Assembly (NCBI GenBank): GCA_030268105.1
Contig: BSDZ01000078.1
Location: 1,302,001 to 1,366,000, forward strand
Direction: 5' to 3'
Source: Volvox africanus
Taxonomy: Eukaryota > Chlorophyta > Chlorophyceae > Chlamydomonadales > Volvocaceae
Length of the DNA: 64,000 bases
The position numbers and the translations under genes are program-made. The notes beneath the pieces are model-generated. The model did no database searches, was not told where the DNA came from, and was given only the letters and a program-made list of their open reading frames with translations. Shown here one piece after another: positions 1 to 64,000 of this stretch (the first letter of the stretch is position 1; every line of letters starts with the position of its first letter).

Positions 1-374
1 GCCTCTGCCTTGCGCCGACAGAAAGCAGGGAGTAATACACATGCGGCAGTGCCTGGATATTGACGCCTACATCTCCTGTATATGGCCAACTGTTCCGACA
101 TCTCACGCAGAGACGAGGGGATGAACAAAACCACGTGGTTAGACAGATCGATAGACGACAGGGGACGGCGAGGTGTAAACAAATTACACAACGGGTCGAA
201 GCAGAGAAGTCCCGTGCGTCCGTCAAGCGTGATGCGTCGCGCAATGACTCGCTCGATGTGTCCAAGTACACAAGGCAACAATGCCTTAACGGCTGGCCGT
301 AAGGATGACCACCGACCACGCGTTAGTTCAGAAATCCCAGGTGGTGCCCCCTCCGCAGGAACCCGGGAAAGCCC
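1..374 (-). CDS. E1 pol, N-terminal part (partial)
   Basis: The frame is open from the codon after the gag UAG to the window edge. It matches the pre-protease region of E2 pol at the protein level, including a segment reading [13 protein letters not shown]. There is no ATG near the 5' end, so expression would need readthrough of the UAG. Protease, RT and integrase lie outside the window. Confidence 0.75.
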
Positions 375-377
375 CTA
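336..377 (-). promoter_or_regulatory. Putative UAG readthrough signal of E1
   Basis: The UAG (complement of 375-377) ends gag and stays in frame with pol. A 7-nt spacer follows (368-374), then a 7-bp stem: arm CCCGGGT (complement of 361-367) pairs with ACCTGGG (complement of 336-342) with one G-U pair and an 18-nt loop. The stem, spacer and UAG recur in E2, E3 and E4. Function is inferred from this conservation. Confidence 0.65.
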
Positions 378-1610
378 TTTCGGCTGAGGTACAAACGGCG
401 GCATTAGAGGGCAATCCTTCGTGGAATGGCTCTCCGCACACCGTAGACAAACGTTGGCCAATTTTCGACGCTCGAATTCGGAACGATTGCAATTCCATTT
501 TGGCATAAATGTGTCGTCCGTACGAGTACGCTTCGCGTTGGGGTCGGAACGCTGTGCGGCTGCCGACGACGGCGCACCACCACGCTTCCTGTTCCTAGCT
601 GGGTCCGAGCTCGGACCTGCTCCTACCGTACCACGGACACCCGAGCTAGCGCCCCCGCGCGCCTTGCGTTGCCCGTTGCTGCGTCGCGTCGCGGCAGTAG
701 GCGTGGGGCGGGTCGCGCCGAGGTCCTGGTCGAGAGCTACAGCTTCCCCAAGCGGATCCTGCACTTGCACGGCATTTGCACGAGGGGCAGACTTGACTTC
801 TTCCTCGCCGGCAAGGAGTCGTATCTCCGCGCCCTTAGCAAAAGCGACCAACGCGTCATACGACTTGATCTGCGCTCCAACCAAGTCAGTGGCGCACCAT
901 TTAGCCAAAAGTTTCGTTAGGCCTCGCCTAAACCAAAAGACACGTTCAGATTCGGTGAGGTCAGCAATGGGAGTCACAAGTGCTTCAAAGCGTGACTGGT
1001 ACGCAGGTACATTTTCATCCCGACGCATGTGGTAGCTACCGGCTGCCAAAACCTTACGAGCTTCCACATCGCGTGCTTGAACCTCAGTAGCGAATCGTGC
1101 GAGCAAAGCGGCGACTAACTCGTCAAAAGTATAGCTGCCCCGGGCGTTGGTCCAATTGCGATACCAGTCCTTCGCTGCGCCCTCGAGGGTGTTACCAACG
1201 AAGAGACACCTGATACCGTCATTATCGCCACCATGAACAGCTTGGAGGTACTTTTTAGCGTCACGCACGTACGCACGAGTTGCATCGGCTATGCTATGCC
1301 CTGGTGTCTTGTCGGTCAGCGAAATATTGAGCCTAGGAACGGGAATCGACAATCTCATCACCTCAGGGATGTCATCATGCCCTCGAGCTTGAGGTAATGG
1401 CAGAACCCTTGGTCCAGCAGTGTTGTCCATATTCGTGTTCACTGCTGAGTGCGGCACAATTAAGTGAGCAGGGGTCTGAAGGAAAAGGGGCTCTTGAGTG
1501 GCTCGCGCGCCAACAGTATCAAGACCTCTATCCGGCGCTCTAGCAGCTACAACGAAATTGGGTTGGCTAGCTAGGCTAGTGTGCGGCGTATCGTCGTGTT
1601 CCGCGGACAT
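375..1610 (-). CDS. E1 Gag-like protein
   Basis: A 411-residue gag polyprotein. The central part has the retrotransposon capsid look (WYRNW, then AYQSRFEALV, then a FWFRRGL segment). A basic, Ala/Arg-rich stretch follows, and there is a zinc knuckle at the C-terminus with Cys388, Cys391, His395 and Cys400. The knuckle spacing is C-x2-C-x3-H-x4-C, one residue shorter than the usual x4. The reading frame is intact. In the family, Gag forms the particle and binds element RNA. It ends at a UAG in frame with pol. Confidence 0.9.
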   Translation of the reverse strand: MSAEHDDTPHTSLASQPNFVVAARAPDRGLDTVGARATQEPLFLQTPAHLIVPHSAVNTNMDNTAGPRVLPLPQARGHDDIPEVMRLSIPVPRLNISLTDKTPGHSIADATRAYVRDAKKYLQAVHGGDNDGIRCLFVGNTLEGAAKDWYRNWTNARGSYTFDELVAALLARFATEVQARDVEARKVLAAGSYHMRRDENVPAYQSRFEALVTPIADLTESERVFWFRRGLTKLLAKWCATDLVGAQIKSYDALVAFAKGAEIRLLAGEEEVKSAPRANAVQVQDPLGEAVALDQDLGATRPTPTAATRRSNGQRKARGGASSGVRGTVGAGPSSDPARNRKRGGAPSSAAAQRSDPNAKRTRTDDTFMPKWNCNRSEFERRKLANVCLRCAESHSTKDCPLMPPFVPQPK

Positions 1611-1913
1611 GGAGCACGAAACGATACCCTAGTTTTGCGTAATAGAAGCCGACTTCTATCGCAAAGGCAAGAGTACAAAGCGATTCGGTGAGCCTACCGA
1701 CAGTACTCTTGAGAAGATTCAGCAAACTCAGCAAGTAATTGCCCAGCTGAGTCCTGATCTCCGTAGTTTGAGCAATGAGAGTCGCCAACTGGTCCGGACG
1801 AACGCCGGTCTCAGTCGCCGCGGCAAGCAATGCCGGTGCACTGAGATTACCTGCGACTTAGAGCGTACACTTACACAACAAGTGCAGCAATCTAAACAAA
1901 AGCAATTAAACAA

Positions 1914-2009
1914 TTACAAACCGGAAGCGGCGGCGTCCAAAACGGCGCGGCCTAGGTCTTCGGCAAAAGTATCTAGCGGTCCTCGTGGTTCGTCGCTGGA
2001 ACTCGCCAT
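1914..2009 (-). CDS. E1 leader short ORF or spliced first gag exon
   Basis: A 31-codon ORF between the primer-binding site and gag. Its protein contains PLDTFAEDLGRAVLDAAA, identical to that in E2 and E4. The end, G|GTTTGTAA, can be either a stop or a splice donor. Splicing to an acceptor at 1850/1851 would continue in phase into a second open block (1698-1850, reading LATLIAQTTEIRTQL) that ends at a GTAGGC donor-like site. I could not find an in-phase junction from that block to gag in this family. Either a micropeptide or a Gag N-terminal extension is possible. Confidence 0.6.
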   Translation of the reverse strand: MASSSDEPRGPLDTFAEDLGRAVLDAAASGL

Positions 2010-2060
2010 AGCAAGAACCTACTTCCGATTAGACAAAGAGAGACAGTTTAGGCAACGAAC

Positions 2061-2074
2061 CTGTCTCGATACCA
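2061..2074 (-). other. E1 primer-binding site
   Basis: TGGTATCGAGACAG lies 3 nt inside the 5' LTR. It begins with TGG, the complement of a tRNA CCA end, and the same 12-mer TGGTATCGAGAC is present at this spot in E2-E5. The primer would be a tRNA ending GTCTCGATACCA. Confidence 0.8.
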
Positions 2075-2077
2075 AAT

Positions 2078-2901
2078 TGTTGTACCTCTCGTTCGCGTTT
2101 GCTCATAAGTATCTGCACGTCTGGAGACTTTCGACACCGATGCGCGAGCACTTGCAAGTACAGCAAGGCAAGCGAGAGCAAACAGAGACAGCGGAAGACT
2201 TCAAGACGAAGAGAGATATAACTTACAGTTTTACAGATCGGAACGATGCAATGGACGAAATCGCCGTCAGCGCCGGAAGCAAGCAATCATCACGCGGCGG
2301 TGATTAGCGAAGTTCAGGCTTAGCTCGGGCTAAGTAGAATAGCATATAGCAATAGTAATATAGAACACACGAGTGTTCTCCGGTATCGAATGTCTAGTCT
2401 TGCTTAGCCGTCCTCGCATCTGTTATACTCACAGTATCGCAATGCCGTACGATTCACATTAGGAGGCCGATCCTAGATGTGACAATCCTACTGCGTATAG
2501 GCGATGTCTACGCATAACAACGTATAAGCCTTTCCAGCATTTGCATGATGCAAGGGTCCGGATAACGATATCCGGTTGCAGGGCATGCGTCGCGACGAGT
2601 GCGGCGCTCTCAACGTGTGCTGTAATGAAGTAATATGATATCAGATAATATTACTTATCGTTTTGTAGCACGAGCATAATGCGCACTTCAATGCTTTGGG
2701 CTTTCATGCATGCTAGGCGGATTTGCCATGATGCGAAGTCGCGATGGATAATGACAACATGCCAGATGCATATATAAATGTATGCGAATACATTTATATC
2801 ATGCAGATTCATTCATATGTAATGCGTTCATCACAAAAGCACTTCGCCTCGTAGGATCGCGTCGACCTACGCGTCGGCGGGAAATGAACCGTAGCACAAC
2901 A
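2078..2901 (-). repeat. E1 5' LTR (family A, 824 bp)
   Basis: Boundaries were set by comparison with the two E2 LTRs. The LTR starts TGTTGTGCTACGG and ends GGTACAACA, giving TG..CA ends. It contains several short hairpins, among them near-palindrome CCGGATAACGATATCCGG, AACACACGAGTGTT, and an 11-bp stem around GGAGGCCGATCC. Confidence 0.9.
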
Positions 2902-3101
2902 GCGTTAGGTTTGCATTAGAACATACGCAAGCCCCCGATTTTCGAAGACCACGAAACGTAATAAAAATTACAGGGAACTTTTATAATCATTATAAATATT
3001 GTTTTCATTTAAACGAACTTGAAAACGACGCAATATAACAGACGTTCTGTCAAGGTTTCTATTTCTTTGTGTTAGGCTCGCGTTAGGCTAACGCAACCTC
3101 T
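2902..3101. other. 200-bp spacer between E1 and E4
   Basis: AT-rich sequence without a coding signal. It contains GCGTTAGGCTAACGC, a short inverted repeat. This is probably a sliver of the pre-insertion sequence. Confidence 0.6.
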
Positions 3102-3567
3102 TGTTGTATCCTTCCTTCTTACCGATGTGCAGTACAGGTCTCACTGGATTACGATCTCAAGTGTGAGTACCTTGGTAATACTGCTCTAAATATCGTGTCA
3201 TTCGTGATATTATTGGATGCAACGCATGCAATATGCAAAGGTCCGAATATCGATATTCGGTTGCCGACCCAACCATCGCGATCATCGCATTCTTGCATAC
3301 GCGTATGGTTTATGACACAGATGAGGTAATACTATTCAAAGTATTATTACGTGATATAATATGCCAATGGATAGATCGCGCATTAATTATCAGCCTCGAG
3401 TCAAACATGTTGACCGACAGCGTGATGTCGTGAATGATGATGCGACATGCCTGATTAGCTAGATATATTCGAGTATATCATGCTAATATGATTGTATTAT
3501 GCTTCATGATATCTGAATGCATTGCGGCCTTCATAAATGTAAATGGTGATTGAACCCACGTACAACA
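3102..3567 (-). repeat. E4 3' LTR with internal deletion
   Basis: Matches the family B LTRs at 21181-21993 and 23262-24075 at both ends, but joins the PBS-proximal end (TGTTGTATCCTTCCTTCTT) directly to the ACCGATGTGCAG region, losing about 350 bp. It keeps the 18-bp palindrome CCGAATATCGATATTCGG. The polypurine tract GGGAGGGGGGATAG adjoins it on the minus strand. Confidence 0.85.
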
Positions 3568-3626
3568 ACTATCCCCCCTCCCGTATGCAGCGTCCTCGCT
3601 GCATCGAACAGCATCGACTGCAAGGA

Positions 3627-3824
3627 TCATTGGGTTTGCGTGGCGCGTAGACGAGCTTCCTCCAACAGGGGCTTCATTTCCGGCGAGAAGTTACGCATCG
3701 GCTCCCACGAATTATGCTCGCTAGGATAGCCAGTCCACTTGACCAGATATTCATGCACCTTCCGCTTTCGTCGTTGTCGACCAATGCGACGAACCCGATA
3801 ATCCAGTATGCGTTCCACATCATA
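3627..3824 (-). pseudogene. E4 pol C-terminus: chromodomain, split by E2
   Basis: Encodes the end of a chromodomain-bearing integrase (VHEYLVKWTGYPSEHNSWEP, followed by a MKPLLEEARLRA tail) and a stop. The rest of this domain lies beyond the E2 insertion, ending at 18473. The aromatic residues of the methyl-lysine cage region (Y, W, W) are present. The family uses this domain to steer integration to chromatin. Here it is a fragment. Confidence 0.85.
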
Positions 3825-4648
3825 TGTTGTGCTACGGTTAGTTTCCCGCCGATGCGTAGGTCGATGTGATCCTACAAGGCGAAGTGCTATTGTGATGAAC
3901 ACATTGCATATGAATGAATCTGCATGATATAAATGTATTCGTGCACATTTATATATGCATTTGGCATGTTGTCATTACCCATCGCGACATCGCATCATGG
4001 CAAATCCGCCTAGCATGCATGAAAGCCCAAAGCATTGAAGTGCGCATTATGCTCGTGCTACAAAACGATAAGTAATATTATCTGATATCATATTACTTCA
4101 TTACAGCACACGTTGAGAGCGCCGCACTCGTCGCGACACATGCCCTGCAACCGGATATCGTTATCCGGACCCTTGCATCATGCAAATGCCGGAAAGGCTT
4201 ATACGTTGTTATGCGTAGACATCGCCTATACGCAGTAGGATTGTCACATCTAGGATCGGCCTCCTAATGTGAATCGTACGGCATTGCGATACTGTGAGTA
4301 TAACAGATGCGAGGACGGCTAAGCAAGACTAGACATTCGATACCGGAGAACACTCGTGTGTTCTATATTACTATTGCTATATGCTATTCTACTTAGCCCG
4401 AGCTAAGCCTGAACTTCGCTAATCACCGCCGCGTGATGATTGCTTGCTTCCGGCGCTGACGGCGATTTCGTCCATTGCATCGTTCCGATCTGTAAAACTG
4501 TAAGTTATATCTCTCTTCGTCTTGAAGTCTTCCGCTGTCTCTGTTTGCTCTCGCTTGCCTTGCTGTACTTGCAAGTGCTCGCGCATCGGTGTCGAAAGTC
4601 TCCAGACGTGCAGATACTTATGAGCAAACGCAAACGAGAGGTACAACA
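3825..4648 (+). repeat. E2 5' LTR (family A, 824 bp)
   Basis: TGTTGTGCTACGG at the start and GAGGTACAACA at the end, with 8-bp terminal inverted repeat character. It is the inverted counterpart of the E1 LTR 923 bp away. Confidence 0.95.
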
Positions 4649-4651
4649 AAT

Positions 4652-4665
4652 TGGTATCGAGACAG
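4652..4665 (+). other. E2 primer-binding site
   Basis: TGGTATCGAGACAG, 3 nt after the LTR. Same sequence and spacing as E1. Confidence 0.85.
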
Positions 4666-4715
4666 GTTCGTTGCCTAACTGTCTCTCTTTGTCTAATCGG
4701 AAGTAGGTTCTTTCT

Positions 4716-4811
4716 ATGGCGAGTTCCAGCGACGAACCACGAAGACCGCTAGATACTTTTGCCGAAGACCTAGGCCGCGCCGTTTTGGACGCCGCCGCTT
4801 CCGGTTTGTAA
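4716..4811 (+). CDS. E2 leader short ORF or spliced first gag exon
   Basis: 31 codons, with PLDTFAEDLGRAVLDAAA in the middle. Compared with E4, about eleven codon differences in this core are synonymous and one changes a residue, which argues for selection on the protein. Possible donor G|GTTTGT at 4803/4804 and acceptor at 4874/4875 join in phase 1 to a second open block. That block is interrupted by E3 at 4932, resumes at 12104, and ends at GTCG|GTAGGC at 12203. The link from there to gag is unresolved. Confidence 0.65.
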   Translation: MASSSDEPRRPLDTFAEDLGRAVLDAAASGL

Positions 4812-4932
4812 TTGTTTAATTGCTTTTGCTTAGATTGCTGCACTTGTTGTGTAAGTGTATGCTCTGAGTCGCAGGTAATCTCAGTGCACCGGCATTGCTT
4901 GCCGCGGCGACTGAGACCGGCTTTCGTCCGGA

Positions 4933-5355
4933 TGTTGTATATGGTACCCACGAAGGGTGGTATCAAAAGATACCGGTTGTTGTGCCAGAGCCCGATTAAG
5001 TAGAGCCGCCGACTAGGTCGTACTTGAGAGACCATAAGGCCTCGAACCGGGCGTGACCTTCAGAAGTCACCACTACAACCGGAGATTCAGTGAACCAGGA
5101 ACCAGATGTTCCACCATTTACCATTCAGGCGGTAAATGGCCCATTCCATACAGGTTATGGAGTAACCGACAGGTTCGGATGTTTCAGGAAGTCGGTTAGT
5201 ATTGGTCGTCGACAGCCGAGACCAAATCCACAAATCGAATGCCAGATGGAAACATGAAACAGTTAATATGATAATTAAATATATTATATTATAAAATAAT
5301 AAACAGATAATTATTATATCTTAATGAATTACCGAAATGCATTAAGGATACAACA
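4933..5355 (-). repeat. E3 3' LTR (family C, 423 bp)
   Basis: Plus-strand ends TGTTGTAT..ATACAACA form an 8-bp terminal inverted repeat. Internal hairpins include GGTATC-AAAA-GATACC and a 9-bp stem CCATTTACC/GGTAAATGG. Confidence 0.95.
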
Positions 5356-5369
5356 ATTGTTCCCCCTCT
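5356..5369 (-). other. E3 polypurine tract
   Basis: AGAGGGGGAACAAT on the minus strand directly before the 3' LTR, the expected plus-strand DNA priming site. Confidence 0.75.
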
Positions 5370-5424
5370 AGATGCAGCGTCCCGATGCATAAGAAGAGAG
5401 CAGACAGGTTGAAGTAGGACAGCG

Positions 5425-8400
5425 TCAGAGAGGTCCGTCCTTAGACTGTGTCCGCAGCCTAGCTTCATCAAGCAGGGGTTTCATGTCAGGGGTGAAGTTA
5501 CGTGCCGGTTCCCAGCTATTGTGCTCAGATGAATACCCAGACCATTTAACCAGGTACTCATGCACATTGCGCTTACGCCTGCCCTTGCCAACACGTCGTG
5601 CACGGTAATCTAGGATACGTTCGACAGCATACAGGGTCTGCTTACCCGATAACCAGGTAGAGGGATTAGCTTCCGTAACAGGAGGGATGCTATCGTTAGC
5701 CTCAGGTAGAGTACCCCGATATGGACGTACGAGAGATACATGAAATGTGGGATGAATGCGTAGGTCAGATGGGAGTTGTAACTCTACAGCCACCGACCCT
5801 ACCATGCGTACGACAGGATAAGGCCCCACAAAGCGCGGTAATAACTTGCGAGACCCATCAGCCAGGGAACGAAGGTTCTTCGTGCTCAACATAACCAGCT
5901 GGCCCTTAGTGAACATGACGTCCTTTTTGGACTTGTTATAATAGTCCATAGCCCGTTGCTGTGCAGCTTCCAGGCAAGCTTTAGCGTCAGTTAGTCGGGA
6001 CACGAAAGACTTAGCAAACGTTTTTGCAGCTGGAACATTTACGTCCAACTCCCGCCAAACAGGCAAAGCAGGGTTAAAACCGTAATTCAGGAAAAACGGA
6101 CTATTACCAACGGACCGGTTAGTAGCATTATTAATGGCAAACTCAGCAGCGGTTAGGTAGGTATCCCATGCAGTAGGGGTGCGTCCTGCAAAGTTACGGA
6201 GCATATCACCCAGGACACGGTTAACACGCTCTGTTTGCCCATCAGATTGGGGGTGGTAGGCGGTGGACAGGTTCACCCGCATTCCTACCAGAGTCCCCAG
6301 GGCGCCCCAAAACTTACTTGCAAATTGAGTGCCGCGGTCAGATACCACGGACTTGGGGACCCCATGCAAACGTACCACATTGTCGAAAAATAGACGGGCC
6401 GTTTGCTCAGCTGTGCAGGATGATGTCGTGGGGGCCAGGTGGACCATCTTGGTGAAACGGTCGACCAGGACCAGCACGGCATCGTATCCTCCCTCAGTTT
6501 TGGGCAGCGCAACAATAAAGTCCATAGAGACGCTTTCCCACGGAGCGTCAGGAATAGGAAGAGGTTGGAGATGCCCATGTGCTTTACCAGACTGGGCCTT
6601 ATTGCGCTGGCACAGGTCACAACAGAGGACATAATTTTCGGTGTCCTTAGCCATGCGGGGCCACCAGAATTGACGCCGCAAAAGCTCTAGTAACCGCGTG
6701 CAGCCAGGATGCCCAGCAAGAGGGCCGTCATGAAAACGTGAGAGAAGTTCACGACGTAATGAATCGTCGTTAGGTACAACAATCTGACGGTGGGATCCTT
6801 CCGATCGGATCCATAAGCCATGCTCCTGTGCCAAGTGCCCCGTGTTGTTGTGAATTGTGAACCACGGGTCGGCTGCATAAGCCTGTTTCAAGCGCTTGGT
6901 AAAATCGGAGGGCACGAAGTTAGGTTTTGCCTGAGACCTACTCCGTGTGCTTACCGCCAGAATGGCTGCATGCAGTGAGGGGTGCCTACTGAGAGCATCA
7001 GCTATGTTAAGTGAGCCGCCCAGGTACTCCCAATCAAAGTTAAACCGTGCCAGGTATTCCATCCAGCGGGCCTGGCGTCGGTTAAGGGAGGGCACACCTT
7101 GCAGAAACGTAAGGGGTTTGTGATCAGTCTTGAGGGCAAAAGGCCGGCCCTCAAGGTAACATCGCCATTCCTTCAAGGCATGTAGGACCGCCAGAAATTC
7201 CTGTTCCCCAGTGGTATAACGGGTTTCAGCCCCCGAAAACTTCTTACTCGTATATGCAATGGGGCGTCCCTGCTGCAACAGAACTGCCCCCGTCCCATGT
7301 ATAGATGCATCAGTTATGACCTCTACACGGAACGGCAATGAGTAGTCAGGGAAGTGCAGGATAATATCATCAGAGATAGCACGCTTCAAAGCATCAAAAG
7401 CTTCTTGGCATGCGGGGGTCCAGGCCTCAGGTGAAGAGAAGGCTCCCTTACGTGTGAGGTTTGTTAGCGGTGCAGCAATGACTGAGTAGCGCTCTATGAA
7501 CTTACGAAAGTAGTTGGTCAGGCCCAAAAACTTACGCAGTTCCTGAAGGTTGGAGGGCACTGGCCAATCCCGAACAACAGCAGTTTTCCGGGGGTCCATC
7601 TGTATGCCACCCTGAGACACTATATGCCCCAGATACTCCACCTGTGGTTGTGCCCAGTGGCACTTAGAACGCTTAGCATACAGCTGCTCACGCCGCAGAA
7701 CCTCAAAGACCAGGCGGAGGTGTTGTATGTGCTCCTCACGGGTCTTTGAAAACACCAGGATATCGTCCAGATAACAGATGACGAATTTGTCGATGTATGG
7801 CCTGAAGATGCGGTCCATGACGGCTTGGAACGTTGCAGGGGCGTTCGTCAGTCCGAAACTAAGGACAGTATATTCAAAATGGCCAAACGGCGTACGGAAA
7901 GCCGTTTTAGGGATGTCAGATTCTGCTATACGAATCTGATTATACCCCTGCTGGAGGTCAATAGAGCTAAAGAATGCAGAATCTTTTAGCTTATCCAGCA
8001 GATCATCGACACGTGGGAGGGGGTAACGGTTCTTAACTGTTGCGGCATTTAACCCCCTATAGTCAATGCACATTCTCAGAGTCCCATCCTTCTTTCCCAC
8101 AAACAGAATAGGGGCGGAGTATGGGGATGTGCTTGGCCGTATCATACCTTTTTTCAGCAGCTCAGTAACCTGTCGTTTGACCTCGTCCAGCTCCAAGGGG
8201 CTTAGCCGATACATGGGGCGGGAAACGGGTACTGCACCAGGCACCAAAGGTATGGTGTGATCCACAGGCCGCATTGGAGGCTTACCAGGGACCTCCTGGA
8301 ATATATCTGCATATTCCTGTAACAGGGCCTCAAGCTCAGGGTCAGTGGCATCAGCTGGGATAGAAGTTGCATTCAGGTGCAACTTGGGCCGTACTAGTAA

Positions 8401-9495
8401 AGCATGGGCCCCCTTGCGAATCATGCGAACTGCTGCTTTTCTGCCAACAACTTCAGGTTCAGTATGCTGACAGATAGCAGTGGTTGCATAATTAAAGCAA
8501 GGCGCAGGTGTCATCTGATCTGGTGGCTGTCCGGCAGTAGTAAAGGGTACCTTGCAGACTAGATTCCCCTTGCGCAGGCGCAAAGATTTAGCCTCATAGT
8601 CAAGGACAGCCCCATACTGTGCTAGCGTGGAAGAACCCAAGATATACGTGGCAGCGTCAGTTAGCTCAGGCAACACGTATGGGCGGACATTTAACCTTAA
8701 AGGACCTGCAGATAGACGAAGATTAACCTGCCCCAAGATAGCCTGCTTACCCCCATCAGCAAGGGTAACTTCTGACCAGGAGCATGGGCTAGGTTTCAGG
8801 CCAAGCTGCGTAACCACTGAAGCCGAAATGAAATCATCACTGGCTCCAGAGTCGGCTAGGGCGGTGAACGTACGACCTGCCGTACTTACGGTGATCAGAG
8901 GTACGCCAGCACCTATCAGGGCAGCAGCTTTAGGCAAGCAGAGAACTGAAATACAGGGTTCAGTCTCAGGCAAGCCCTCCTGAACCGATTTAGGAGCAGC
9001 AAACCAGACGTCAACAGAGTATGGGCTTCCAGGGAGTTGAACAACCTCACCTGCCGTATCAAGGCTATGGAAAAGAGCCGTCCCTGGATTAAACCTTAAG
9101 ACCCGTTGCATTCCCGACAGAAAAGAAGGGTTGCGTCGGGACACATACTCAGGCAGCAAGATGCATGCTGAGGTATCAGGGTGTTGACGTTTGCATGCCC
9201 TAAAGAGAGCTAATTGCTTCTGTAGCTCGCAGAGTGAAGAGGGAGTGAACAAGATAGTATGCCCACCCAAGTTAGCGGAGGATAGGGGGCGACCTTGAGG
9301 CTCAAACAGATTACAAAAGCCATCAAAGCCGGCACGGACAGTTCGTGCATCAAAAGAAAAACGTCTCCCTATCACCTGCTCCACTTGGTTTAAAACAGAG
9401 GGCAAAAGAGCCCGTACTGCACGGCACTTTGCTACCATCTGGCCCACAGCAAAGACCCCAGGTGGTGATCCCTCTATACCAGCCTGGGCAAGTTC
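5425..9495 (-). CDS. E3 Pol: protease, RT, RNase H, integrase, chromodomain
   Basis: The frame is open from the codon after the gag UAG to the stop. The first ATG is 16 codons in (complement of 9447), and positions below count from it (1340 residues). Protease D199-S-G. RT about 400-600 with YLDD at 559-562. RNase H region begins near the ITDAS motif (711). Integrase zinc finger His906, His913, Cys943, Cys946. Catalytic D976, D1037 and E1073, giving D,D-35-E. A chromodomain follows near 1270-1325 with VHEYLVKWSGY. All key residues are present. Expression as Gag-Pol by UAG readthrough is inferred. Confidence 0.92.
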   Translation of the reverse strand, partial: ELAQAGIEGSPPGVFAVGQMVAKCRAVRALLPSVLNQVEQVIGRRFSFDARTVRAGFDGFCNLFEPQGRPLSSANLGGHTILFTPSSLCELQKQLALFRACKRQHPDTSACILLPEYVSRRNPSFLSGMQRVLRFNPGTALFHSLDTAGEVVQLPGSPYSVDVWFAAPKSVQEGLPETEPCISVLCLPKAAALIGAGVPLITVSTAGRTFTALADSGASDDFISASVVTQLGLKPSPCSWSEVTLADGGKQAILGQVNLRLSAGPLRLNVRPYVLPELTDAATYILGSSTLAQYGAVLDYEAKSLRLRKGNLVCKVPFTTAGQPPDQMTPAPCFNYATTAICQHTEPEVVGRKAAVRMIRKGAHALLVRPKLHLNATSIPADATDPELEALLQEYADIFQEVPGKPPMRPVDHTIPLVPGAVPVSRPMYRLSPLELDEVKRQVTELLKKGMIRPSTSPYSAPILFVGKKDGTLRMCIDYRGLNAATVKNRYPLPRVDDLLDKLKDSAFFSSIDLQQGYNQIRIAESDIPKTAFRTPFGHFEYTVLSFGLTNAPATFQAVMDRIFRPYIDKFVICYLDDILVFSKTREEHIQHLRLVFEVLRREQLYAKRSKCHWAQPQVEYLGHIVSQGGIQMDPRKTAVVRDWPVPSNLQELRKFLGLTNYFRKFIERYSVIAAPLTNLTRKGAFSSPEAWTPACQEAFDALKRAISDDIILHFPDYSLPFRVEVITDASIHGTGAVLLQQGRPIAYTSKKFSGAETRYTTGEQEFLAVLHALKEWRCYLEGRPFALKTDHKPLTFLQGVPSLNRRQARWMEYLARFNFDWEYLGGSLNIADALSRHPSLHAAILAVSTRSRSQAKPNFVPSDFTKRLKQAYAADPWFTIHNNTGHLAQEHGLWIRSEGSHRQIVVPNDDSLRRELLSRFHDGPLAGHPGCTRLLELLRRQFWWPRMAKDTENYVLCCDLCQRNKAQSGKAHGHLQPLPIPDAPWESVSMDFIVALPKTEGGYDAVLVLVDRFTKMVHLAPTTSSCTAEQTARLFFDNVVRLHGVPKSVVSDRGTQFASKFWGALGTLVGMRVNLSTAYHPQSDGQTERVNRVLGDMLRNFAGRTPTAWDTYLTAAEFAINNATNRSVGNSPFFLNYGFNPALPVWRELDVNVPAAKTFAKSFVSRLTDAKACLEAAQQRAMDYYNKSKKDVMFTKGQLVMLSTKNLRSLADGSRKLLPRFVGPYPVVRMVGSVAVELQLPSDLRIHPTFHVSLVRPYRGTLPEANDSIPPVTEANPSTWLSGKQTLYAVERILDYRARRVGKGRRKRNVHEYLVKWSGYSSEHNSWEPARNFTPDMKPLLDEARLRTQSKDGPL

Positions 9496-9498
9496 CTA
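9457..9498 (-). promoter_or_regulatory. Putative UAG readthrough signal of E3
   Basis: UAG (complement of 9496-9498), 7-nt spacer GAACTTG, then a 6-bp perfect stem: CCCAGG (complement of 9483-9488) with CCTGGG (complement of 9457-9462) and a 20-nt loop. The fourth pair is A-U here, G-U in E1/E2 and G-C in E4. Confidence 0.7.
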
Positions 9499-10875
9499 GT
9501 GGTCCTTACCCTTATTTTTCTCCGCCCCCAGCATTGGGCAGGAGTCAACCCTATGTTGGTCGGAACCGCAACGGAGGCACATCCCATGTTGTTTACGGAA
9601 ATGGAACTCCCGTCTAGTACATTTGAATGTGGTTAAATATTCCGCTAGGTTCTGCTTGGGCCCCTTCTTCTGCACGTGGCCCCCTTTTGGGGCCAAGTGC
9701 CTCCCCTGCTGTCCGCCGCCCCTCTTAGACTTACCGGCGCCCTTAACCTGCCGCGGCTGATCCTCGTGCCCGGTGATGCCTGGACGAACGGATGCAGCCC
9801 GCGGTTTTTTGGTCGGGGGCGCCGGGGTCTCCTCGTCAGGGTCGTCGCAGGCCATGTCCTGTACCGACAGCATGTTCATTTTGGGACGGGCCAGTTTGTC
9901 AGATTCCCGTCGGGCCAGTAACCTAAGTTCAGCTCCCAGGGAGAACTGAACCAAGTCTGTATATGACTTAAAGGTTTTACCCGACAGGTCAGTTGCACAG
10001 TCCCCACTAAGGTCGGATGAGAGGCCCTGCTGAAACCAAAACACACGCTCACTATCAGACAGGTCCGCAATGGGCGTGACAAGAGCCTCAAAGCGGCTCT
10101 GATAGGCAGAGACAGTTTCTCCAGGGCGCATGCGGTATTTGCCAGCATTTAATTTCAGGCGTGCCTCAGTGTCACGTGACTGGACCTGGGGTGCAAAACG
10201 GACAAGCAGTGCTTCTAGCAGTTCCTCAGATGTATAGGAATCCCTTGCGTTAGTCCATTGATCGTGCCATAATCTTGCCGCGCCTTCAAAGGCAGTGGCC
10301 AAGAAAAGACGGCGCGTAGAGTCCTGTTGACCCCCACGGGCTGTGGCAAAGTAGTTCCTAACATTACGGACAAAGGCCCGTGTTAGAGGCGCAGCAACTC
10401 GTCCTAAATCAGAAAGCTTAACATCCATAGGGATATTCAGCTTAGGCACTGCGATCGCTATTTTTATCACCTCGTCCTCATGTCCAGTATGAGGAGGCCC
10501 AGGTGGCCTGGAAGAGGTGCCCGCAACAGCAGCACAAGTTGTTGCGGCAGCAGCGGGAGCCATCCCAGGAATATCCACGGCACCAGGTGTCAAATGGTTT
10601 GACACTACAGCAGGGCCATGAACATAAAAAGGGGATGGGGCATAAATAGGTGATGTAGGTGCCTCAGGGGATGCTGTGCCGCCTTGCCTGGGAATAGGTG
10701 AAGGCTGGTTCGGAAGGTCGATACCACCTGCCACAGCAGCATTTGGTGGCTGTGTCAACCTAGAGAGCCATTCCCACCTATTCACTTGGCTAGCATTAGC
10801 AGCAATCCGGCCAACAAACTGAAAGGTGTTGGCAGCAAGAGCCGAGACAGCATTCGCTAAGTTCGAGGCTTGCAT
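9496..10875 (-). CDS. E3 Gag-like protein
   Basis: 459 residues from the ATG, intact. The N-terminal third is rich in Ala, Pro and Gly, followed by the capsid-like core (LWHDQW, then AYQSRFEALV). A Lys/Gly-rich linker follows, then a classical zinc knuckle Cys433, Cys436, His441, Cys446 (C-x2-C-x4-H-x4-C). The sequence is open upstream of the ATG as far as an acceptor-like site at 10892/10893, so a spliced N-terminal extension is possible. Confidence 0.9.
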   Translation of the reverse strand: MQASNLANAVSALAANTFQFVGRIAANASQVNRWEWLSRLTQPPNAAVAGGIDLPNQPSPIPRQGGTASPEAPTSPIYAPSPFYVHGPAVVSNHLTPGAVDIPGMAPAAAATTCAAVAGTSSRPPGPPHTGHEDEVIKIAIAVPKLNIPMDVKLSDLGRVAAPLTRAFVRNVRNYFATARGGQQDSTRRLFLATAFEGAARLWHDQWTNARDSYTSEELLEALLVRFAPQVQSRDTEARLKLNAGKYRMRPGETVSAYQSRFEALVTPIADLSDSERVFWFQQGLSSDLSGDCATDLSGKTFKSYTDLVQFSLGAELRLLARRESDKLARPKMNMLSVQDMACDDPDEETPAPPTKKPRAASVRPGITGHEDQPRQVKGAGKSKRGGGQQGRHLAPKGGHVQKKGPKQNLAEYLTTFKCTRREFHFRKQHGMCLRCGSDQHRVDSCPMLGAEKNKGKDH

Positions 10876-11425
10876 ATTGTATGCCTGAAAGCCTAACAGA
10901 TCGAACTGCGAGTGACTGTTCTGGCGAAAGGCAAAGCAAAGGCAAGGACCAGGGCCTACCCAACGCTTGGATGCCTTCGATGAACTTCAAAAATTTTGAA
11001 GTCCGCGCGTGAAGTTGATTTGCGATGGATCGGAGTGACTGGGCAGAGGTGCCGCTCCGAAGGGTCTGAGGTGTTGACACTGCAGAAGCACTCACGGCGG
11101 TTGGAACAAACACAATACCTTTCAAGTAATAGAGATATATATGTATTAGTGAAAGCCGAAGTGAATTCACGAAGTCGACTCCTCGTTGGATTCGATGCAA
11201 AGGTACTATCGAACCCGCAACTACAGGGATTCCTCAGCAAAACTGCAATACAAGTTCTAGATAGAAAGCAGTGTTGCAGGAAGATATTACCTAACAGAGA
11301 AGGCAGAATTGTCTAGGTCGCGAGCCACGTTGACCGCGACTAACTTAGAGATTGACTTTAACAGAAAGCACAGCCAAACTCACAGAGAGCAGGTTCTAAG
11401 TGTCACTAGACTAATTTCGTGAATA

Positions 11426-11533
11426 TTACAGACCGGTGGTAGCCGCAGCGAAAATGGCGGCGCTCAGCTCCTCAGGCAATGTCTCCATGTCCAGAGGGAT
11501 GTCGGCAGGAGGAAGATCGTGGTCGATGTCCAT
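11426..11533 (-). CDS. E3 leader short ORF or spliced first gag exon
   Basis: 35 codons, ending in PLDMETLPEELSAAIFAAA and a TTGL tail, clearly related to the leader ORFs of families A and B. A three-exon model reads through in phase: 11533-11434, donor G|GTCTGT; 11079-10960, donor G|GTAGGC; then acceptor at 10893/10892 into gag. This would add about 79 residues to Gag. The splice sites are inferred by eye. A free micropeptide ending at TAA is the alternative. Confidence 0.55.
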   Translation of the reverse strand: MDIDHDLPPADIPLDMETLPEELSAAIFAAATTGL

Positions 11534-11664
11534 TTATAAAAGGGCAGCTTGAGTGGCTTGAGCGCGTTGCGCGGTTAGAGTGGCTTGAGCAGTTACCACA
11601 GAAAGACTTGAGAAGGCTTGAACGATTTCAGCGGAAGACTTGACGAGACGTCCCAGGGAGGAAC

Positions 11665-11677
11665 GGTCTCGATACCA
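11665..11677 (-). other. E3 primer-binding site
   Basis: TGGTATCGAGACC, 3 nt from the 5' LTR on the minus strand. Same primer tRNA as the other families. Confidence 0.8.
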
Positions 11678-11680
11678 GCT

Positions 11681-12103
11681 TGTTGTATATGGTACCCACG
11701 AAGGGTGGTATCAAAAGATACCGGTTGTTGTGCCAGAGCCCGATTAAGTAGAGCCGCCGACTAGGTCGTACTTGAGAGACCATAAGGCCTCGAACCGGGC
11801 GTGACCTTCAGAAGTCACCACTACAACCGGAGATTCAGTGAACCAGGAACCAGATGTTCCACCATTTACCATTCAGGCGGTAAATGGCCCATTCCATACA
11901 GGTTATGGAGTAACCGACAGGTTCGGATGTTTCAGGAAGTCGGTTAGTATTGGTCGTCGACAGCCGAGACCAAATCCACAAATCGAATGCCAGATGGAAA
12001 CATGAAACAGTTAATATGATAATTAAATATATTATATTATAAAATAATAAACAGATAATTATTATATCTTAATGAATTACCGAAATGCATTAAGGATACA
12101 ACA
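11681..12103 (-). repeat. E3 5' LTR (family C, 423 bp)
   Basis: No difference seen from the copy at 4933-5355. Flanked on the right by the duplicated CCGGA. Confidence 0.95.
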
Positions 12104-12290
12104 CCGGACCATTTGGCGACTCTCATCGCCCAAACTACGGAGATCAGGACTCAGCTGGGCAAGTACTTGCTGAGTTTACTGAATCTTCTCAAGAGTACTG
12201 TCGGTAGGCTCACCGAATCGTTTTGTACTCTTGCCTTTGCGATAGAAGTCGGCTTCTATTACGCAAACCTAGGGTATCGTTTCGTGCTCC

Positions 12291-13526
12291 ATGTCCGCGG
12301 AACATGACGATACGCCGCACACTAGCCTAGCTAGCCAACCCGATTTTGTTGTGGCTGCTAGAGCACCGGATAGAGGTCTTGAGACTGTTGGCGCGCGAGC
12401 CACTCAAGAGCCCCTTTTCCTTCAGACCCCTGCTCACTTAATTGTGCCGCACTCAGCAGTGAACACGAATATGGACAACACTGCTGGACCAAGGGTTCTG
12501 CCATTACCTCAAGCTCGAGGGCATGATGACATCCCTGAGGTGATGAGATTGTCGATTCCCGTTCCTAGGCTCAATATTTCGCTGACCGACAAGACACCAG
12601 GGCATAGCATAGCCGATGCAACTCGTGCGTACGTGCGTGACGCTAAAAAGTATCTCCAGGCTGTTCATGGTGGCGATAATGACGGTATCAGGTGTCTCTT
12701 CGTTGGTAACACCCTCGAGGGCTCAGCGAAGGACTGGTATCGCAATTGGACCAACGCCCGGGGCAACTATACTTTTGACGAGTTGGTCGCCGCTTTGCTC
12801 GCACGATTCGCTACTGAGGTTCAAGCACGCGATGTGGAAGCTCGTAAGGTTTTGGCAGCCGGTAGCTACCACATGCGTCGGGATGAAAATGTACCTGCGT
12901 ACCAGTCACGCTTCGAAGCACTTGTGACTCCCATTGCTGACCTCACTGAATCCGAGCGTGTCTTTTGGTTTAGGCGAGGCCTGACGAAACTTTTGGCTAA
13001 ATGGTGCGCTACTGACTTGGTTGGGGCGCAGATCAAGTCGTATGATGCTTTGGTCGCTTTTGCTAAGGGCACGGAGATACGACTCCTTGCCGGTGAGGAA
13101 GAAGTCAAGTCTGCCCCTCGTGCAAATGCCGTGCAAGTGCAGGATCCGCTTGGGGAAGCCGTAGCTCTTGACCAGGACTTCGGAGCGACCCGCCCCACGC
13201 CTACTGCCGCGACGCGACGCAGCAACCGGCAATGCCAGGCGCGCGGGGGCGCTAGCTCGGGTGTCCGTGGGTCAGGAGGAGCAGGTCTGAGCTCGGACCC
13301 GGCTAAAAACAGGAAGCGTGGTGGTGCGCCGTCGACGGCAGCCGCACAGCGTTCCGACCCCAATGCGAAGCGGACTCGCACGGACGACACGTATATGCCA
13401 AAATGGAATTGCAATCGTTCCGAATTCGAGCGTCGGAAATTGGCCAACGTTTGTCTATGGTGTGCGGAGAGCCATTCCACGAAGGATTGCCCGCTAATGC
13501 CGCCGTTTGTACCTCAGCCGAAATAG
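12291..13526 (+). CDS. E2 Gag-like protein
   Basis: 411 residues, nearly identical to E1 Gag, with an intact frame. It has the same capsid-like core. The zinc knuckle is at Cys388, Cys391, His395 and Cys400, with Trp in place of Arg at 390. Ends in a UAG in frame with pol. Confidence 0.9.
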   Translation: MSAEHDDTPHTSLASQPDFVVAARAPDRGLETVGARATQEPLFLQTPAHLIVPHSAVNTNMDNTAGPRVLPLPQARGHDDIPEVMRLSIPVPRLNISLTDKTPGHSIADATRAYVRDAKKYLQAVHGGDNDGIRCLFVGNTLEGSAKDWYRNWTNARGNYTFDELVAALLARFATEVQARDVEARKVLAAGSYHMRRDENVPAYQSRFEALVTPIADLTESERVFWFRRGLTKLLAKWCATDLVGAQIKSYDALVAFAKGTEIRLLAGEEEVKSAPRANAVQVQDPLGEAVALDQDFGATRPTPTAATRRSNRQCQARGGASSGVRGSGGAGLSSDPAKNRKRGGAPSTAAAQRSDPNAKRTRTDDTYMPKWNCNRSEFERRKLANVCLWCAESHSTKDCPLMPPFVPQPK

Positions 13527-13565
13527 GGGCTTGCCCGGGTTCCTGCGGAGGGGGCACCACCTGGG
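13524..13565 (+). promoter_or_regulatory. Putative UAG readthrough signal of E2
   Basis: UAG at 13524-13526, spacer GGGCTTG, then stem arms CCCGGGT (13534-13540) and ACCTGGG (13559-13565) with an 18-nt loop. Geometry is like the signal used by murine leukaemia viruses, where a pseudoknot starts 8 nt after the UAG. Confidence 0.7.
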
Positions 13566-16500
13566 ATTTCTGAACTAACGCGTGGTCGGTGGTCATCCTT
13601 ACGGCCAGCCGTTAAGGCATTGTTGCCTTGTGTACTTGGACACATCGAGCGAGTCATTGCGCGACGCATCACGCTTGACGGACGCACGGGACTTCTCTGC
13701 TTCGACCCGTTGTGTAATTTGTTTACACCTCGCCGTCCCCTGTCGTCTATCGATCTGTCTAACCACGTGGTTTTGTTCATCCCCTCATCTCTGCGTGAGA
13801 TGTCGGAACAGTTGGCCATATACAGGAGGTGTAGGCGTCAATATCCAGGCACCGCCGCATGTGTTTTACTCCCCGCTTTCTGTCGGCGCAAGGCAGAGGC
13901 ATCGTTAAGGGGTATGCGGCATGTCCACCGGTTCGAGCCGGGCACCGTTTTGTTTAATGGTGTGGATCAGGAGGGTACGCTGGCTCCGTGGCCAAGCATA
14001 TCCTACTCGGTTGACGTTTGGTACGAAGCTCCTGACGGGGGTGCCGTAGGTTACGGACCCGCCCTAAGTGCACTGACGTTGTCTGCTGGGCAGTCGCTCG
14101 TAGATAACCGTGTCCCTGTGGTTCAGATCGGTTTGAATGGCCGTACTCTGAAGGCACTTGTTGACACCGGTGCCAGCGACGACTTCATCTCTGTCGCAGA
14201 GGTGAATGCGCTGGGGTTGTCCCCAGAGTCGTCTGATTGTCCACAGGTTACCCTTGCTGACGGGGGTAAGCATCCCATCGTGGGCAGGATTACCCTTAGC
14301 CTATCGATAGGCCCTTTGCGTGTTGTGACCCGGCCGTACGTGCTGCAGGGCTTAGCAGAGACTGCACCGTACATAATGGGGTCGTCGACATTACGGCAGT
14401 ACCGCGCGCGCATCGACATGGAGACCGCAACCCTGCATATGTGCAAGGGTACTCTGTCGATTAAGGTACCTTTCCTGTCGTTCGAATATGTCACACCAAA
14501 GGAGGGCGAAACTGAGGCGGTGCCTATGGTTAATTTCGCTGTGACCGCAATGGCCGCGCGAATCAAACCAGAGCTAGTCGGGCGTAAGGAGGCCGTCCGT
14601 TTGTTACGGAAGGGTGCCCACGGACTGCTTTTAAGGCCGCGGGTGAGCTGTTGTGTCACCACCGCGCAGATTTCTGCGGATCCTGAGGTTGAGGCCCTAC
14701 TGTCGCAGTATGAGGATGTCTTTAAAGATATCCCTGGCCTACCACCTATGCGTCCTGTAGATCACACAATCCCTCTCGTGCCTGGAGCGCAGCCTACGGC
14801 CCGGCCAATGTACAGGTTGAGTCCATTGGAGCTGGATGAGGTAAAGCGCCAGGTGACGGATTTGCTCGCGAAGGGTATGATACGCCCCAGCACATCCCCG
14901 TATTCTGCACCGATTTTGTTTGTCGGTAAGAAGGATGGGACCTTGCGCATGTGCATTGATTACCGGGGGTTAAATGCGAATACGGTGAAAAATCGCTACC
15001 CTTTGGCCACGCGTTGACGACCTGTTGGATAAGCTGAAGGGCTCGGCTTATTTTTCCTCAATTGACTTACAACAGGGCTACAATCAGATTCGCATCGCTG
15101 CCTCTGATATCCCGAAAACCGCTTTTCGGACGCCCTTCGGTCACTTTGAGTATACGGTCCTATCGTTTGGTTTGACTAATGCCCCTGCGACGTTTCAGGC
15201 GGTTATGGACCGAATGTTTAGGCCGTTTATCGACAGGTTCGTTGTTTGCTACCTGGATGACATCTTGGTATATTCTAAGACGCGCGAGGAGCACATGGAG
15301 CATCTTCGGCTCGTGCTCGACGTTATGAGGCGGGAGCAATTGTTTGCTAAACGCGCCAAATGCTTTTGGGCGCAGCCTCAGGTGGAATATTTGGGCCACA
15401 TTGTGTCGGCCACCGGTGTGAAGATGGACCCGCGGAAGGTCGCCGTGGTTCGTGATTGGCCCGCGCCTCAGAACCTCACGGAGCTGCGTAAGTTCCTTGG
15501 CTTGACCAATCATTTCCGAAAGTTCATTGAAAAATATTCCATCATTGCGGCCCCGCTTACTAACTTAACTCGCAAAGGCGTTTTCGTTTCGCTCGAGTCG
15601 TGGACGTCGCAATGCCAGCGGGCATTCGAAGAGCTCAAACGAATCGTTGCCGAAGATGTCACCCTTGGATTCCCTGATTACTCGTTGCCATTTCGTGTTG
15701 AGGTAGTGTCTGATGCCTCAATATTTGGAAGCGGCGCTGTATTGTTACAGGAAGGGCGACCGATCGCCTTCACGAGTAAGAAGTTTTCTGGTGCGGAGAT
15801 TCGCTACACCACTGGGGAACAGGAGCTTCTGGCCGTGCTGCATGCTTTAAAGGAATGGCGCTGTTACCTCAAGGGACGCCCGTTTACTTTAAAGACTGAC
15901 CATAAGCCCCTAACGTTTTTGCAAAGCGTTCCGACGTTGAACCGCCGTCAGGCTAGGTGGATGGAATACCTAGCTAGGTTCGACTGCACCTGGGAGTATA
16001 TTTCTGGTAAATTGAATATTGCCGATGTTCTCAGTCGACATCCGTCGCTACACACTGCAATTTTGGCAGCGCCCGTCGTGCGGCCGCGTAGCGAGGAGGT
16101 ACCGATCGCGACGGACCTCGTGGAGCGGTTGAAGGTTGCCTACAACGCAGACGCCTGGTTCGCGGACCCGGCTAATGTAGAAAACCTTCGCAAGCAGAAT
16201 GGCCTTTGGCTACGGACGGAGGGTGCAGCTACGCAAATCGTCGTTCCGAACGACGACGCGCTACGCTACGACATCCTTGCGCGGTTCCACGAGGACCCGT
16301 TAGCAGGACACCCTGGTAGCAAGCGATTGATCGACTTGGTGCAACGTTCCTTTTGGTGGCCTCGTTTGGCTAAGGAAGCGGCGAACTTCGTCCAGACATG
16401 CAGTCTGTGCCAGCGCAATAAGGCTTTGTCCGGTAAGGGCCAGGGGTTGTTGCAACCGTTGCCTGTCCCGGATGCGCCTTGGGAAAGTATTTCCATGGAC

Positions 16501-17589
16501 TTCGTAGTCGCGCTGCCCAGAACTGAGGGGGGATACGATGCGGTGTTCGTAATGGTCGATCGTCTGACTAAGATGGTTCACCTAGCATCATGCACATCAT
16601 CCTGCACGGCTGAGCAAACCGCACGTTTGTTTTTCGATAATGTGGTTCGGTTACACGGGGTTCCCAAAAATGTGATCTCGGACCGCGGTGGGCAGTTCAC
16701 GTCTAAGTTTTGGGAAGCGCTCTGCAAACTAGTTGGCATGCGCGTCAACCTGAGCACGGCGTATCACCCGCAGACTGATGGTCAAACCGAACGCACAAAC
16801 CGCACGTTGGGTGATATGTTGCGCAATTATGCTGGTCGCACACCACTCGTATGGGATACGTATTTGACTGCGGCAGAATTCGCACTTAACAATGCTGTTA
16901 ACCGCTCTACAGGCAAAAGTCCGTTCTTTCTTAACTATGGATTTCATCCCGCGCTACCCGTGTGGCGTGAGTTGGAAGTGAACGTGCCTGCTGCTAAACT
17001 TTTTGCCAAGTCTTTTATGTCCCGAATCACAGACGCGAAGTCGTGTTTGGACGCGGCGCAGCAACGAACGACGGAATACTATAACAAATCTAAGCAGGAT
17101 GTGACGTTTTCGGAAGGGCAACTCGTGTTGCTAAGCACCAAGAACTTGCGTTCCTTGGCCGACGGATCCCGAAAACTTTTACCCCGCTGGATTGGTCCGT
17201 ATCCTGTCATGCGCATGGTTGGGAATGTGGCTGTGGAGCTTGCATTGCCCGCTGACATGACCATTCACCCCATGTTTCACGTATCGCTTGTTCGTCCGTA
17301 TCGTGGTACAGAACCCGTCCCTGAGCCTTCTAACGCCCCCGCAGCGATCGAACCAGTTCCCGAGACCTGGGTCGCTGGTAAACAGAAGTTTTACGATGTG
17401 GAGCAGGTGTTAGATTATCGCGCTTGTAGTGTGGGCCGACACCGACGTAAGCGGACAGTACACGAGTACTTGGTCAAGTGGACAGGGTATACCAGCGAGC
17501 ACAACTCATGGGAACCGGCACGCAACTTCTCGCAGGACATGAAGCCCCTGCTCGAAGAAGCCCGCAAACGTGCCACGCAAGCCCAATGA
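13527..17589 (+). pseudogene. E2 pol with one single-base frameshift
   Basis: The frame continues from gag through the UAG. It covers the pre-protease region, protease ([10 protein letters not shown]) and the start of RT up to RYPL. One extra G at 15005 or 15006 then shifts the frame, giving a stop at 15015-15017. From 15025 the original frame resumes: RT with YLDD, RNase H (VVSDAS), integrase zinc finger, D/D/E catalytic motifs (SMDF, SDRGG, QTERTNR), then the chromodomain. All active-site residues remain, so this is a single inactivating lesion or a sequencing error. Confidence 0.92.
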
Positions 17590-17633
17590 CCCTTGCAGTC
17601 GATGCTGTATGAAGCAGCGAGGACGCTGCATAC

Positions 17634-17648
17634 GGGAGGGGGGATAAT
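17634..17648 (+). other. E2 polypurine tract
   Basis: GGGAGGGGGGATAAT immediately before the 3' LTR. Confidence 0.8.
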
Positions 17649-18472
17649 TGTTGTGCTACGGTTAGTTTCCCGCCGATGCGTAGGTCAATGTGATCCTACA
17701 AGGCGAAGTGCTATTGTGATGAACACATTGCATATGAATGAATCTGCATGATATAAATGTATTCGTGTACATTTATATATGCATTTGGCATGTTGTCATT
17801 ACCCATCGCGACATCGCATCATGGCAAATCCGCCTAGCATGCATGAAAGCCCAAAGCATTGAAGTGCGCATTATGCTCGTGCTACGAAACGATAAGTAAT
17901 GTTATCTAATATAATATTACTTCATTACAGCACACGTTGAGAGCGCCGCACTCGTCGTGACACATGCCCTGCAACCGGATATTGTTATCCGGACCCTTGC
18001 ATCATGCGAATGCCGGAAAGGCTTATACGTTGTTATGCGTAGACATCGCCTATACGCAGTAGGATTGTCACATCTAGGATCGGCCTCCTAATGTGAATCG
18101 TACGGCATTGCGATACTGTGAGTATAACAGATGCGAGGACGGCTAAGCAAGACTAGACATTCGATACCGGAGAACACTCGTGTGTTCTATATTACTATTG
18201 CTATACGCTATTCTACTTAGCCCGAGCTAAGCCTGAACTTCGCTAATCACCACCGCGTGATGATTGCTTGCTTCCGGCGCTGACGGCGATTTCGTCCATT
18301 GCATCGTTCCGATCTGTAAGACTGTAAGTTATATCTCTCTTCGTCTTGAAGTCTTCCGCTGTCTCTGTTTGCTCTCGCTTGCCTTGCTGTACTTGCAAGT
18401 GCTCGCGCATCGGTGTCGAAAGTCTCCAGACGTGCAGATACTTATGAGCAAACGCGAACGAGAGGTACAACA
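17649..18472 (+). repeat. E2 3' LTR (family A, 824 bp)
   Basis: About 13 substitutions relative to 3825-4648 and no indels. Followed by the duplicated TCATA. Confidence 0.95.
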
Positions 18473-19477
18473 TCATACACCTTTTGCTTGCCTGCGATCC
18501 AGGTCTTGGAACCGGGGTCCATTACTGCAGGGGCATCGGTGTCGTTTGTAACAGGCGTCGTGCCGTGATAAGGGTGAATTAAAGAAATATGATATGTGGG
18601 ATGGATATTCATGTCAGAAGGTAGGGATAGCTCCACGGCTACATTCCCTACCATGCGAACAACGGGATATGGATCCAACGAGGTAACAATTTACGGGAAC
18701 CGTTGTTGAGCGAACGCAAGTTCTTAGTGCTCAGTAATACCATTTGTCCCACCAAAAATGTTACGTCCCGTTTAGATTTATTATAATAGTCCGTCGTCCG
18801 TTGTTGTGCCGCGTCCAGGCATGCCTTCACGTCCAGGTATCCACGAGCGCCTTCATCAGTTGACCTCCAAGGCCGATTTCGATGATAGGGACGCGATTCC
18901 CTGTCGGAGTCGACTCCTCGGAAAGCAAAAGTGATCCTAAAGCAGGCTCGAACCTGGTAGGATTCAAAAGAGGAGCCTCGAACCAAACTTCAGCAGCATA
19001 AGGTAGTTTAGGCAGTATCGTCGGTTTACCCGTCACATCCACACCGTTAAACAAAGCGGTGCCCGACTCGAATCGGAGGACACATTGCATACCTTCCAAC
19101 AAAGATGCCACTTTACGTTGGCTAAAAGAGGGAATTAATATACAAGCTGCAGTGTCCGGATTTCGACGGCGGTACCTCTTGTACCTGGTGACCTGCTCGC
19201 ACAGCTCACGGGAAGTTGAAGGGATAAACAGAGTAACGTGGCCAGATAAATCGAGGGAAGAAAGAGGACAACGCGGTGCAAATAAATTACACAGCAGGTC
19301 GAAATGGTTGAGTCCCGTGCGCCCGTCGAGCGAAAAACATCGCCCGATAGCCTGTTCAATTTGTCCAAAAACAGAAGGTAAAAGGGCCCTTACAGCCGGA
19401 CGCAACAACGGCCAGCGGCCACGTTCACTCTCTTCAATCCCGGGAGAAGTCCCTTCCTCCACATCCCGGGCAACTTC
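18473..19477 (-). pseudogene. E4 pol remnant with large internal deletion
   Basis: From the gag UAG the frame runs through the pre-protease region to the start of the protease motif (ALVDT), then jumps near 18830 to the integrase tail (ACLDAAQQRTTDYYNK). The rest of protease plus RT, RNase H and the integrase core are lost. A second frame change lies near 18675, before the PYPVVRMVGNVAVEL segment. The chromodomain start is cut at 18473 by E2 and continues at 3824. Confidence 0.88.
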
Positions 19478-19480
19478 CTA
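19439..19480 (-). promoter_or_regulatory. Putative UAG readthrough signal of E4
   Basis: UAG (complement of 19478-19480), spacer GAAGTTG, then a 7-bp stem CCCGGGA (complement of 19464-19470) with TCCCGGG (complement of 19439-19445). Two pairs differ from E1/E2 yet stay complementary. Confidence 0.65.
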
Positions 19481-20716
19481 AGTCATCTTCGGTACGAAAG
19501 GTGGTAGAAGAGGGCATTTGCGAGTAGGGTGCTCTCCCGCACACCTCAAGCAAAGATTAGCGAACTTCCGACGGTCAAACTCCGAACGTCGGCACTCCCA
19601 CTTTTGCATGTACGGATCATCTGTCCGAGGCTTCTTAACACTAGGAGCCGCGTTCTGCATTGCAGCTACAGATGGGGCGCTCTCTCTTCGCTTTCCTTTC
19701 GCATGGCCCGAGCTCGGCCCAGCTCCTGCAGACCCACGATTGCTTGGGCTTTGGCGTCCGCGATTATCATACCGTCTTTCCTTCCGAACGGTATTCACGG
19801 CCGCCACGGAGCATTGACGATCGGAACCCTGGTCCTTCGGTGTCGACTCTGAAGGTGGTTCCTGTGCTCGCATCGTGTGAATACGAGGATTAATTTGCTT
19901 AGCTTCTTTTCCAGCCAAATTCCGAACTTCTGCACCTCTAGCAAAAGCTACTAAGGCATCTTAAGATTGAAATGGAATCCCACTGAGATCAGTGGCACAC
20001 CACCGTGCAAGGGATTCAGTGAGACCACGATGAAACCAGAAGATACAATCCTCCTCAGGAAAGTTAGCAATAGGGGTTATCAGGGCCTCAAAACGGGACT
20101 GATATGCAGGAACGGTCTCGTGTGGACGCATATGGTACGTGCCTTGTGCCAGCGTCTTACAAGCCTCATTGCTACGCGAGCGAACTTCCGTAGCAAAGCG
20201 GGCAAGAAGAGCATCGATCAGGTTATCAAACGTGTACTTGCCTCTAGCGGTGGTCCATTCATCATACCAACCCTTTGTGGCACCCTCGAGGGTATTCCCA
20301 ACGAACAGGCATTTAATAGCGTCGCATCCCCCGCTGTGCACCGCTTGCAGATATTGCCTAGCGTCGCGAACGTAAGCCCATGTCCTATCCGCGACACTAT
20401 GCCCTGAATTCTTTGCCTTTTCGTCAGCAGATATATTGAGCTTGGGTACGGGGATATTCAACTTCATTACCTCCGGTATTCCGACAGGTTCTTGAACCGC
20501 GGGTATTACTGGGGCCTGTTGTGCTCCAACTCCTTCACTTGTTGTAGCCGCTGCCGACAGTGGTACAATTAAGTGTGAAGGGGTCTGAAGAACAATGGGG
20601 TCAGACATAATACGAGTCCTGACAGTATCGGGATCGGCAAAAACAGGTCTAGCGGCAAGACCGCTATCGGGTTGGCTGGCGGTGCCCAGATAGGAGCTAT
20701 CTTCGCGTCCCGACAT
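19478..20716 (-). pseudogene. E4 gag with one nonsense codon
   Basis: Same frame throughout except for a TAA at 19961-19963, where E2 has a Tyr codon (SYDALVAF). The capsid-like core and the zinc knuckle (CLRCAGEHPTRKC, x3 spacing) are recognisable. Family B gag is clearly diverged from family A. Confidence 0.88.
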
Positions 20717-21017
20717 AAGGCACGAACTTATACTGGTGAACAGGAATTTACTAAAAGATCTGTAAACAGGTAATGCAAGAGGAATTTTCGATTACTTGCG
20801 TACCGACAGAGCTTCTGAATAACTCGAGAAGAAAAGCGACGTAATCCGTAAGGCCGTCTCTTATCTCAATAGTCTTCTGAATCAAGGCTTTAATCTGATC
20901 CAAATTTAAGTATTGTCCAGCCAACACAGCGTTCAATGTTGGCGTACGTTCACCTGCGGCTCACAATGCAAGCTCGCAACGATAATATAGCAACTAGTTA
21001 CCAACAGATATCTAGGA

Positions 21018-21113
21018 TTACAAACCGGGAGCGGCAGCATCCAAGACGGCGCGGCCGAGGTCCTCAGCGAAGGTGTCTAAAGGGCTGCGGCACGTGTCAT
21101 CGTCGCTCGCCAT
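21018..21113 (-). CDS. E4 leader short ORF or spliced first gag exon
   Basis: 31 codons with the same PLDTFAEDLGRAVLDAAA core as family A despite many third-position changes. Donor-like G|GTTTGT and an acceptor at 20953/20954 join in phase 1 to a second open block (20804-20953, with IKALIQKTIEIRDGL), which again ends at a GTCG|GTACGC site. Confidence 0.6.
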   Translation of the reverse strand: MASDDDTCRSPLDTFAEDLGRAVLDAAAPGL

Positions 21114-21161
21114 TGCGAGAACCTACTTCCGATGAGGGACAATGAGACAGACGTGAATTTA

Positions 21162-21176
21162 CCCGTCTCGATACCA
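21162..21176 (-). other. E4 primer-binding site
   Basis: TGGTATCGAGACGGG, 4 nt (AATT) from the LTR. Shares the 12-mer with all other elements. Confidence 0.75.
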
Positions 21177-21180
21177 AATT

Positions 21181-21993
21181 TGTTGTATCCTTCCTTCTTC
21201 AATCATGCACTGAATCTGCACGTCTGAATGTTAGCTAGTGTTCACCGTGCTTACGAACAGCAAGGTGATTCAATGCGAGCAAAGTGACAGCGGAAGACTC
21301 AAAGATAAGGAAAGATTCAACTTACAATAGTCTTCGTTTACAAATCGGTAGATGGCCGTCAGACCCCGCGGGCAATGCTCATCACTCGGCTGCAGATGAT
21401 ATGCTAGAATAGCTCAGGCCGAATATAAATGAGTATATCGTATGTATGCTAATTAGATAGCATTAAGTACACCAGTACTTAGTCCAAAGTAGCGCGAGCC
21501 GACTTCGGTCTCTAGGCGGCCGTCCTCGCACCTATCACATCACGATACCGATGTGCAGTACAGGTCTCACTGGATTACGATCTCAAGTGTGAGTACCTTC
21601 GTAGCACTGTTCTGAATATCGCGTAATCCGTGATATTAATGGATGCAACGCATGCAATATGCAAAGGTCCAAATATCGATATTCAGTTGCCGACCCAACC
21701 ATCTCGATCGTCACCTTCTCGCATACGCGTATGGTTTATGACGTAAATGAGGTAATAATATTTAAAGTATTATTACGTGATATAATATGCCAATGGATAG
21801 GTCACGCATTAATTATCAGCCTCAAGTCAAACATGTTGACCGACAGCGCGATGTCGTAGATGATAATGCGACATGCCTGATTAGCTAGATATACTCGAGT
21901 ATATCATGCTAATATGATTGTATTATGCTTCATGATGCTCAAATGGGTTGCAGTCCACTCTGGTATGAATGGCGACTGAACCCGCTTACAACA
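21181..21993 (-). repeat. Family B LTR shared by E4 (5') and E5 (3')
   Basis: 813 bp with TG..CA ends. It serves as the 5' LTR of E4 to its left. A purine-rich AGGGGAGTG tract to its right also makes it look like the 3' LTR of E5. Contains CCAAATATCGATATTCAG, a decayed version of the palindrome in the other family B LTRs. Confidence 0.85.
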
Positions 21994-22035
21994 CAGGCAC
22001 TCCCCTACTTTAACCGTGGGGCCAAAGGCGACAGC

Positions 22036-22800
22036 AACGGCAATCCATCATGAGATGACCCACTGCACATCTCCAACAGAGAGTGATCTCCTTCCAACGC
22101 ACAAGCTTGGATTGCATACACTCCCATTTTGTCAGTCATGAGTCCTGTGCTTGTATGGCAGTCACATGAGGCACAAATCTCAGAGCATTTTCTCTAGCTA
22201 AAATATGCATCTCAGCTCTTAGGACGAATGGCATCACAAGAGCCTCAACACGTGATTGGTAGGCAGTTACAGTTTCATCCAGAAACATGAAAAATGAGCC
22301 GAAGGCTAACATACAGCCTGCCTTAACATCACGTGACTTCTGGGGTAAAGTGTGCAAGCAGGGCGACCCATCAAACGTGAAGTTTTCCCGTGCAGTGATC
22401 CATTAATCATATCATGTCTTTGCTATACCCTCGAGGGTATTCCCAACAAAGAGACACCTCACCTCATCATGCTCACCGCCACGGACCAACTGCAGGTACT
22501 TCCTAACATCACATAGATGTGAACGAGTTGCATTTGCAATGTCACGTTCAACATTCATATCATGCAAGATAAACAATTTTGGTGCCAGGATAGTAAACCT
22601 CTTCACCTCATTACCGTCGGCGCGGTCTTTCATTTGAGGCGGCAGCAAACCCCGTTGATCAGCAGTTCCATCTGTAACCGTCATGGCTGCTGAGTGTTGC
22701 GTAGTAAGATGGATAGGGGCCTGAAACACAAGAGGATCTTGAGCAGTAACTGTGTCAATAGTCTCAGGATCCGCCATCATGGAACACTGACCAATATATA
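22036..22800 (-). pseudogene. E5 gag relic
   Basis: Begins with an MMADPETIDTVTAQDPLVFQ-like start near 22780, passes VRCLFVGNTLEG, then AYQSRVEALVMPF, and ends with a shifted-frame zinc-knuckle trace (CWRCAVGHLMMDC). At least two frame changes. Diverged further than E4 gag. Confidence 0.75.
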
Positions 22801-23261
22801 AAGATTGCGTGACAATAAACGATGCACATAATTTTAAAGCAAGTGTGCAAGTAATTCACACGAATCTAGCACAAGAGCACAAGCAATTCGGTCAGCAAAC
22901 CCACAATACTCTTGCAGGCTTCGAGTAGATATGGCAGATACATACTCAGTTGGTCCCTGTTGTCCGCGCGATCAGAGCCTCCAGCTGATTAGAATGCAAG
23001 TTGTAACCAGGAGCTATCGAAAGCGGTGCCGGACCACTAGTTTCACCTGCAACTCAGAGCGAAGGCTCACACCACAACTGCAGTAAACTACAAAGGTATA
23101 AAAGCAATCACAATTTGGAAGCAACAGTATCTAATACAGCGTGGACAAGTTCTTCGGCGATAATGTCTAGTGGGCTACATCGCCCATTGTCCTAGAAAGA
23201 ACTTACTTCCGATCGAGCATCATTAGGCAGTCAGACAACGAACCTGTCTCGATACCAAATT

Positions 23262-24075
23262 TGTTGTATCCTTCCTTCTTCAATCATGCACCGAATCTGC
23301 ACGTCGGAATGTAGCTTTGTGCACACCGAGCTTACGAACAGCAAGGTGATCCAATGCGAGGAAAGTGACAGCGGAAGACTCAACATTAAGGAAAGATCCA
23401 ACTTATAATAGTCTTCGATTACAGATTGATAGTCGGCCGTCAGACCCCGCGGGCAATGTTCATCATCCGGCTGAAGATGCTATGCTGGAATAGCTCAGGC
23501 CGAATATAAATGCATAAAACTTATGTATACGAATTAGGTTGAGTTAAGTACACGAGTACTTAGTCCAAAGTAGCGTCGAACCGACTTCGGTCTCTAGGCG
23601 GCCGTCCTCGCACCTATCACGTCGCGATACCGATGTGCAGTACAGGTCTCACTGGATTTCGATCTCAAGTGTGAGTACCTTCGTAGCACTGTTCTAAATA
23701 CCGCGTAATCCGTGATATTAATGGATGCAGCACATGCAATATGCAAAGGTCCGAATATCGATATTCGGTTGCCGACCCAACCATCGCGATCGTCGCATTC
23801 TCGCATTCGCGTATGGTTTATGACACAGATGAGGTAATAATATTCAAAGTATTATTACGTGATATAATATGCCAATGGATAGATCGCGCATTAATTATCA
23901 GCCTTGAGTCAAACATGTTGACCGACAGCACGATGTCGTAGATGATAATGCGACATGCCTGATTAGCTAGATATACTCGAATATATCATGCTAATATGAT
24001 TATATCATGCTTCATAATGCTCGAATGTATTGCGGTCTATTTCGGTGTGAACGGTGATCGAACCGGCGTACAACA
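23262..24075 (-). repeat. E5 5' LTR (family B, 814 bp)
   Basis: Colinear with 21181-21993. Carries CCGAATATCGATATTCGG and the hairpin AAGTAC-ACGA-GTACTT. Confidence 0.9.
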
Positions 24076-24451
24076 AATGGCGCAGAAGCGCCAGAAAGAG
24101 CGAAACTGAGTTGTCGGACTATGACCTTTCTGTGACAAATAACATAATTACATAACAATAGATGAAATTACAATAGATCTAACGCATAGAACTTCAACAG
24201 GTCGCATGGAACTACTTGCATGCGAGCATTCATACAACGGTGTCAGTTGTAGAATGCGCGCCAGTTTTGAATAGACGTAAGGCCCCCTTACGAGCCAGAC
24301 AGCGTTTTTCAAGGCACCTGAATAGTTGAGACAGACACTTACACTTCCTTTTCCATTGTAATAACTTACTATTATGTAAACTACGAGGTGTCACCCTTGC
24401 ACCACGTGCCCTACGGCACAGTTACTCGGAGCTCGCCTTTATAGCTACCCC
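24076..24451. other. No gene seen
   Basis: Low-complexity-free sequence with GGCGC..GCGCC at the left end. Probably the upstream part of the copia relic, but no protein match is visible. Confidence 0.4.
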
Positions 24452-24786
24452 TATCAGCTAGGCGAAGCCTCTGTTACATGGCGACTGCAGCGTCAATTAG
24501 GGACGCACTGTGGCTGCGTCACTTGTTGCACGATTTGGGTGTTCGTGTGGGCGCGGTTCCAATGAAGTGTGATAGCACCGCCTGCATTGCGATGCTAGAA
24601 AGCCCGATGTCCACGGCACAAAGCACCTGGACATCATTTTGCGCGGGAGCGCATTGAGCGGGGTGAAATCCGCATGGTTCATTGCTCCACTGCGGTGCAG
24701 TTGGCGAATGTGTTAACTAAATCCCTACCTAAGGGGAGTTTCAGTTTTGCGTTGCAGGGATGGGTCTGGGGTAGTTTTCTCTATTG
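24452..24786 (+). pseudogene. Ty1/copia RNase H tail, decayed
   Basis: Reads YMATAASIRDALWLRHLL, then MKCDSTACIAMLESP, then after frame changes RERIERGEIRMVHCSTAVQL and VLTKSLPKG. This is the familiar copia RNase H end (YMA..A..EALWLR, CD..SA, VLTK.LP). At least two frameshifts in the KHLDI segment. The region after the stop may be its LTR. Confidence 0.85.
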
Positions 24787-25059
24787 ACCCTACGTGGGAG
24801 GCAGATTCGTTTAACTGCCCTAGGTCCGCGTGGGAGTTTATCGAACGCTTCTATTTTACTTTCGGTCACCAACGTTGCGCTTCGTTGTAGCAGCTGAGTT
24901 TTAAATTTGTCTTTGTTTGCATTCATAGACGCAACTGTTATAAAAGTGTCATATCGTATGCTTGCAGTGCGTAAGGGAAGTCTGCCCGCGTGGGAGTGTT
25001 GTGATATTCGGTCAGACCTCTACACTCGTATCATGTGTTCATTACTTGAACGCATAATT
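24787..25059. other. Sequence after the copia relic, no gene seen
   Basis: Contains GCGTGGGAG twice (near 24829 and 24989), once followed by TGTTGTGATA. Could be a polypurine tract and LTR start, but no second LTR was found. Confidence 0.35.
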
Positions 25060-25274
25060 ATTTTTAATAATTTTGATTTTCTTACCATAGTTTTTCCTGT
25101 TTTTTATTTACCCAAATTGCTGCTATCGGTATTATCTCCCAGTTCGGATTACAGGCTGTATTTACTGAATTTTTAAAGTTATACCCCACAAAAAATCCGA
25201 ATATAGGCATAGCGTATTATAACGTTCCTCAACAAAATTTATTATCTGGTTTTCATCCTCTTTTTTATAATTAA
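25060..25274 (+). pseudogene. Bacterial MFS transporter C-terminus, Rickettsiales-like relic
   Basis: In the frame ending at the TAA (25272-25274) the product reads QIAAIGIISQFGLQ, then LKLYPTKNPNIGIAYYN, then LLSGFHPLFYN. This resembles the conserved C-terminal half of proline/betaine-type MFS carriers (a FPTK.R..GIA.AYN pattern). Base composition is AT-rich, unlike algal exons. The 5' side is open-frame-poor, so it is a fragment. Confidence 0.5.
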
Positions 25275-25354
25275 GTAAAAATCAAGCCTGAAATCAAGCA
25301 GCGGTGACTTAATGATTATATTATTTATATTCTGAAGGAAAGGATGAGGTTAAC

Positions 25355-25540
25355 ATAGCAAAAATAATATCCCAAAATAAGTTAAAGTTTCTTTTAACCT
25401 TAATGCTTAATGGAGGTATTGGAGCAAGCTATAATTTCTTAGTAATTTTTTTGAGCACCTTCGTTGTGAAAGTTATGGGGGATATTTCTATCCATGAGGC
25501 TGCAGAAAATAATATAATTCTAATTATTCCCCGAAGCTGA
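25355..25540 (+). pseudogene. Bacterial MFS transporter middle segment, Rickettsiales-like relic
   Basis: Reads KIISQNKLKFLLTLMLNGG, then YNFLVIFLSTFVVKVMG, then EAAENNIILIIP and a stop. It is hydrophobic and AT-rich, similar to TM7-8 of the same transporter class. It lies downstream of the C-terminal piece, so the two are rearranged or come from two paralogues. Confidence 0.45.
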
Positions 25541-25613
25541 CTTGCTTCTTTAGGTGTTTGTAACATCTATTGCTCGCCCAGACTTTTGGAGTGATTTGTG
25601 GCTTGAGGCATAG

Positions 25614-26093
25614 TGGCAGCTCGCTTGTCCAACTTGTGCTGAACTGGACCTTTCTCAGCTGTTACGACGCGAGTTTCACAACAGTACTTCCCTTCTCAAC
25701 GTCGCAGGTGGACGCCATTCCTCTTGGCGCTCCTTCGATGCGGGCCCCCAGTGGCACGCCCTGGCGAGGATGCTAAGCCTGCTGTCCTTCCACAGCTATG
25801 CGACGGCGGCGAGCGAGTTCGTGGCGGTGGCGCTGATGGTGTTCCTGACGAACTGGGGAAAGCCCGAGCAGGCGGTCATGGTAGCAGCGTCCATGGGCGG
25901 CCATGCGCCTGCGATGACGCAGGTTGTGGGCGCACTGGCAGGCGCGCTACACGGCAAGGATTGGGTTCCAGCTCGGTGGTGGGATGCGCTGGAGTACGAT
26001 GAAGAAGGTTATACTGGTCGGGATGCTGTGATAGAGTTCGAGCGCGCCATGGCCAGGTTGGCTGCTGTAGAGCTGGACGTAGTTGAGCAATAG
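25614..26093 (+). CDS. ADP-ribosylglycohydrolase-like protein, C-terminal exon or fragment
   Basis: GC-rich coding sequence, open from 25614 with an internal ATG at 25770. The C-terminal part follows the ADP-ribosylglycohydrolase pattern: GGH, then VVGALAGALHGKDWVP, then W.DALE. In the family the metal-binding motif here is GGD[ST]D; this protein has GGHAPA, lacking both aspartates, so catalysis is doubtful. A TGTAA signal lies at 26134-26138, about 40 nt after the stop. N-terminal exons are not seen upstream, where bacterial-type DNA begins, so it may be a broken gene. Confidence 0.55.
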   Translation, partial: WQLACPTCAELDLSQLLRREFHNSTSLLNVAGGRHSSWRSFDAGPQWHALARMLSLLSFHSYATAASEFVAVALMVFLTNWGKPEQAVMVAASMGGHAPAMTQVVGALAGALHGKDWVPARWWDALEYDEEGYTGRDAVIEFERAMARLAAVELDVVEQ

Positions 26094-26940
26094 GCAACAA
26101 ATAACTAACACAAGATGTTTGATATATGACGTATGTAAATATGACTAAGAGTACGTCCATTAACGGTCAACAGTAGCTTTCCGCGGAAAGGTATAAGAAG
26201 GCTCGTTAGCGGCGATTGTTGAGAATGAGCAACACTCATAAACGGATGATTGTCAGATCAAGTAATACGGCCCACGAGGGGCCGGGCGCTTTGCTGACTT
26301 CAACAGCAATGTGCGTCGCTATTGATTGATTCTAAATATTAACAAGCTTAATACGTGCGCGTGTCGTACCCGACTGATTTAAGTTTGCGGTGCGAATCTC
26401 GCCTTGAGCGCACCCATTCATGATACATTGGGCTTCCATCTCCAAGATCGCAAGTTCACAACCAACTATGACAGCGTGAAATGGATGTGCCCTTGATAGT
26501 CACGAAAGTGCAAAATCACGAGAATGGGACTTTGACCACTCCAACACCAATGCATGCACTTAATGAATTGCAAACGTCATACAAGTATTCAAGGCATAAA
26601 ATAAAATATGCACGCTGACCATAATTTGCCTTTTGTTACCTAATATCTGTAAAAGTGTGGCTACGCGCGTTTTGCCTTCATATGCCCACCGGGTTTATGT
26701 AAATATTCGATAGAAAATTATTTCCTTAATCCGGTCACATTCACAAAAACGTAGGTCCTGATCCTAATTGACGGAAAAAGACCTCCAGGTTTTCTTATAG
26801 TGTAGTCATTGTCGTAGTGAACATCCCTATTCCTCTGCTCTCGTGACCCTCCTTGACGCCTCCTTTACCACCGACTCACACCCCGAGTGCATGAGCTCAA
26901 ACCTCTTCACTGATGACTCCGTCCCTCCTGAAGCAGGAGG
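26094..26940. other. 3' flank, no gene seen
   Basis: Includes the TGTAA signal of the preceding exon. Nothing else is recognised. A short inverted repeat GTGCGC..GCGCAC spans 26355-26412. Confidence 0.5.
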
Positions 26941-27400
26941 GAATAATATATAATAATTATAATCATTAAGTTAATATAATATAATATACTTAATATATAA
27001 TATAATATACTAATATACTTAATATATAGTATTATATATTATTATTTATATTATACTTAATTATAATATTATAATAATATATAATATATAATTAATATAT
27101 ACTTAATATAATTATAATTATATACTATTATTATTATTTATAATAATAACTATTTATATATACTATAATATAAGCTATATAATATTATAATATATTATTT
27201 ATTATACTATATATTACTATATTATAAATATATATTACTACTAAATATATTATATATATTTATATATTATAATATATACTATATTTATATAGTATATTAT
27301 ATTTACTTATAAATAATACGTATACTTTGATTATACTTTAAGTGTAATATTACCTTAAAAGCTGTAAATACTTATTAATAGGTATTAATTAATTAATTAC
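26941..27400. repeat. A+T-only tract, left border of rickettsial block
   Basis: Nearly every base is A or T, made of overlapping TAATATA/TATTATA words and short palindromes. No coding signal. Confidence 0.85.
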
Positions 27401-27424
27401 CGTTAGCTTATTTATTACAGTGTC

Positions 27425-27607
27425 CTAATTACCAGCAATTTAGTCTTTGCAAAATGGAATACTATTTTTAAAGATGATATGACTACCTCAGCTGCTATTG
27501 ACAGACTGGTTCATCATTCTACGATACTTGAACTAAATACTGAGAGTTATAGAATTGCTACTGCTAAAGAAAAAAAATTAACTGTAAAATCGGAGGACAT
27601 AATGTAG
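27425..27607 (+). pseudogene. istB: IS21-family IstB ATP-binding protein, C-terminal fragment
   Basis: Reads TSNLVFAKWNTIFKDD, then AAIDRLVHHSTILELN, then ESYR, and stops at TAG. This is the conserved end of IstB/DnaC-like helper ATPases of IS21 elements (FxxW...D...AAIDRLVHH...). It begins at the edge of the A+T tract, so Walker A and B are missing. AT-rich codon use fits Rickettsiales. Confidence 0.8.
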
Positions 27608-27673
27608 TATATTAGACAATATTTTTTTTGCTCAAAAATGGGTAATTTTAATATTCGTCGTAGCCAATTCTAA

Positions 27674-28039
27674 TGTTCGTTAGTCACAGCTTTGATGCTT
27701 ATCTCATATTTACCCGAACTCGGTAATGCTAATGGTGCTCAAATATCCGCATTGGTTGGGGTAGCGCCTTTTAATAAAGACAGTGGTCGTTATAAAGGAA
27801 AGCGTTTTATTCAAGGTGGGCGCTCTATGATACGAAAATCTCTTTATATGTCTGCAGTCTCTAGTATTAGGTGGAATCCAGACATGAAAAGCTTTTATAC
27901 GAGATTACGCAAATCTGGAAAACCAGCTAAAGTGGCTCTTGTTGCAGTTATGAGAAAATTACTTATTTTATTAAATAATATTATAAAAAGGCAAACTCCA
28001 TGGGAAATAAATAATCCGAAAAAGCTATTTATGGCTTGA
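27674..28039 (+). pseudogene. IS110-family transposase, C-terminal fragment
   Basis: Open from 27674 with no proper start. Contains LISYLPELGNANGAQISALV, then GVAPFNKDSG, then GGRSMIRKSLYM, then KVALVAVMRKLL. These are the transposase_20 hallmarks of IS110 elements. The N-terminal DEDD RuvC-like half is absent. Its stop overlaps the start of the comEC frame. Confidence 0.85.
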
Positions 28040-29974
28040 CTCTTAATACAGATGCTCCTATTACTCTTTACCTTACCATTTTATCTGTTTTAATCTATTT
28101 CGTAGTTTTTCTAAGAATAAAAGAAAAATTTATGTTTAGCTTATTCCTTACCATATTATTTTCTTTTGGCTGCGGCGTGATGATTGCTCATGGCAGGGTA
28201 ACTAACGCTCAAATTTATCCAAAGCCAACAACAAAATCTAATGTTTTTGATATGGAAGCGAAGGTTTTAGAAGTAAAACCTACGATAGGAGGGGCGCAGT
28301 TAATTCTCGATGACGTAGTAATTTTAAATAAAAATGATGATAATTTAAAAGATCGGAATTTGGGTAAAATAAAAATAAGTTTAAGAGGAGAGAGTAGCCT
28401 AGATTTTATAAAAAATGATGTAATAAATTTACGCACGAAGCTTTTTCCTCTTAATTCTGCTTTGCTGCCCGGAGGGTACGATTTCGGCCTTTATATGTAT
28501 TTAAATGGTATTACTGCAACAGGTTTTGCTATTAATCCTCCTAAAATTATTAGGTCCCAATCTAGCTATTTTTATGACAAGCTTCAAAATATAAGGGGTA
28601 TTATATATAAAGAATTAATAAGAATTCTTGGCCCAGATCAAGGTAATTTCGTTGCGGCAATACTTATCGGTGAAACTAAAGCTATGAATAAGCATATGGC
28701 CGATAATATGAGAAATAGCGGAATTGCTCATATCTTAAGTGTTTCAGGATTACACCTATCGTTAGTAGCGATAATTTTTTTATCAGCAGTAGATTTTTGT
28801 TAAATTGTTCAGATTATTTATCATATAAAATAAACATAAAGGTTGCTGCAGGTATTATTTCAATTATAGGAAGTTTCGGTTATTTGCTACTTAGTGGGAC
28901 AAATATAGCTGCTACCAGAGCCTTTAGAATGACATTTTTTGTCATTCTTGCAATTATCATGGAGGGGTCTACATATCCTCTTCGTTCAGTAATGATAGCG
29001 GGGGCGTGTATCTTGTTATTTTCTCCGGAATATGTCATGCATCCAAGTTTTCAGCTGTCATTTTCAGCAGTATTATGTTTAATTTCCGGGTATGAAATTT
29101 ATCTCCGTAATCAGAAATTAATTGGAAGAAGCAAAGGAATTTTTGCTTCTATAAAACTTTATGTTTTTGGCAACCTTTACTCTAGTTTTTTAGAAAGCAT
29201 TGTTACGGCACCTTTTGTGATCTATCATTTTTATAAATTTGCTACATATTCCCTATTGATGAATTTGCTAGCGGTACCACTTATGTCATTTTTTATGATG
29301 CCCCTAGCTATTATTTCCTTGGTAATGATGCCTTTTAATGCAAGCGATTATAGCCTGAAACTACTCGGCTTTTTTGTTAAAATCATTACTACTAGTGCTG
29401 AGTATATAGTTAACTTACCGATGTCGACAATAGATACCGGATATATAACTGATTCTAGTATGCTAATATTTACTTTCGGCTTCTTTTGGGTTTGCCTCTG
29501 GCAAACTACATGGCGCTATTTTGGTTTTATGATTATTCTTATATCCTTAGTTATGATGTATTTATCACCAAAACCTGATTTTATCTATGATCATAGAATT
29601 AAAGCAATTGGTGTAAAGAATAAAGATGTTATAGATATATATTCGAAATTTAGGATATCTAACTTTACAAAAGAGTATTGGTTAGGGTGGTATGGTACAA
29701 AAAAAACCAATATTTTGAAACTGAACTACGAGATCAACTATTTGAATCGGCTGTTAAAGGTGAAAAGTCTACTCTATCTCTAAATTATAACAACTGCTCT
29801 GATGCTAAGGTACAGATTATGATATCATCGAAACTAGCTTGTAACACCAACGGATTAGTAGTAAATTATAGCGATTTGGTTAAATTCGGAATAGTATTAA
29901 TTTTTTGCTCACAAAATAATTGCTATGCAAAATTTGGGCAAAAACCTATTTGGAAAATTAAGGAAAATGATTGA
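28036..29974 (+). pseudogene. comEC: ComEC/Rec2-family competence protein, frameshifted
   Basis: The first frame (to 28803) gives N-terminal membrane segments, a DUF4131-like soluble part, and the ComEC signature GIAHILSVSGLHLSLVAI. A change in a T7 run near 28770-28776 moves the frame. The second part (28797-29783) has repeated hydrophobic helices (PSFQLSFSAVLCL, then FYKFATYSLLMNLLAVPL). A second shift in an A8 run near 29698-29706 leads to the C-terminus ending at 29974. The family is a DNA-uptake channel in the inner membrane. Both lesions sit in homopolymers, so decay and sequencing error are both possible. Confidence 0.85.
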
Positions 29975-30182
29975 AGCAGAAAATAAACTGGCAATTTCCT
30001 GGCTTAAAAACGGTATATGGGCACTAGCCCTTGCCGGTCTCTATTCAATAGTGTTGGTTATTTTAAGAACGCCGCAACTATCTCAAATGATTAGCGATAA
30101 ATCCATATTTAAATCTTCTTTGATAATCCATGTAAATTTATCGGTATTAGCTTGGTTACTTTCAATTACGGTAAAAGGCTAG
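29967..30182 (+). pseudogene. Heme-copper oxidase subunit I-like protein, N-terminal fragment
   Basis: Starts at an ATG overlapping the comEC stop (ATGATTGA), a typical bacterial operon join. The protein reads MIEAENKLAISWLKNGIWAL, two hydrophobic helices, then IIHVNLSVLAWLLSIT, whose His fits a heme ligand position in this superfamily. After 71 residues it ends where the A+T tract begins. Assignment to the cytochrome oxidase I-like proteins of Rickettsiales rests on recall. Confidence 0.5.
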
Positions 30183-31137
30183 GTAATAAATATTGTAAAA
30201 AAATAATTAATTATATATTAATACTTACGTAATAATAGTATAATACTTATATACGTATAATAAAATATAGTATAATTATATAAATTAATATATTATAATA
30301 AATTAATAGTATATATATAATAAGTAGTAGTAACAAATATTATATATAATATTATAATAAATAATATTATAAATATATTTATACTAATATTAGCTAATAT
30401 TATATAAATATTAGCTAGTATAATTTAATATAATAAGTATATATATAATTATAATTATAATTATAATTATATTAAATAGTAATTATAATTATAATTATAA
30501 TAATAAAGTATATAATATTATATACTTAATATTATTTAATATAATTATATTAATATACTTTAATATACTATATTATAATAATATATTAAGTATAATATAG
30601 TAATACTAATATACTTAGTATATATATACTATTCAATATAATATATTATTAATATTAATTAGTTATTATAATATATAATAATATAATTAATATATATTAA
30701 TAATATTATAATATATATTAATATTATATTATAGTAATATTATATTTATTAATATATATTATATAGTAATATAGTATTAATATATTATTATATTATTATA
30801 TTAATATGTATATATATATTAGTATAATATATTATACTAATATTATATATAATATATTAATATATACAATATTATATATATATTATATTATATTAATATA
30901 TATTACTATATATTAATATAATATAGTAATATTAATATTTATTAATATTAATTATATATTATATTATATATATACTAAACTATATATTATTATTATATAA
31001 TATTATTATAATATTATTAATATTATATTATTAATATATATTCTTATTATATTATAATATATAATTAATATTATATATTATAATTAGTATTATTAATATA
31101 ATATAATATAATATATTAAGTATAATAATAATATATA
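30183..31137. repeat. A+T-only tract, right border of rickettsial block
   Basis: About 950 bp with almost no G or C, composed of ATTA/TATA words and many short palindromes, much like the left border. Ends sharply at GGAAAAGTACCCGTCACCCG. Confidence 0.85.
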
Positions 31138-31222
31138 ATGGAAAAGTACCCGTCACCCGTCACCTTTAATTCCCGCAACCTTAACCGGCACAAATCCAAC
31201 GAACGCCATTTCCGAGCTGAAG

Positions 31223-32068
31223 CTACTTTTGGGGGCAAGGTGATGGCTGCCAGCCGTTACGCACGAACCAGTCACTGCGGCCCCATGATTCCATGTGCTT
31301 GTACCCCACATCTGCCATGAAAGCCCTCACACGTGCCTCCCTTTCAGGCTCCCGACCTATTGCTTCAATCACCATCATGTCCACCTTATAATCCCCAAAA
31401 GGCACAGATTGCAAGACCGATAGCTCACCGCCCTCCACATCCAAGAACATCACGTCAACGTGCCGAACGCCAGAAAGGCTTATAAGCGCGCTGAATGGGT
31501 AGCAAGGCACTGAAGGCGCTTCGTCCTCAGTGTAGGACTGCCAGTTCTTGTGCCACCTATTCTTGAACGAGTCCGACATGAATTCCAGAATGCCGTCTAC
31601 CTCAGGCTGATTCTTCATCGTGTAGTGGACGATCTGGTATTCGGAGCATACGGCGGAGTGGATGGTATTAGCGTTCGGGCGCTTCTTCCACAGTGACTCA
31701 TAGCTGAGGGGATTTCCCTCAATCAGCACGCCGCGCCAACCGAGTTTGTGTTCGAACATGTAGGTGTTGCTGAACCGCTCGCCGTCTAAAGCGCCAAGCT
31801 CCAGGAAGGTCCCGTTTTGGAGGCCGCATAAGTAATTCTGGAAGACACGTATGTCCTCGCCGCTCTGGCTGCGGGAAAATGGCTTCAATTCCTCGATGGG
31901 TATTGAAACATTCACGGTCTTGGCATTCGCAGCCCTGAGCACTCGCCAGTGCGGAAAATGGAAGCGAACCGCAGTGCACCTTGGCGCAAGGACGATAAGT
32001 GACATCAAAAGACTTTCAAGGATTATGAACGCGGAATTTGAAGCTGTTGCTCTGCGGAAGGTTGGCAC
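31223..32068 (-). CDS. FkbM-family methyltransferase, single exon
   Basis: 281 residues. A hydrophobic N-terminal stretch (residues about 12-28) suggests a signal anchor. The SAM-dependent fold is shown by SQSGEDI near 70, GTFLELGALDG (motif I), GWRGVLIEGNP (motif II region), and VMFLDVEGGEL with MMVIEA downstream. It fits the FkbM class, whose members usually O-methylate sugars or lipids; the substrate here is unknown. An intron-free gene is unusual beside the intron-rich neighbours. The A+T tract begins only about 85 bp beyond the stop, so the 3' UTR may be replaced. Confidence 0.8.
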   Translation of the reverse strand: MPTFRRATASNSAFIILESLLMSLIVLAPRCTAVRFHFPHWRVLRAANAKTVNVSIPIEELKPFSRSQSGEDIRVFQNYLCGLQNGTFLELGALDGERFSNTYMFEHKLGWRGVLIEGNPLSYESLWKKRPNANTIHSAVCSEYQIVHYTMKNQPEVDGILEFMSDSFKNRWHKNWQSYTEDEAPSVPCYPFSALISLSGVRHVDVMFLDVEGGELSVLQSVPFGDYKVDMMVIEAIGREPEREARVRAFMADVGYKHMESWGRSDWFVRNGWQPSPCPQK

Positions 32069-33639
32069 TGTTCCTGAGATGTTATAATGTGTCCTGGATA
32101 AACCTGTGATCTATGGAAGCAATAGATATCGCACATATCACATCATAAGTAGGATTTTAGATGAAGATAAATGGCTCTATTTCTTAAAACCGAAAAACCG
32201 AAACCGATGCTACGCATCAATCACTATATATTTGAGTTTTCCTACGGCAGGAGGCGTACTCTTTCTCTTGTGCAGGGGAAAGGCTTGCGTAAAAGCGGCC
32301 CAAATAGCCAGAATTTGATTCTATCCACTTTTATTTCTAATTAGCAATAGATAGCAATCATGTTGTGGCCAATATGCGCCCTACGGCGTCCTACGGCGCA
32401 CGGTTGTCCCGTACGTCCGTTGTACATCGGTTTATTGCCGAACGCCGCAACGTCCCAACGCGAAGCGCCTCAGGGCTCCTGATCTTTAGGATTTGTTTGA
32501 GACTACAATTCTATGTAGGATTTTCTACAACACGATCTCTTTCTTCGTTATTGCGGGCTATGCGTAGCTTAAGCCGGGTTAGCTACGGCGCAGGACCTTA
32601 CGTCCAATGAGTGGTACGACTCGAGGAGGGCGATCCGTGTCCTCAGGTTCGCTATAAGTAGCGCTTGCTGGCTTTATTACTTATCTTGTTTTTGTTGTTC
32701 ACCTCGCGCCCTGCCCTCCCACCCTGGGGTTCGCGTCACCCGCCTGTCGCTCTGCTACGTCATTTCCTTTCCTTTGGTTCGGAACGACCTTTCTTCGGTC
32801 AGGCCGTTAGAGCATAGCCAATCTGTAACAGAAATGGCAATGGCAAAAGTCTCGTAGCAGGAGCTAACTTATTAATATACTAGTCATGGCGCCTCACGCG
32901 CAGGCTTTAGGTGCCATTTACATATATTTTTTATATATTTACATTTAATTATATATAGAAAATAAATCTTTTTGAAAGTCAATCTTGAAATTTTCGTAGC
33001 GAGTACATTTTTCGTCCTCGTTGAAAATGATCCAAGTATCCGACGGGAATTCGCCACAATTCTCACAACGTACGGGACTGTTGAGATGAGCAGTCCATGT
33101 ATAAGAGTATCAGAAGGAAGAAAGAAATATTACCGTCGAGGGCGAGGGCGGGGCGCTTTCCTTTCTAATAGGTGCGACCTACGCCGTACGTGTGCATATG
33201 TGGCTTATGGACCCTAATAGGTTTATATGGATCCGGCCATACCTGGGACGCCGAAGAATCGGCTTAACCCTCTTTGCTGGTTTAGTGGCTTACCTACTCC
33301 GTCCCGACAACTGGAGATTGGTCAGATATTGCCACCGATCGGAATGTTCCCTTAATGTAGTCAAGAGTCTCATCCTCACTTCCACAGCCCATCCTCAAGC
33401 TCCTCCGGAGCTCGTCCTGGATTCCAATGCACATGCATGGATCCAGAGGCTGATGCTGTCTTGGAGATTCCTGCAGAGGTCCATTGCCCATCCACATTTT
33501 GCAGCAAACTGTCAATATTCATATAGATCCAGAGGCCCTCTCCTCTCCGTTGAGAGTAGTCTGCTTATTCCCAGGGTCCATTATTATTATTATGTTTACA
33601 CCACCCCTTAGGATGGCATGTGTTATATGGGGGTAAATT
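32069..33639. other. Intergenic, no gene seen
   Basis: The first part is the likely promoter side of the FkbM gene. A short direct duplication GCCCTACGGCGTCCTACGGCGC lies near 32380-32400. Open frames here are short and unrecognised. Confidence 0.5.
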
Positions 33640-33985
33640 ATGCACCATTGGGTGGAGGGGAGAAGGGGTGGAGGGGCGGACGGGCGGAGGGGTGAAGGAA
33701 AGGAAGGGCGCAGAGACAAAGGAGCGGAGGGATGGAGGGTGGGATGGGCGGATATGCGGAGGGGTGGAGGGGCGTACAAGCAGAGGGGTGTACGCGTGGA
33801 GGGACGCAGGGGTGGAGGGGCAGACGAAGAAAGGGGTGGAGGGGCGGACGGGCGGACTGTTTGAGGGGCGGACGGGCGAAGGAGAGAAGGGGCGGAGGGG
33901 CGGACAGGCAAAGGGGTGCAAGGGTGGACGGTCAGACGGGCGGACTGGCTGAGCGGCGGACGGGTGAAGGGGCAAAGGAGAGGAG
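33640..33985 (+). repeat. G-rich minisatellite
   Basis: Degenerate repeats of GGAGGGGCGGACGGGCGG-like units, almost pyrimidine-free apart from C in CGGAC. Many runs of three or four G on the plus strand make G-quadruplex formation likely. Open frames through it (Pro-rich on the minus strand, Gly-rich on the plus) are composition artefacts. Confidence 0.85.
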
Positions 33986-34035
33986 GCCCTTTCTTATTAT
34001 GGAGTGCAGAACGCCATATTCCATGACATAGGGGT

Positions 34036-34325
34036 CTGTCCCGTGAAAGACCGCAGCATATCGCCCAGCGTGCGATTCATGCACTCCATCGGCCCTTCGG
34101 ATGGTGGATGAATGGCCGTCAAAAGCTGTGTTCACATGCCCAGCAGCTTGCCTAACGCATCCCAGACCTGACTTGTAAATCGTGGACCCCTGCTGCTGTC
34201 CGATATGATTGACTTGGGCACTCCATGCAACCAAACGACGTTATCAAAAATAGCCGTTTGTTCCGCTGCAATCATCATGGTCGTAGGCGCCAGGTGTGTC
34301 ATTTTTGCGAATTGATCGACGAAAA
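34036..34325 (-). pseudogene. Ty3/gypsy integrase core relic
   Basis: On the minus strand it reads MTHLAPTTMMIAAEQTAIFD, then VVWLHGVPKSIISD, then FTSQVWDALGKLLGM, a stop, and CMNRTLGDMLRSF. It aligns residue for residue with the integrase cores of E2 and E3, with lost catalytic context and stops. A much older insertion than the nest at the left. Confidence 0.85.
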
Positions 34326-36674
34326 TGCATAGGGGACAACCCCTATTGGTGGCGCACTGTTATAGGTTGGATTGTGATTACGGGGTCAATAGTGAACCAT
34401 CAGGGGGGTAAGGGTTGACAATGGGGATGATGCCACTCTAGGCACAGCTATCCAGATAGAACCCCTTGATGGACTTGTGAACCCTTCTACAAACTCGGTC
34501 AAATTATCAACTACCGTACTCGATGTGTTGTCTGTAAGGTTTAACGGAACTGACGATGAGTACATATGTGAGCACCGCACCTGAAACCCATATTCCATTT
34601 TTCTCCTGACGAAGCTGATGCTGATGGACGAAATGAAGTGTTGGGCCCTTGATGCAGTCGTCACATGATAGATAGTTTGTTATGAGAGTGGACCACGCAC
34701 CCTAAGCGTGAACCCACAGCCCCTAAGTGGGGGCCTTGTGGTGCGTGATGCTTGAAACCCGCTTTAAGGCCAGTGGGTGGTCCAATTGGTGCTGCCGCAC
34801 CAGCGAACTTCACCCCGGACGAATCCCGGCAGTTTTTGGCTTTTTCCAAAAATGCCCAGAAGGAAGCAGAGGCAGGGATGGCTGGGGAAGGTGGTTCTAG
34901 TGCTCCGAACTGCTTGCACAGGGTTTTGATGAACGAATAGCATGTTGGGATGTCCGTGAGTCCTATTCCATATTAACAATTTTTTAATCAAACTCGCTTT
35001 AATAGAGAGCATATGTAACTTGTGATAAAGCAGTAAACACATTTTTTGTTTCCGAAAAAACTTTCTGTAGGTTCCGGGGATCCGCGCAACGCGTCCTATT
35101 CCATCCGTCTTGCTTCCGGGGGTGCTCCCGGAAAGGAAGTTTGGGGCTCCGATGACCCCAGGAATAAACAGCTGCCCCCTTCAAGAACCCTGTGTCACAC
35201 AGATAGGGACCAAATAATCTGTGAACTCATAGAACCCACTGCACCCTAGCAAGCCCAACAATCAGGTACATGCGCGCACCTGCCATTCCTTTGCCCTCCG
35301 CCCCTCCGGCCTTCCGCCCCTTGCCCACTACCGTCCATCCAGCCCTTTTTCTCTCCGCCCGTCCCTTAGACCACGTTCGGCATCCTCAACTCCATCCGTG
35401 AGCTTCAGGCCCCATGCTTCCTTTGCGTCTGCTGCGGCATTATGTCCTCTGCGGCCCTTGCACTGGTGCTTCAACTGACTTGCCAGCGGTGCCGTCTTGT
35501 CCCGTCCTCTGCGGCCCTTACTCCCATTCGCTTTATCATTCCCTCATCAAATTTCTAGGAAGTCAAGTGTTTCATTTGAGTTGAAAACACGTTTTCAAGG
35601 AAAGGAACGCTTTTCCTGCGAATTAACTCTTGTTTTTGTCAATCGGCAGCGAAGCGACGGTACATTAGACCGTTACATTCTATCGCAGCGTCCACAGTTG
35701 GAGAAAGTTGCATCGTTTTTCATTCTCTGTTCCCCGAATGACAGTATATCTCTAATGTATTCTTTCGGCAATCAGGCGTTTTGGTCGGCTACTGCACAAA
35801 CATGCACAGACAACTCTGACCGACAACTATATATTTTTTGTGTTTCTATTTCTTTCGACAATCAATCATGGCGTCGGGTCAAGCAGGACTGCAACGACCA
35901 TGTACAACCTTTTTACCGCATCTATGCATGGTACAGTGCCCACGGTACGGCCAACACGGTACGGTTCCACGGTACGGTCACCATGGTACGGTCACCAGAC
36001 CCATTTCCAGGCTTAACCCTCAACATGTTTGGGAGTTTTCGGATCCCGGCACGCCCCTCTCATTTCTACCGTTAGCAATTGTCCCTTCTTGCTGTCCGGT
36101 AGGCTAGGCTCCTCTACCGCCTCCGCAGGCCACATACAGCGAGTTGCCCACGCAACATCGTAAGGAAGAAAGCCGCTACGATACCTTGAAAGCGCACTCA
36201 TCTAAAACATACGTGGCCACAAGGCTCAAAACATAAAGTAATAATGGTACAGCACCATACAGGTTTCTGGAAACGGGCAAGTGGCAAGTTTGATTGTCGT
36301 GCGGAAGTCTTAGTTATTGGGTATCGTAATTGAGGACGGCGTGTTTAGCAGTGCTGGTGCGCGCATGCACACGCGGGCACGATGCCGCGTCGCTAATCTG
36401 GAATTGGGTTTGGCTGTAGAACAGCTCCGTCCTCAGCGCAGGCCAAGCCCCTCCAAGGTTGCTCGTCCATTCCAGCAGGACGGCCGGACAGCCGGTAGGA
36501 TGGCTGGCCAGAACAACACCCACAGATACATCGAAGTAATAAGTGCATCGAAACGTTGAAGGTCATCTCTATTTACCGTCATTATCATCATCATGCAATC
36601 CACACCTACAAATGTATGTCGAGGGGTGAGCCCCTCCCTGGGAGGAAATCATTCCACATTCCACATTCCGTGCT
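34326..36674. other. Intergenic, no gene recognised
   Basis: Holds a structured inverted repeat at 34694-34747 and a cluster of GGTACGGT repeats at about 35937-35998. Frames of up to 192 codons (35497-36075) show no domain, lack a convincing start and are not called. Confidence 0.45.
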
Positions 36675-39074
36675 CTATCCCCGGTTCTCCTCCACCGACG
36701 CGGCCGCCGTCACCGCAACTGCCCTCATGGCCGCAACACTGCCCAGCACAGTCTTGGTGTGTTGGTAAACCTGCTCCTTGATGGCCATCAGCAGCGCCGC
36801 CGCCAGGACAGTCTGATACATCTTGAGACGCATGCCCTGGACAGTGGGCGCCCCAGACAGATATATATCTCAAGTATAATTTTGGGTGTCAGGCAAAGCA
36901 TGGCATGGCATGGCCGTACAGTTTGCGCGTTCCAATTCCTATATTTCAACGCGTCACACCCCAACCCCACTAAACATCATCCAAGCTATACTGAACTTCG
37001 TTGATCGATACTGCCCCACAAACATACATGTGTACACACACACACATATATATAAAAATATATATATATATACTTCCAGTTGTGGTTGCGGACACCTTCC
37101 CCGTAAGCTGCAGTTTTAGCTTTGTCGTGGCTTTGCCTCCGTGTCCCCACCTTGAAGAAGGCAGGCAAACCCTCGCGGCGCAAGATGGCCACCATGGCAT
37201 CGAGAACTCCCGAGTAGCGAGCCTCGTGTGCCGTGCTGCTGTTGATAGCCTGCATCACATTAAAGGAGATGTACTTGAAATAAAATCCAACCCTTACCCG
37301 AGCTTCAAAATTTTGCCGGTACAAGAACTGTTACATTATAAATGTCCCACCTGCAACCTGCTCTTAATGAGCAGCATGGGGTAGGTCACCAGCGTTGCTC
37401 CGAGCTTCGCCAGGGCCGTAAGCACGAAGACATCGCCAGTGCCCAATCGCGGCGAGGAACTAGGTTTCCTTCAAAGTAAAACGTGAAACAGAACACACGT
37501 GCCGGGGGAGAGGGGCGAGCCAAAGGGGCGGGTAAGACATGAGATTAAGAAGGCACGCAAGTATGTAAGGCACAGGCAGGGCGAAGACCCAACTCAATCG
37601 TGTGCGGTGACATTGTGTTTCAATACAAAACTTGCCCACCCTTGCGCTTTGGAAGTGCTCGTGTAGCCTCGCCGCAGCTGTAGCAGCTTGGCTGTTAGCC
37701 ATTCATAGAAGATGTACTGCAGCGTGGGATTCGCTACCATGACCAGACCCGGCAGGAGGCCCTGCAATTGCAAGGCAGGAGAAAGAGAGGGAAAAGGAGG
37801 GGGAAAGCGGGTGCCAGGGGTCGTGCAGAAGCAACACCCTGGTCGACGGTGTTGGTGCCCCGATGGGAGGCGCGGCAACCCATGTCGCATGACACCAGTA
37901 TCCAATCGTACGCTAGTTTTCACCTGCACATCCTAATTTCTCCCCGTTCCCCCGCCTTAAATCCTCCGACCCATCATGTGGCAGCAGCGCCCATTTACTC
38001 ACCTTCCAGAACCCACCAGCGCCCCCTTCCTTATACAATTGTACAGCGATCTGCCATGCCGTACGGTCACGCTGCTCCGCGGTGGGCTGCCGCTGCAGCG
38101 CTTGCATCTGCGTGGCAACGACCCACACTGGCGTCGTTGCCAGGACATTGCCACATCCCGCGAGTCCGGCGACGACCAATGAGCCGGCGACACCGATGGC
38201 TTCGGAGCGACTGTCATTAGCTTGGCCAGGAGCAACGGACCCCGTCCGAGCAGCAACTGACCTTTTATGGGCCTTATCGTCCGTTTGTAATTTGTATACA
38301 GCGTCCATTGTATGATGACGCATTAAAAAAATTGCATTCGGCAGAGGAAATGAAGTAAAATAAGAAACGTATCTTTCTGTGTCAAGGCAAGTGGATTTTC
38401 ACCGACATGGATGATGCACTGACGGATTTAGGCCGCATTCTCGACAGGGGCCGTGTCCATACATGGCAGAGAATAAGCTCGGTTTACCGTGAACCCCCTT
38501 GCGAAATATGGTCCGTTAAATAAATAGCCTCAAACAAGAGGTAAACCCACCACAACTGCTTGTCGGAGGGCGGAATAGAGGTAGAAGTACACTGCTTGAC
38601 TTATCGCCGTTGCCGCCAGACACGGTTGCAGTCCGGCGAAAAGGGAACGCCAGCCTCGAGAGACCGAATACTGCAGAGACCAGTAGTGGGTTAAGGATTT
38701 TGGAAGGCTTGCCCATGCATATTGCCAGGCACGGATGTTGACATTCCACGTGAGCTGGCAAACTGAAATTAGAGCTCGACCTCACATAAAGTAGCGAGAA
38801 GGCATATAGGGTCACCCACGCCACCGAGCTCGGAATAACGCTGACCAGCCCCGAAAGTCTTACTGTTATGCGAATGGCTTACTATGGCGAGCTCCCGCAA
38901 CGGTGATGGGAGAAAGGCAAACTTTTGCCGCAGCTCATCCGTGGCAAGCAACTTCCCTTCTGAATGTTCCAACGCCTGCCATGTCGACACAATTAAGAGC
39001 GGGTACGTAGCTGCCAGGGATATGGTCGCACCGACCGCTCCTCCTACAGCTTCCACAGCTGCTTCCGATGCCAT
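36675..39074 (-). CDS. Mitochondrial-carrier-family protein, peroxisomal NAD/adenine-nucleotide type
   Basis: Seven exons on the minus strand: 39074-38883; 38670-38551; about 38290/38218-38003; 37761-37641; 37459-37351; 37249-37151; 36836-36675. The three repeats carry YPLLIVSTWQ, PVWVVATQMQ and YPMLLIKSRLQ in the P-x-x-x-x-[KTS] positions. The last segment (KMYQTVLAAALLMAIKEQVY) and LGATLVTYP are typical of the plant PXN / animal SLC25A17 group, which exchanges NAD, CoA or adenine nucleotides across the peroxisome membrane. The 5' edge of exon 3 and the 3' edge of exon 4 are uncertain in phase; the others join cleanly. Confidence 0.8.
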
Positions 39075-39447
39075 GATTTCTTGTTTCAAATATTAAGGAA
39101 TTTTGTTATCTCCGGCATACAGATGACATGTTCGGGCGTTTCAGGGTGAACATGTACGACGTCTGCTTCCCTTGTCGGTTCGTTGAATGGCTTTTGAAGT
39201 ATCCTCTAAGCTGGCCGAGAGTAAAGTTATCGTACCATACGGATATGACTTTTCCACCTTGTTTCTTTTGAAGAAATTAACTGAGCGACACACAGAATCC
39301 TGGAATTAGCCAGAAGTCGAGGCATTAAAAATTTCACAGGTTAATACTAAACTCGTTAATTGAGCTACAAGTTCCTTATAATAAGGAGTAACCTTCGGCG
39401 ACGCGGGTGGGCGCCCCGCAAGGGGCCCCGCTGCGGCCAAGGACGCG
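39075..39447. promoter_or_regulatory. Shared divergent promoter region
   Basis: About 370 bp separate the start codons of the carrier gene (minus) and TAF9 (plus). No core element is clear enough to mark. Confidence 0.5.
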
Positions 39448-39879
39448 ATGGATGCTTCGCGGGCTGGTGCAATGGCGGCTGACAACTCACAGCCGCAGGA
39501 CGTCGCGACTATCCACCAGCTGCTCCGTTCCATGGGGGTCGATGAGTTTGAGCCTCGTGTCGTCAACCAGCTTATGGACTTCATGTACAAGTACACCACC
39601 GACATTCTCTTGGACGCCGAAGTTTTCAGCGAGCACGCGGGGAGAGCGGCGGGCCACGTCGACTTAAATGGCGTCACGTTAGCAATTCACTCTCGGATGT
39701 CTAGCTACGCCCAGCAACCGCCCCAGGACCGCGTTGCGGAGCTCGCCAAGCTCTACAATGACGTTCCCTTACCGGATATGGTTGTGAAACCTGGCCTGCC
39801 ACTTCCACCGGACGTCAAGCAAGTCACGGCACCCAACTGGCAGTACGACCCAACCCATCAATATCAACAGCAACGGTAA
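39448..39879 (+). CDS. TAF9: TAF9-like TFIID/SAGA histone-fold subunit
   Basis: 143 residues. After a short Ala-rich lead comes the histone fold: VATIHQLLRSMGVDEFEPRV, then QLMDFMYKYTTDILLDAEVF, then VDLNGVTLAIHSRM, about residues 18-88. The conserved tail follows (ELAKLYNDVPLP, then LPPDVKQVTAPNWQY). TAF9 pairs with TAF6 in TFIID and SAGA. Met9 is an alternative start. It ends in a Gln-rich stretch at CGG-TAA; a donor-like GGTAAC overlaps the stop, so a further exon cannot be excluded. Confidence 0.9.
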   Translation: MDASRAGAMAADNSQPQDVATIHQLLRSMGVDEFEPRVVNQLMDFMYKYTTDILLDAEVFSEHAGRAAGHVDLNGVTLAIHSRMSSYAQQPPQDRVAELAKLYNDVPLPDMVVKPGLPLPPDVKQVTAPNWQYDPTHQYQQQR

Positions 39880-41592
39880 CCTCTTTCCATCTCGCTCTTC
39901 TGGGAAATACAAGCTCCCGAGAAATATCTGGGCGAAATTGCATCAGGCATCATAATTTCTTTCACTATCACAGGTCCTGTGAGTCCTGCTGTGGTGACCC
40001 AGATTCCTATATCTGGGAGTTTATTGCACCTTAACCAGGGAACCATCATGGGTTTGTCATCCATCTTAGGGGACCCGGGTTTTGGGATTGGAGATATCTG
40101 GAGTTGGGACTCAGGCAGATCGGGAGAAAATGAAAATGAGAGAAAGCTGGGCAGGAAAAAGCCAGAATATAAAGATTATCTCACAGGAACCCACGGCGCC
40201 TGGCGGAGAGCTCGTTGGGCTCAAGTAAGCGCTCGTGGAGTACACGGTTTGGGTTCATGGTTGGATCCTGGATGGGGGGCACACCTAAAAGGGGGAAGAG
40301 AGAGAACTTTGAGCTTAGCTAGGTATGGCTGACAGAGGCTGGAGCCGCAGCTAGAACGGCCTAGAGCTAGGCCTCGCTGGGCGTCAGGGTGAGCTGGCGA
40401 GGCTAGGTTGTGGAACGGATTGGTTGAATGGCGGACAGCATATGGCCGCTGGTTACTTGACGTGTCCTTGACAGGTGTGCGTGCCTGTGTGCGTGGAAGG
40501 AACAAGCCCACGCGGAATGGAGGTAACGAACATAGCCAGCAAAGCTGGATGCGGGGAGACGGTCCGAGAATCGGTCTCACATCCATTGGAATGCAATTTA
40601 ATTACGACCATGATGATATTAAAATGAGCAGGAAGGGGACCTAGTGCTTTGCCGTTGTCGGCATCTCACGTGTGCGACTGCTGCAGTGCATGTGACATGG
40701 TAAGGCGTCATGGGGGAAGCGGCAGAGGGGCCCGTCTAACTTAAGCTCTCGTCCTAGAGTCGCCATCACGGCGGAAGGTGCCTGCCTGCCTGTCTGGAAG
40801 GAGCGATACAGTCTGTCTGTCTGACTGACTTTCGTACTGGTAATTGGGGGGAACTGTAACATAAGGATATGTGGGTCGAATACCGAGGGAGGTCTCTGTA
40901 ACGCTCTATAATACCGGAGGAAAAACGTCTGCAGTCGTGCATCAGCATGTATCAAGGTGCGTGGCAAGTCCAGTGCCATGTCCCGGCAGAGGTTCCGGAG
41001 CTGAGGCCCTTCGGGATGGCCAATCTTAACTTCACTGGCGACCCTAGCATCAGGATTGACGGATTGAGCTAAACTCAGCCCATTCATGGTAACGCATTTA
41101 CGCAAACGCCTATCTCGTGTGCTTAAGATGTTTGCTCGCACCATGGCTTCCCACCTGAGATGCGCTGCGGGTGGGTTGGCTGTTTGCTGTGATCAGAAAT
41201 GGTTTCGTGTTGGGAAAAGCCGCGCATTTGGGTCGTGCGAAAGTAAGTTTGCGATATTTGTCGCGACCGCTTGACTGCTCGTCGATCCAATATAAGAAAT
41301 ATTCATGCGTCAACGAGATGAAAAGTTCTTTTTGAAAAAAATTGGGTATGGGAACTAATACATAACAATTACGGATTGACGCCAGCCACGCTTTGCACTA
41401 GCCGCATCCGATAAAAGAGCTTCTTGAAGCACCTGTACGGCACCTCCTTAGTCATTCAATCACCGTGAACACGCGGGAACTTTCGCACTAATCGCATATA
41501 ATATAACTACAAGCAGATCAGGAACCATGACTTATTCTTTATATATTTTCTGTGCACGTGCACTGTATCAGAGGTAACAGCAAGGTAGCAGC
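39880..41592. other. Intergenic, no gene recognised
   Basis: Contains scattered short tandem words such as CTGTCTGTCTGACTGACT (about 40812-40829). A 167-codon frame on the minus strand at 40641-41144 has no recognisable domain. Confidence 0.5.
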
Positions 41593-44500
41593 ATGCGTAC
41601 AGGTGCGGAGGTTGCACAGGTCGATCGTGATGACTCAGGTGACCCTGCTGCGGCTCCAGCAGAGCTCCCAAGAGATATACTTTTCAGGATTTTCAGCTTT
41701 GCCCATCGAAATGAGCGAGCTGTGACTTTGCGTTTGGTCAACTCGGAGTTCCGTCGTTTGGAACCTCAGCGCATTCAATTCCGCAACGCCGTTCCAGCAC
41801 ATGCCTTCCAGTTCTGGTTTGCGACAAATTACACCACGCTTACACACAGCGACCGTCTCATGCTCTTTGCCGCCGTTTCCGCTTCGGGTTGCTTGGAAAA
41901 TCTTGGTCGTCTATTTGAGGCGCAATGCCCTTGGAGTCCTGTCTGCTTCGACTCAGCTGCAAAAGCAGGTCAAGAACACGTGCTACAATGGCTTTTGATG
42001 GAAGGCTGCCCCGTAGGAACGCCGACCGACTGCCTTACCGCGGTGCTGTCAGCTGCCAAATATGGGTCCATGTCCACTCTACGCTGGACCGTGCGCGTTC
42101 TGCGTCCTGAGCTTACTGTGCAAGTCATGGCGGCCGCAGCCGCTGCGAAGCATTTGGAATGGCGCGAAAAGATTAGTTGGCTCCTCCGTATTGGCTGTCG
42201 GTGGTGCTCGGTAGGTTGGGACCTAACCCTAAGGCTCGTTGTCTTCCCTGGTCGTCGGTGCCAGGTAGGTTAATTGGTCGTCGCCGTCGGACTGGAATGA
42301 TAAATTAATATCTTTCTTGCGCCGGCGTAGCTGTTCTAGCTCCACTCAAATATTTCTCGCCTCTTAATCGCGAAAGTTGCTTTGGACGTTTCCGGTTGAT
42401 CGAACTGCTTTTTCCACCTCTCCTGTCTCTATTCTTGCGACCCGATATATCTGCTATTTCCTTGCCGTCCGTGCCTCCCCTGCCGTACCTGGTGCCTCCC
42501 AGACGCTCGGGCTCCACTGTATATCCTCTATTTATGTAAGTCCTATATATGTAAACCTCCAGACCCGACTCCGTCCCCGCAGCTTACCCCGCTAGGAGCC
42601 GCGCAAGAGGGTCGGCTCGATGTTCTTCAGTTCATGCTGCAGAACGGCGTGCGGCCAGAATTTAACTGCCACTTCGCCGCTCTCGCCCGCGAGCGCATGG
42701 ACATCTGCCAGTGGCTGGAGGCGGAGGGAGTCACTGTCCCCGCCAGTGGCGTCATTGGCTTCAGCAGTGGCGCTGTGGACGCCATTCGCACATGCCCTTC
42801 GGTCCGGCCTCCGACTCCCGGGCCTCCGCTGGCTTACGGAGCAGCGGGGCTTCCACTTCCAGCCAAGCCAACTGATAGTAGATGCCGCGGCGGAGGGTGG
42901 TGATGTCGCCGTACTGTCGTACATCCTGAAATTGGGTGTCCGCCGGGAGGTCCCAACGGCGGCGATCTGGCCGACAACTGAAGTATTGGCGGATGCGCTT
43001 CTGGCGGCAGCACGGGCCGGGCGGTACGAGGTTGTACGGTGTCTGGTGCAGGAATACGGCGCGCCGCTGAGCGCTGTGGTGGCGGCGGCCGTGGCGGCGG
43101 TCTCGGCCACACGGACGTTAGACGAAGAGGCCGAATGCCTGGCGACGGATTCTTTGACGGATTCTTGTTCGGAGGTGCTGATGTGGCTTCATTCCAAGGG
43201 ATGCCCCGTGGACGGCAGGTAACTGTATCCAGGATCCATCCAAAAACAATTTATTATAAGAGTTATACGATTTATTTCGTACTGAATTTGATATCATATA
43301 TACTTAATAATGGATTAAGAATAGCCACCGAAAACACAACCAATTCCGTTGACGCGCAAGAGGCAGGTTTCGTTTCGGTGTCTATCTTTTACCTTGTTGG
43401 CGGACATTGCAGATCGATCTGGAACGCGCTATCACGAGTTGATTTGAACGGCGCGGATAAGGCGTACAGCATGGCTGTAGCGGGGCCGTTTCGGAAAGCA
43501 GCGCTGGTAGAAATGACACGCCGGGGCAGCCTTGACGCCATGCGTTGGATGGTGGCCCATGGGTCACCGCTCGAGGGCACCGCCTTCATGGCCGCTGCAG
43601 CACGCGCTGGGGACCTGAAGAAAGTGCAGTGGCTATACGAGAAGGTACGATTATGTGTATGGCATACGGAACCAAGTAATATGTGAAGCGTCGACTCAGA
43701 CCCATCCGCCAAATCCCTCTCTCCCTCCGCTACTATGGTTATAATTCTTGGGGCTGTTGGCAATTAGTACTTGGATACCTCCCCATACTTATCTGGGTTC
43801 ATGGCTTCTGTCCAACCCTCCATCGCCTCCGTACACTTCCGTACACCTAACCAACAGCGTTGCGACTGGGACCCTTCGGTCTTCAACGAGGCCGCAACGA
43901 GCGGTAACTGTGAATTACTGATGTGGCTCAAGGCAAAACACTGTCCCATGGGTCGCGGCGCGCCATACGTGGCGGCGGCAACAGCGCACGCTGACGGGCC
44001 CGATTGGGTCACATTGAACTTCCTGAGGAAGCTGCGCTGCCCCTTCGATACTGGTGCGTCATGATAACGGCAAAACAGAAGTCACCATACGATCGTTACA
44101 GATGATATGCCATATAGATACAGATATAGTTATTATTTACAAAGCAAGCATAATATATGTACATGTATATATGATAAGGCATAATATCTGTAACGGGCGT
44201 ATGGTGACTTATGTCATCTGTAATATAATCTGCATATATATATATATGCATATATGTATATATATATATGTATATATATAGTGCATCGTCTATATATGTA
44301 AACGATGCACTGTTGTGCATTTTCCCACTGCTTATCGTGCGAGAACAAACAAGCAAACTTAGCAGGCCTAATATGTATAAATGTGCATGTATATGAACGG
44401 ATGTTACATTTGCCCTGCAAGGACAAGCACCGGGGCCCCCGAATCACAGCGCAGGTGGGAACACATGTGTGTGAATATATGTACGTGTGTATGTGTATGT

Positions 44501-45138
44501 GTGTATATGCGGTGCGTTTCTTTCAGTCATGCTGAGAATGTGGTGGACACGATTCTCAGTTCGGTCTCTTTCCTCGTATCATCTCGTATTATCAGGAGTG
44601 AACCCTCCTCCTCGTATCACCATCAACCGGCTCCTCCGGTATTCCCTCCTCCGGTATTGCATCGTTTCGTCGGCCTCTCGCCCCCCCTCGCGCACACCCA
44701 TACACACACAGCGGCGTTTAATCGTGTCGTCGAGAGCTGCATTTCGAAGCCCTGGATGTCGAAGATGACAACATGGCTTTCGGGGTGGCCCTACGCGCTG
44801 GAGGTACGGCGATGGATAGGGCGGGTATGGCGTACGATTAAGCGGGACGCGGGCTTTGGGGTTTGGCAGTATATTGTTATCATTATTATTGATATTATTA
44901 GCCGTTGTGAAGGAGGGGCAAGCACCACACCAGATAGGAAGGGGCCGGGCTCCGAAACCCGACTTTGCAGCTCAGAGTCGCCAGGATCATGCCATTAGGT
45001 ATTACCTTCTAATTTTTTGAACTTTTGGTTTCATACTTTCGATATTCTCTGGGTGTTCGTTGAACACATGGAATGCATCGTTGTAATTGCATTTATTCAT
45101 TTATAAATGTTGTTGTATTGCAGGAGCTCACCATGTGA
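41593..45138 (+). CDS. F-box and ankyrin-repeat protein, with one frameshift in exon 2
   Basis: Exons: 41593-42210; 42583-43218; 43413-43644; 43858-44053; tentatively 44712-44803 and 45124-45138. The N-terminus has an F-box-like segment (LPRDILFRIFSFA, then LRLVNSEFRRL). Ankyrin-like repeats follow (AAKAGQEHVLQWLLMEGCP; AAAEGGDVAVLSYILKLG; AAARAGDLKKVQWLYEK; EAATSGNCELLMWLKAKHCP). Such proteins are frequent in these algae and probably act as ubiquitin-ligase adaptors. Within exon 2 the frame changes by one base near 42785-42800. Outside this point all listed junctions join in phase. Confidence 0.75.
44081..44208 (+). other. Intronic imperfect inverted repeat, 31-bp arms
   Basis: Arms 44081-44111 and 44178-44208 match at 27 of 31 positions when inverted (GTCACCATACG at the base), with a 66-nt AT-rich loop. 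It lies in intron 4 of the F-box/ankyrin gene. A second, perfect 10-bp hairpin AGTGCATCGT/ACGATGCACT is at 44280-44311 in the same intron. TA/CA microsatellites surround them. Confidence 0.7.
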
Positions 45139-48100
45139 TGTTCCTCCGTGTTGTCGTCCGGATCGAGCCTGTCCGGCACATCGGGGCTGCTGCTGCTGCT
45201 GCTGCTGCTACTGCTGCGAGTGGTGGACATCAGCTGTCGCCACATTGGTGACTTGAACTCCCAGCGTCAGGGCCTCAAGAGCAGCAGCGTCTGTACCAGT
45301 CCCGACCACCACCACCACGAGCAGCTACATGTGCAAAACCAGCAAAACCACCGTCGGGGCTACTCATGGCCCTCGTTCCAGCAGAGCATAAAACTTTGAG
45401 TTTTCTGTATTTGAGCAGAATTGATCAGAGTAGCAGTCCGCGGTACCTACAGGGATGAGGGCAAGACGGATATCTTTGCCAAAGGCTGTCATTTTTACTC
45501 TAATAAGGCGAGGACTTATTTTGTATTTACGTACAACCCACCTGGTTCGTACGGTTATAATTATTTACGTACGCAGTGAATGGGGTTTGGTTTTTCTCCG
45601 CTAGGCAGGGTGCCTAAATAGGCATATTCGTTTCGGGAAGCGGAGCGTATGCATGTATACACGTGCGGTGCGGTATATATTTGTCTGTATAAATATACAT
45701 ACACATGTGTGTGTGTGTGTGTTGTGTAGTATGTTGCATCTCTTTCATATCCGCCTCAACAAACAAAGGGCCAATCGATCGGAAGATTTCCAGACTCAGA
45801 CTCACCCTCCCGGATGTTGATTGCCCGTAGACACCCGAATCAGGGTACTGCAGTAGGTGTGTGTGCAGGTCACAAGGTGAGGTTAAGCTAGGTGACGTGA
45901 GGTGGTTGTGGTGCGTTCACAGGGCTCCTCCGTCCGTCCGTCCGTTCGCAGCAGCTCCTGAATTCAGTTGCATGTGCGTGTGCGTGTAGCCAGGTGCATC
46001 GATCCCCTCCCTTATGTGTGACTTCTCGGGGAACGAGAGTGGACGATGTGGCCCTTTGTTAGCTTCTGGTTCTGGAGCAACAGCAGCAGCAACTGTCCCC
46101 TTCTCGTTGCGATATGTTCATATATATATGCGAGCATATTGTAAACATGGTTTATTTATGTCGGTATTACAGGGTGGCGGAGGTAGTGGTGATAGTGATA
46201 GTGATGGTGGTCGGGATGATGGGGGTGGTGATGGCAATTTTCACATAGGGGATCAGCAGCGGTCCACTAGTCTAACCTAGCCTAACCTAACCTGATTGGC
46301 GGAGCTCTTCTTCCCCCCCCCCCCGGCTCTGCTAAATGGACGCCGCCCTCATCCAGTCCTCACCGCAATCCACGTACCTCAACACGTATTTGTATACGTG
46401 CGTAGGTATGTGCGTGTGCTTCCAAGTGCATTGTGGTATGAGTATTAGCAAGCCCGGGTCAGGCTCCTTCCCATCGTATACCTGTCGTATATCTGTCGTA
46501 TACCTATCACTCGGCGTTCCGCATATGATTAATGAATGGTATGCATGGGTAGGTGGGTGGGTGACTGTGGAGGGTGGGCGCGGTGAAGGAAGGGGCTTAT
46601 GGAGTGATTGCGGCGACAATCCAGAAGCTCATCTTACGGCGTCGGAGAGGCGATCGGAGGCCTTATCTTCGTTATCCTTCCATAAGGCTCACGTAGGTAG
46701 CTGCGCATAATGTTAAGCAAATGCATGGTTTCTGGTATTCCTGGCATCGCCGGTAAGTGGGGTCCTGTCGGGCAGGGCGCTGGCGCAACCAAGTGATAGC
46801 TAGCAAGCAAGCAAATACGCCGAATTGTAATATAGGTTTTTGAAACGGCGTTTGATGCGGAAGTATCCGGAAGCCGCAGCAAGCAAGTGAAATGTCCTCG
46901 ATGTGAGTGCCCAACTTCACAAGGTAAGGAACTGGTCATCGACGGTCATGTCGTAAACTTTACTGGTCGTGGTACCGTATTGTAGGGGATCGTGTATGTG
47001 TATTAAATTTTTATTTTGATGATCTCTGACAGGCTAGTCAGGACCTGTCCTTGTATCACGTTCGCATACAGGTACAGCAGGTGCGGCGCATTTTTTGAGG
47101 CGACTGTACTACAGAACAAATTATTCACAACCTTTCCGTTGCAAGTTTTGGGCCGCCAGGTTCAGGTCGTAGGATGGCTTTTAAGGTCATTCCTTGTGGA
47201 AATATGGGAATGGACAAAAGTCAAGGAGTTACGAATGCTCACCATGACTGCTTACGAATGCTGAGCTTGTCGGGTTCAAAGGTGTGAGAGCCGCTTAGGG
47301 ATGGCGACAAGATTTGAAATGGACTCAATAAATGTTCGCTGTAATAATATCTGATCGTGCTTGCAGGCTCTTTATTTGTGCACAATGCTTTCGTAGCGGG
47401 TTCAGTATCTACTGCCCACTCTATCGCGTCAAGACCGGCAAAGACCTAATTCACTTTCCTTAAACGACATTGAGCATCTAACGTCATGAAAAGGAGACGG
47501 TTTTACATCGGTGTTTGTGAGCGTCGGTGTTCCTTTTGCGACGACGATGTAAGGCCACCGCGCAGCCCCGCGAGCTGTAACAATCAGGGTGAAGAAAAAA
47601 TAGCTTTTCCTACATAATAAAACAACGACGGTATTCATAATCAGAAATTGTTTTCTTTCGAGTAGGCATCAGTATACTTGCATTTTTCAGGAGAGTGAAC
47701 CAGGGCTTTTGGAGGACTTCTAGCCTGCTTGTTGCGTCGGAAATACGAAAACGCGTCAACAGGGTCACAAATCGGATCATCATGTCGAGTCAGCATGTCA
47801 TCTTCGGGGATTTGCGATGCTTCTTTTGCGATGCGGTTAAGCGGCACACGAAAAGGGTGCCGACCGGCGCAAGCCCTAACACTAAATGTAGTTTGGAAAC
47901 GCAGTGTAATGCTTTTCCTATAATTCTGCAAAGTCCGAGGTTCGGTCTGGTGAGGTTAATCATCCGCGAGTTGGTTGGTCAACGTCATAATAATCGCCGT
48001 ACTGATGACAATTTGCCGTAACCCATTTGTTGCTCGTTAAGTCTTATATCAGGACTGCCTTCTTGTACATGTCAATCGCATTGACTTACAACAGTGCCGA

Positions 48101-48213
48101 GGTGCTGCAAATTCAAAAGACACTGGCCTAGCTTCGGCTGCTGACGTCCTGCAGTAGAGCAGTGTCTTGTTGTGCCCCCCAAGATCTCTTGAAGGGGATC
48201 TTGATTGGCAAAG
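45139..48213. other. Intergenic, no gene recognised
   Basis: Contains a CTG run (about 45188-45216), GT and C homopolymer microsatellites, and TAACCTAACC repeats near 46273-46292. Part of the last 300 bp should be the acetyl-CoA synthetase promoter. Confidence 0.5.
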
Positions 48214-50855
48214 ATGCAACGTCTGGAAATTCTTGCACGCCAACTTACCGCAGGTAAAAAAGATCATTCCGCTGGTTAAGCAATAAGATAGTGTAATTAT
48301 TAAAACAGGAATACTTCTTTACAATCGCCAAAATAGTCCTGCAGAAATCCATACTAGGTTCAGCAGCAGTCGCTTTCGGTTTCCGGAAGAGAACAAATTA
48401 ACTTTTGCCCGCTTCTCCTGTTGGCTTGATGGCCTCTAATCTGAGTTCATATGCCGTCTCCCAATCTTAGGGTCCGCGACGAATGACCGCACGCCACTTC
48501 TGGCCAGTCGCGATGTCTACGATTCCATGCACCGGAAGTCGGTGGAGGACCCAGAGGGCTTTTGGGGCGAGCTAGCTCTTGGATACCACTGGCAGAACAA
48601 GGTATTAAGACGAAAAGTCACAGAGCAATGAAGGACTTTGCAACGGGAGTAGCAGCGTGCTCATCGTCATAGCTGTCGGAGACGTGCCTTCCATGTCAGG
48701 AGTGCAGTCTTTGTCGCGGCTCCTGATTGGAATCTTAAATCTGCCGAATATTAAACTGAAGTTTTGCCGACAACCATTCTGCATCGTCCTTCTCACTTCA
48801 TTCTGAGTTGCCGCTGCGCTCATCTTGACAACATCAGTTTTCGCTTAACCGCAACCACAGTTTCCGGCTCGCGGCCACATGTCATATAACACGGACGTTG
48901 GCCGTGGCAAGATCGACGTGCAATTCTTCTGCGGCGGCACCACCAACATTGCGTACAATTGCCTTGACCGTTGGGTGGCGGCGGGTCGCGGGGACGATCC
49001 ATGCGTGCTCTGGGAGGGCAACGACGAGAACGAGCGACGTACAGTGACGTACCGCCAGATGCTAGAGGATGTCTGCCGCCTGGTGAGCTGTTGAGTCGCC
49101 TTCCGGTACGATTTTCCCATCCTATGAACCCAGCGGCAGTAGCTGAATCGGTGACGCCTGCACCCTCCTACACCTTTCGTCACTGACGATCTCAGTAACA
49201 GCGTGTGCGCCCCTTCATTTCCCCGACTAAGCCTTTCCAGCACTTCCGACACACACTTGCCATGAGCGATGTGTAGTTCACTGTCTTTATCAACGATGCC
49301 TTCGTTGTTGAAGGGCCTCAAGATTTGTTTGGTTTTGACTGAGGGTTGACTATTGCCGGACGGACCAGGGTACTTCATTCCTTTTCGGCTTTTTCGAATG
49401 CTGCCCTTTGTCCTCCGTGTCGTACCCCTTATGCCTGCTGTTCCTGCATCTTGACGTTTGGGGATTTCGCCTTTCGCCGTCCGCCCTTCTGTCGCAGTCT
49501 AACTGGTTGACTTCGCGCGGCGTCAAAAAGGGAGACTGTAAGTTTTAATTATTTTGTGATTAAAAAGTGCTATTAGTTACCTATTGTATAATTGTTTACT
49601 TGTTAACATTACCAATTCAGATGCTTGTAATATGTACATGGTTATGGAAAAAAAGTAGTTTGATGACGCCTGATGGTTAGTTGGGTGGGTGGGGAGGGTC
49701 AAAAACGGCGGGCCTGGCTACGCGTACCACTCTTTCCTGGAGGAGGGAGGGCGGATGCGGATGGGCGTCTCGGGATGTTCGGCCCTGGAGCCACTGGGCA
49801 TACTGGCGTGCCCAGTTATTATATCAGTGGGATGTTGTTGTTGTTGTTGTGTGTGTATGTATGTGTGTAGTGGTGATGGTGGGGTGTAGTGATGGTGGTG
49901 ACGATGGTGGTGGTAATTTGTGTTTCTCGTCTATTCCCCTTGACCTGAATGACCTGTTCCTGCTTCCTGGGGCCCCTTAGCTAACCGCAGCGCTGCAGCA
50001 CCCTGCGCCGTTCGGAAGACATTTTTTAATGTATTTGGTAATTGATAATCTGTATTAGGTTGTTTTGGTTGTTGATGGTTCAAGATGGTACTCATATTGT
50101 ATGTGCCTTTCTGTGTATGATATAAATTCTAATTTTTATTTATAATTTGTTATTTTATATTTGATCAAATTCAAGGGTCTTTTCTGTGTTCTCTCAATAC
50201 CTCCACCTGGGCATCATCGCCTCCTGATCCCCCGTGCAGCCGTCACGATATATCTGCCGATGGTGGCGGAGCTCCCCGCCGCCATGCTGGCCTGCGCACG
50301 CATCGGTGCCGTACACAGTGTCGTATTTGCAGGCTTCAGTGCGGAGGCGTTGGCGCAGCGCATCGTGGACTGCCAGTGAGTCGTTTGCGCCCGCTGCTGA
50401 AAGAAACAACAACAGCAACGTGATATAAAAATTATTCTTATCTTTATTACTATTGATATGTTGTTATGTTCTAATTCATTATATTATACTAGTATATTAT
50501 ATTAAATTTTTGTATAGTTACCAAAGAATCATTTCGCCTGATCACTCTCTCTTCCCCTCCCCCGCCTGCCCCAGAGGCAAGGTGGTTCTGACGGCTTCTG
50601 GGGTCATGCGCGGAGCTAAGGCGGTGCCGCTGAAGGCCATTGTTGACGACGCCGCCAAGCTGGCGGCCAAGGGCGGTCAGCCGGTCACATCCGTCCTCTG
50701 CCTGGAGGTGCCCTCCGCGCTGCGCGCCGCAAACACACCATGGGATGCATCCAGGGATGTGTGGTGGGGGGATGCCATACCCATCCAGGTGCGTGTGCGT
50801 GTGTATATGAGGCGTTTCCTGAAATGAGGCAAGGATTAACATTACACAGTGTGTA

Positions 50856-50890
<35 letters not shown>

Positions 50891-53800
50891 ATCCTTAAGT
50901 GTATGTGACTGGGTGGTTAGGGTGGGGGCTAGGGAGTGTAATTGGTGATGACTGGTTTATGGTGCAAGTAGATATTTTGGGGTTTGCCTGTCTGAGCTTC
51001 TGTCCGCGTCCCTGTCCGTCTGTCTGCCCACCCATCCGTCCGGGCCGGCTGTGACCGACTGTTCCGGCACGTCCTTTCTTGCACATCGTTGTGTCGTGTG
51101 TATGGGGTTTTACTCTCCCCACGTTCTTTTCTCTGCCCGCCCTCCCGCCCTCCCCCCTTTCCTGCAGCCCCCGACCTGCCCCCCCGTCTGGCTCGAAGCG
51201 GAAGACCGTTCCTTCCTGTTGTACACCAGCGGATCCACGGGCAAGCCCAAGGGTGTCGTACACAGCGTCGGCGGTTACATGGTAGGCGTCGGCGAGAGCT
51301 GCCGCTACCTGTACGACATGCGCCCCGGCGACGTCGTCTTTACAACTGCGGACTGGTCAGTATAATCATTTTTCGTTTCCGGTCATTTATTCTTTGTGAT
51401 GTTGGAGAGCCAATCCTAAAACCTAGTTGGGCTTTTAAGGTACTTTATGATGTACGACTTGCCGTACGTGCAGCTCTCTGTGATAAGCATCCGCAATGTC
51501 GCATCATATCAGTGCGACGATGGTGGATGTTGTTGTTACCTCAGGATCAGTGATTTTTTTATCTTGAAGATCTTAACAAATAACAAATAATTTACGGATG
51601 TTCGTACATTGTACGGCTCAGATAATATTACCCTTGTGTGTTTTATGTCTTTCTGTAGCATACATGGAAACAGCTATGGACCGACCGGAGCAGGAGTTAA
51701 GATATGGCTTTTTCGCCTGATTGGGCCGCACTTACATAAACTCGTGTTGAATTGTGTTATATGTTTTTTGTACGTGTATTGCACAGCGGCTGGATCACGG
51801 GACATTCGTACCTGGCGTACGGGCCGCTGTTGTGCGGCTGTACGGTTGTCATCCTGGGCGGCATCCCTACCCACCCAGATGGGGGCCGCTGCTGGCGCAT
51901 GGTCGAGCGCTACAAGGTGAGTCCGCATTATAATTTCGAAAAGATATTTTTACCAAAAGTTGGTTACGTTTTGGTTGCAACGTTTGATTGCAGGTGTGGG
52001 GGAAAGCCGCCCTATTAATTAAAATTTTAATTTATTTCTGTCCTTCCGCCGTTGGTGCTTAAATTCCCTCCGGCTTCCAACCACGATATGGAAGGCCAAT
52101 AATGATAATAATAATAATATAAAACCCTAAGACCCTAAACCCTAATACTATTATTATATATGTTTATAATATATTATATATTATGAAAAGTATATTTCTT
52201 ATTATTATCATATGTATATAGTAAGTTATTTTCTATTCCTAAATCTATATTTGCCTTAATTATTCTGTGACTATTAAAAAATCATTAAAATATATTTAAT
52301 ATTAATATACGCATTTAGTGGATCCACGGGCGAGACGTCGACAAAACCCCCCAGTGCATCGTTTAACTCCTCTCATGCCTGTGTTCCCTTCTCCTTGTTG
52401 CCTTTTCGCACGGCAGGTACGGCAGTTCTACACTGCTCCCACGCTGCTTCGGTCCCTGCTGCAGCTGGGGGACGCATGGCCCCGGCAGAGCGACTTGAGC
52501 AGCCTCCGCATCCTGGCCTCCGCCGGAGAGCCGATGAACGAACACGCATGGCACTGGTTCCACGAGGTGGGCGGCAGCGGAGGGGGAGTTGGGGGGGGCG
52601 GCGGCGGCGGCCTCACCACTACCTGAAAGATAAAGGTTGGGGAGTTGGGGGGAGGATGCGAGTGTACGACACCTGGTACCCTCCCACCTGGTCGCTGCCA
52701 TAGAGTTTAGGGGATCTGGGGGAAGTTGAGAGAGGGGGGAGGGTAAAAAAACCCCAGCAGGATAAGACAAAGCGTACGTGTGTGTTTAAGTGGAAGATGG
52801 TTCGGACGGTACGGCATGCTACCGTCACATTCCCTCTCAGTGGCTTTTCGTTTTTTAACATCAACAAGAAGAGTTCCTCACAAGCAAAAACAAAAGTTTT
52901 TGTTTTTGCGAATTTCCTTTCCTGTTATTTCAATATTCTCTGTATGCCATTTTATAAATTTAGAAAATCATTTTCTGTTGTATTGTGTTGTAACTATGTA
53001 AACTAGCCTGTCCTGCTCCTCCTCCTCCTCTTCTTCATCATCATCAGAAATCCATCCCCATATGCGCTTCCATCCCAATCCTCCCTTCGAACCCCCAAAC
53101 AACCGAAAAAACAAACAACCGAACAGATGATTGGCGGCTCCCGCTGTCCTGTGGTGGACACCTGGTGGCAAACGGAAACCGGTAACGGAATGATCACTCC
53201 TCTGCCGGCGACGTGGTTTCAAGCCAAGGCAGGCGCCGCGGGGGTGCCGTTCTTCGGGGTGCTCCCCGTCATCCTGGACCCAGCAACGGGAAAGGAGCTT
53301 CCAGGTGCGCACCGTCGTGTGTGGCGAAGCTCTGAGGATGTCGGAAAACATTAGGGCGCCCTGCCCTCGGCGTACTACTACCTCGGCGTATTTCATATCT
53401 CTCACTTAATAAACATTTATACGCAAAGAGTTGTTTTAAGAAAGAAAAAAATCGTGCTATATATATTAGGTAAAATGAATTTAGCTTTACTGAATAGTAT
53501 TTATTTATTTATGCTAAATATGTGTCGACAATTCTCGAGTTAGTCGGAGAAAGACGGGCGACGAAGATATGCAATGTATGTGAACAAGCTGGTTCTTTGT
53601 GAATAATGGACAGCCATAAAGAGATTTGAATCGAGTACTTGTAGTAGTCGTACATGTACAGCACATGTTTCCACAATATAAAGGTGCATGCAAGAAACTT
53701 CTCCTCATGAGCATTTCGAGAGGCATTCCTTTGCGGTGGTTCTCAACTGCTACTCTTATGATAATCATTTATAATCATATTATGTTGTTTATACGTATCG

Positions 53801-55949
53801 CCGGCAGTCGCGCTACCGCTGCTGTGAAAATCGTTATCTTTGTCCCTCACCTTACCTTGTTCCTTTCCTACCTTACCTTACCTTACCTTACCTTGCCTTG
53901 TTCCTTTCCTACCTTACAAGTAGGTGGTTTTGCACGATTGTAAAATTAGCTCTTTTTCAATGCCACACAGGCAACGCGCCGGCTGAGGGTGTGCTGGCGC
54001 TTCGCGGCGTGTGGCCGGCGATGGCCCGTACCTTGTACGGCGACCACGAGAGGTGGGAGCAGGTGTACTTCGCGCCATACAAGGTACGGCATTGGGTGTG
54101 CGGAATTATGCTACGTCCATAATCTTTATCAATATATCATTCATTTGTTTATTTGATGACTGTATATAAAACTGTCTGTTTGATGAATAGAAGTATGACC
54201 CATCGGGTCAAATATGTTTGACCCAAATAATGTACCCCGTTGCTGGTGGCCGACCCGTGGGTCATTCTTCCGACTTCTACAGGGGTACTACTTCACTGGC
54301 GATGGCGCTCGTCGCGACGAGGACGGCCACTACTGGATTACAGGTCGTGTTGATGACGTCATCAACGTGTCTGGTCATCGCATCGGTACGGCAGAGGTAG
54401 AGAGCTCCTTGACGGAGCACGCCGACTGCGCGGAGGCAGCCGTTATCGGGTACGACATTTGATTAGTCAAACCGGTTCGAAATTAATAGGTTGATCGAAT
54501 TAAATTTGGATTTTGATTTAAATCCACCACGCGTCCCATCTGGATCCAAAATATTTGAATTTAGAGGGTGTGCTTTTTTTCTTAATTTTTCATATTTGTT
54601 TTGGGGATGACTCCCAATGGTGCAGCCAATAACGCCCAAACATACGATGCCAGCCCAGCCCCGAAACCAGGGCTCGCTTGTTACACCCCGCCATTCTCCT
54701 TGTGCTCGTCCTGTCTCCCCTGTCCTGTCTCCCCTGTCATTATCTTTTTTTGGTATGGTTTACACGTCCTCCCAGACCATGTCGTAACAAATTGTACAAC
54801 GTCTTTGGCCTTTAGGCGTAAAATCTCAGTAAGTCTCTAGTCAATAATGTGAATTAAAACCACCACCACCGAAACCACACCATCTTCCGTCTCTCAGAGT
54901 TGACCACGCCCTCAAGGGTCAAGCCATCTACGCCTTCGTGACGCTGCGCGGTGTTGATCACCAAAATGATGCGATGCGGAAGACCCTCATGGATCACGTA
55001 CGGAAGTAAGGAGACGGAAAGAGATAGGAAAGGGAGCACGAAGCTTTGCCAGGACTTTATTTCTTGGTATCGGGCGGGATTATGTATGTTACTACTTTTT
55101 TGTTGCTAAACTTCTTGGTGGCGGTTAAATCATTGTTATTTTTACCCTAATTGTTACGTAAAGACAGTTGCTTATGTGCTCTGTATGTGTGCTGTTGACC
55201 TGGCTCTGCCGTGTAAGTCAAATGCAGATAATGAGGGATGCTGTGCAAAAAACATATTTTATGCATACTGTATGTAGAAATATCCATTTGGTGTACGTTT
55301 TGACGATGATTGTGGTTGTGTAACTTTTTAGTTTTTTCATGACAACACTTGGTTCATTCCCTGCAGCTCAGCATATTTTCTTAAAATAATCAAGCTTTTT
55401 TGTCAAATGCACCTAAGAAAATCTTCTTTGTAATCAGGAGTAGGATTAGATATCAATTTTTCCTAAAGACATTTTCAACGGATCGCGACCCGGCTGGCAG
55501 GAGCATTGGTCCGTTCGCTGTCCCGGATACCATCCACTGGGCCCCGGCGCTGCCGAAGACGCGGAGCGGCAAGATCATGCGGCGCGTGCTGCGCAAGATT
55601 GCGTCAGGTGTGTACACTGTGTGCATGTGCAAAACACGCACAAACAGCTTGTGGGGTGCGGGGTATGTGTGTGGAGGGGAGGAGATGCGGTGTGTGTGTG
55701 TGTGTGTTGGGGGTTTTATGTCTGGTCGTGTGGCACCCTAACCTTTCAAGGGAACTCCCTCTGGGGCTTTTCCTAGCCCTTCCTGACATGCTCAATCGTG
55801 CGTGTTCGACCGCTCCTAACCACTCCTAACCGCTTCTGACTGTTCCTAACCGTTCCTAACCGTCAGGCCAAGAGAAGGAGCTGGGTGATGTATCTACCCT
55901 GGCCGAGCCCGGCGTCGTTGAAATGCTCATCAAGCTGCGGGGCAAGTAA
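48214..55949 (+). CDS. ACS: Acetyl-CoA synthetase (AMP-forming), 15 exons
   Basis: Exons 48214-48253, 48471-48601, 48861-49082, 49498-49537, 50240-50375, 50575-50788, 51168-51355, 51787-51916, 52417-52566, 53127-53304, 53971-54083, 54283-54449, 54898-55005, 55501-55607, 55867-55949 join in phase to 668 residues, the family's usual length. It activates acetate with ATP to acetyl-AMP and then acetyl-CoA. Visible: [11 protein letters not shown] (280-290) for [12 protein letters not shown] (428-436), YYFTGD (516-521), [12 protein letters not shown] (536-547), and PKTRSGK with catalytic Lys630, the residue controlled by acetylation in this family. The start exon is chosen because it alone supplies an ATG and the right phase. 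No C-terminal peroxisomal signal is seen. Confidence 0.93.
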
Positions 55950-58900
55950 ATGAGAATGCGCACTCACATGCGCCATAGGGCGCACATATTAGATATGGAG
56001 AGGAGGCAGGGGGCGACGACGACAGGCAGCAGCCTCAATAGTCCTGATGCTCTTCGCTGCTGTAGTTATGTAATTGTGGGCTCTGTGTAATGTGTCGCTC
56101 GATAGAACTACCTCTGGTACGGTGACGTACAAAAGTTGTGATGTACAAAAGTAGACGGAAAAGTATGAAGATTAAGAATTGTACGCGGAGAAAGATTCGG
56201 AGAAGGGGGGTCGCGGCTCGTGGCTGAAGGAGGAGATGTTTGTGAGCTCATGGTTGATGTGGTGATGCACGGGGGATGTCAGGTACGCAGCTCCAGCGCG
56301 GAGGAGAAGATTATCAAGGAGGAGAAATATATGGGGCATATGATCGTATCGGTGGTTGTTGCGGTTGTTATGTAGTTACGTTTATCAATAACCGTTTTTG
56401 CTGCGTTGCGGTGCTGTTTGAAAGGGAGACGCCACTTCCTTTTCGGTTGGTTTTATGTGCCACCTGTTGTTGTTGGTGTTAAATGGTGGGTTCAATGTGG
56501 GGAAGTTTCGCAAATGTATGTGCGCATGTGCAAGTGTGTGTATGCGTGTGTCTGTGTAAGTGTGTATGCGTGTATGAGTATGTGTATTAGAAGAAGGCGA
56601 TATTAAAGGAGGCCCTCGAACCCTTCGTTCGTCAACACACAAGGAGGCCGAGAAAAGGGGGAGAGGTAACTTGATGCCCCGTTGGCTGCAGCTCTGTGGG
56701 TTCCTGTTGTTTTTGGGTGTACGGCAAACTAAAAAACCTGAGGGGATTTAACGTAGACATCAATAACCGTACGATCTGGAAAAAGTTGTTTTGATGTGAT
56801 TTTTATAGGGTTTATGACCACCACCACGAGCACCAGCAGCGGGATTTAGGGTTTAGTCTGGGGTAATGTGGGCGGATGTCGTACCTTCACAAGCTCCCAC
56901 TTGCTGCTATTGCCTTCAGTACCTTCTTCAGTATCTCTTCTGTGTCCGTCCGGGTTGGATGAGAGCGCATGGATCCAACATATGGTTGGTCCGCTGAGGC
57001 GGGCTACCAATCACATCCACCGGCTTTCCCGCGTCTGGGCCGGAATTGGTCTTCCCGCGTTTGTGTTTCTGCCGTACACAATCGTACTCAGGGCGCGTCG
57101 CTTATTTTCTCGTTGCTGACTAACGTCCGTTGCTATGGTGGGGACGCAGAATTCCTTAAATCCACACCTCCAAAGCCCAACCCCTAAGACCCGCACGCCC
57201 TACAAAGCAGGTGTCCGAAGAGGTTGGCAGATGGAGTGGGTGTCTTTATTTGTGGTGGTTATGGGTTATGGGTCATAGGTCATGATTGGTTGATGAATGA
57301 TCGTTGATCCATCGACATACGTTCGAAAGGTATTCATTAAGTTCGTACTGGCGAGCGGCACGTGGGGATGAAAAGGAGTCCTCTCCTTAGCTCCGAAAAC
57401 TGTTTTGATGGTCAGTGTGCGGATGGGCAAAATTTTGGTGGCGGGGTTCTTTTTCATCGCGCCAAGTTACGCCGCCACCGTCAGTTGATGACGACGACGA
57501 CGACGATGATGATGATGACGGTGTTTTGGAGACTGGATAGGGATGTGGATACGGCGTTCTAATATATGTATAGATACGACGTGGATACGATCGTCCAGAT
57601 ATCCAGTAGTTGCTTGTTATCTACAATAGATTGTTTTTGGTATCGATTGCTTTGTGTACTTGCTGTCCATATGTCGGGTCGAATCTTGTCCTTCTGTACA
57701 TAATATAATTCTTTTTGTACGGCATTTCCCGAGCAATCCTCGACCTGCAACGCATGAGGTAGATACTTCAGAATGTTCCAAGATGCAAATAAGTCCAAAA
57801 AAACCTTCAAAGTCTTTCAATGAAGACAACTGCCTTTGTTCAGATTTTGGAATGTTAACAAATTCATCTGCTCCTTCAGCTCCCAGATAGGAAGATAGAA
57901 GCGCTAATTACTAATAAGTCATGCGTTACATCGAACGCACTGACACACGTACATAAAAGATCCAAAATTCGTCATAAAAAAACTCCCTTCACTTCCCTTC
58001 AGTTCTCCCATTTGCGTTACTATTCACATAAAACGATGCCTAGGAAGCTACAGTGGCCCATTTCATGTCTGGCGTCGATTAAAACTTTTTGAATTCGCTC
58101 GATGACCCCTGCATACTGATTTGAACGACAAGCGGTAAAATGCATTTTACGAAGATCTTAACAAGACATGGGTGGAGCAACATCGCGTGGACTTAAAATT
58201 CATCGGCAAGCATTGAATCTATTATGCTTCCGACATCTCTGTATGATGTCACTTCTCAGGCCTGCACAACGCGGTGGCCATACTGGGTGATATTACGGGC
58301 CATGCAACGAAATTCTGGGAGTTCAGAGCCTTTCAGAAGCGGGGAGATAGCCCAAAGGACAGGAAAAAAATCTGTCTACGTAGCAGCAGCGGGAGAAGAG
58401 GATTACATGGGCGAATTCGTATAGGCTCGGGGACGGGCTAAGGCAGGAAGTTGACAGGCCGGGTAATTGCCGACGGTATTGCTGACAGCTGCTTGTCTCC
58501 TTTACAAGGTAAGATAATACTTAATAAAATAAGGTGTAATTTGACTTGCGAGATGGACACGAAATATGTATTAGTATAATATATATATAATATATAATAA
58601 ATTAGTATAATATACTTTCTAAAAAATTGGAGTCTCAAGACCTAAGTTCGTAGTCGGCGCGGTCCCCGCGGTCCCCACGCGCGCGCGCGCAAACATGCAT
58701 GCAGCCTTATGCAACCGCGTATCCATGTTCTTGAATTTCTCGTCCAGTAGGTTTGGTTTTTATGGGTCTGTAAACTTTTGAGCAGGTCACAGAGAATCAT
58801 ATCCATTTGGACCGGAAATGATAAATCATAACACTTTGCCGGCACCGCGCACTCGAACATTCGATTATCTGGTTCGGAGGCCAGATGCGTGAAGAAGTTC

Positions 58901-59457
58901 GTAACAGCTCACCTGACTTATTGCTTCTTTAGTCGTTTAGCAATTTACAGGTGCAAATATGGAATCTTATGTAAGACCGAATCTGCAACGACGATACAGA
59001 ACGACCACTCTATTACCGAATAACCGAAGATGCAACTTTAAATTACAGTTGCTCTGTATCTTTACAAATTAATTCAGATCTATTGATGGAACATGTATCA
59101 TCAGTCCGATTGGCGCGGACCTGACACTTTTAGTTTGAAGTAATATTGTACTGTAAATTAGAAAACCTCCGCTGTGGTAGTAACAATTTGAAGCACAATT
59201 CCTAAGACGATACGTTTGCACATTTCGCGTACCATTGCATCACTTGTTCCACTTTAAATAGTTGGTTTGCGATTTTCCTCTGCTGGCCAACTCATGTCGT
59301 TTCATGGAAGGAAGAACGTGTTATGTAGTTAAATTAAAGGATACATGCTGTAGTAATGTTTTTTCTCTTTGCAACCTTGCCAACGATATTTCGAGCGTCG
59401 CACTTGCCGCTTCCGAGCTCTATCGGTCCTGGGCATGATCGCTTCGATCATCTAGCA
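55950..59457. other. ACS 3' flank and intergenic, no further gene seen
   Basis: Contains TGTAA motifs at 56069-56073 and 56086-56090. Also holds GACGAC/GATGAT microsatellites (about 57487-57520), an AT stretch near 58570-58612 and a GC dinucleotide run at about 58679-58690. Short frames have no recognisable content. Confidence 0.5.
56069..56090 (+). terminator. Polyadenylation signals (TGTAA) for ACS
   Basis: Two TGTAA motifs about 120 and 137 nt after the ACS stop. TGTAA is the usual polyadenylation signal in chlamydomonadalean algae. Confidence 0.6.
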
Positions 59458-62400
59458 ATGATTCCGTTACTAATCACCTTACTTGTGATTTCATCTTTTC
59501 GGCGCGGCGACGCGGAAACGAGTTCCGTAACTTTGCGGAGCGGTCGCGTCCACCTCAGGTGAGTTCTCCAAAAGGCGATGATGACGACAGCCATCAACTA
59601 ACTACCCGCAATATAGGTGCGAAGGAAAATAGTGGTCACGGAGTTTTGTTTTGACTCCTTAAAAAATACATAGGTTGGTGGGGCAAGGCACCTCAGCAGC
59701 TGCTCTTGCGTCCCGTATTAAGTCGGATGGGTCCACAAAATTTCCCTCATTGTTGATCGCTAGCTTACATACAGCGCACTTGTGGCCGCACATCGCGCAC
59801 GTCCAATGGTGACGCGTCGCGCGTACGACAAATGCAAAGTTACAACTAATGATGTACTTGTGAGGCGAAACGTACACCGCACTTCAGTGCTCTGGCTTTT
59901 TGTTTGGGGCGTACCTGGCAGGGGCCCCCTCAACATGCACGGGTTTCGCGGCAGGCGGTAGGGTTTTAGGGTGTACAGTTCACATGGTTCACGGGTTTAA
60001 GCACATGATATAATTGTGCCGTACGAATACGCTCCGTATCCACGATGAAATCCAAAACCCTAAAGACAACGAAAAGAAAAAACATGGCATAGTGAAACCC
60101 GAAATATCTTTGTCCTGTCTTTGTCCTTGATATTTGTATGCGTCTATCTTTTTTCAAATACGTACGTGTGTGAACGTATATGTGCATTTGGGGCGCTTTG
60201 GCCGTCTTGCAAATGTCGGGTTTCGAACGAGCCGTCCGAACGGCTAACAGCTAACGGCTAACGTCCGTCTTCGCATTGTGTCTCGCGCAGATCTGCGACG
60301 GTGTTTGGCATTACACAACCTGGTGGCAGTAGGAGCAGCAGTAGCAGTAGCAGTAGCAGCAGGGCCAAGGCGACTGGCAGTAGCCCTAGCGGCAACAGTA
60401 ATCGCGTCGTCATTGATAAAGCTAACGGCAGTAGCAGCAACAGCAGCAACAAAGGTAGTGGTGGTGCAGCCACTGCCAGCTCGGAACAGCAGCTATTCTT
60501 CGTCAAGTACGGAAACGGCGGTAAGAGGTGGCAGCTGTGATGGATGACGTGTCCCCACCGTCCATCAGGGTGACGGAGCGGCTTGGTGGCACCTACACCG
60601 GCCCACCTATACATTACAACCTTTCAAATGAGTCTAGGTTTGAGTTGAGTGAATGAGTTGAAAGCTAAGCTGCGTTTCACTAATATCCCAGCCATCTGGG
60701 TTGATGCCAACAGTTCACAGAAACCTAATAACCTCCAACAACTATGCAAAGTCAGTTAAGAGTTGGCCAACTATTTTACCGGTATTGGTTTAGGATTCGG
60801 GTTTAGGCAGGTTTCATGAGTTTATTAACATGTCATGCGTCCGAATGTACAGAACTGTACGGATGCCCCCGTGGGTTCGAATGCCTGTCGTACCTTATTC
60901 TGATCCTGTTGTTTACTTGCATGCACACTCATAATCTTCAAGTACCTCGGGTAACCACTTCAACTAACAGTAGGACCAACGAGTCTGGGAATCAAGGTGT
61001 CAAGGTGACTATATAACTCGTACACGTCTTGTCGGCAATCACAGGCGCCGTCTCAGTGGGTGCCACCATCCGTGCCGAGCTACATTCTGGTGGCGGACGG
61101 GTGGTGTCGTACATACCCGACTCAACCTTACTGGTATTTGCACCGTCCCAGCTGACAGTGGACGTGGCGGCAAAGTACGGTGCACAAATGGTGGGTACGT
61201 TATTCTGTGCGTAGGAAGGGATACAAAGTTATATATATATGTTATAACCTATTATATACCCTATAGTGTGTATTCTATTACATATAATCCTAAAACTATT
61301 TTATAACCGATATGTAACATTTTTCATTTGGAAGCCTCTTTGTTTATTGCACAGTCATATACAATTAAAGTGGCTTCTCACGATACGGGCTCTTTCTTAT
61401 ATCTAACAATTTGAATTGCATCAGACTTGCACTCGAATGATAACCTCTACTGGCTCGATCACACTGGCTCCATTTTTATGACGATCCGCTTTTATTTCTC
61501 GGTTGTATCTGGGGATGCGAGCGGGCTGTGGCCCAATGATTTGGTATGGGCCGTACTCGGTAGCCGTACGTTGGCTTGGCGCACATTCCGACGTACACCA
61601 AACGTATAATTAACGACAGCGCGATGTTACGCTGTGCTGATCCTAACAGCCAGGCATAATTGTCGGAAGTATAAACAAGCGATAATGGAGGAATGTCAGG
61701 GACATGCCGACCGGATTAAACGTAAGGCATCTCGGGTGAAACGCAACGGAACGGTATTGTCGAATGTAACCTTAGGGTTTTCCAAAAATGCAGTCGCAGA
61801 AAAGGGCATATACATCCGGCAGCCGTCATGTCCTCGCATGTCCTAAATCCCAACCCGCCATGCAACGTACAGCCATTTAGGTGATGCGAGTGGCGCGAAC
61901 GTTGGAATTCCATGTTGTTAACGAGAAAATCAGTAAATCAGTAAATCCAAACGCTCACCGGATCTGTTCGGCGTCCCCCGAAGGGTCGGCAACACCATGA
62001 TGATGTGCCTCACGAGGAAGTTTTGTCCGCGAAGCGCACTTCTTTTTTCTGCTGGATGCAACGTTCACGCTATCCTGGCAGGCTGTCTGATTGTTTCCGC
62101 AAAGGCCGGGCTACGGCTGTCAGCTTCACACCGCGTCTCTATTTGGCGTCGGTATCAACAGTACCCTGCAGTTAGGTGCTCGTAACGATTAAAACGGATT
62201 GACGCGCGCGTTTTTCCTCGTTTCATTAATAGTTTACCGTAAATTTACTGTTCAAGGACGATGGTACGGTATGCAGGCTGTGTACGACAACGACAACAAG
62301 CTTTCTCCTGAAGTGCGCAGTGCTATTGATGCTGCCAGCCCTGCTCGCCACCGACACCGACATCTGCGAACAAGAAATGGCGATGGTGATGATGATCATG

Positions 62401-63904
62401 ATTATCACACACCTCCACCACCTCCTGATCCCTTGCTCCGTACCCTGCGGACGTGGCCGCGGAAGCGGCAGCTGCAGCAGAGCGTCGATAAGAACGATAC
62501 TAGCATCGACCGGCCCGTAGGTCCGACCCACGGGTCGCTGGGGAGTCGTCGCACAGGAAAGGATTCTCATCCTGCAGGGGGAGCTAATCCCCAAAGGCCC
62601 CAATCGCTAGGGAGCTCTGACACCGGGAGAATGGGGCAGCGAAAAGGAAGGAGTGGGCGCGACCTGGCAACCGGCATCCATGCTTCAAAGTTGGCAAATG
62701 TCCAATTGTCGAGACGGCATCTACGGGCGTTGTTGCTACAGCCCTCCCTGGACCTCAACGGCTCAGCGACAACGGGCGCTAATGCTGCTCGAGTTAGCGG
62801 CGGTGCTAAGAGTACGGCTGCACTGTCATCATCTGAAGCAGAAAGGGTGGTCCTGGGCCCCAAAACGACCACCCCAGAAGCAAATGCAGGCAAGGCAGAT
62901 CCAGACTTGTACGGCTTTGAGGTTCATTTGGTGCCCGGATTGCCGTACAAGATTCTCAAGACGGCTGCCCTTCGTCAGTGGCCGGCTGCACTGACCCAAG
63001 TGCTCGGCCGCACTGACCCAACCGACCCGTGCCGGCCGAAGACCGATGGGTCGGGGCTGAAAGGGACGCACTCAGTTTGGGTTCATGTCTACATGTGTGC
63101 TGAGGTAGGTGTATTCCGTTGTAAGCTTGATCTTTTGTACGGGTTGTTTGGAGGACGTCTTGGTTTAGCGGGCAGGGCTGGGGGAGGAAATGATGCGCTG
63201 TGTGTTCTGACGTCGAAAACATTGCAATGCACACCATTCGTACGGTACGGCGGATACTTAACTTTTGGTGTTTCCTGGATGGGAATATAAGTACGGGGTA
63301 GAAAAATCAGCCTGTAAGGTGGGGGCATATCTTATTCTGATGTAATGAATATAGCAGGAGATGCCAAGTGGGGAAAATACCAGGTAGGGCAGAAGTTAAA
63401 ACGAGTTGGTGCCCGCCATTCCTGGATATTCCAAACACAACAGGTGACAGGCACGACAACAAACCTAGTGTGCTTGCATACCCACGAGGTTTATACGAAT
63501 GAAATAGAAATAACATATAATGAAACTTACAGATGAACGAGGAGTAATATATGAATTCTGTAAGATAAAATATAAGCTGGCCATCTATATGTATCAGTTT
63601 TCAATTTTATCTTTGAAATCTGATACATGTAGATGGCCAGCCATTACTTTATCACTGGAATCGCAATGGGAATACCTTAGCGCGGGGCACATTACATTAC
63701 ATTGTGTGACCAGGCCGTCTAAGCACCCTTCGGATACTTTGTTTTGGGGTTTTAGGGTTTTTTGACTACTGGACATGATCTTGACCAAACAGGACATTCA
63801 AGATGGCATCAAGTGGCTCTCCCGGCTGCCAATGGCCACGTGGATTACCCCGGCGTTACAGGTTGTCGTACAGAACGACGCAGCCGGATGGACGATCCAA
63901 ACAG
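59458..63904 (+). CDS. Secreted protein, probable N-terminal part of a large subtilisin-like protease (partial)
   Basis: Exons 59458-59558, 60291-60520, 61045-61190, 62277-63104, 63793-63904 join in phase; the gene continues past the window. The protein opens with a signal peptide (MIPLLITLLVISSF, then GDAE). A Ser/Gly/Asn-rich stretch coded by AGC repeats follows, then LFFVKYGNG and VVSYIPDSTLLVFAPSQLTV, which resemble a protease inhibitor-type propeptide. A long low-complexity insert comes next, then YGFEVHLVPGLPYK and WLSRLPMATWITPALQVVVQ. Similar leaders precede S8 peptidases in volvocine algae, as I recall. No catalytic Asp/His/Ser is inside the window, so the peptidase call is inference. 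Confidence 0.5.
63564..63653 (+). ncRNA. Intronic miRNA-precursor-like hairpin
   Basis: Arms 63576-63597 and 63620-63641 are 22 nt each and pair at every position (one G-U), with a 22-nt loop that itself holds a 6-bp helix (TTTCAA/TTGAAA). Pairing continues outward with mismatches to 63564/63653. It lies in the fourth intron of the secreted-protein gene, sense strand. Geometry suits a Dicer substrate; a small foldback transposon is the alternative. Confidence 0.5.
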
Positions 63905-64000
63905 GTAGTGATCTTTTAAGAGGTTCAAGATTTAGGGTTTAAGATCTTCCAAGCGCCTAAAATCCTGTGGTCATCTTCCCATCGAGCCTTAGCCTTAGGC

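Follow-up and report, generated by a model that had tools for sequence, protein, structure and literature searches.

A putative UAG readthrough signal with a conserved hairpin between gag and pol of Ty3/gypsy retrotransposons in Volvox africanus

Introduction

The closest described systems are the fission-yeast elements Tj1, Tcry1 and Tosmo1-3, chromoviral Ty3/gypsy retrotransposons whose gag and pol are split by a single in-frame stop (PMC10085805). The stop is cited there as essential for Tj1 transposition, and in the fission-yeast elements it is a TGA in the strictly conserved 8-nt context GAA-TGA-CT (PMC10085805). In-frame-stop Gag-Pol, in its UGA-CT form, is already published for chromoviruses of this host.

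Viral readthrough signals of type III generally have a UAG followed by a 3' G or purine-rich octanucleotide, and then by a 3' structure of some kind; such structures typically start about 8 nt downstream of the stop (PMC3542737). The same source gives UAG-R with an extended stem-loop for epsilonretroviruses, UAG-G with a pseudoknot for gammaretroviruses, and UAG-GGG with a compact stem-loop for rice stripe necrosis benyvirus. In Moloney murine leukaemia virus (MuLV), the gag UAG is followed by an 8-nt spacer and a two-stem compact pseudoknot (PMC4178896). The Candida albicans retrotransposon Tca2 has a UGA, an 8-nt purine-rich spacer and a potential pseudoknot, and its junction did not direct readthrough in S. 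cerevisiae (PMC2194720). A further background source is the review PMC5009743.

Here we study the gag-pol junctions in a stretch of 64,000 nucleotides from the green alga Volvox africanus, which we call the window. Like Tj1, Tcry1 and Tosmo1-3, the Volvox elements belong to the chromodomain Ty3/gypsy group and have an in-frame stop between gag and pol; unlike them, they have UAG-G and a conserved 3' stem-loop, whereas the fission-yeast elements have TGA-CT and no stem-loop is described for them in the available part of PMC10085805. They share with type III viral signals the UAG, the G or purine next to it and a 3' structure, in an arrangement that retroviruses also use for Gag-Pol, but they belong to another superfamily and another host, their 7-nt spacer is only partly purine, and their stem has 6-7 bp. 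One of the Volvox families is set apart from those signals by an invariant 18-nt apical part as well. Compared with MuLV, the gag-pol arrangement and the stop codon are the same and the spacer is offset by one nucleotide (7 nt versus 8). Tca2 resembles them in that a retrotransposon gag stop lies in the pol frame and a structure may follow it, and differs in its stop, UGA rather than UAG. Judged by titles and the openings of abstracts, the open-access papers listed in our searches include no report of a UAG or stem-loop readthrough signal in algal Ty3/gypsy elements.

Results

Junctions of three families in the window

Among the copies in the window, only the element that we call E3 has both open reading frames intact. 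It occupies positions 4933-12103 on the minus strand and sits inside a second element, E2, between the 5' LTR and the gag of the latter. The two LTRs of E3, each 423 bp (5', 11681..12103; 3', 4933..5355), are 100% identical, with CCGGA on both flanks. Its gag is an open frame of 496 codons (9496..10986) with a Retrotrans_gag domain and a zinc-knuckle-like C-terminus, and its intact pol of 1,356 aa (5425..9495) encodes protease, RT, RNase H, integrase and a chromodomain. E2 lies on the plus strand, between LTRs (5', 3825..4648; 3', 17649..18472) that are 98.4% identical. Its gag open frame, from stop to stop, spans 12273..13526 and also has a zinc-knuckle-like C-terminus; its pol (13527..17589) is broken into two overlapping frames, 13527-15017 and 14989-17589. 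The order of Pfam domains in the pol of E3 and E2 is that of chromoviral Ty3/gypsy elements, and the gag capsid domain scores above the curated cut-off in E3 and just below it in E2. On the minus strand, E4 is a broken copy of another family, whose pol N-terminal open frame of 216 aa (18827..19477) is then cut short. The fourth element, E1, extends past the window edge, has its 5' LTR at 2078-2901, and carries a UAG (375-377), spacer and stem-loop at 336..377 on the minus strand. Since E1 and E2 belong to one family (96.7% identity over 1,798 bp), the window holds three independent instances of the junction; these are the three families, A, C and B, into which an initial annotation of this DNA had sorted E2, E3 and E4, respectively.

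E3 pol has 1,858 protein relatives. Among the best 120 listed, the closest with an organism name, 78% identical over 80% of the query, comes from the volvocine green alga Astrephomene gubernaculifera. The same 120 contain pol-only metagenomic proteins of 1,320-1,377 aa (P0001-P0006), which are consistent with a split between gag and pol elsewhere. Haematococcus gene models of 1,042-2,326 aa, one of them with a gag domain (P0056, 2,019 aa), do not decide the nature of the junction, being gene models.

At all four sites gag and pol lie in one frame and are split by a UAG, which is followed by a 7-nt spacer and a stem of 6-7 bp with a loop of 18-20 nt, just as the initial annotation had read them. 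In E2, the UAG (13524..13526, plus strand) is in frame with pol and is followed by the spacer GGGCUUG (13527..13533), the 5' arm CCCGGGU (13534..13540), a purine-rich apical part of 18 nt (13541..13558), whose E4-family equivalent is almost invariant, and the 3' arm ACCUGGG (13559..13565); the arms form the 7-bp stem that E1 shares. In E3, the UAG (9496..9498, minus strand) precedes the remainder of the module at 9457..9495, which comprises the spacer 9489-9495, the 5' arm 9483-9488, a 20-nt loop 9463-9482 and the 3' arm 9457-9462. Its stem, CCCAGG/CCUGGG, has 6 bp, the seventh position being an unpaired C.A. In E4, the UAG (19478..19480, minus strand) precedes 19439..19477, with the spacer at 19471-19477, the 5' arm at 19464-19470, an 18-nt loop at 19446-19463 and the 3' arm at 19439-19445, and the stem CCCGGGA/UCCCGGG has 7 bp.

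A further family, E5, is represented by locus L109, outside the window; its 7-bp stem is perfect. Three more types, E6, E7 and E8, appear among genome pattern matches as candidate families, seen as 42-nt types alone. The spacer is 7 nt long in all variants seen and reads GRNNUUG in most. Families E2-E5 share the protein pattern [GE][LV]A[QR]xxxE[GE]xxPG at the junction; because they are homologous there, the exact spacing of 7 nt is inherited and has not been repeatedly invented. A G directly follows the stop in 41/41 E4 copies, which were picked by protein similarity; the 42-nt genome patterns themselves required this G.

The stop codon across the genome

The pattern TAGGNNNTTGCCCNGG-N16-22-CCNGGG has 731 + 848 = 1,579 matches with UAG in the genome, and its reversed control has 0. 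The same 5' context is found with TAA 0 times, with TGA 0 times, and with the other codons searched 12 times (TAC 1, TTG 5, TGG 1, CAG 3, GAG 1, AAG 1). The ratio of 1,579 to 12 is approximate because the search patterns differ: the search for other codons covered TAH, TBR and VAG only, and it asked for GARG in the loop and not for the 3' arm. Two further matches, with TCG and TCA, were judged to be chance and set aside because their remaining sequence is unlike the elements. The earlier observation that the stop is never UAA or UGA holds genome-wide in this 5' context.

Among 111 fetched junctions (30 from E2, 30 from E3, 40 from E4, and L008 and L109-L118; the two window copies E2 and E3 are among them), 109 have UAG. 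By family, TAG is present in 30/30 E2 loci and 30/30 E3 loci, the window copy being one of each 30, and in 39/40 other copies of the E4 family. For E2 and E3, we took the 30 highest-ranked of 150 listed loci each, near-identical repeats included; for E4, the 40 loci were hand-picked going down a ranking of 150 listed and are not a random sample. One exception, L106 (G000:C20:448024-449124), belongs to the E4 family; it reads TTG where UAG is otherwise present, and its open frame is a single fused one of 1,793 codons. In the other, L110 (G000:C22:1879300-1879560), there is no UAG and the pol N-terminus is in frame with a different upstream coding sequence; it is perhaps a rearranged copy. L110 also carries a CCCGGG-rich insertion. 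The frames are open for at least 100 in-frame codons on both sides of the stop in 30/30 E2, 29/30 E3 and 33/41 E4 copies.

These frames bear on the idea that this organism reads UAG as sense, or has an efficient suppressor tRNA for it. We regard this idea as almost certainly wrong: the E3 pol (1,356 codons) and gag frames have no internal UAG, and a freely used sense codon would not stay UAG only at the junction.

Coding selection on both sides of the stop

Downstream of the module, E4 pol evolves as protein: pN/pS is 0.254 in pol codons 14-59 and 0.292 in codons 60-129. The first in-frame AUG comes later, at codon 130 in 33/41 E4 copies, and it occurs by codon 60 in only 3/41. The first in-frame AUG of E2 is at codon 92 in 30/30 copies, and E5 has none within the 112 pol codons analysed. 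Because the codons ahead of these positions are conserved as protein, translation of pol in E2, E4 and E5 would extend over them even though pol offers no AUG that early.

Pol could instead arise by re-initiation or internal entry after Gag termination. The E3 family would allow it, with an in-frame AUG at codon 20 in 30/30 loci. In E2, E4 and E5, however, the codons conserved as protein begin before the usual first AUG, and pre-AUG coding would be expected from in-frame readthrough and not from AUG re-initiation, which argues for readthrough. This argument concerns AUG starts, and a non-AUG start is compatible with the data; overall, we consider re-initiation or internal entry extremely unlikely.

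We also give very little credence to the possibility that the UAG is spliced or edited out of part of the mRNA. Consensus 3' splice sites resemble UAG/G, and the junction looks like one. On the other hand, coding selection extends as far as the UAG and is present again immediately downstream of the module, so that an intron over the UAG would remove selected codons. Retrotransposed copies of a spliced mRNA would, moreover, be without the UAG, whereas copies with a sense codon are those 12 against 1,579, among the codon substitutions searched.

Between the UAG and the protease, the pol N-terminus (e.g., 8896-9450, minus strand) contains a conserved domain of about 100 aa. Pfam gave nothing in the N-terminal pieces of E2 and E3 pol. 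In this region two metagenomic relatives have a match to PF05869, Dam DNA adenine methyltransferase (P0020, E value 6.8e-6, under the curated cut-off; P0028, E value 1.9e-7), and the domain is possibly a captured, degenerate methyltransferase.

Synonymous sites of the E4 family are constrained from the UAG to the end of the stem

In 41 copies of the E4 family, the 42 nt that start at the UAG have a diversity of 0.017, the lowest of 981 segments of that length. Third-position pi is as low as 0.0038 in pol codons 1-13, compared with 0.202 for gag and 0.147 for the remaining pol segment; 0/265 other 13-codon segments fall below 0.053. Synonymous diversity pS drops from 0.398 in the 13 codons upstream of the UAG to 0.0046 in codons 1-13 and climbs back to 0.287 in codons 14-26. 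A second figure for the sequence just downstream of the module is 0.255, and synonymous variation falls 55-fold in the module. The values of pN are 0.035 in codons -13 to -1 and 0.082 in codons 14 to 26. Inside the module pN, at 0.0218, is greater than pS; thus, the constraint acts on the RNA and not on the peptide. It spans spacer, stem and loop alike, and variation is back at +42 to +44. The loop is as invariant as the stem, and the stem alone does not account for that.

The E2 and E3 families add little or nothing to this test because their copies are too alike: the 42 nt are invariant in both, but 8.9% and 64% of segments, respectively, are equally low. Their diversity tables hold the window copy twice (31 rows each, with 19 distinct sequences for E2 and 14 for E3); the counts of AUGs and open frames were made without the extra row. 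Across representatives of four families, identical amino acids are encoded by identical codons at 27/38 module positions versus 146/427 elsewhere, in pairs of families that are not independent of each other.

Two other accounts of this conservation can be weighed here. First, it could serve the junction peptide, e.g., a processing site, with an incidental stem and a UAG that is simply leaky. A peptide pattern is indeed common to the four families compared, but constraint on the peptide predicts the reverse of the observed relation between pS and pN, and we find this account highly improbable. Second, the 42 nt could be an RNA packaging or dimerisation element that abuts the gag stop by chance. 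The self-complementary CCCGGG of E2 and E4 and the purine-rich loop would suit such an element. Other families have CCCAGG/CCUGGG, however, which is not palindromic within an arm, and the constraint begins exactly at the UAG, so that this account too is very unlikely.

Folding and covariation of the stem

Minimum-energy folds that begin at the first stem base contain the outer stem in E2, E3, E4 and E5. Against dinucleotide shuffles, the 32-nt hairpin has z scores of +0.19 (E2), -1.39 (E4), -2.23 (E3) and -3.56 (E5), and in 90-nt pieces the fold is unremarkable throughout (z of +0.01 to -1.06). When synonymous codons are drawn at random with the peptide fixed, at least 6 pairs arise in 0.9% of draws for E2, 3.1% for E3, 0.9% for E4 and 2.9% for E5. 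With the UAG and spacer free to pair, 6/7 E2 variants fold differently, and the stem persists in nine variants from other families; with a ribosome on the UAG, the alternative E2 fold would be blocked. A single inner helix common to all families was considered and rejected, as the four families fold four different ones. Conservation is the decisive evidence against chance, and fold energy alone is weak.

Applied to 39 variants, RNAalifold again predicts this 6-bp stem; its covariation term is only -0.36. We report pairing for 58 distinct variants, which omit five E4 variants with the same stem and the TTG copy; a hand-picked set of 39 gives 94.1% paired and contained 2/11 distinct A.C variants, and the figure for the 58 is the one used. 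In these, 92.4% of the cells of the stem alignment are paired, against 87.9% when shuffled (0/500 as high) and at most 66.4% when slid, and the covariation score is 0.171 against 0.099 (0/500 as high), with the reservation that the shuffles ignore relatedness and that shared ancestry inflates pair counts. Two other measures, the count of pairs changed on both sides and that of further pair types, do not exceed the shuffles of the 58 variants (450/500 and 455/500 as high, respectively).

Because the search pattern fixed pairs 1-3, 5 and 6 in most rows, only pairs 4 and 7 test covariation. The identities of both pairs at the window sites are as initially recorded. Pair 4 is A-U in E3 and E5-E8, G-C in E4, and G-U or G-C in E2; over the 58 variants it is A-U in 23, G-C in 18, G-U in 6 and other in 11 (A.C in all 11). 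Genome-wide, the 1,579 matches comprise 238 A-U, 705 G.U and 15 A.C, the remaining 621 being unsplit and including any G-C. The stem thus covaries at pair 4, as had been proposed from the window alone. For pair 7 the same proposal is borne out in part: it is U-A in E2, A-U in E4 and C-G in E5, and paired in 40/58 variants (U-A 22, A-U 8, U-G 6, C-G 4), but the other 18, including the main E3 form, are unpaired. A structure about 8 nt downstream of the stop is, in summary, predicted by folding and supported by covariation at pair 4. Rfam has no match at E<=1 in 9300-13700, which contains the E2 and E3 junctions, and no relatives were confirmed in viral contigs or in bacterial and archaeal genome contigs.

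Tests for a pseudoknot

The invariance of the E4 loop, equal to that of the stem, is what one would see if the loop had a partner. The stimulator might then be a pseudoknot in the gammaretrovirus style, in which the purine-rich loop pairs with a downstream pyrimidine tract. Each of the four families has a tract complementary to the loop at +72 to +111, among the longest helices listed. Yet when the bases of the downstream part are shuffled 200 times, a helix at least as long as the longest one between loop and downstream sequence arises 197, 61, 153 and 199 times (E2, E3, E4 and E5, respectively). In E4, moreover, the constraint stops at +42, and 15/17 candidate helices contain columns with pi >=0.35. 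In the other 2/17, loop bases +18 to +24 would pair with +96 to +102, and +25 to +29 with +96 to +100. Diversity is low in their columns (maximum pi 0.095), but these encode a conserved Leu-Leu-Pro, and the longer helix has three G-U pairs. We conclude that such a pseudoknot is unlikely; tertiary contacts are compatible with these data.

A different candidate, in which the spacer and loop of E4 would form an H-type pseudoknot (5 bp, GAAGU/ACUUC), was rejected: it is absent in E2 and E3 by inspection, and it is broken by a U-to-C change at +33 in 4/41 copies.

The junction had been described as gammaretrovirus-like. This is apt for the UAG-G and for a structure about 8 nt downstream, but the spacer is 7 nt instead of 8 and the pseudoknot finds no support. 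The gammaretroviral architecture is thus not supported. As far as PMC3542737 describes these signals, the epsilonretroviral UAG-R with a stem-loop is a closer match than the gammaretroviral signal.

Other features of the window

Away from the junctions, a ComEC competence gene (DUF4131 and Competence domains) is split over two frames at 28015-29783 (plus strand). It lies in an AT-rich block at about 27000-31000, with a GC content of 11-32% per kb versus 43-59% elsewhere in 18000-64000. Its closest relatives with organism names are from Rickettsiales (P0140, P0146 and P0148; 51-55%), and its best match overall is at 92%. The block looks like decayed rickettsial DNA in an algal genome; rickettsial bacteria in Volvox carteri are the subject of PMC4324946. 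An FkbM-type methyltransferase domain at 31223-32110 (minus strand) adjoins this rickettsial-like block, and open frames at 41578-43222 (plus strand) have weak F-box-like and ankyrin-repeat matches.

Discussion

We consider it highly probable, from the patterns of sequence described above, that the 42-nt module is a programmed UAG readthrough signal aided by a hairpin. The proposal that these elements make Gag-Pol by readthrough of the UAG is well supported by the retention of the UAG, the open frames around it, the purifying selection on pol ahead of its usual first AUG, the synonymous constraint and the covariation at pair 4. According to this mechanism, most ribosomes would terminate at the UAG and release Gag. 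A minority, influenced by the stem-loop 7 nt downstream, would let a near-cognate tRNA decode the UAG and would continue in the same frame to yield Gag-Pol. The inserted amino acid is probably glutamine, by analogy with MuLV; that readthrough is a minority event, and that the hairpin would be its stimulator, we infer.

Since the 55-fold synonymous drop confines the signal to about 42 nt, it is directly testable, and it could supply algal biotechnology with a compact readthrough element. The chromoviral precedents are the UGA-CT elements of fission yeast, as described in PMC10085805; the Volvox elements would extend them to a different lineage, with UAG as the stop, a conserved hairpin and over 1,500 natural matches.

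It is also possible, at somewhat less than an even chance, that the UAG and hairpin form a self-contained module of 42 nt without a pseudoknot partner, whose invariant purine-rich apical part is itself active and perhaps contacts the ribosome. If this is true, it would add a new structural sub-class to the UAG-G stimulators, and an old one, common to at least four diverged families and three further 42-nt types in one genome.
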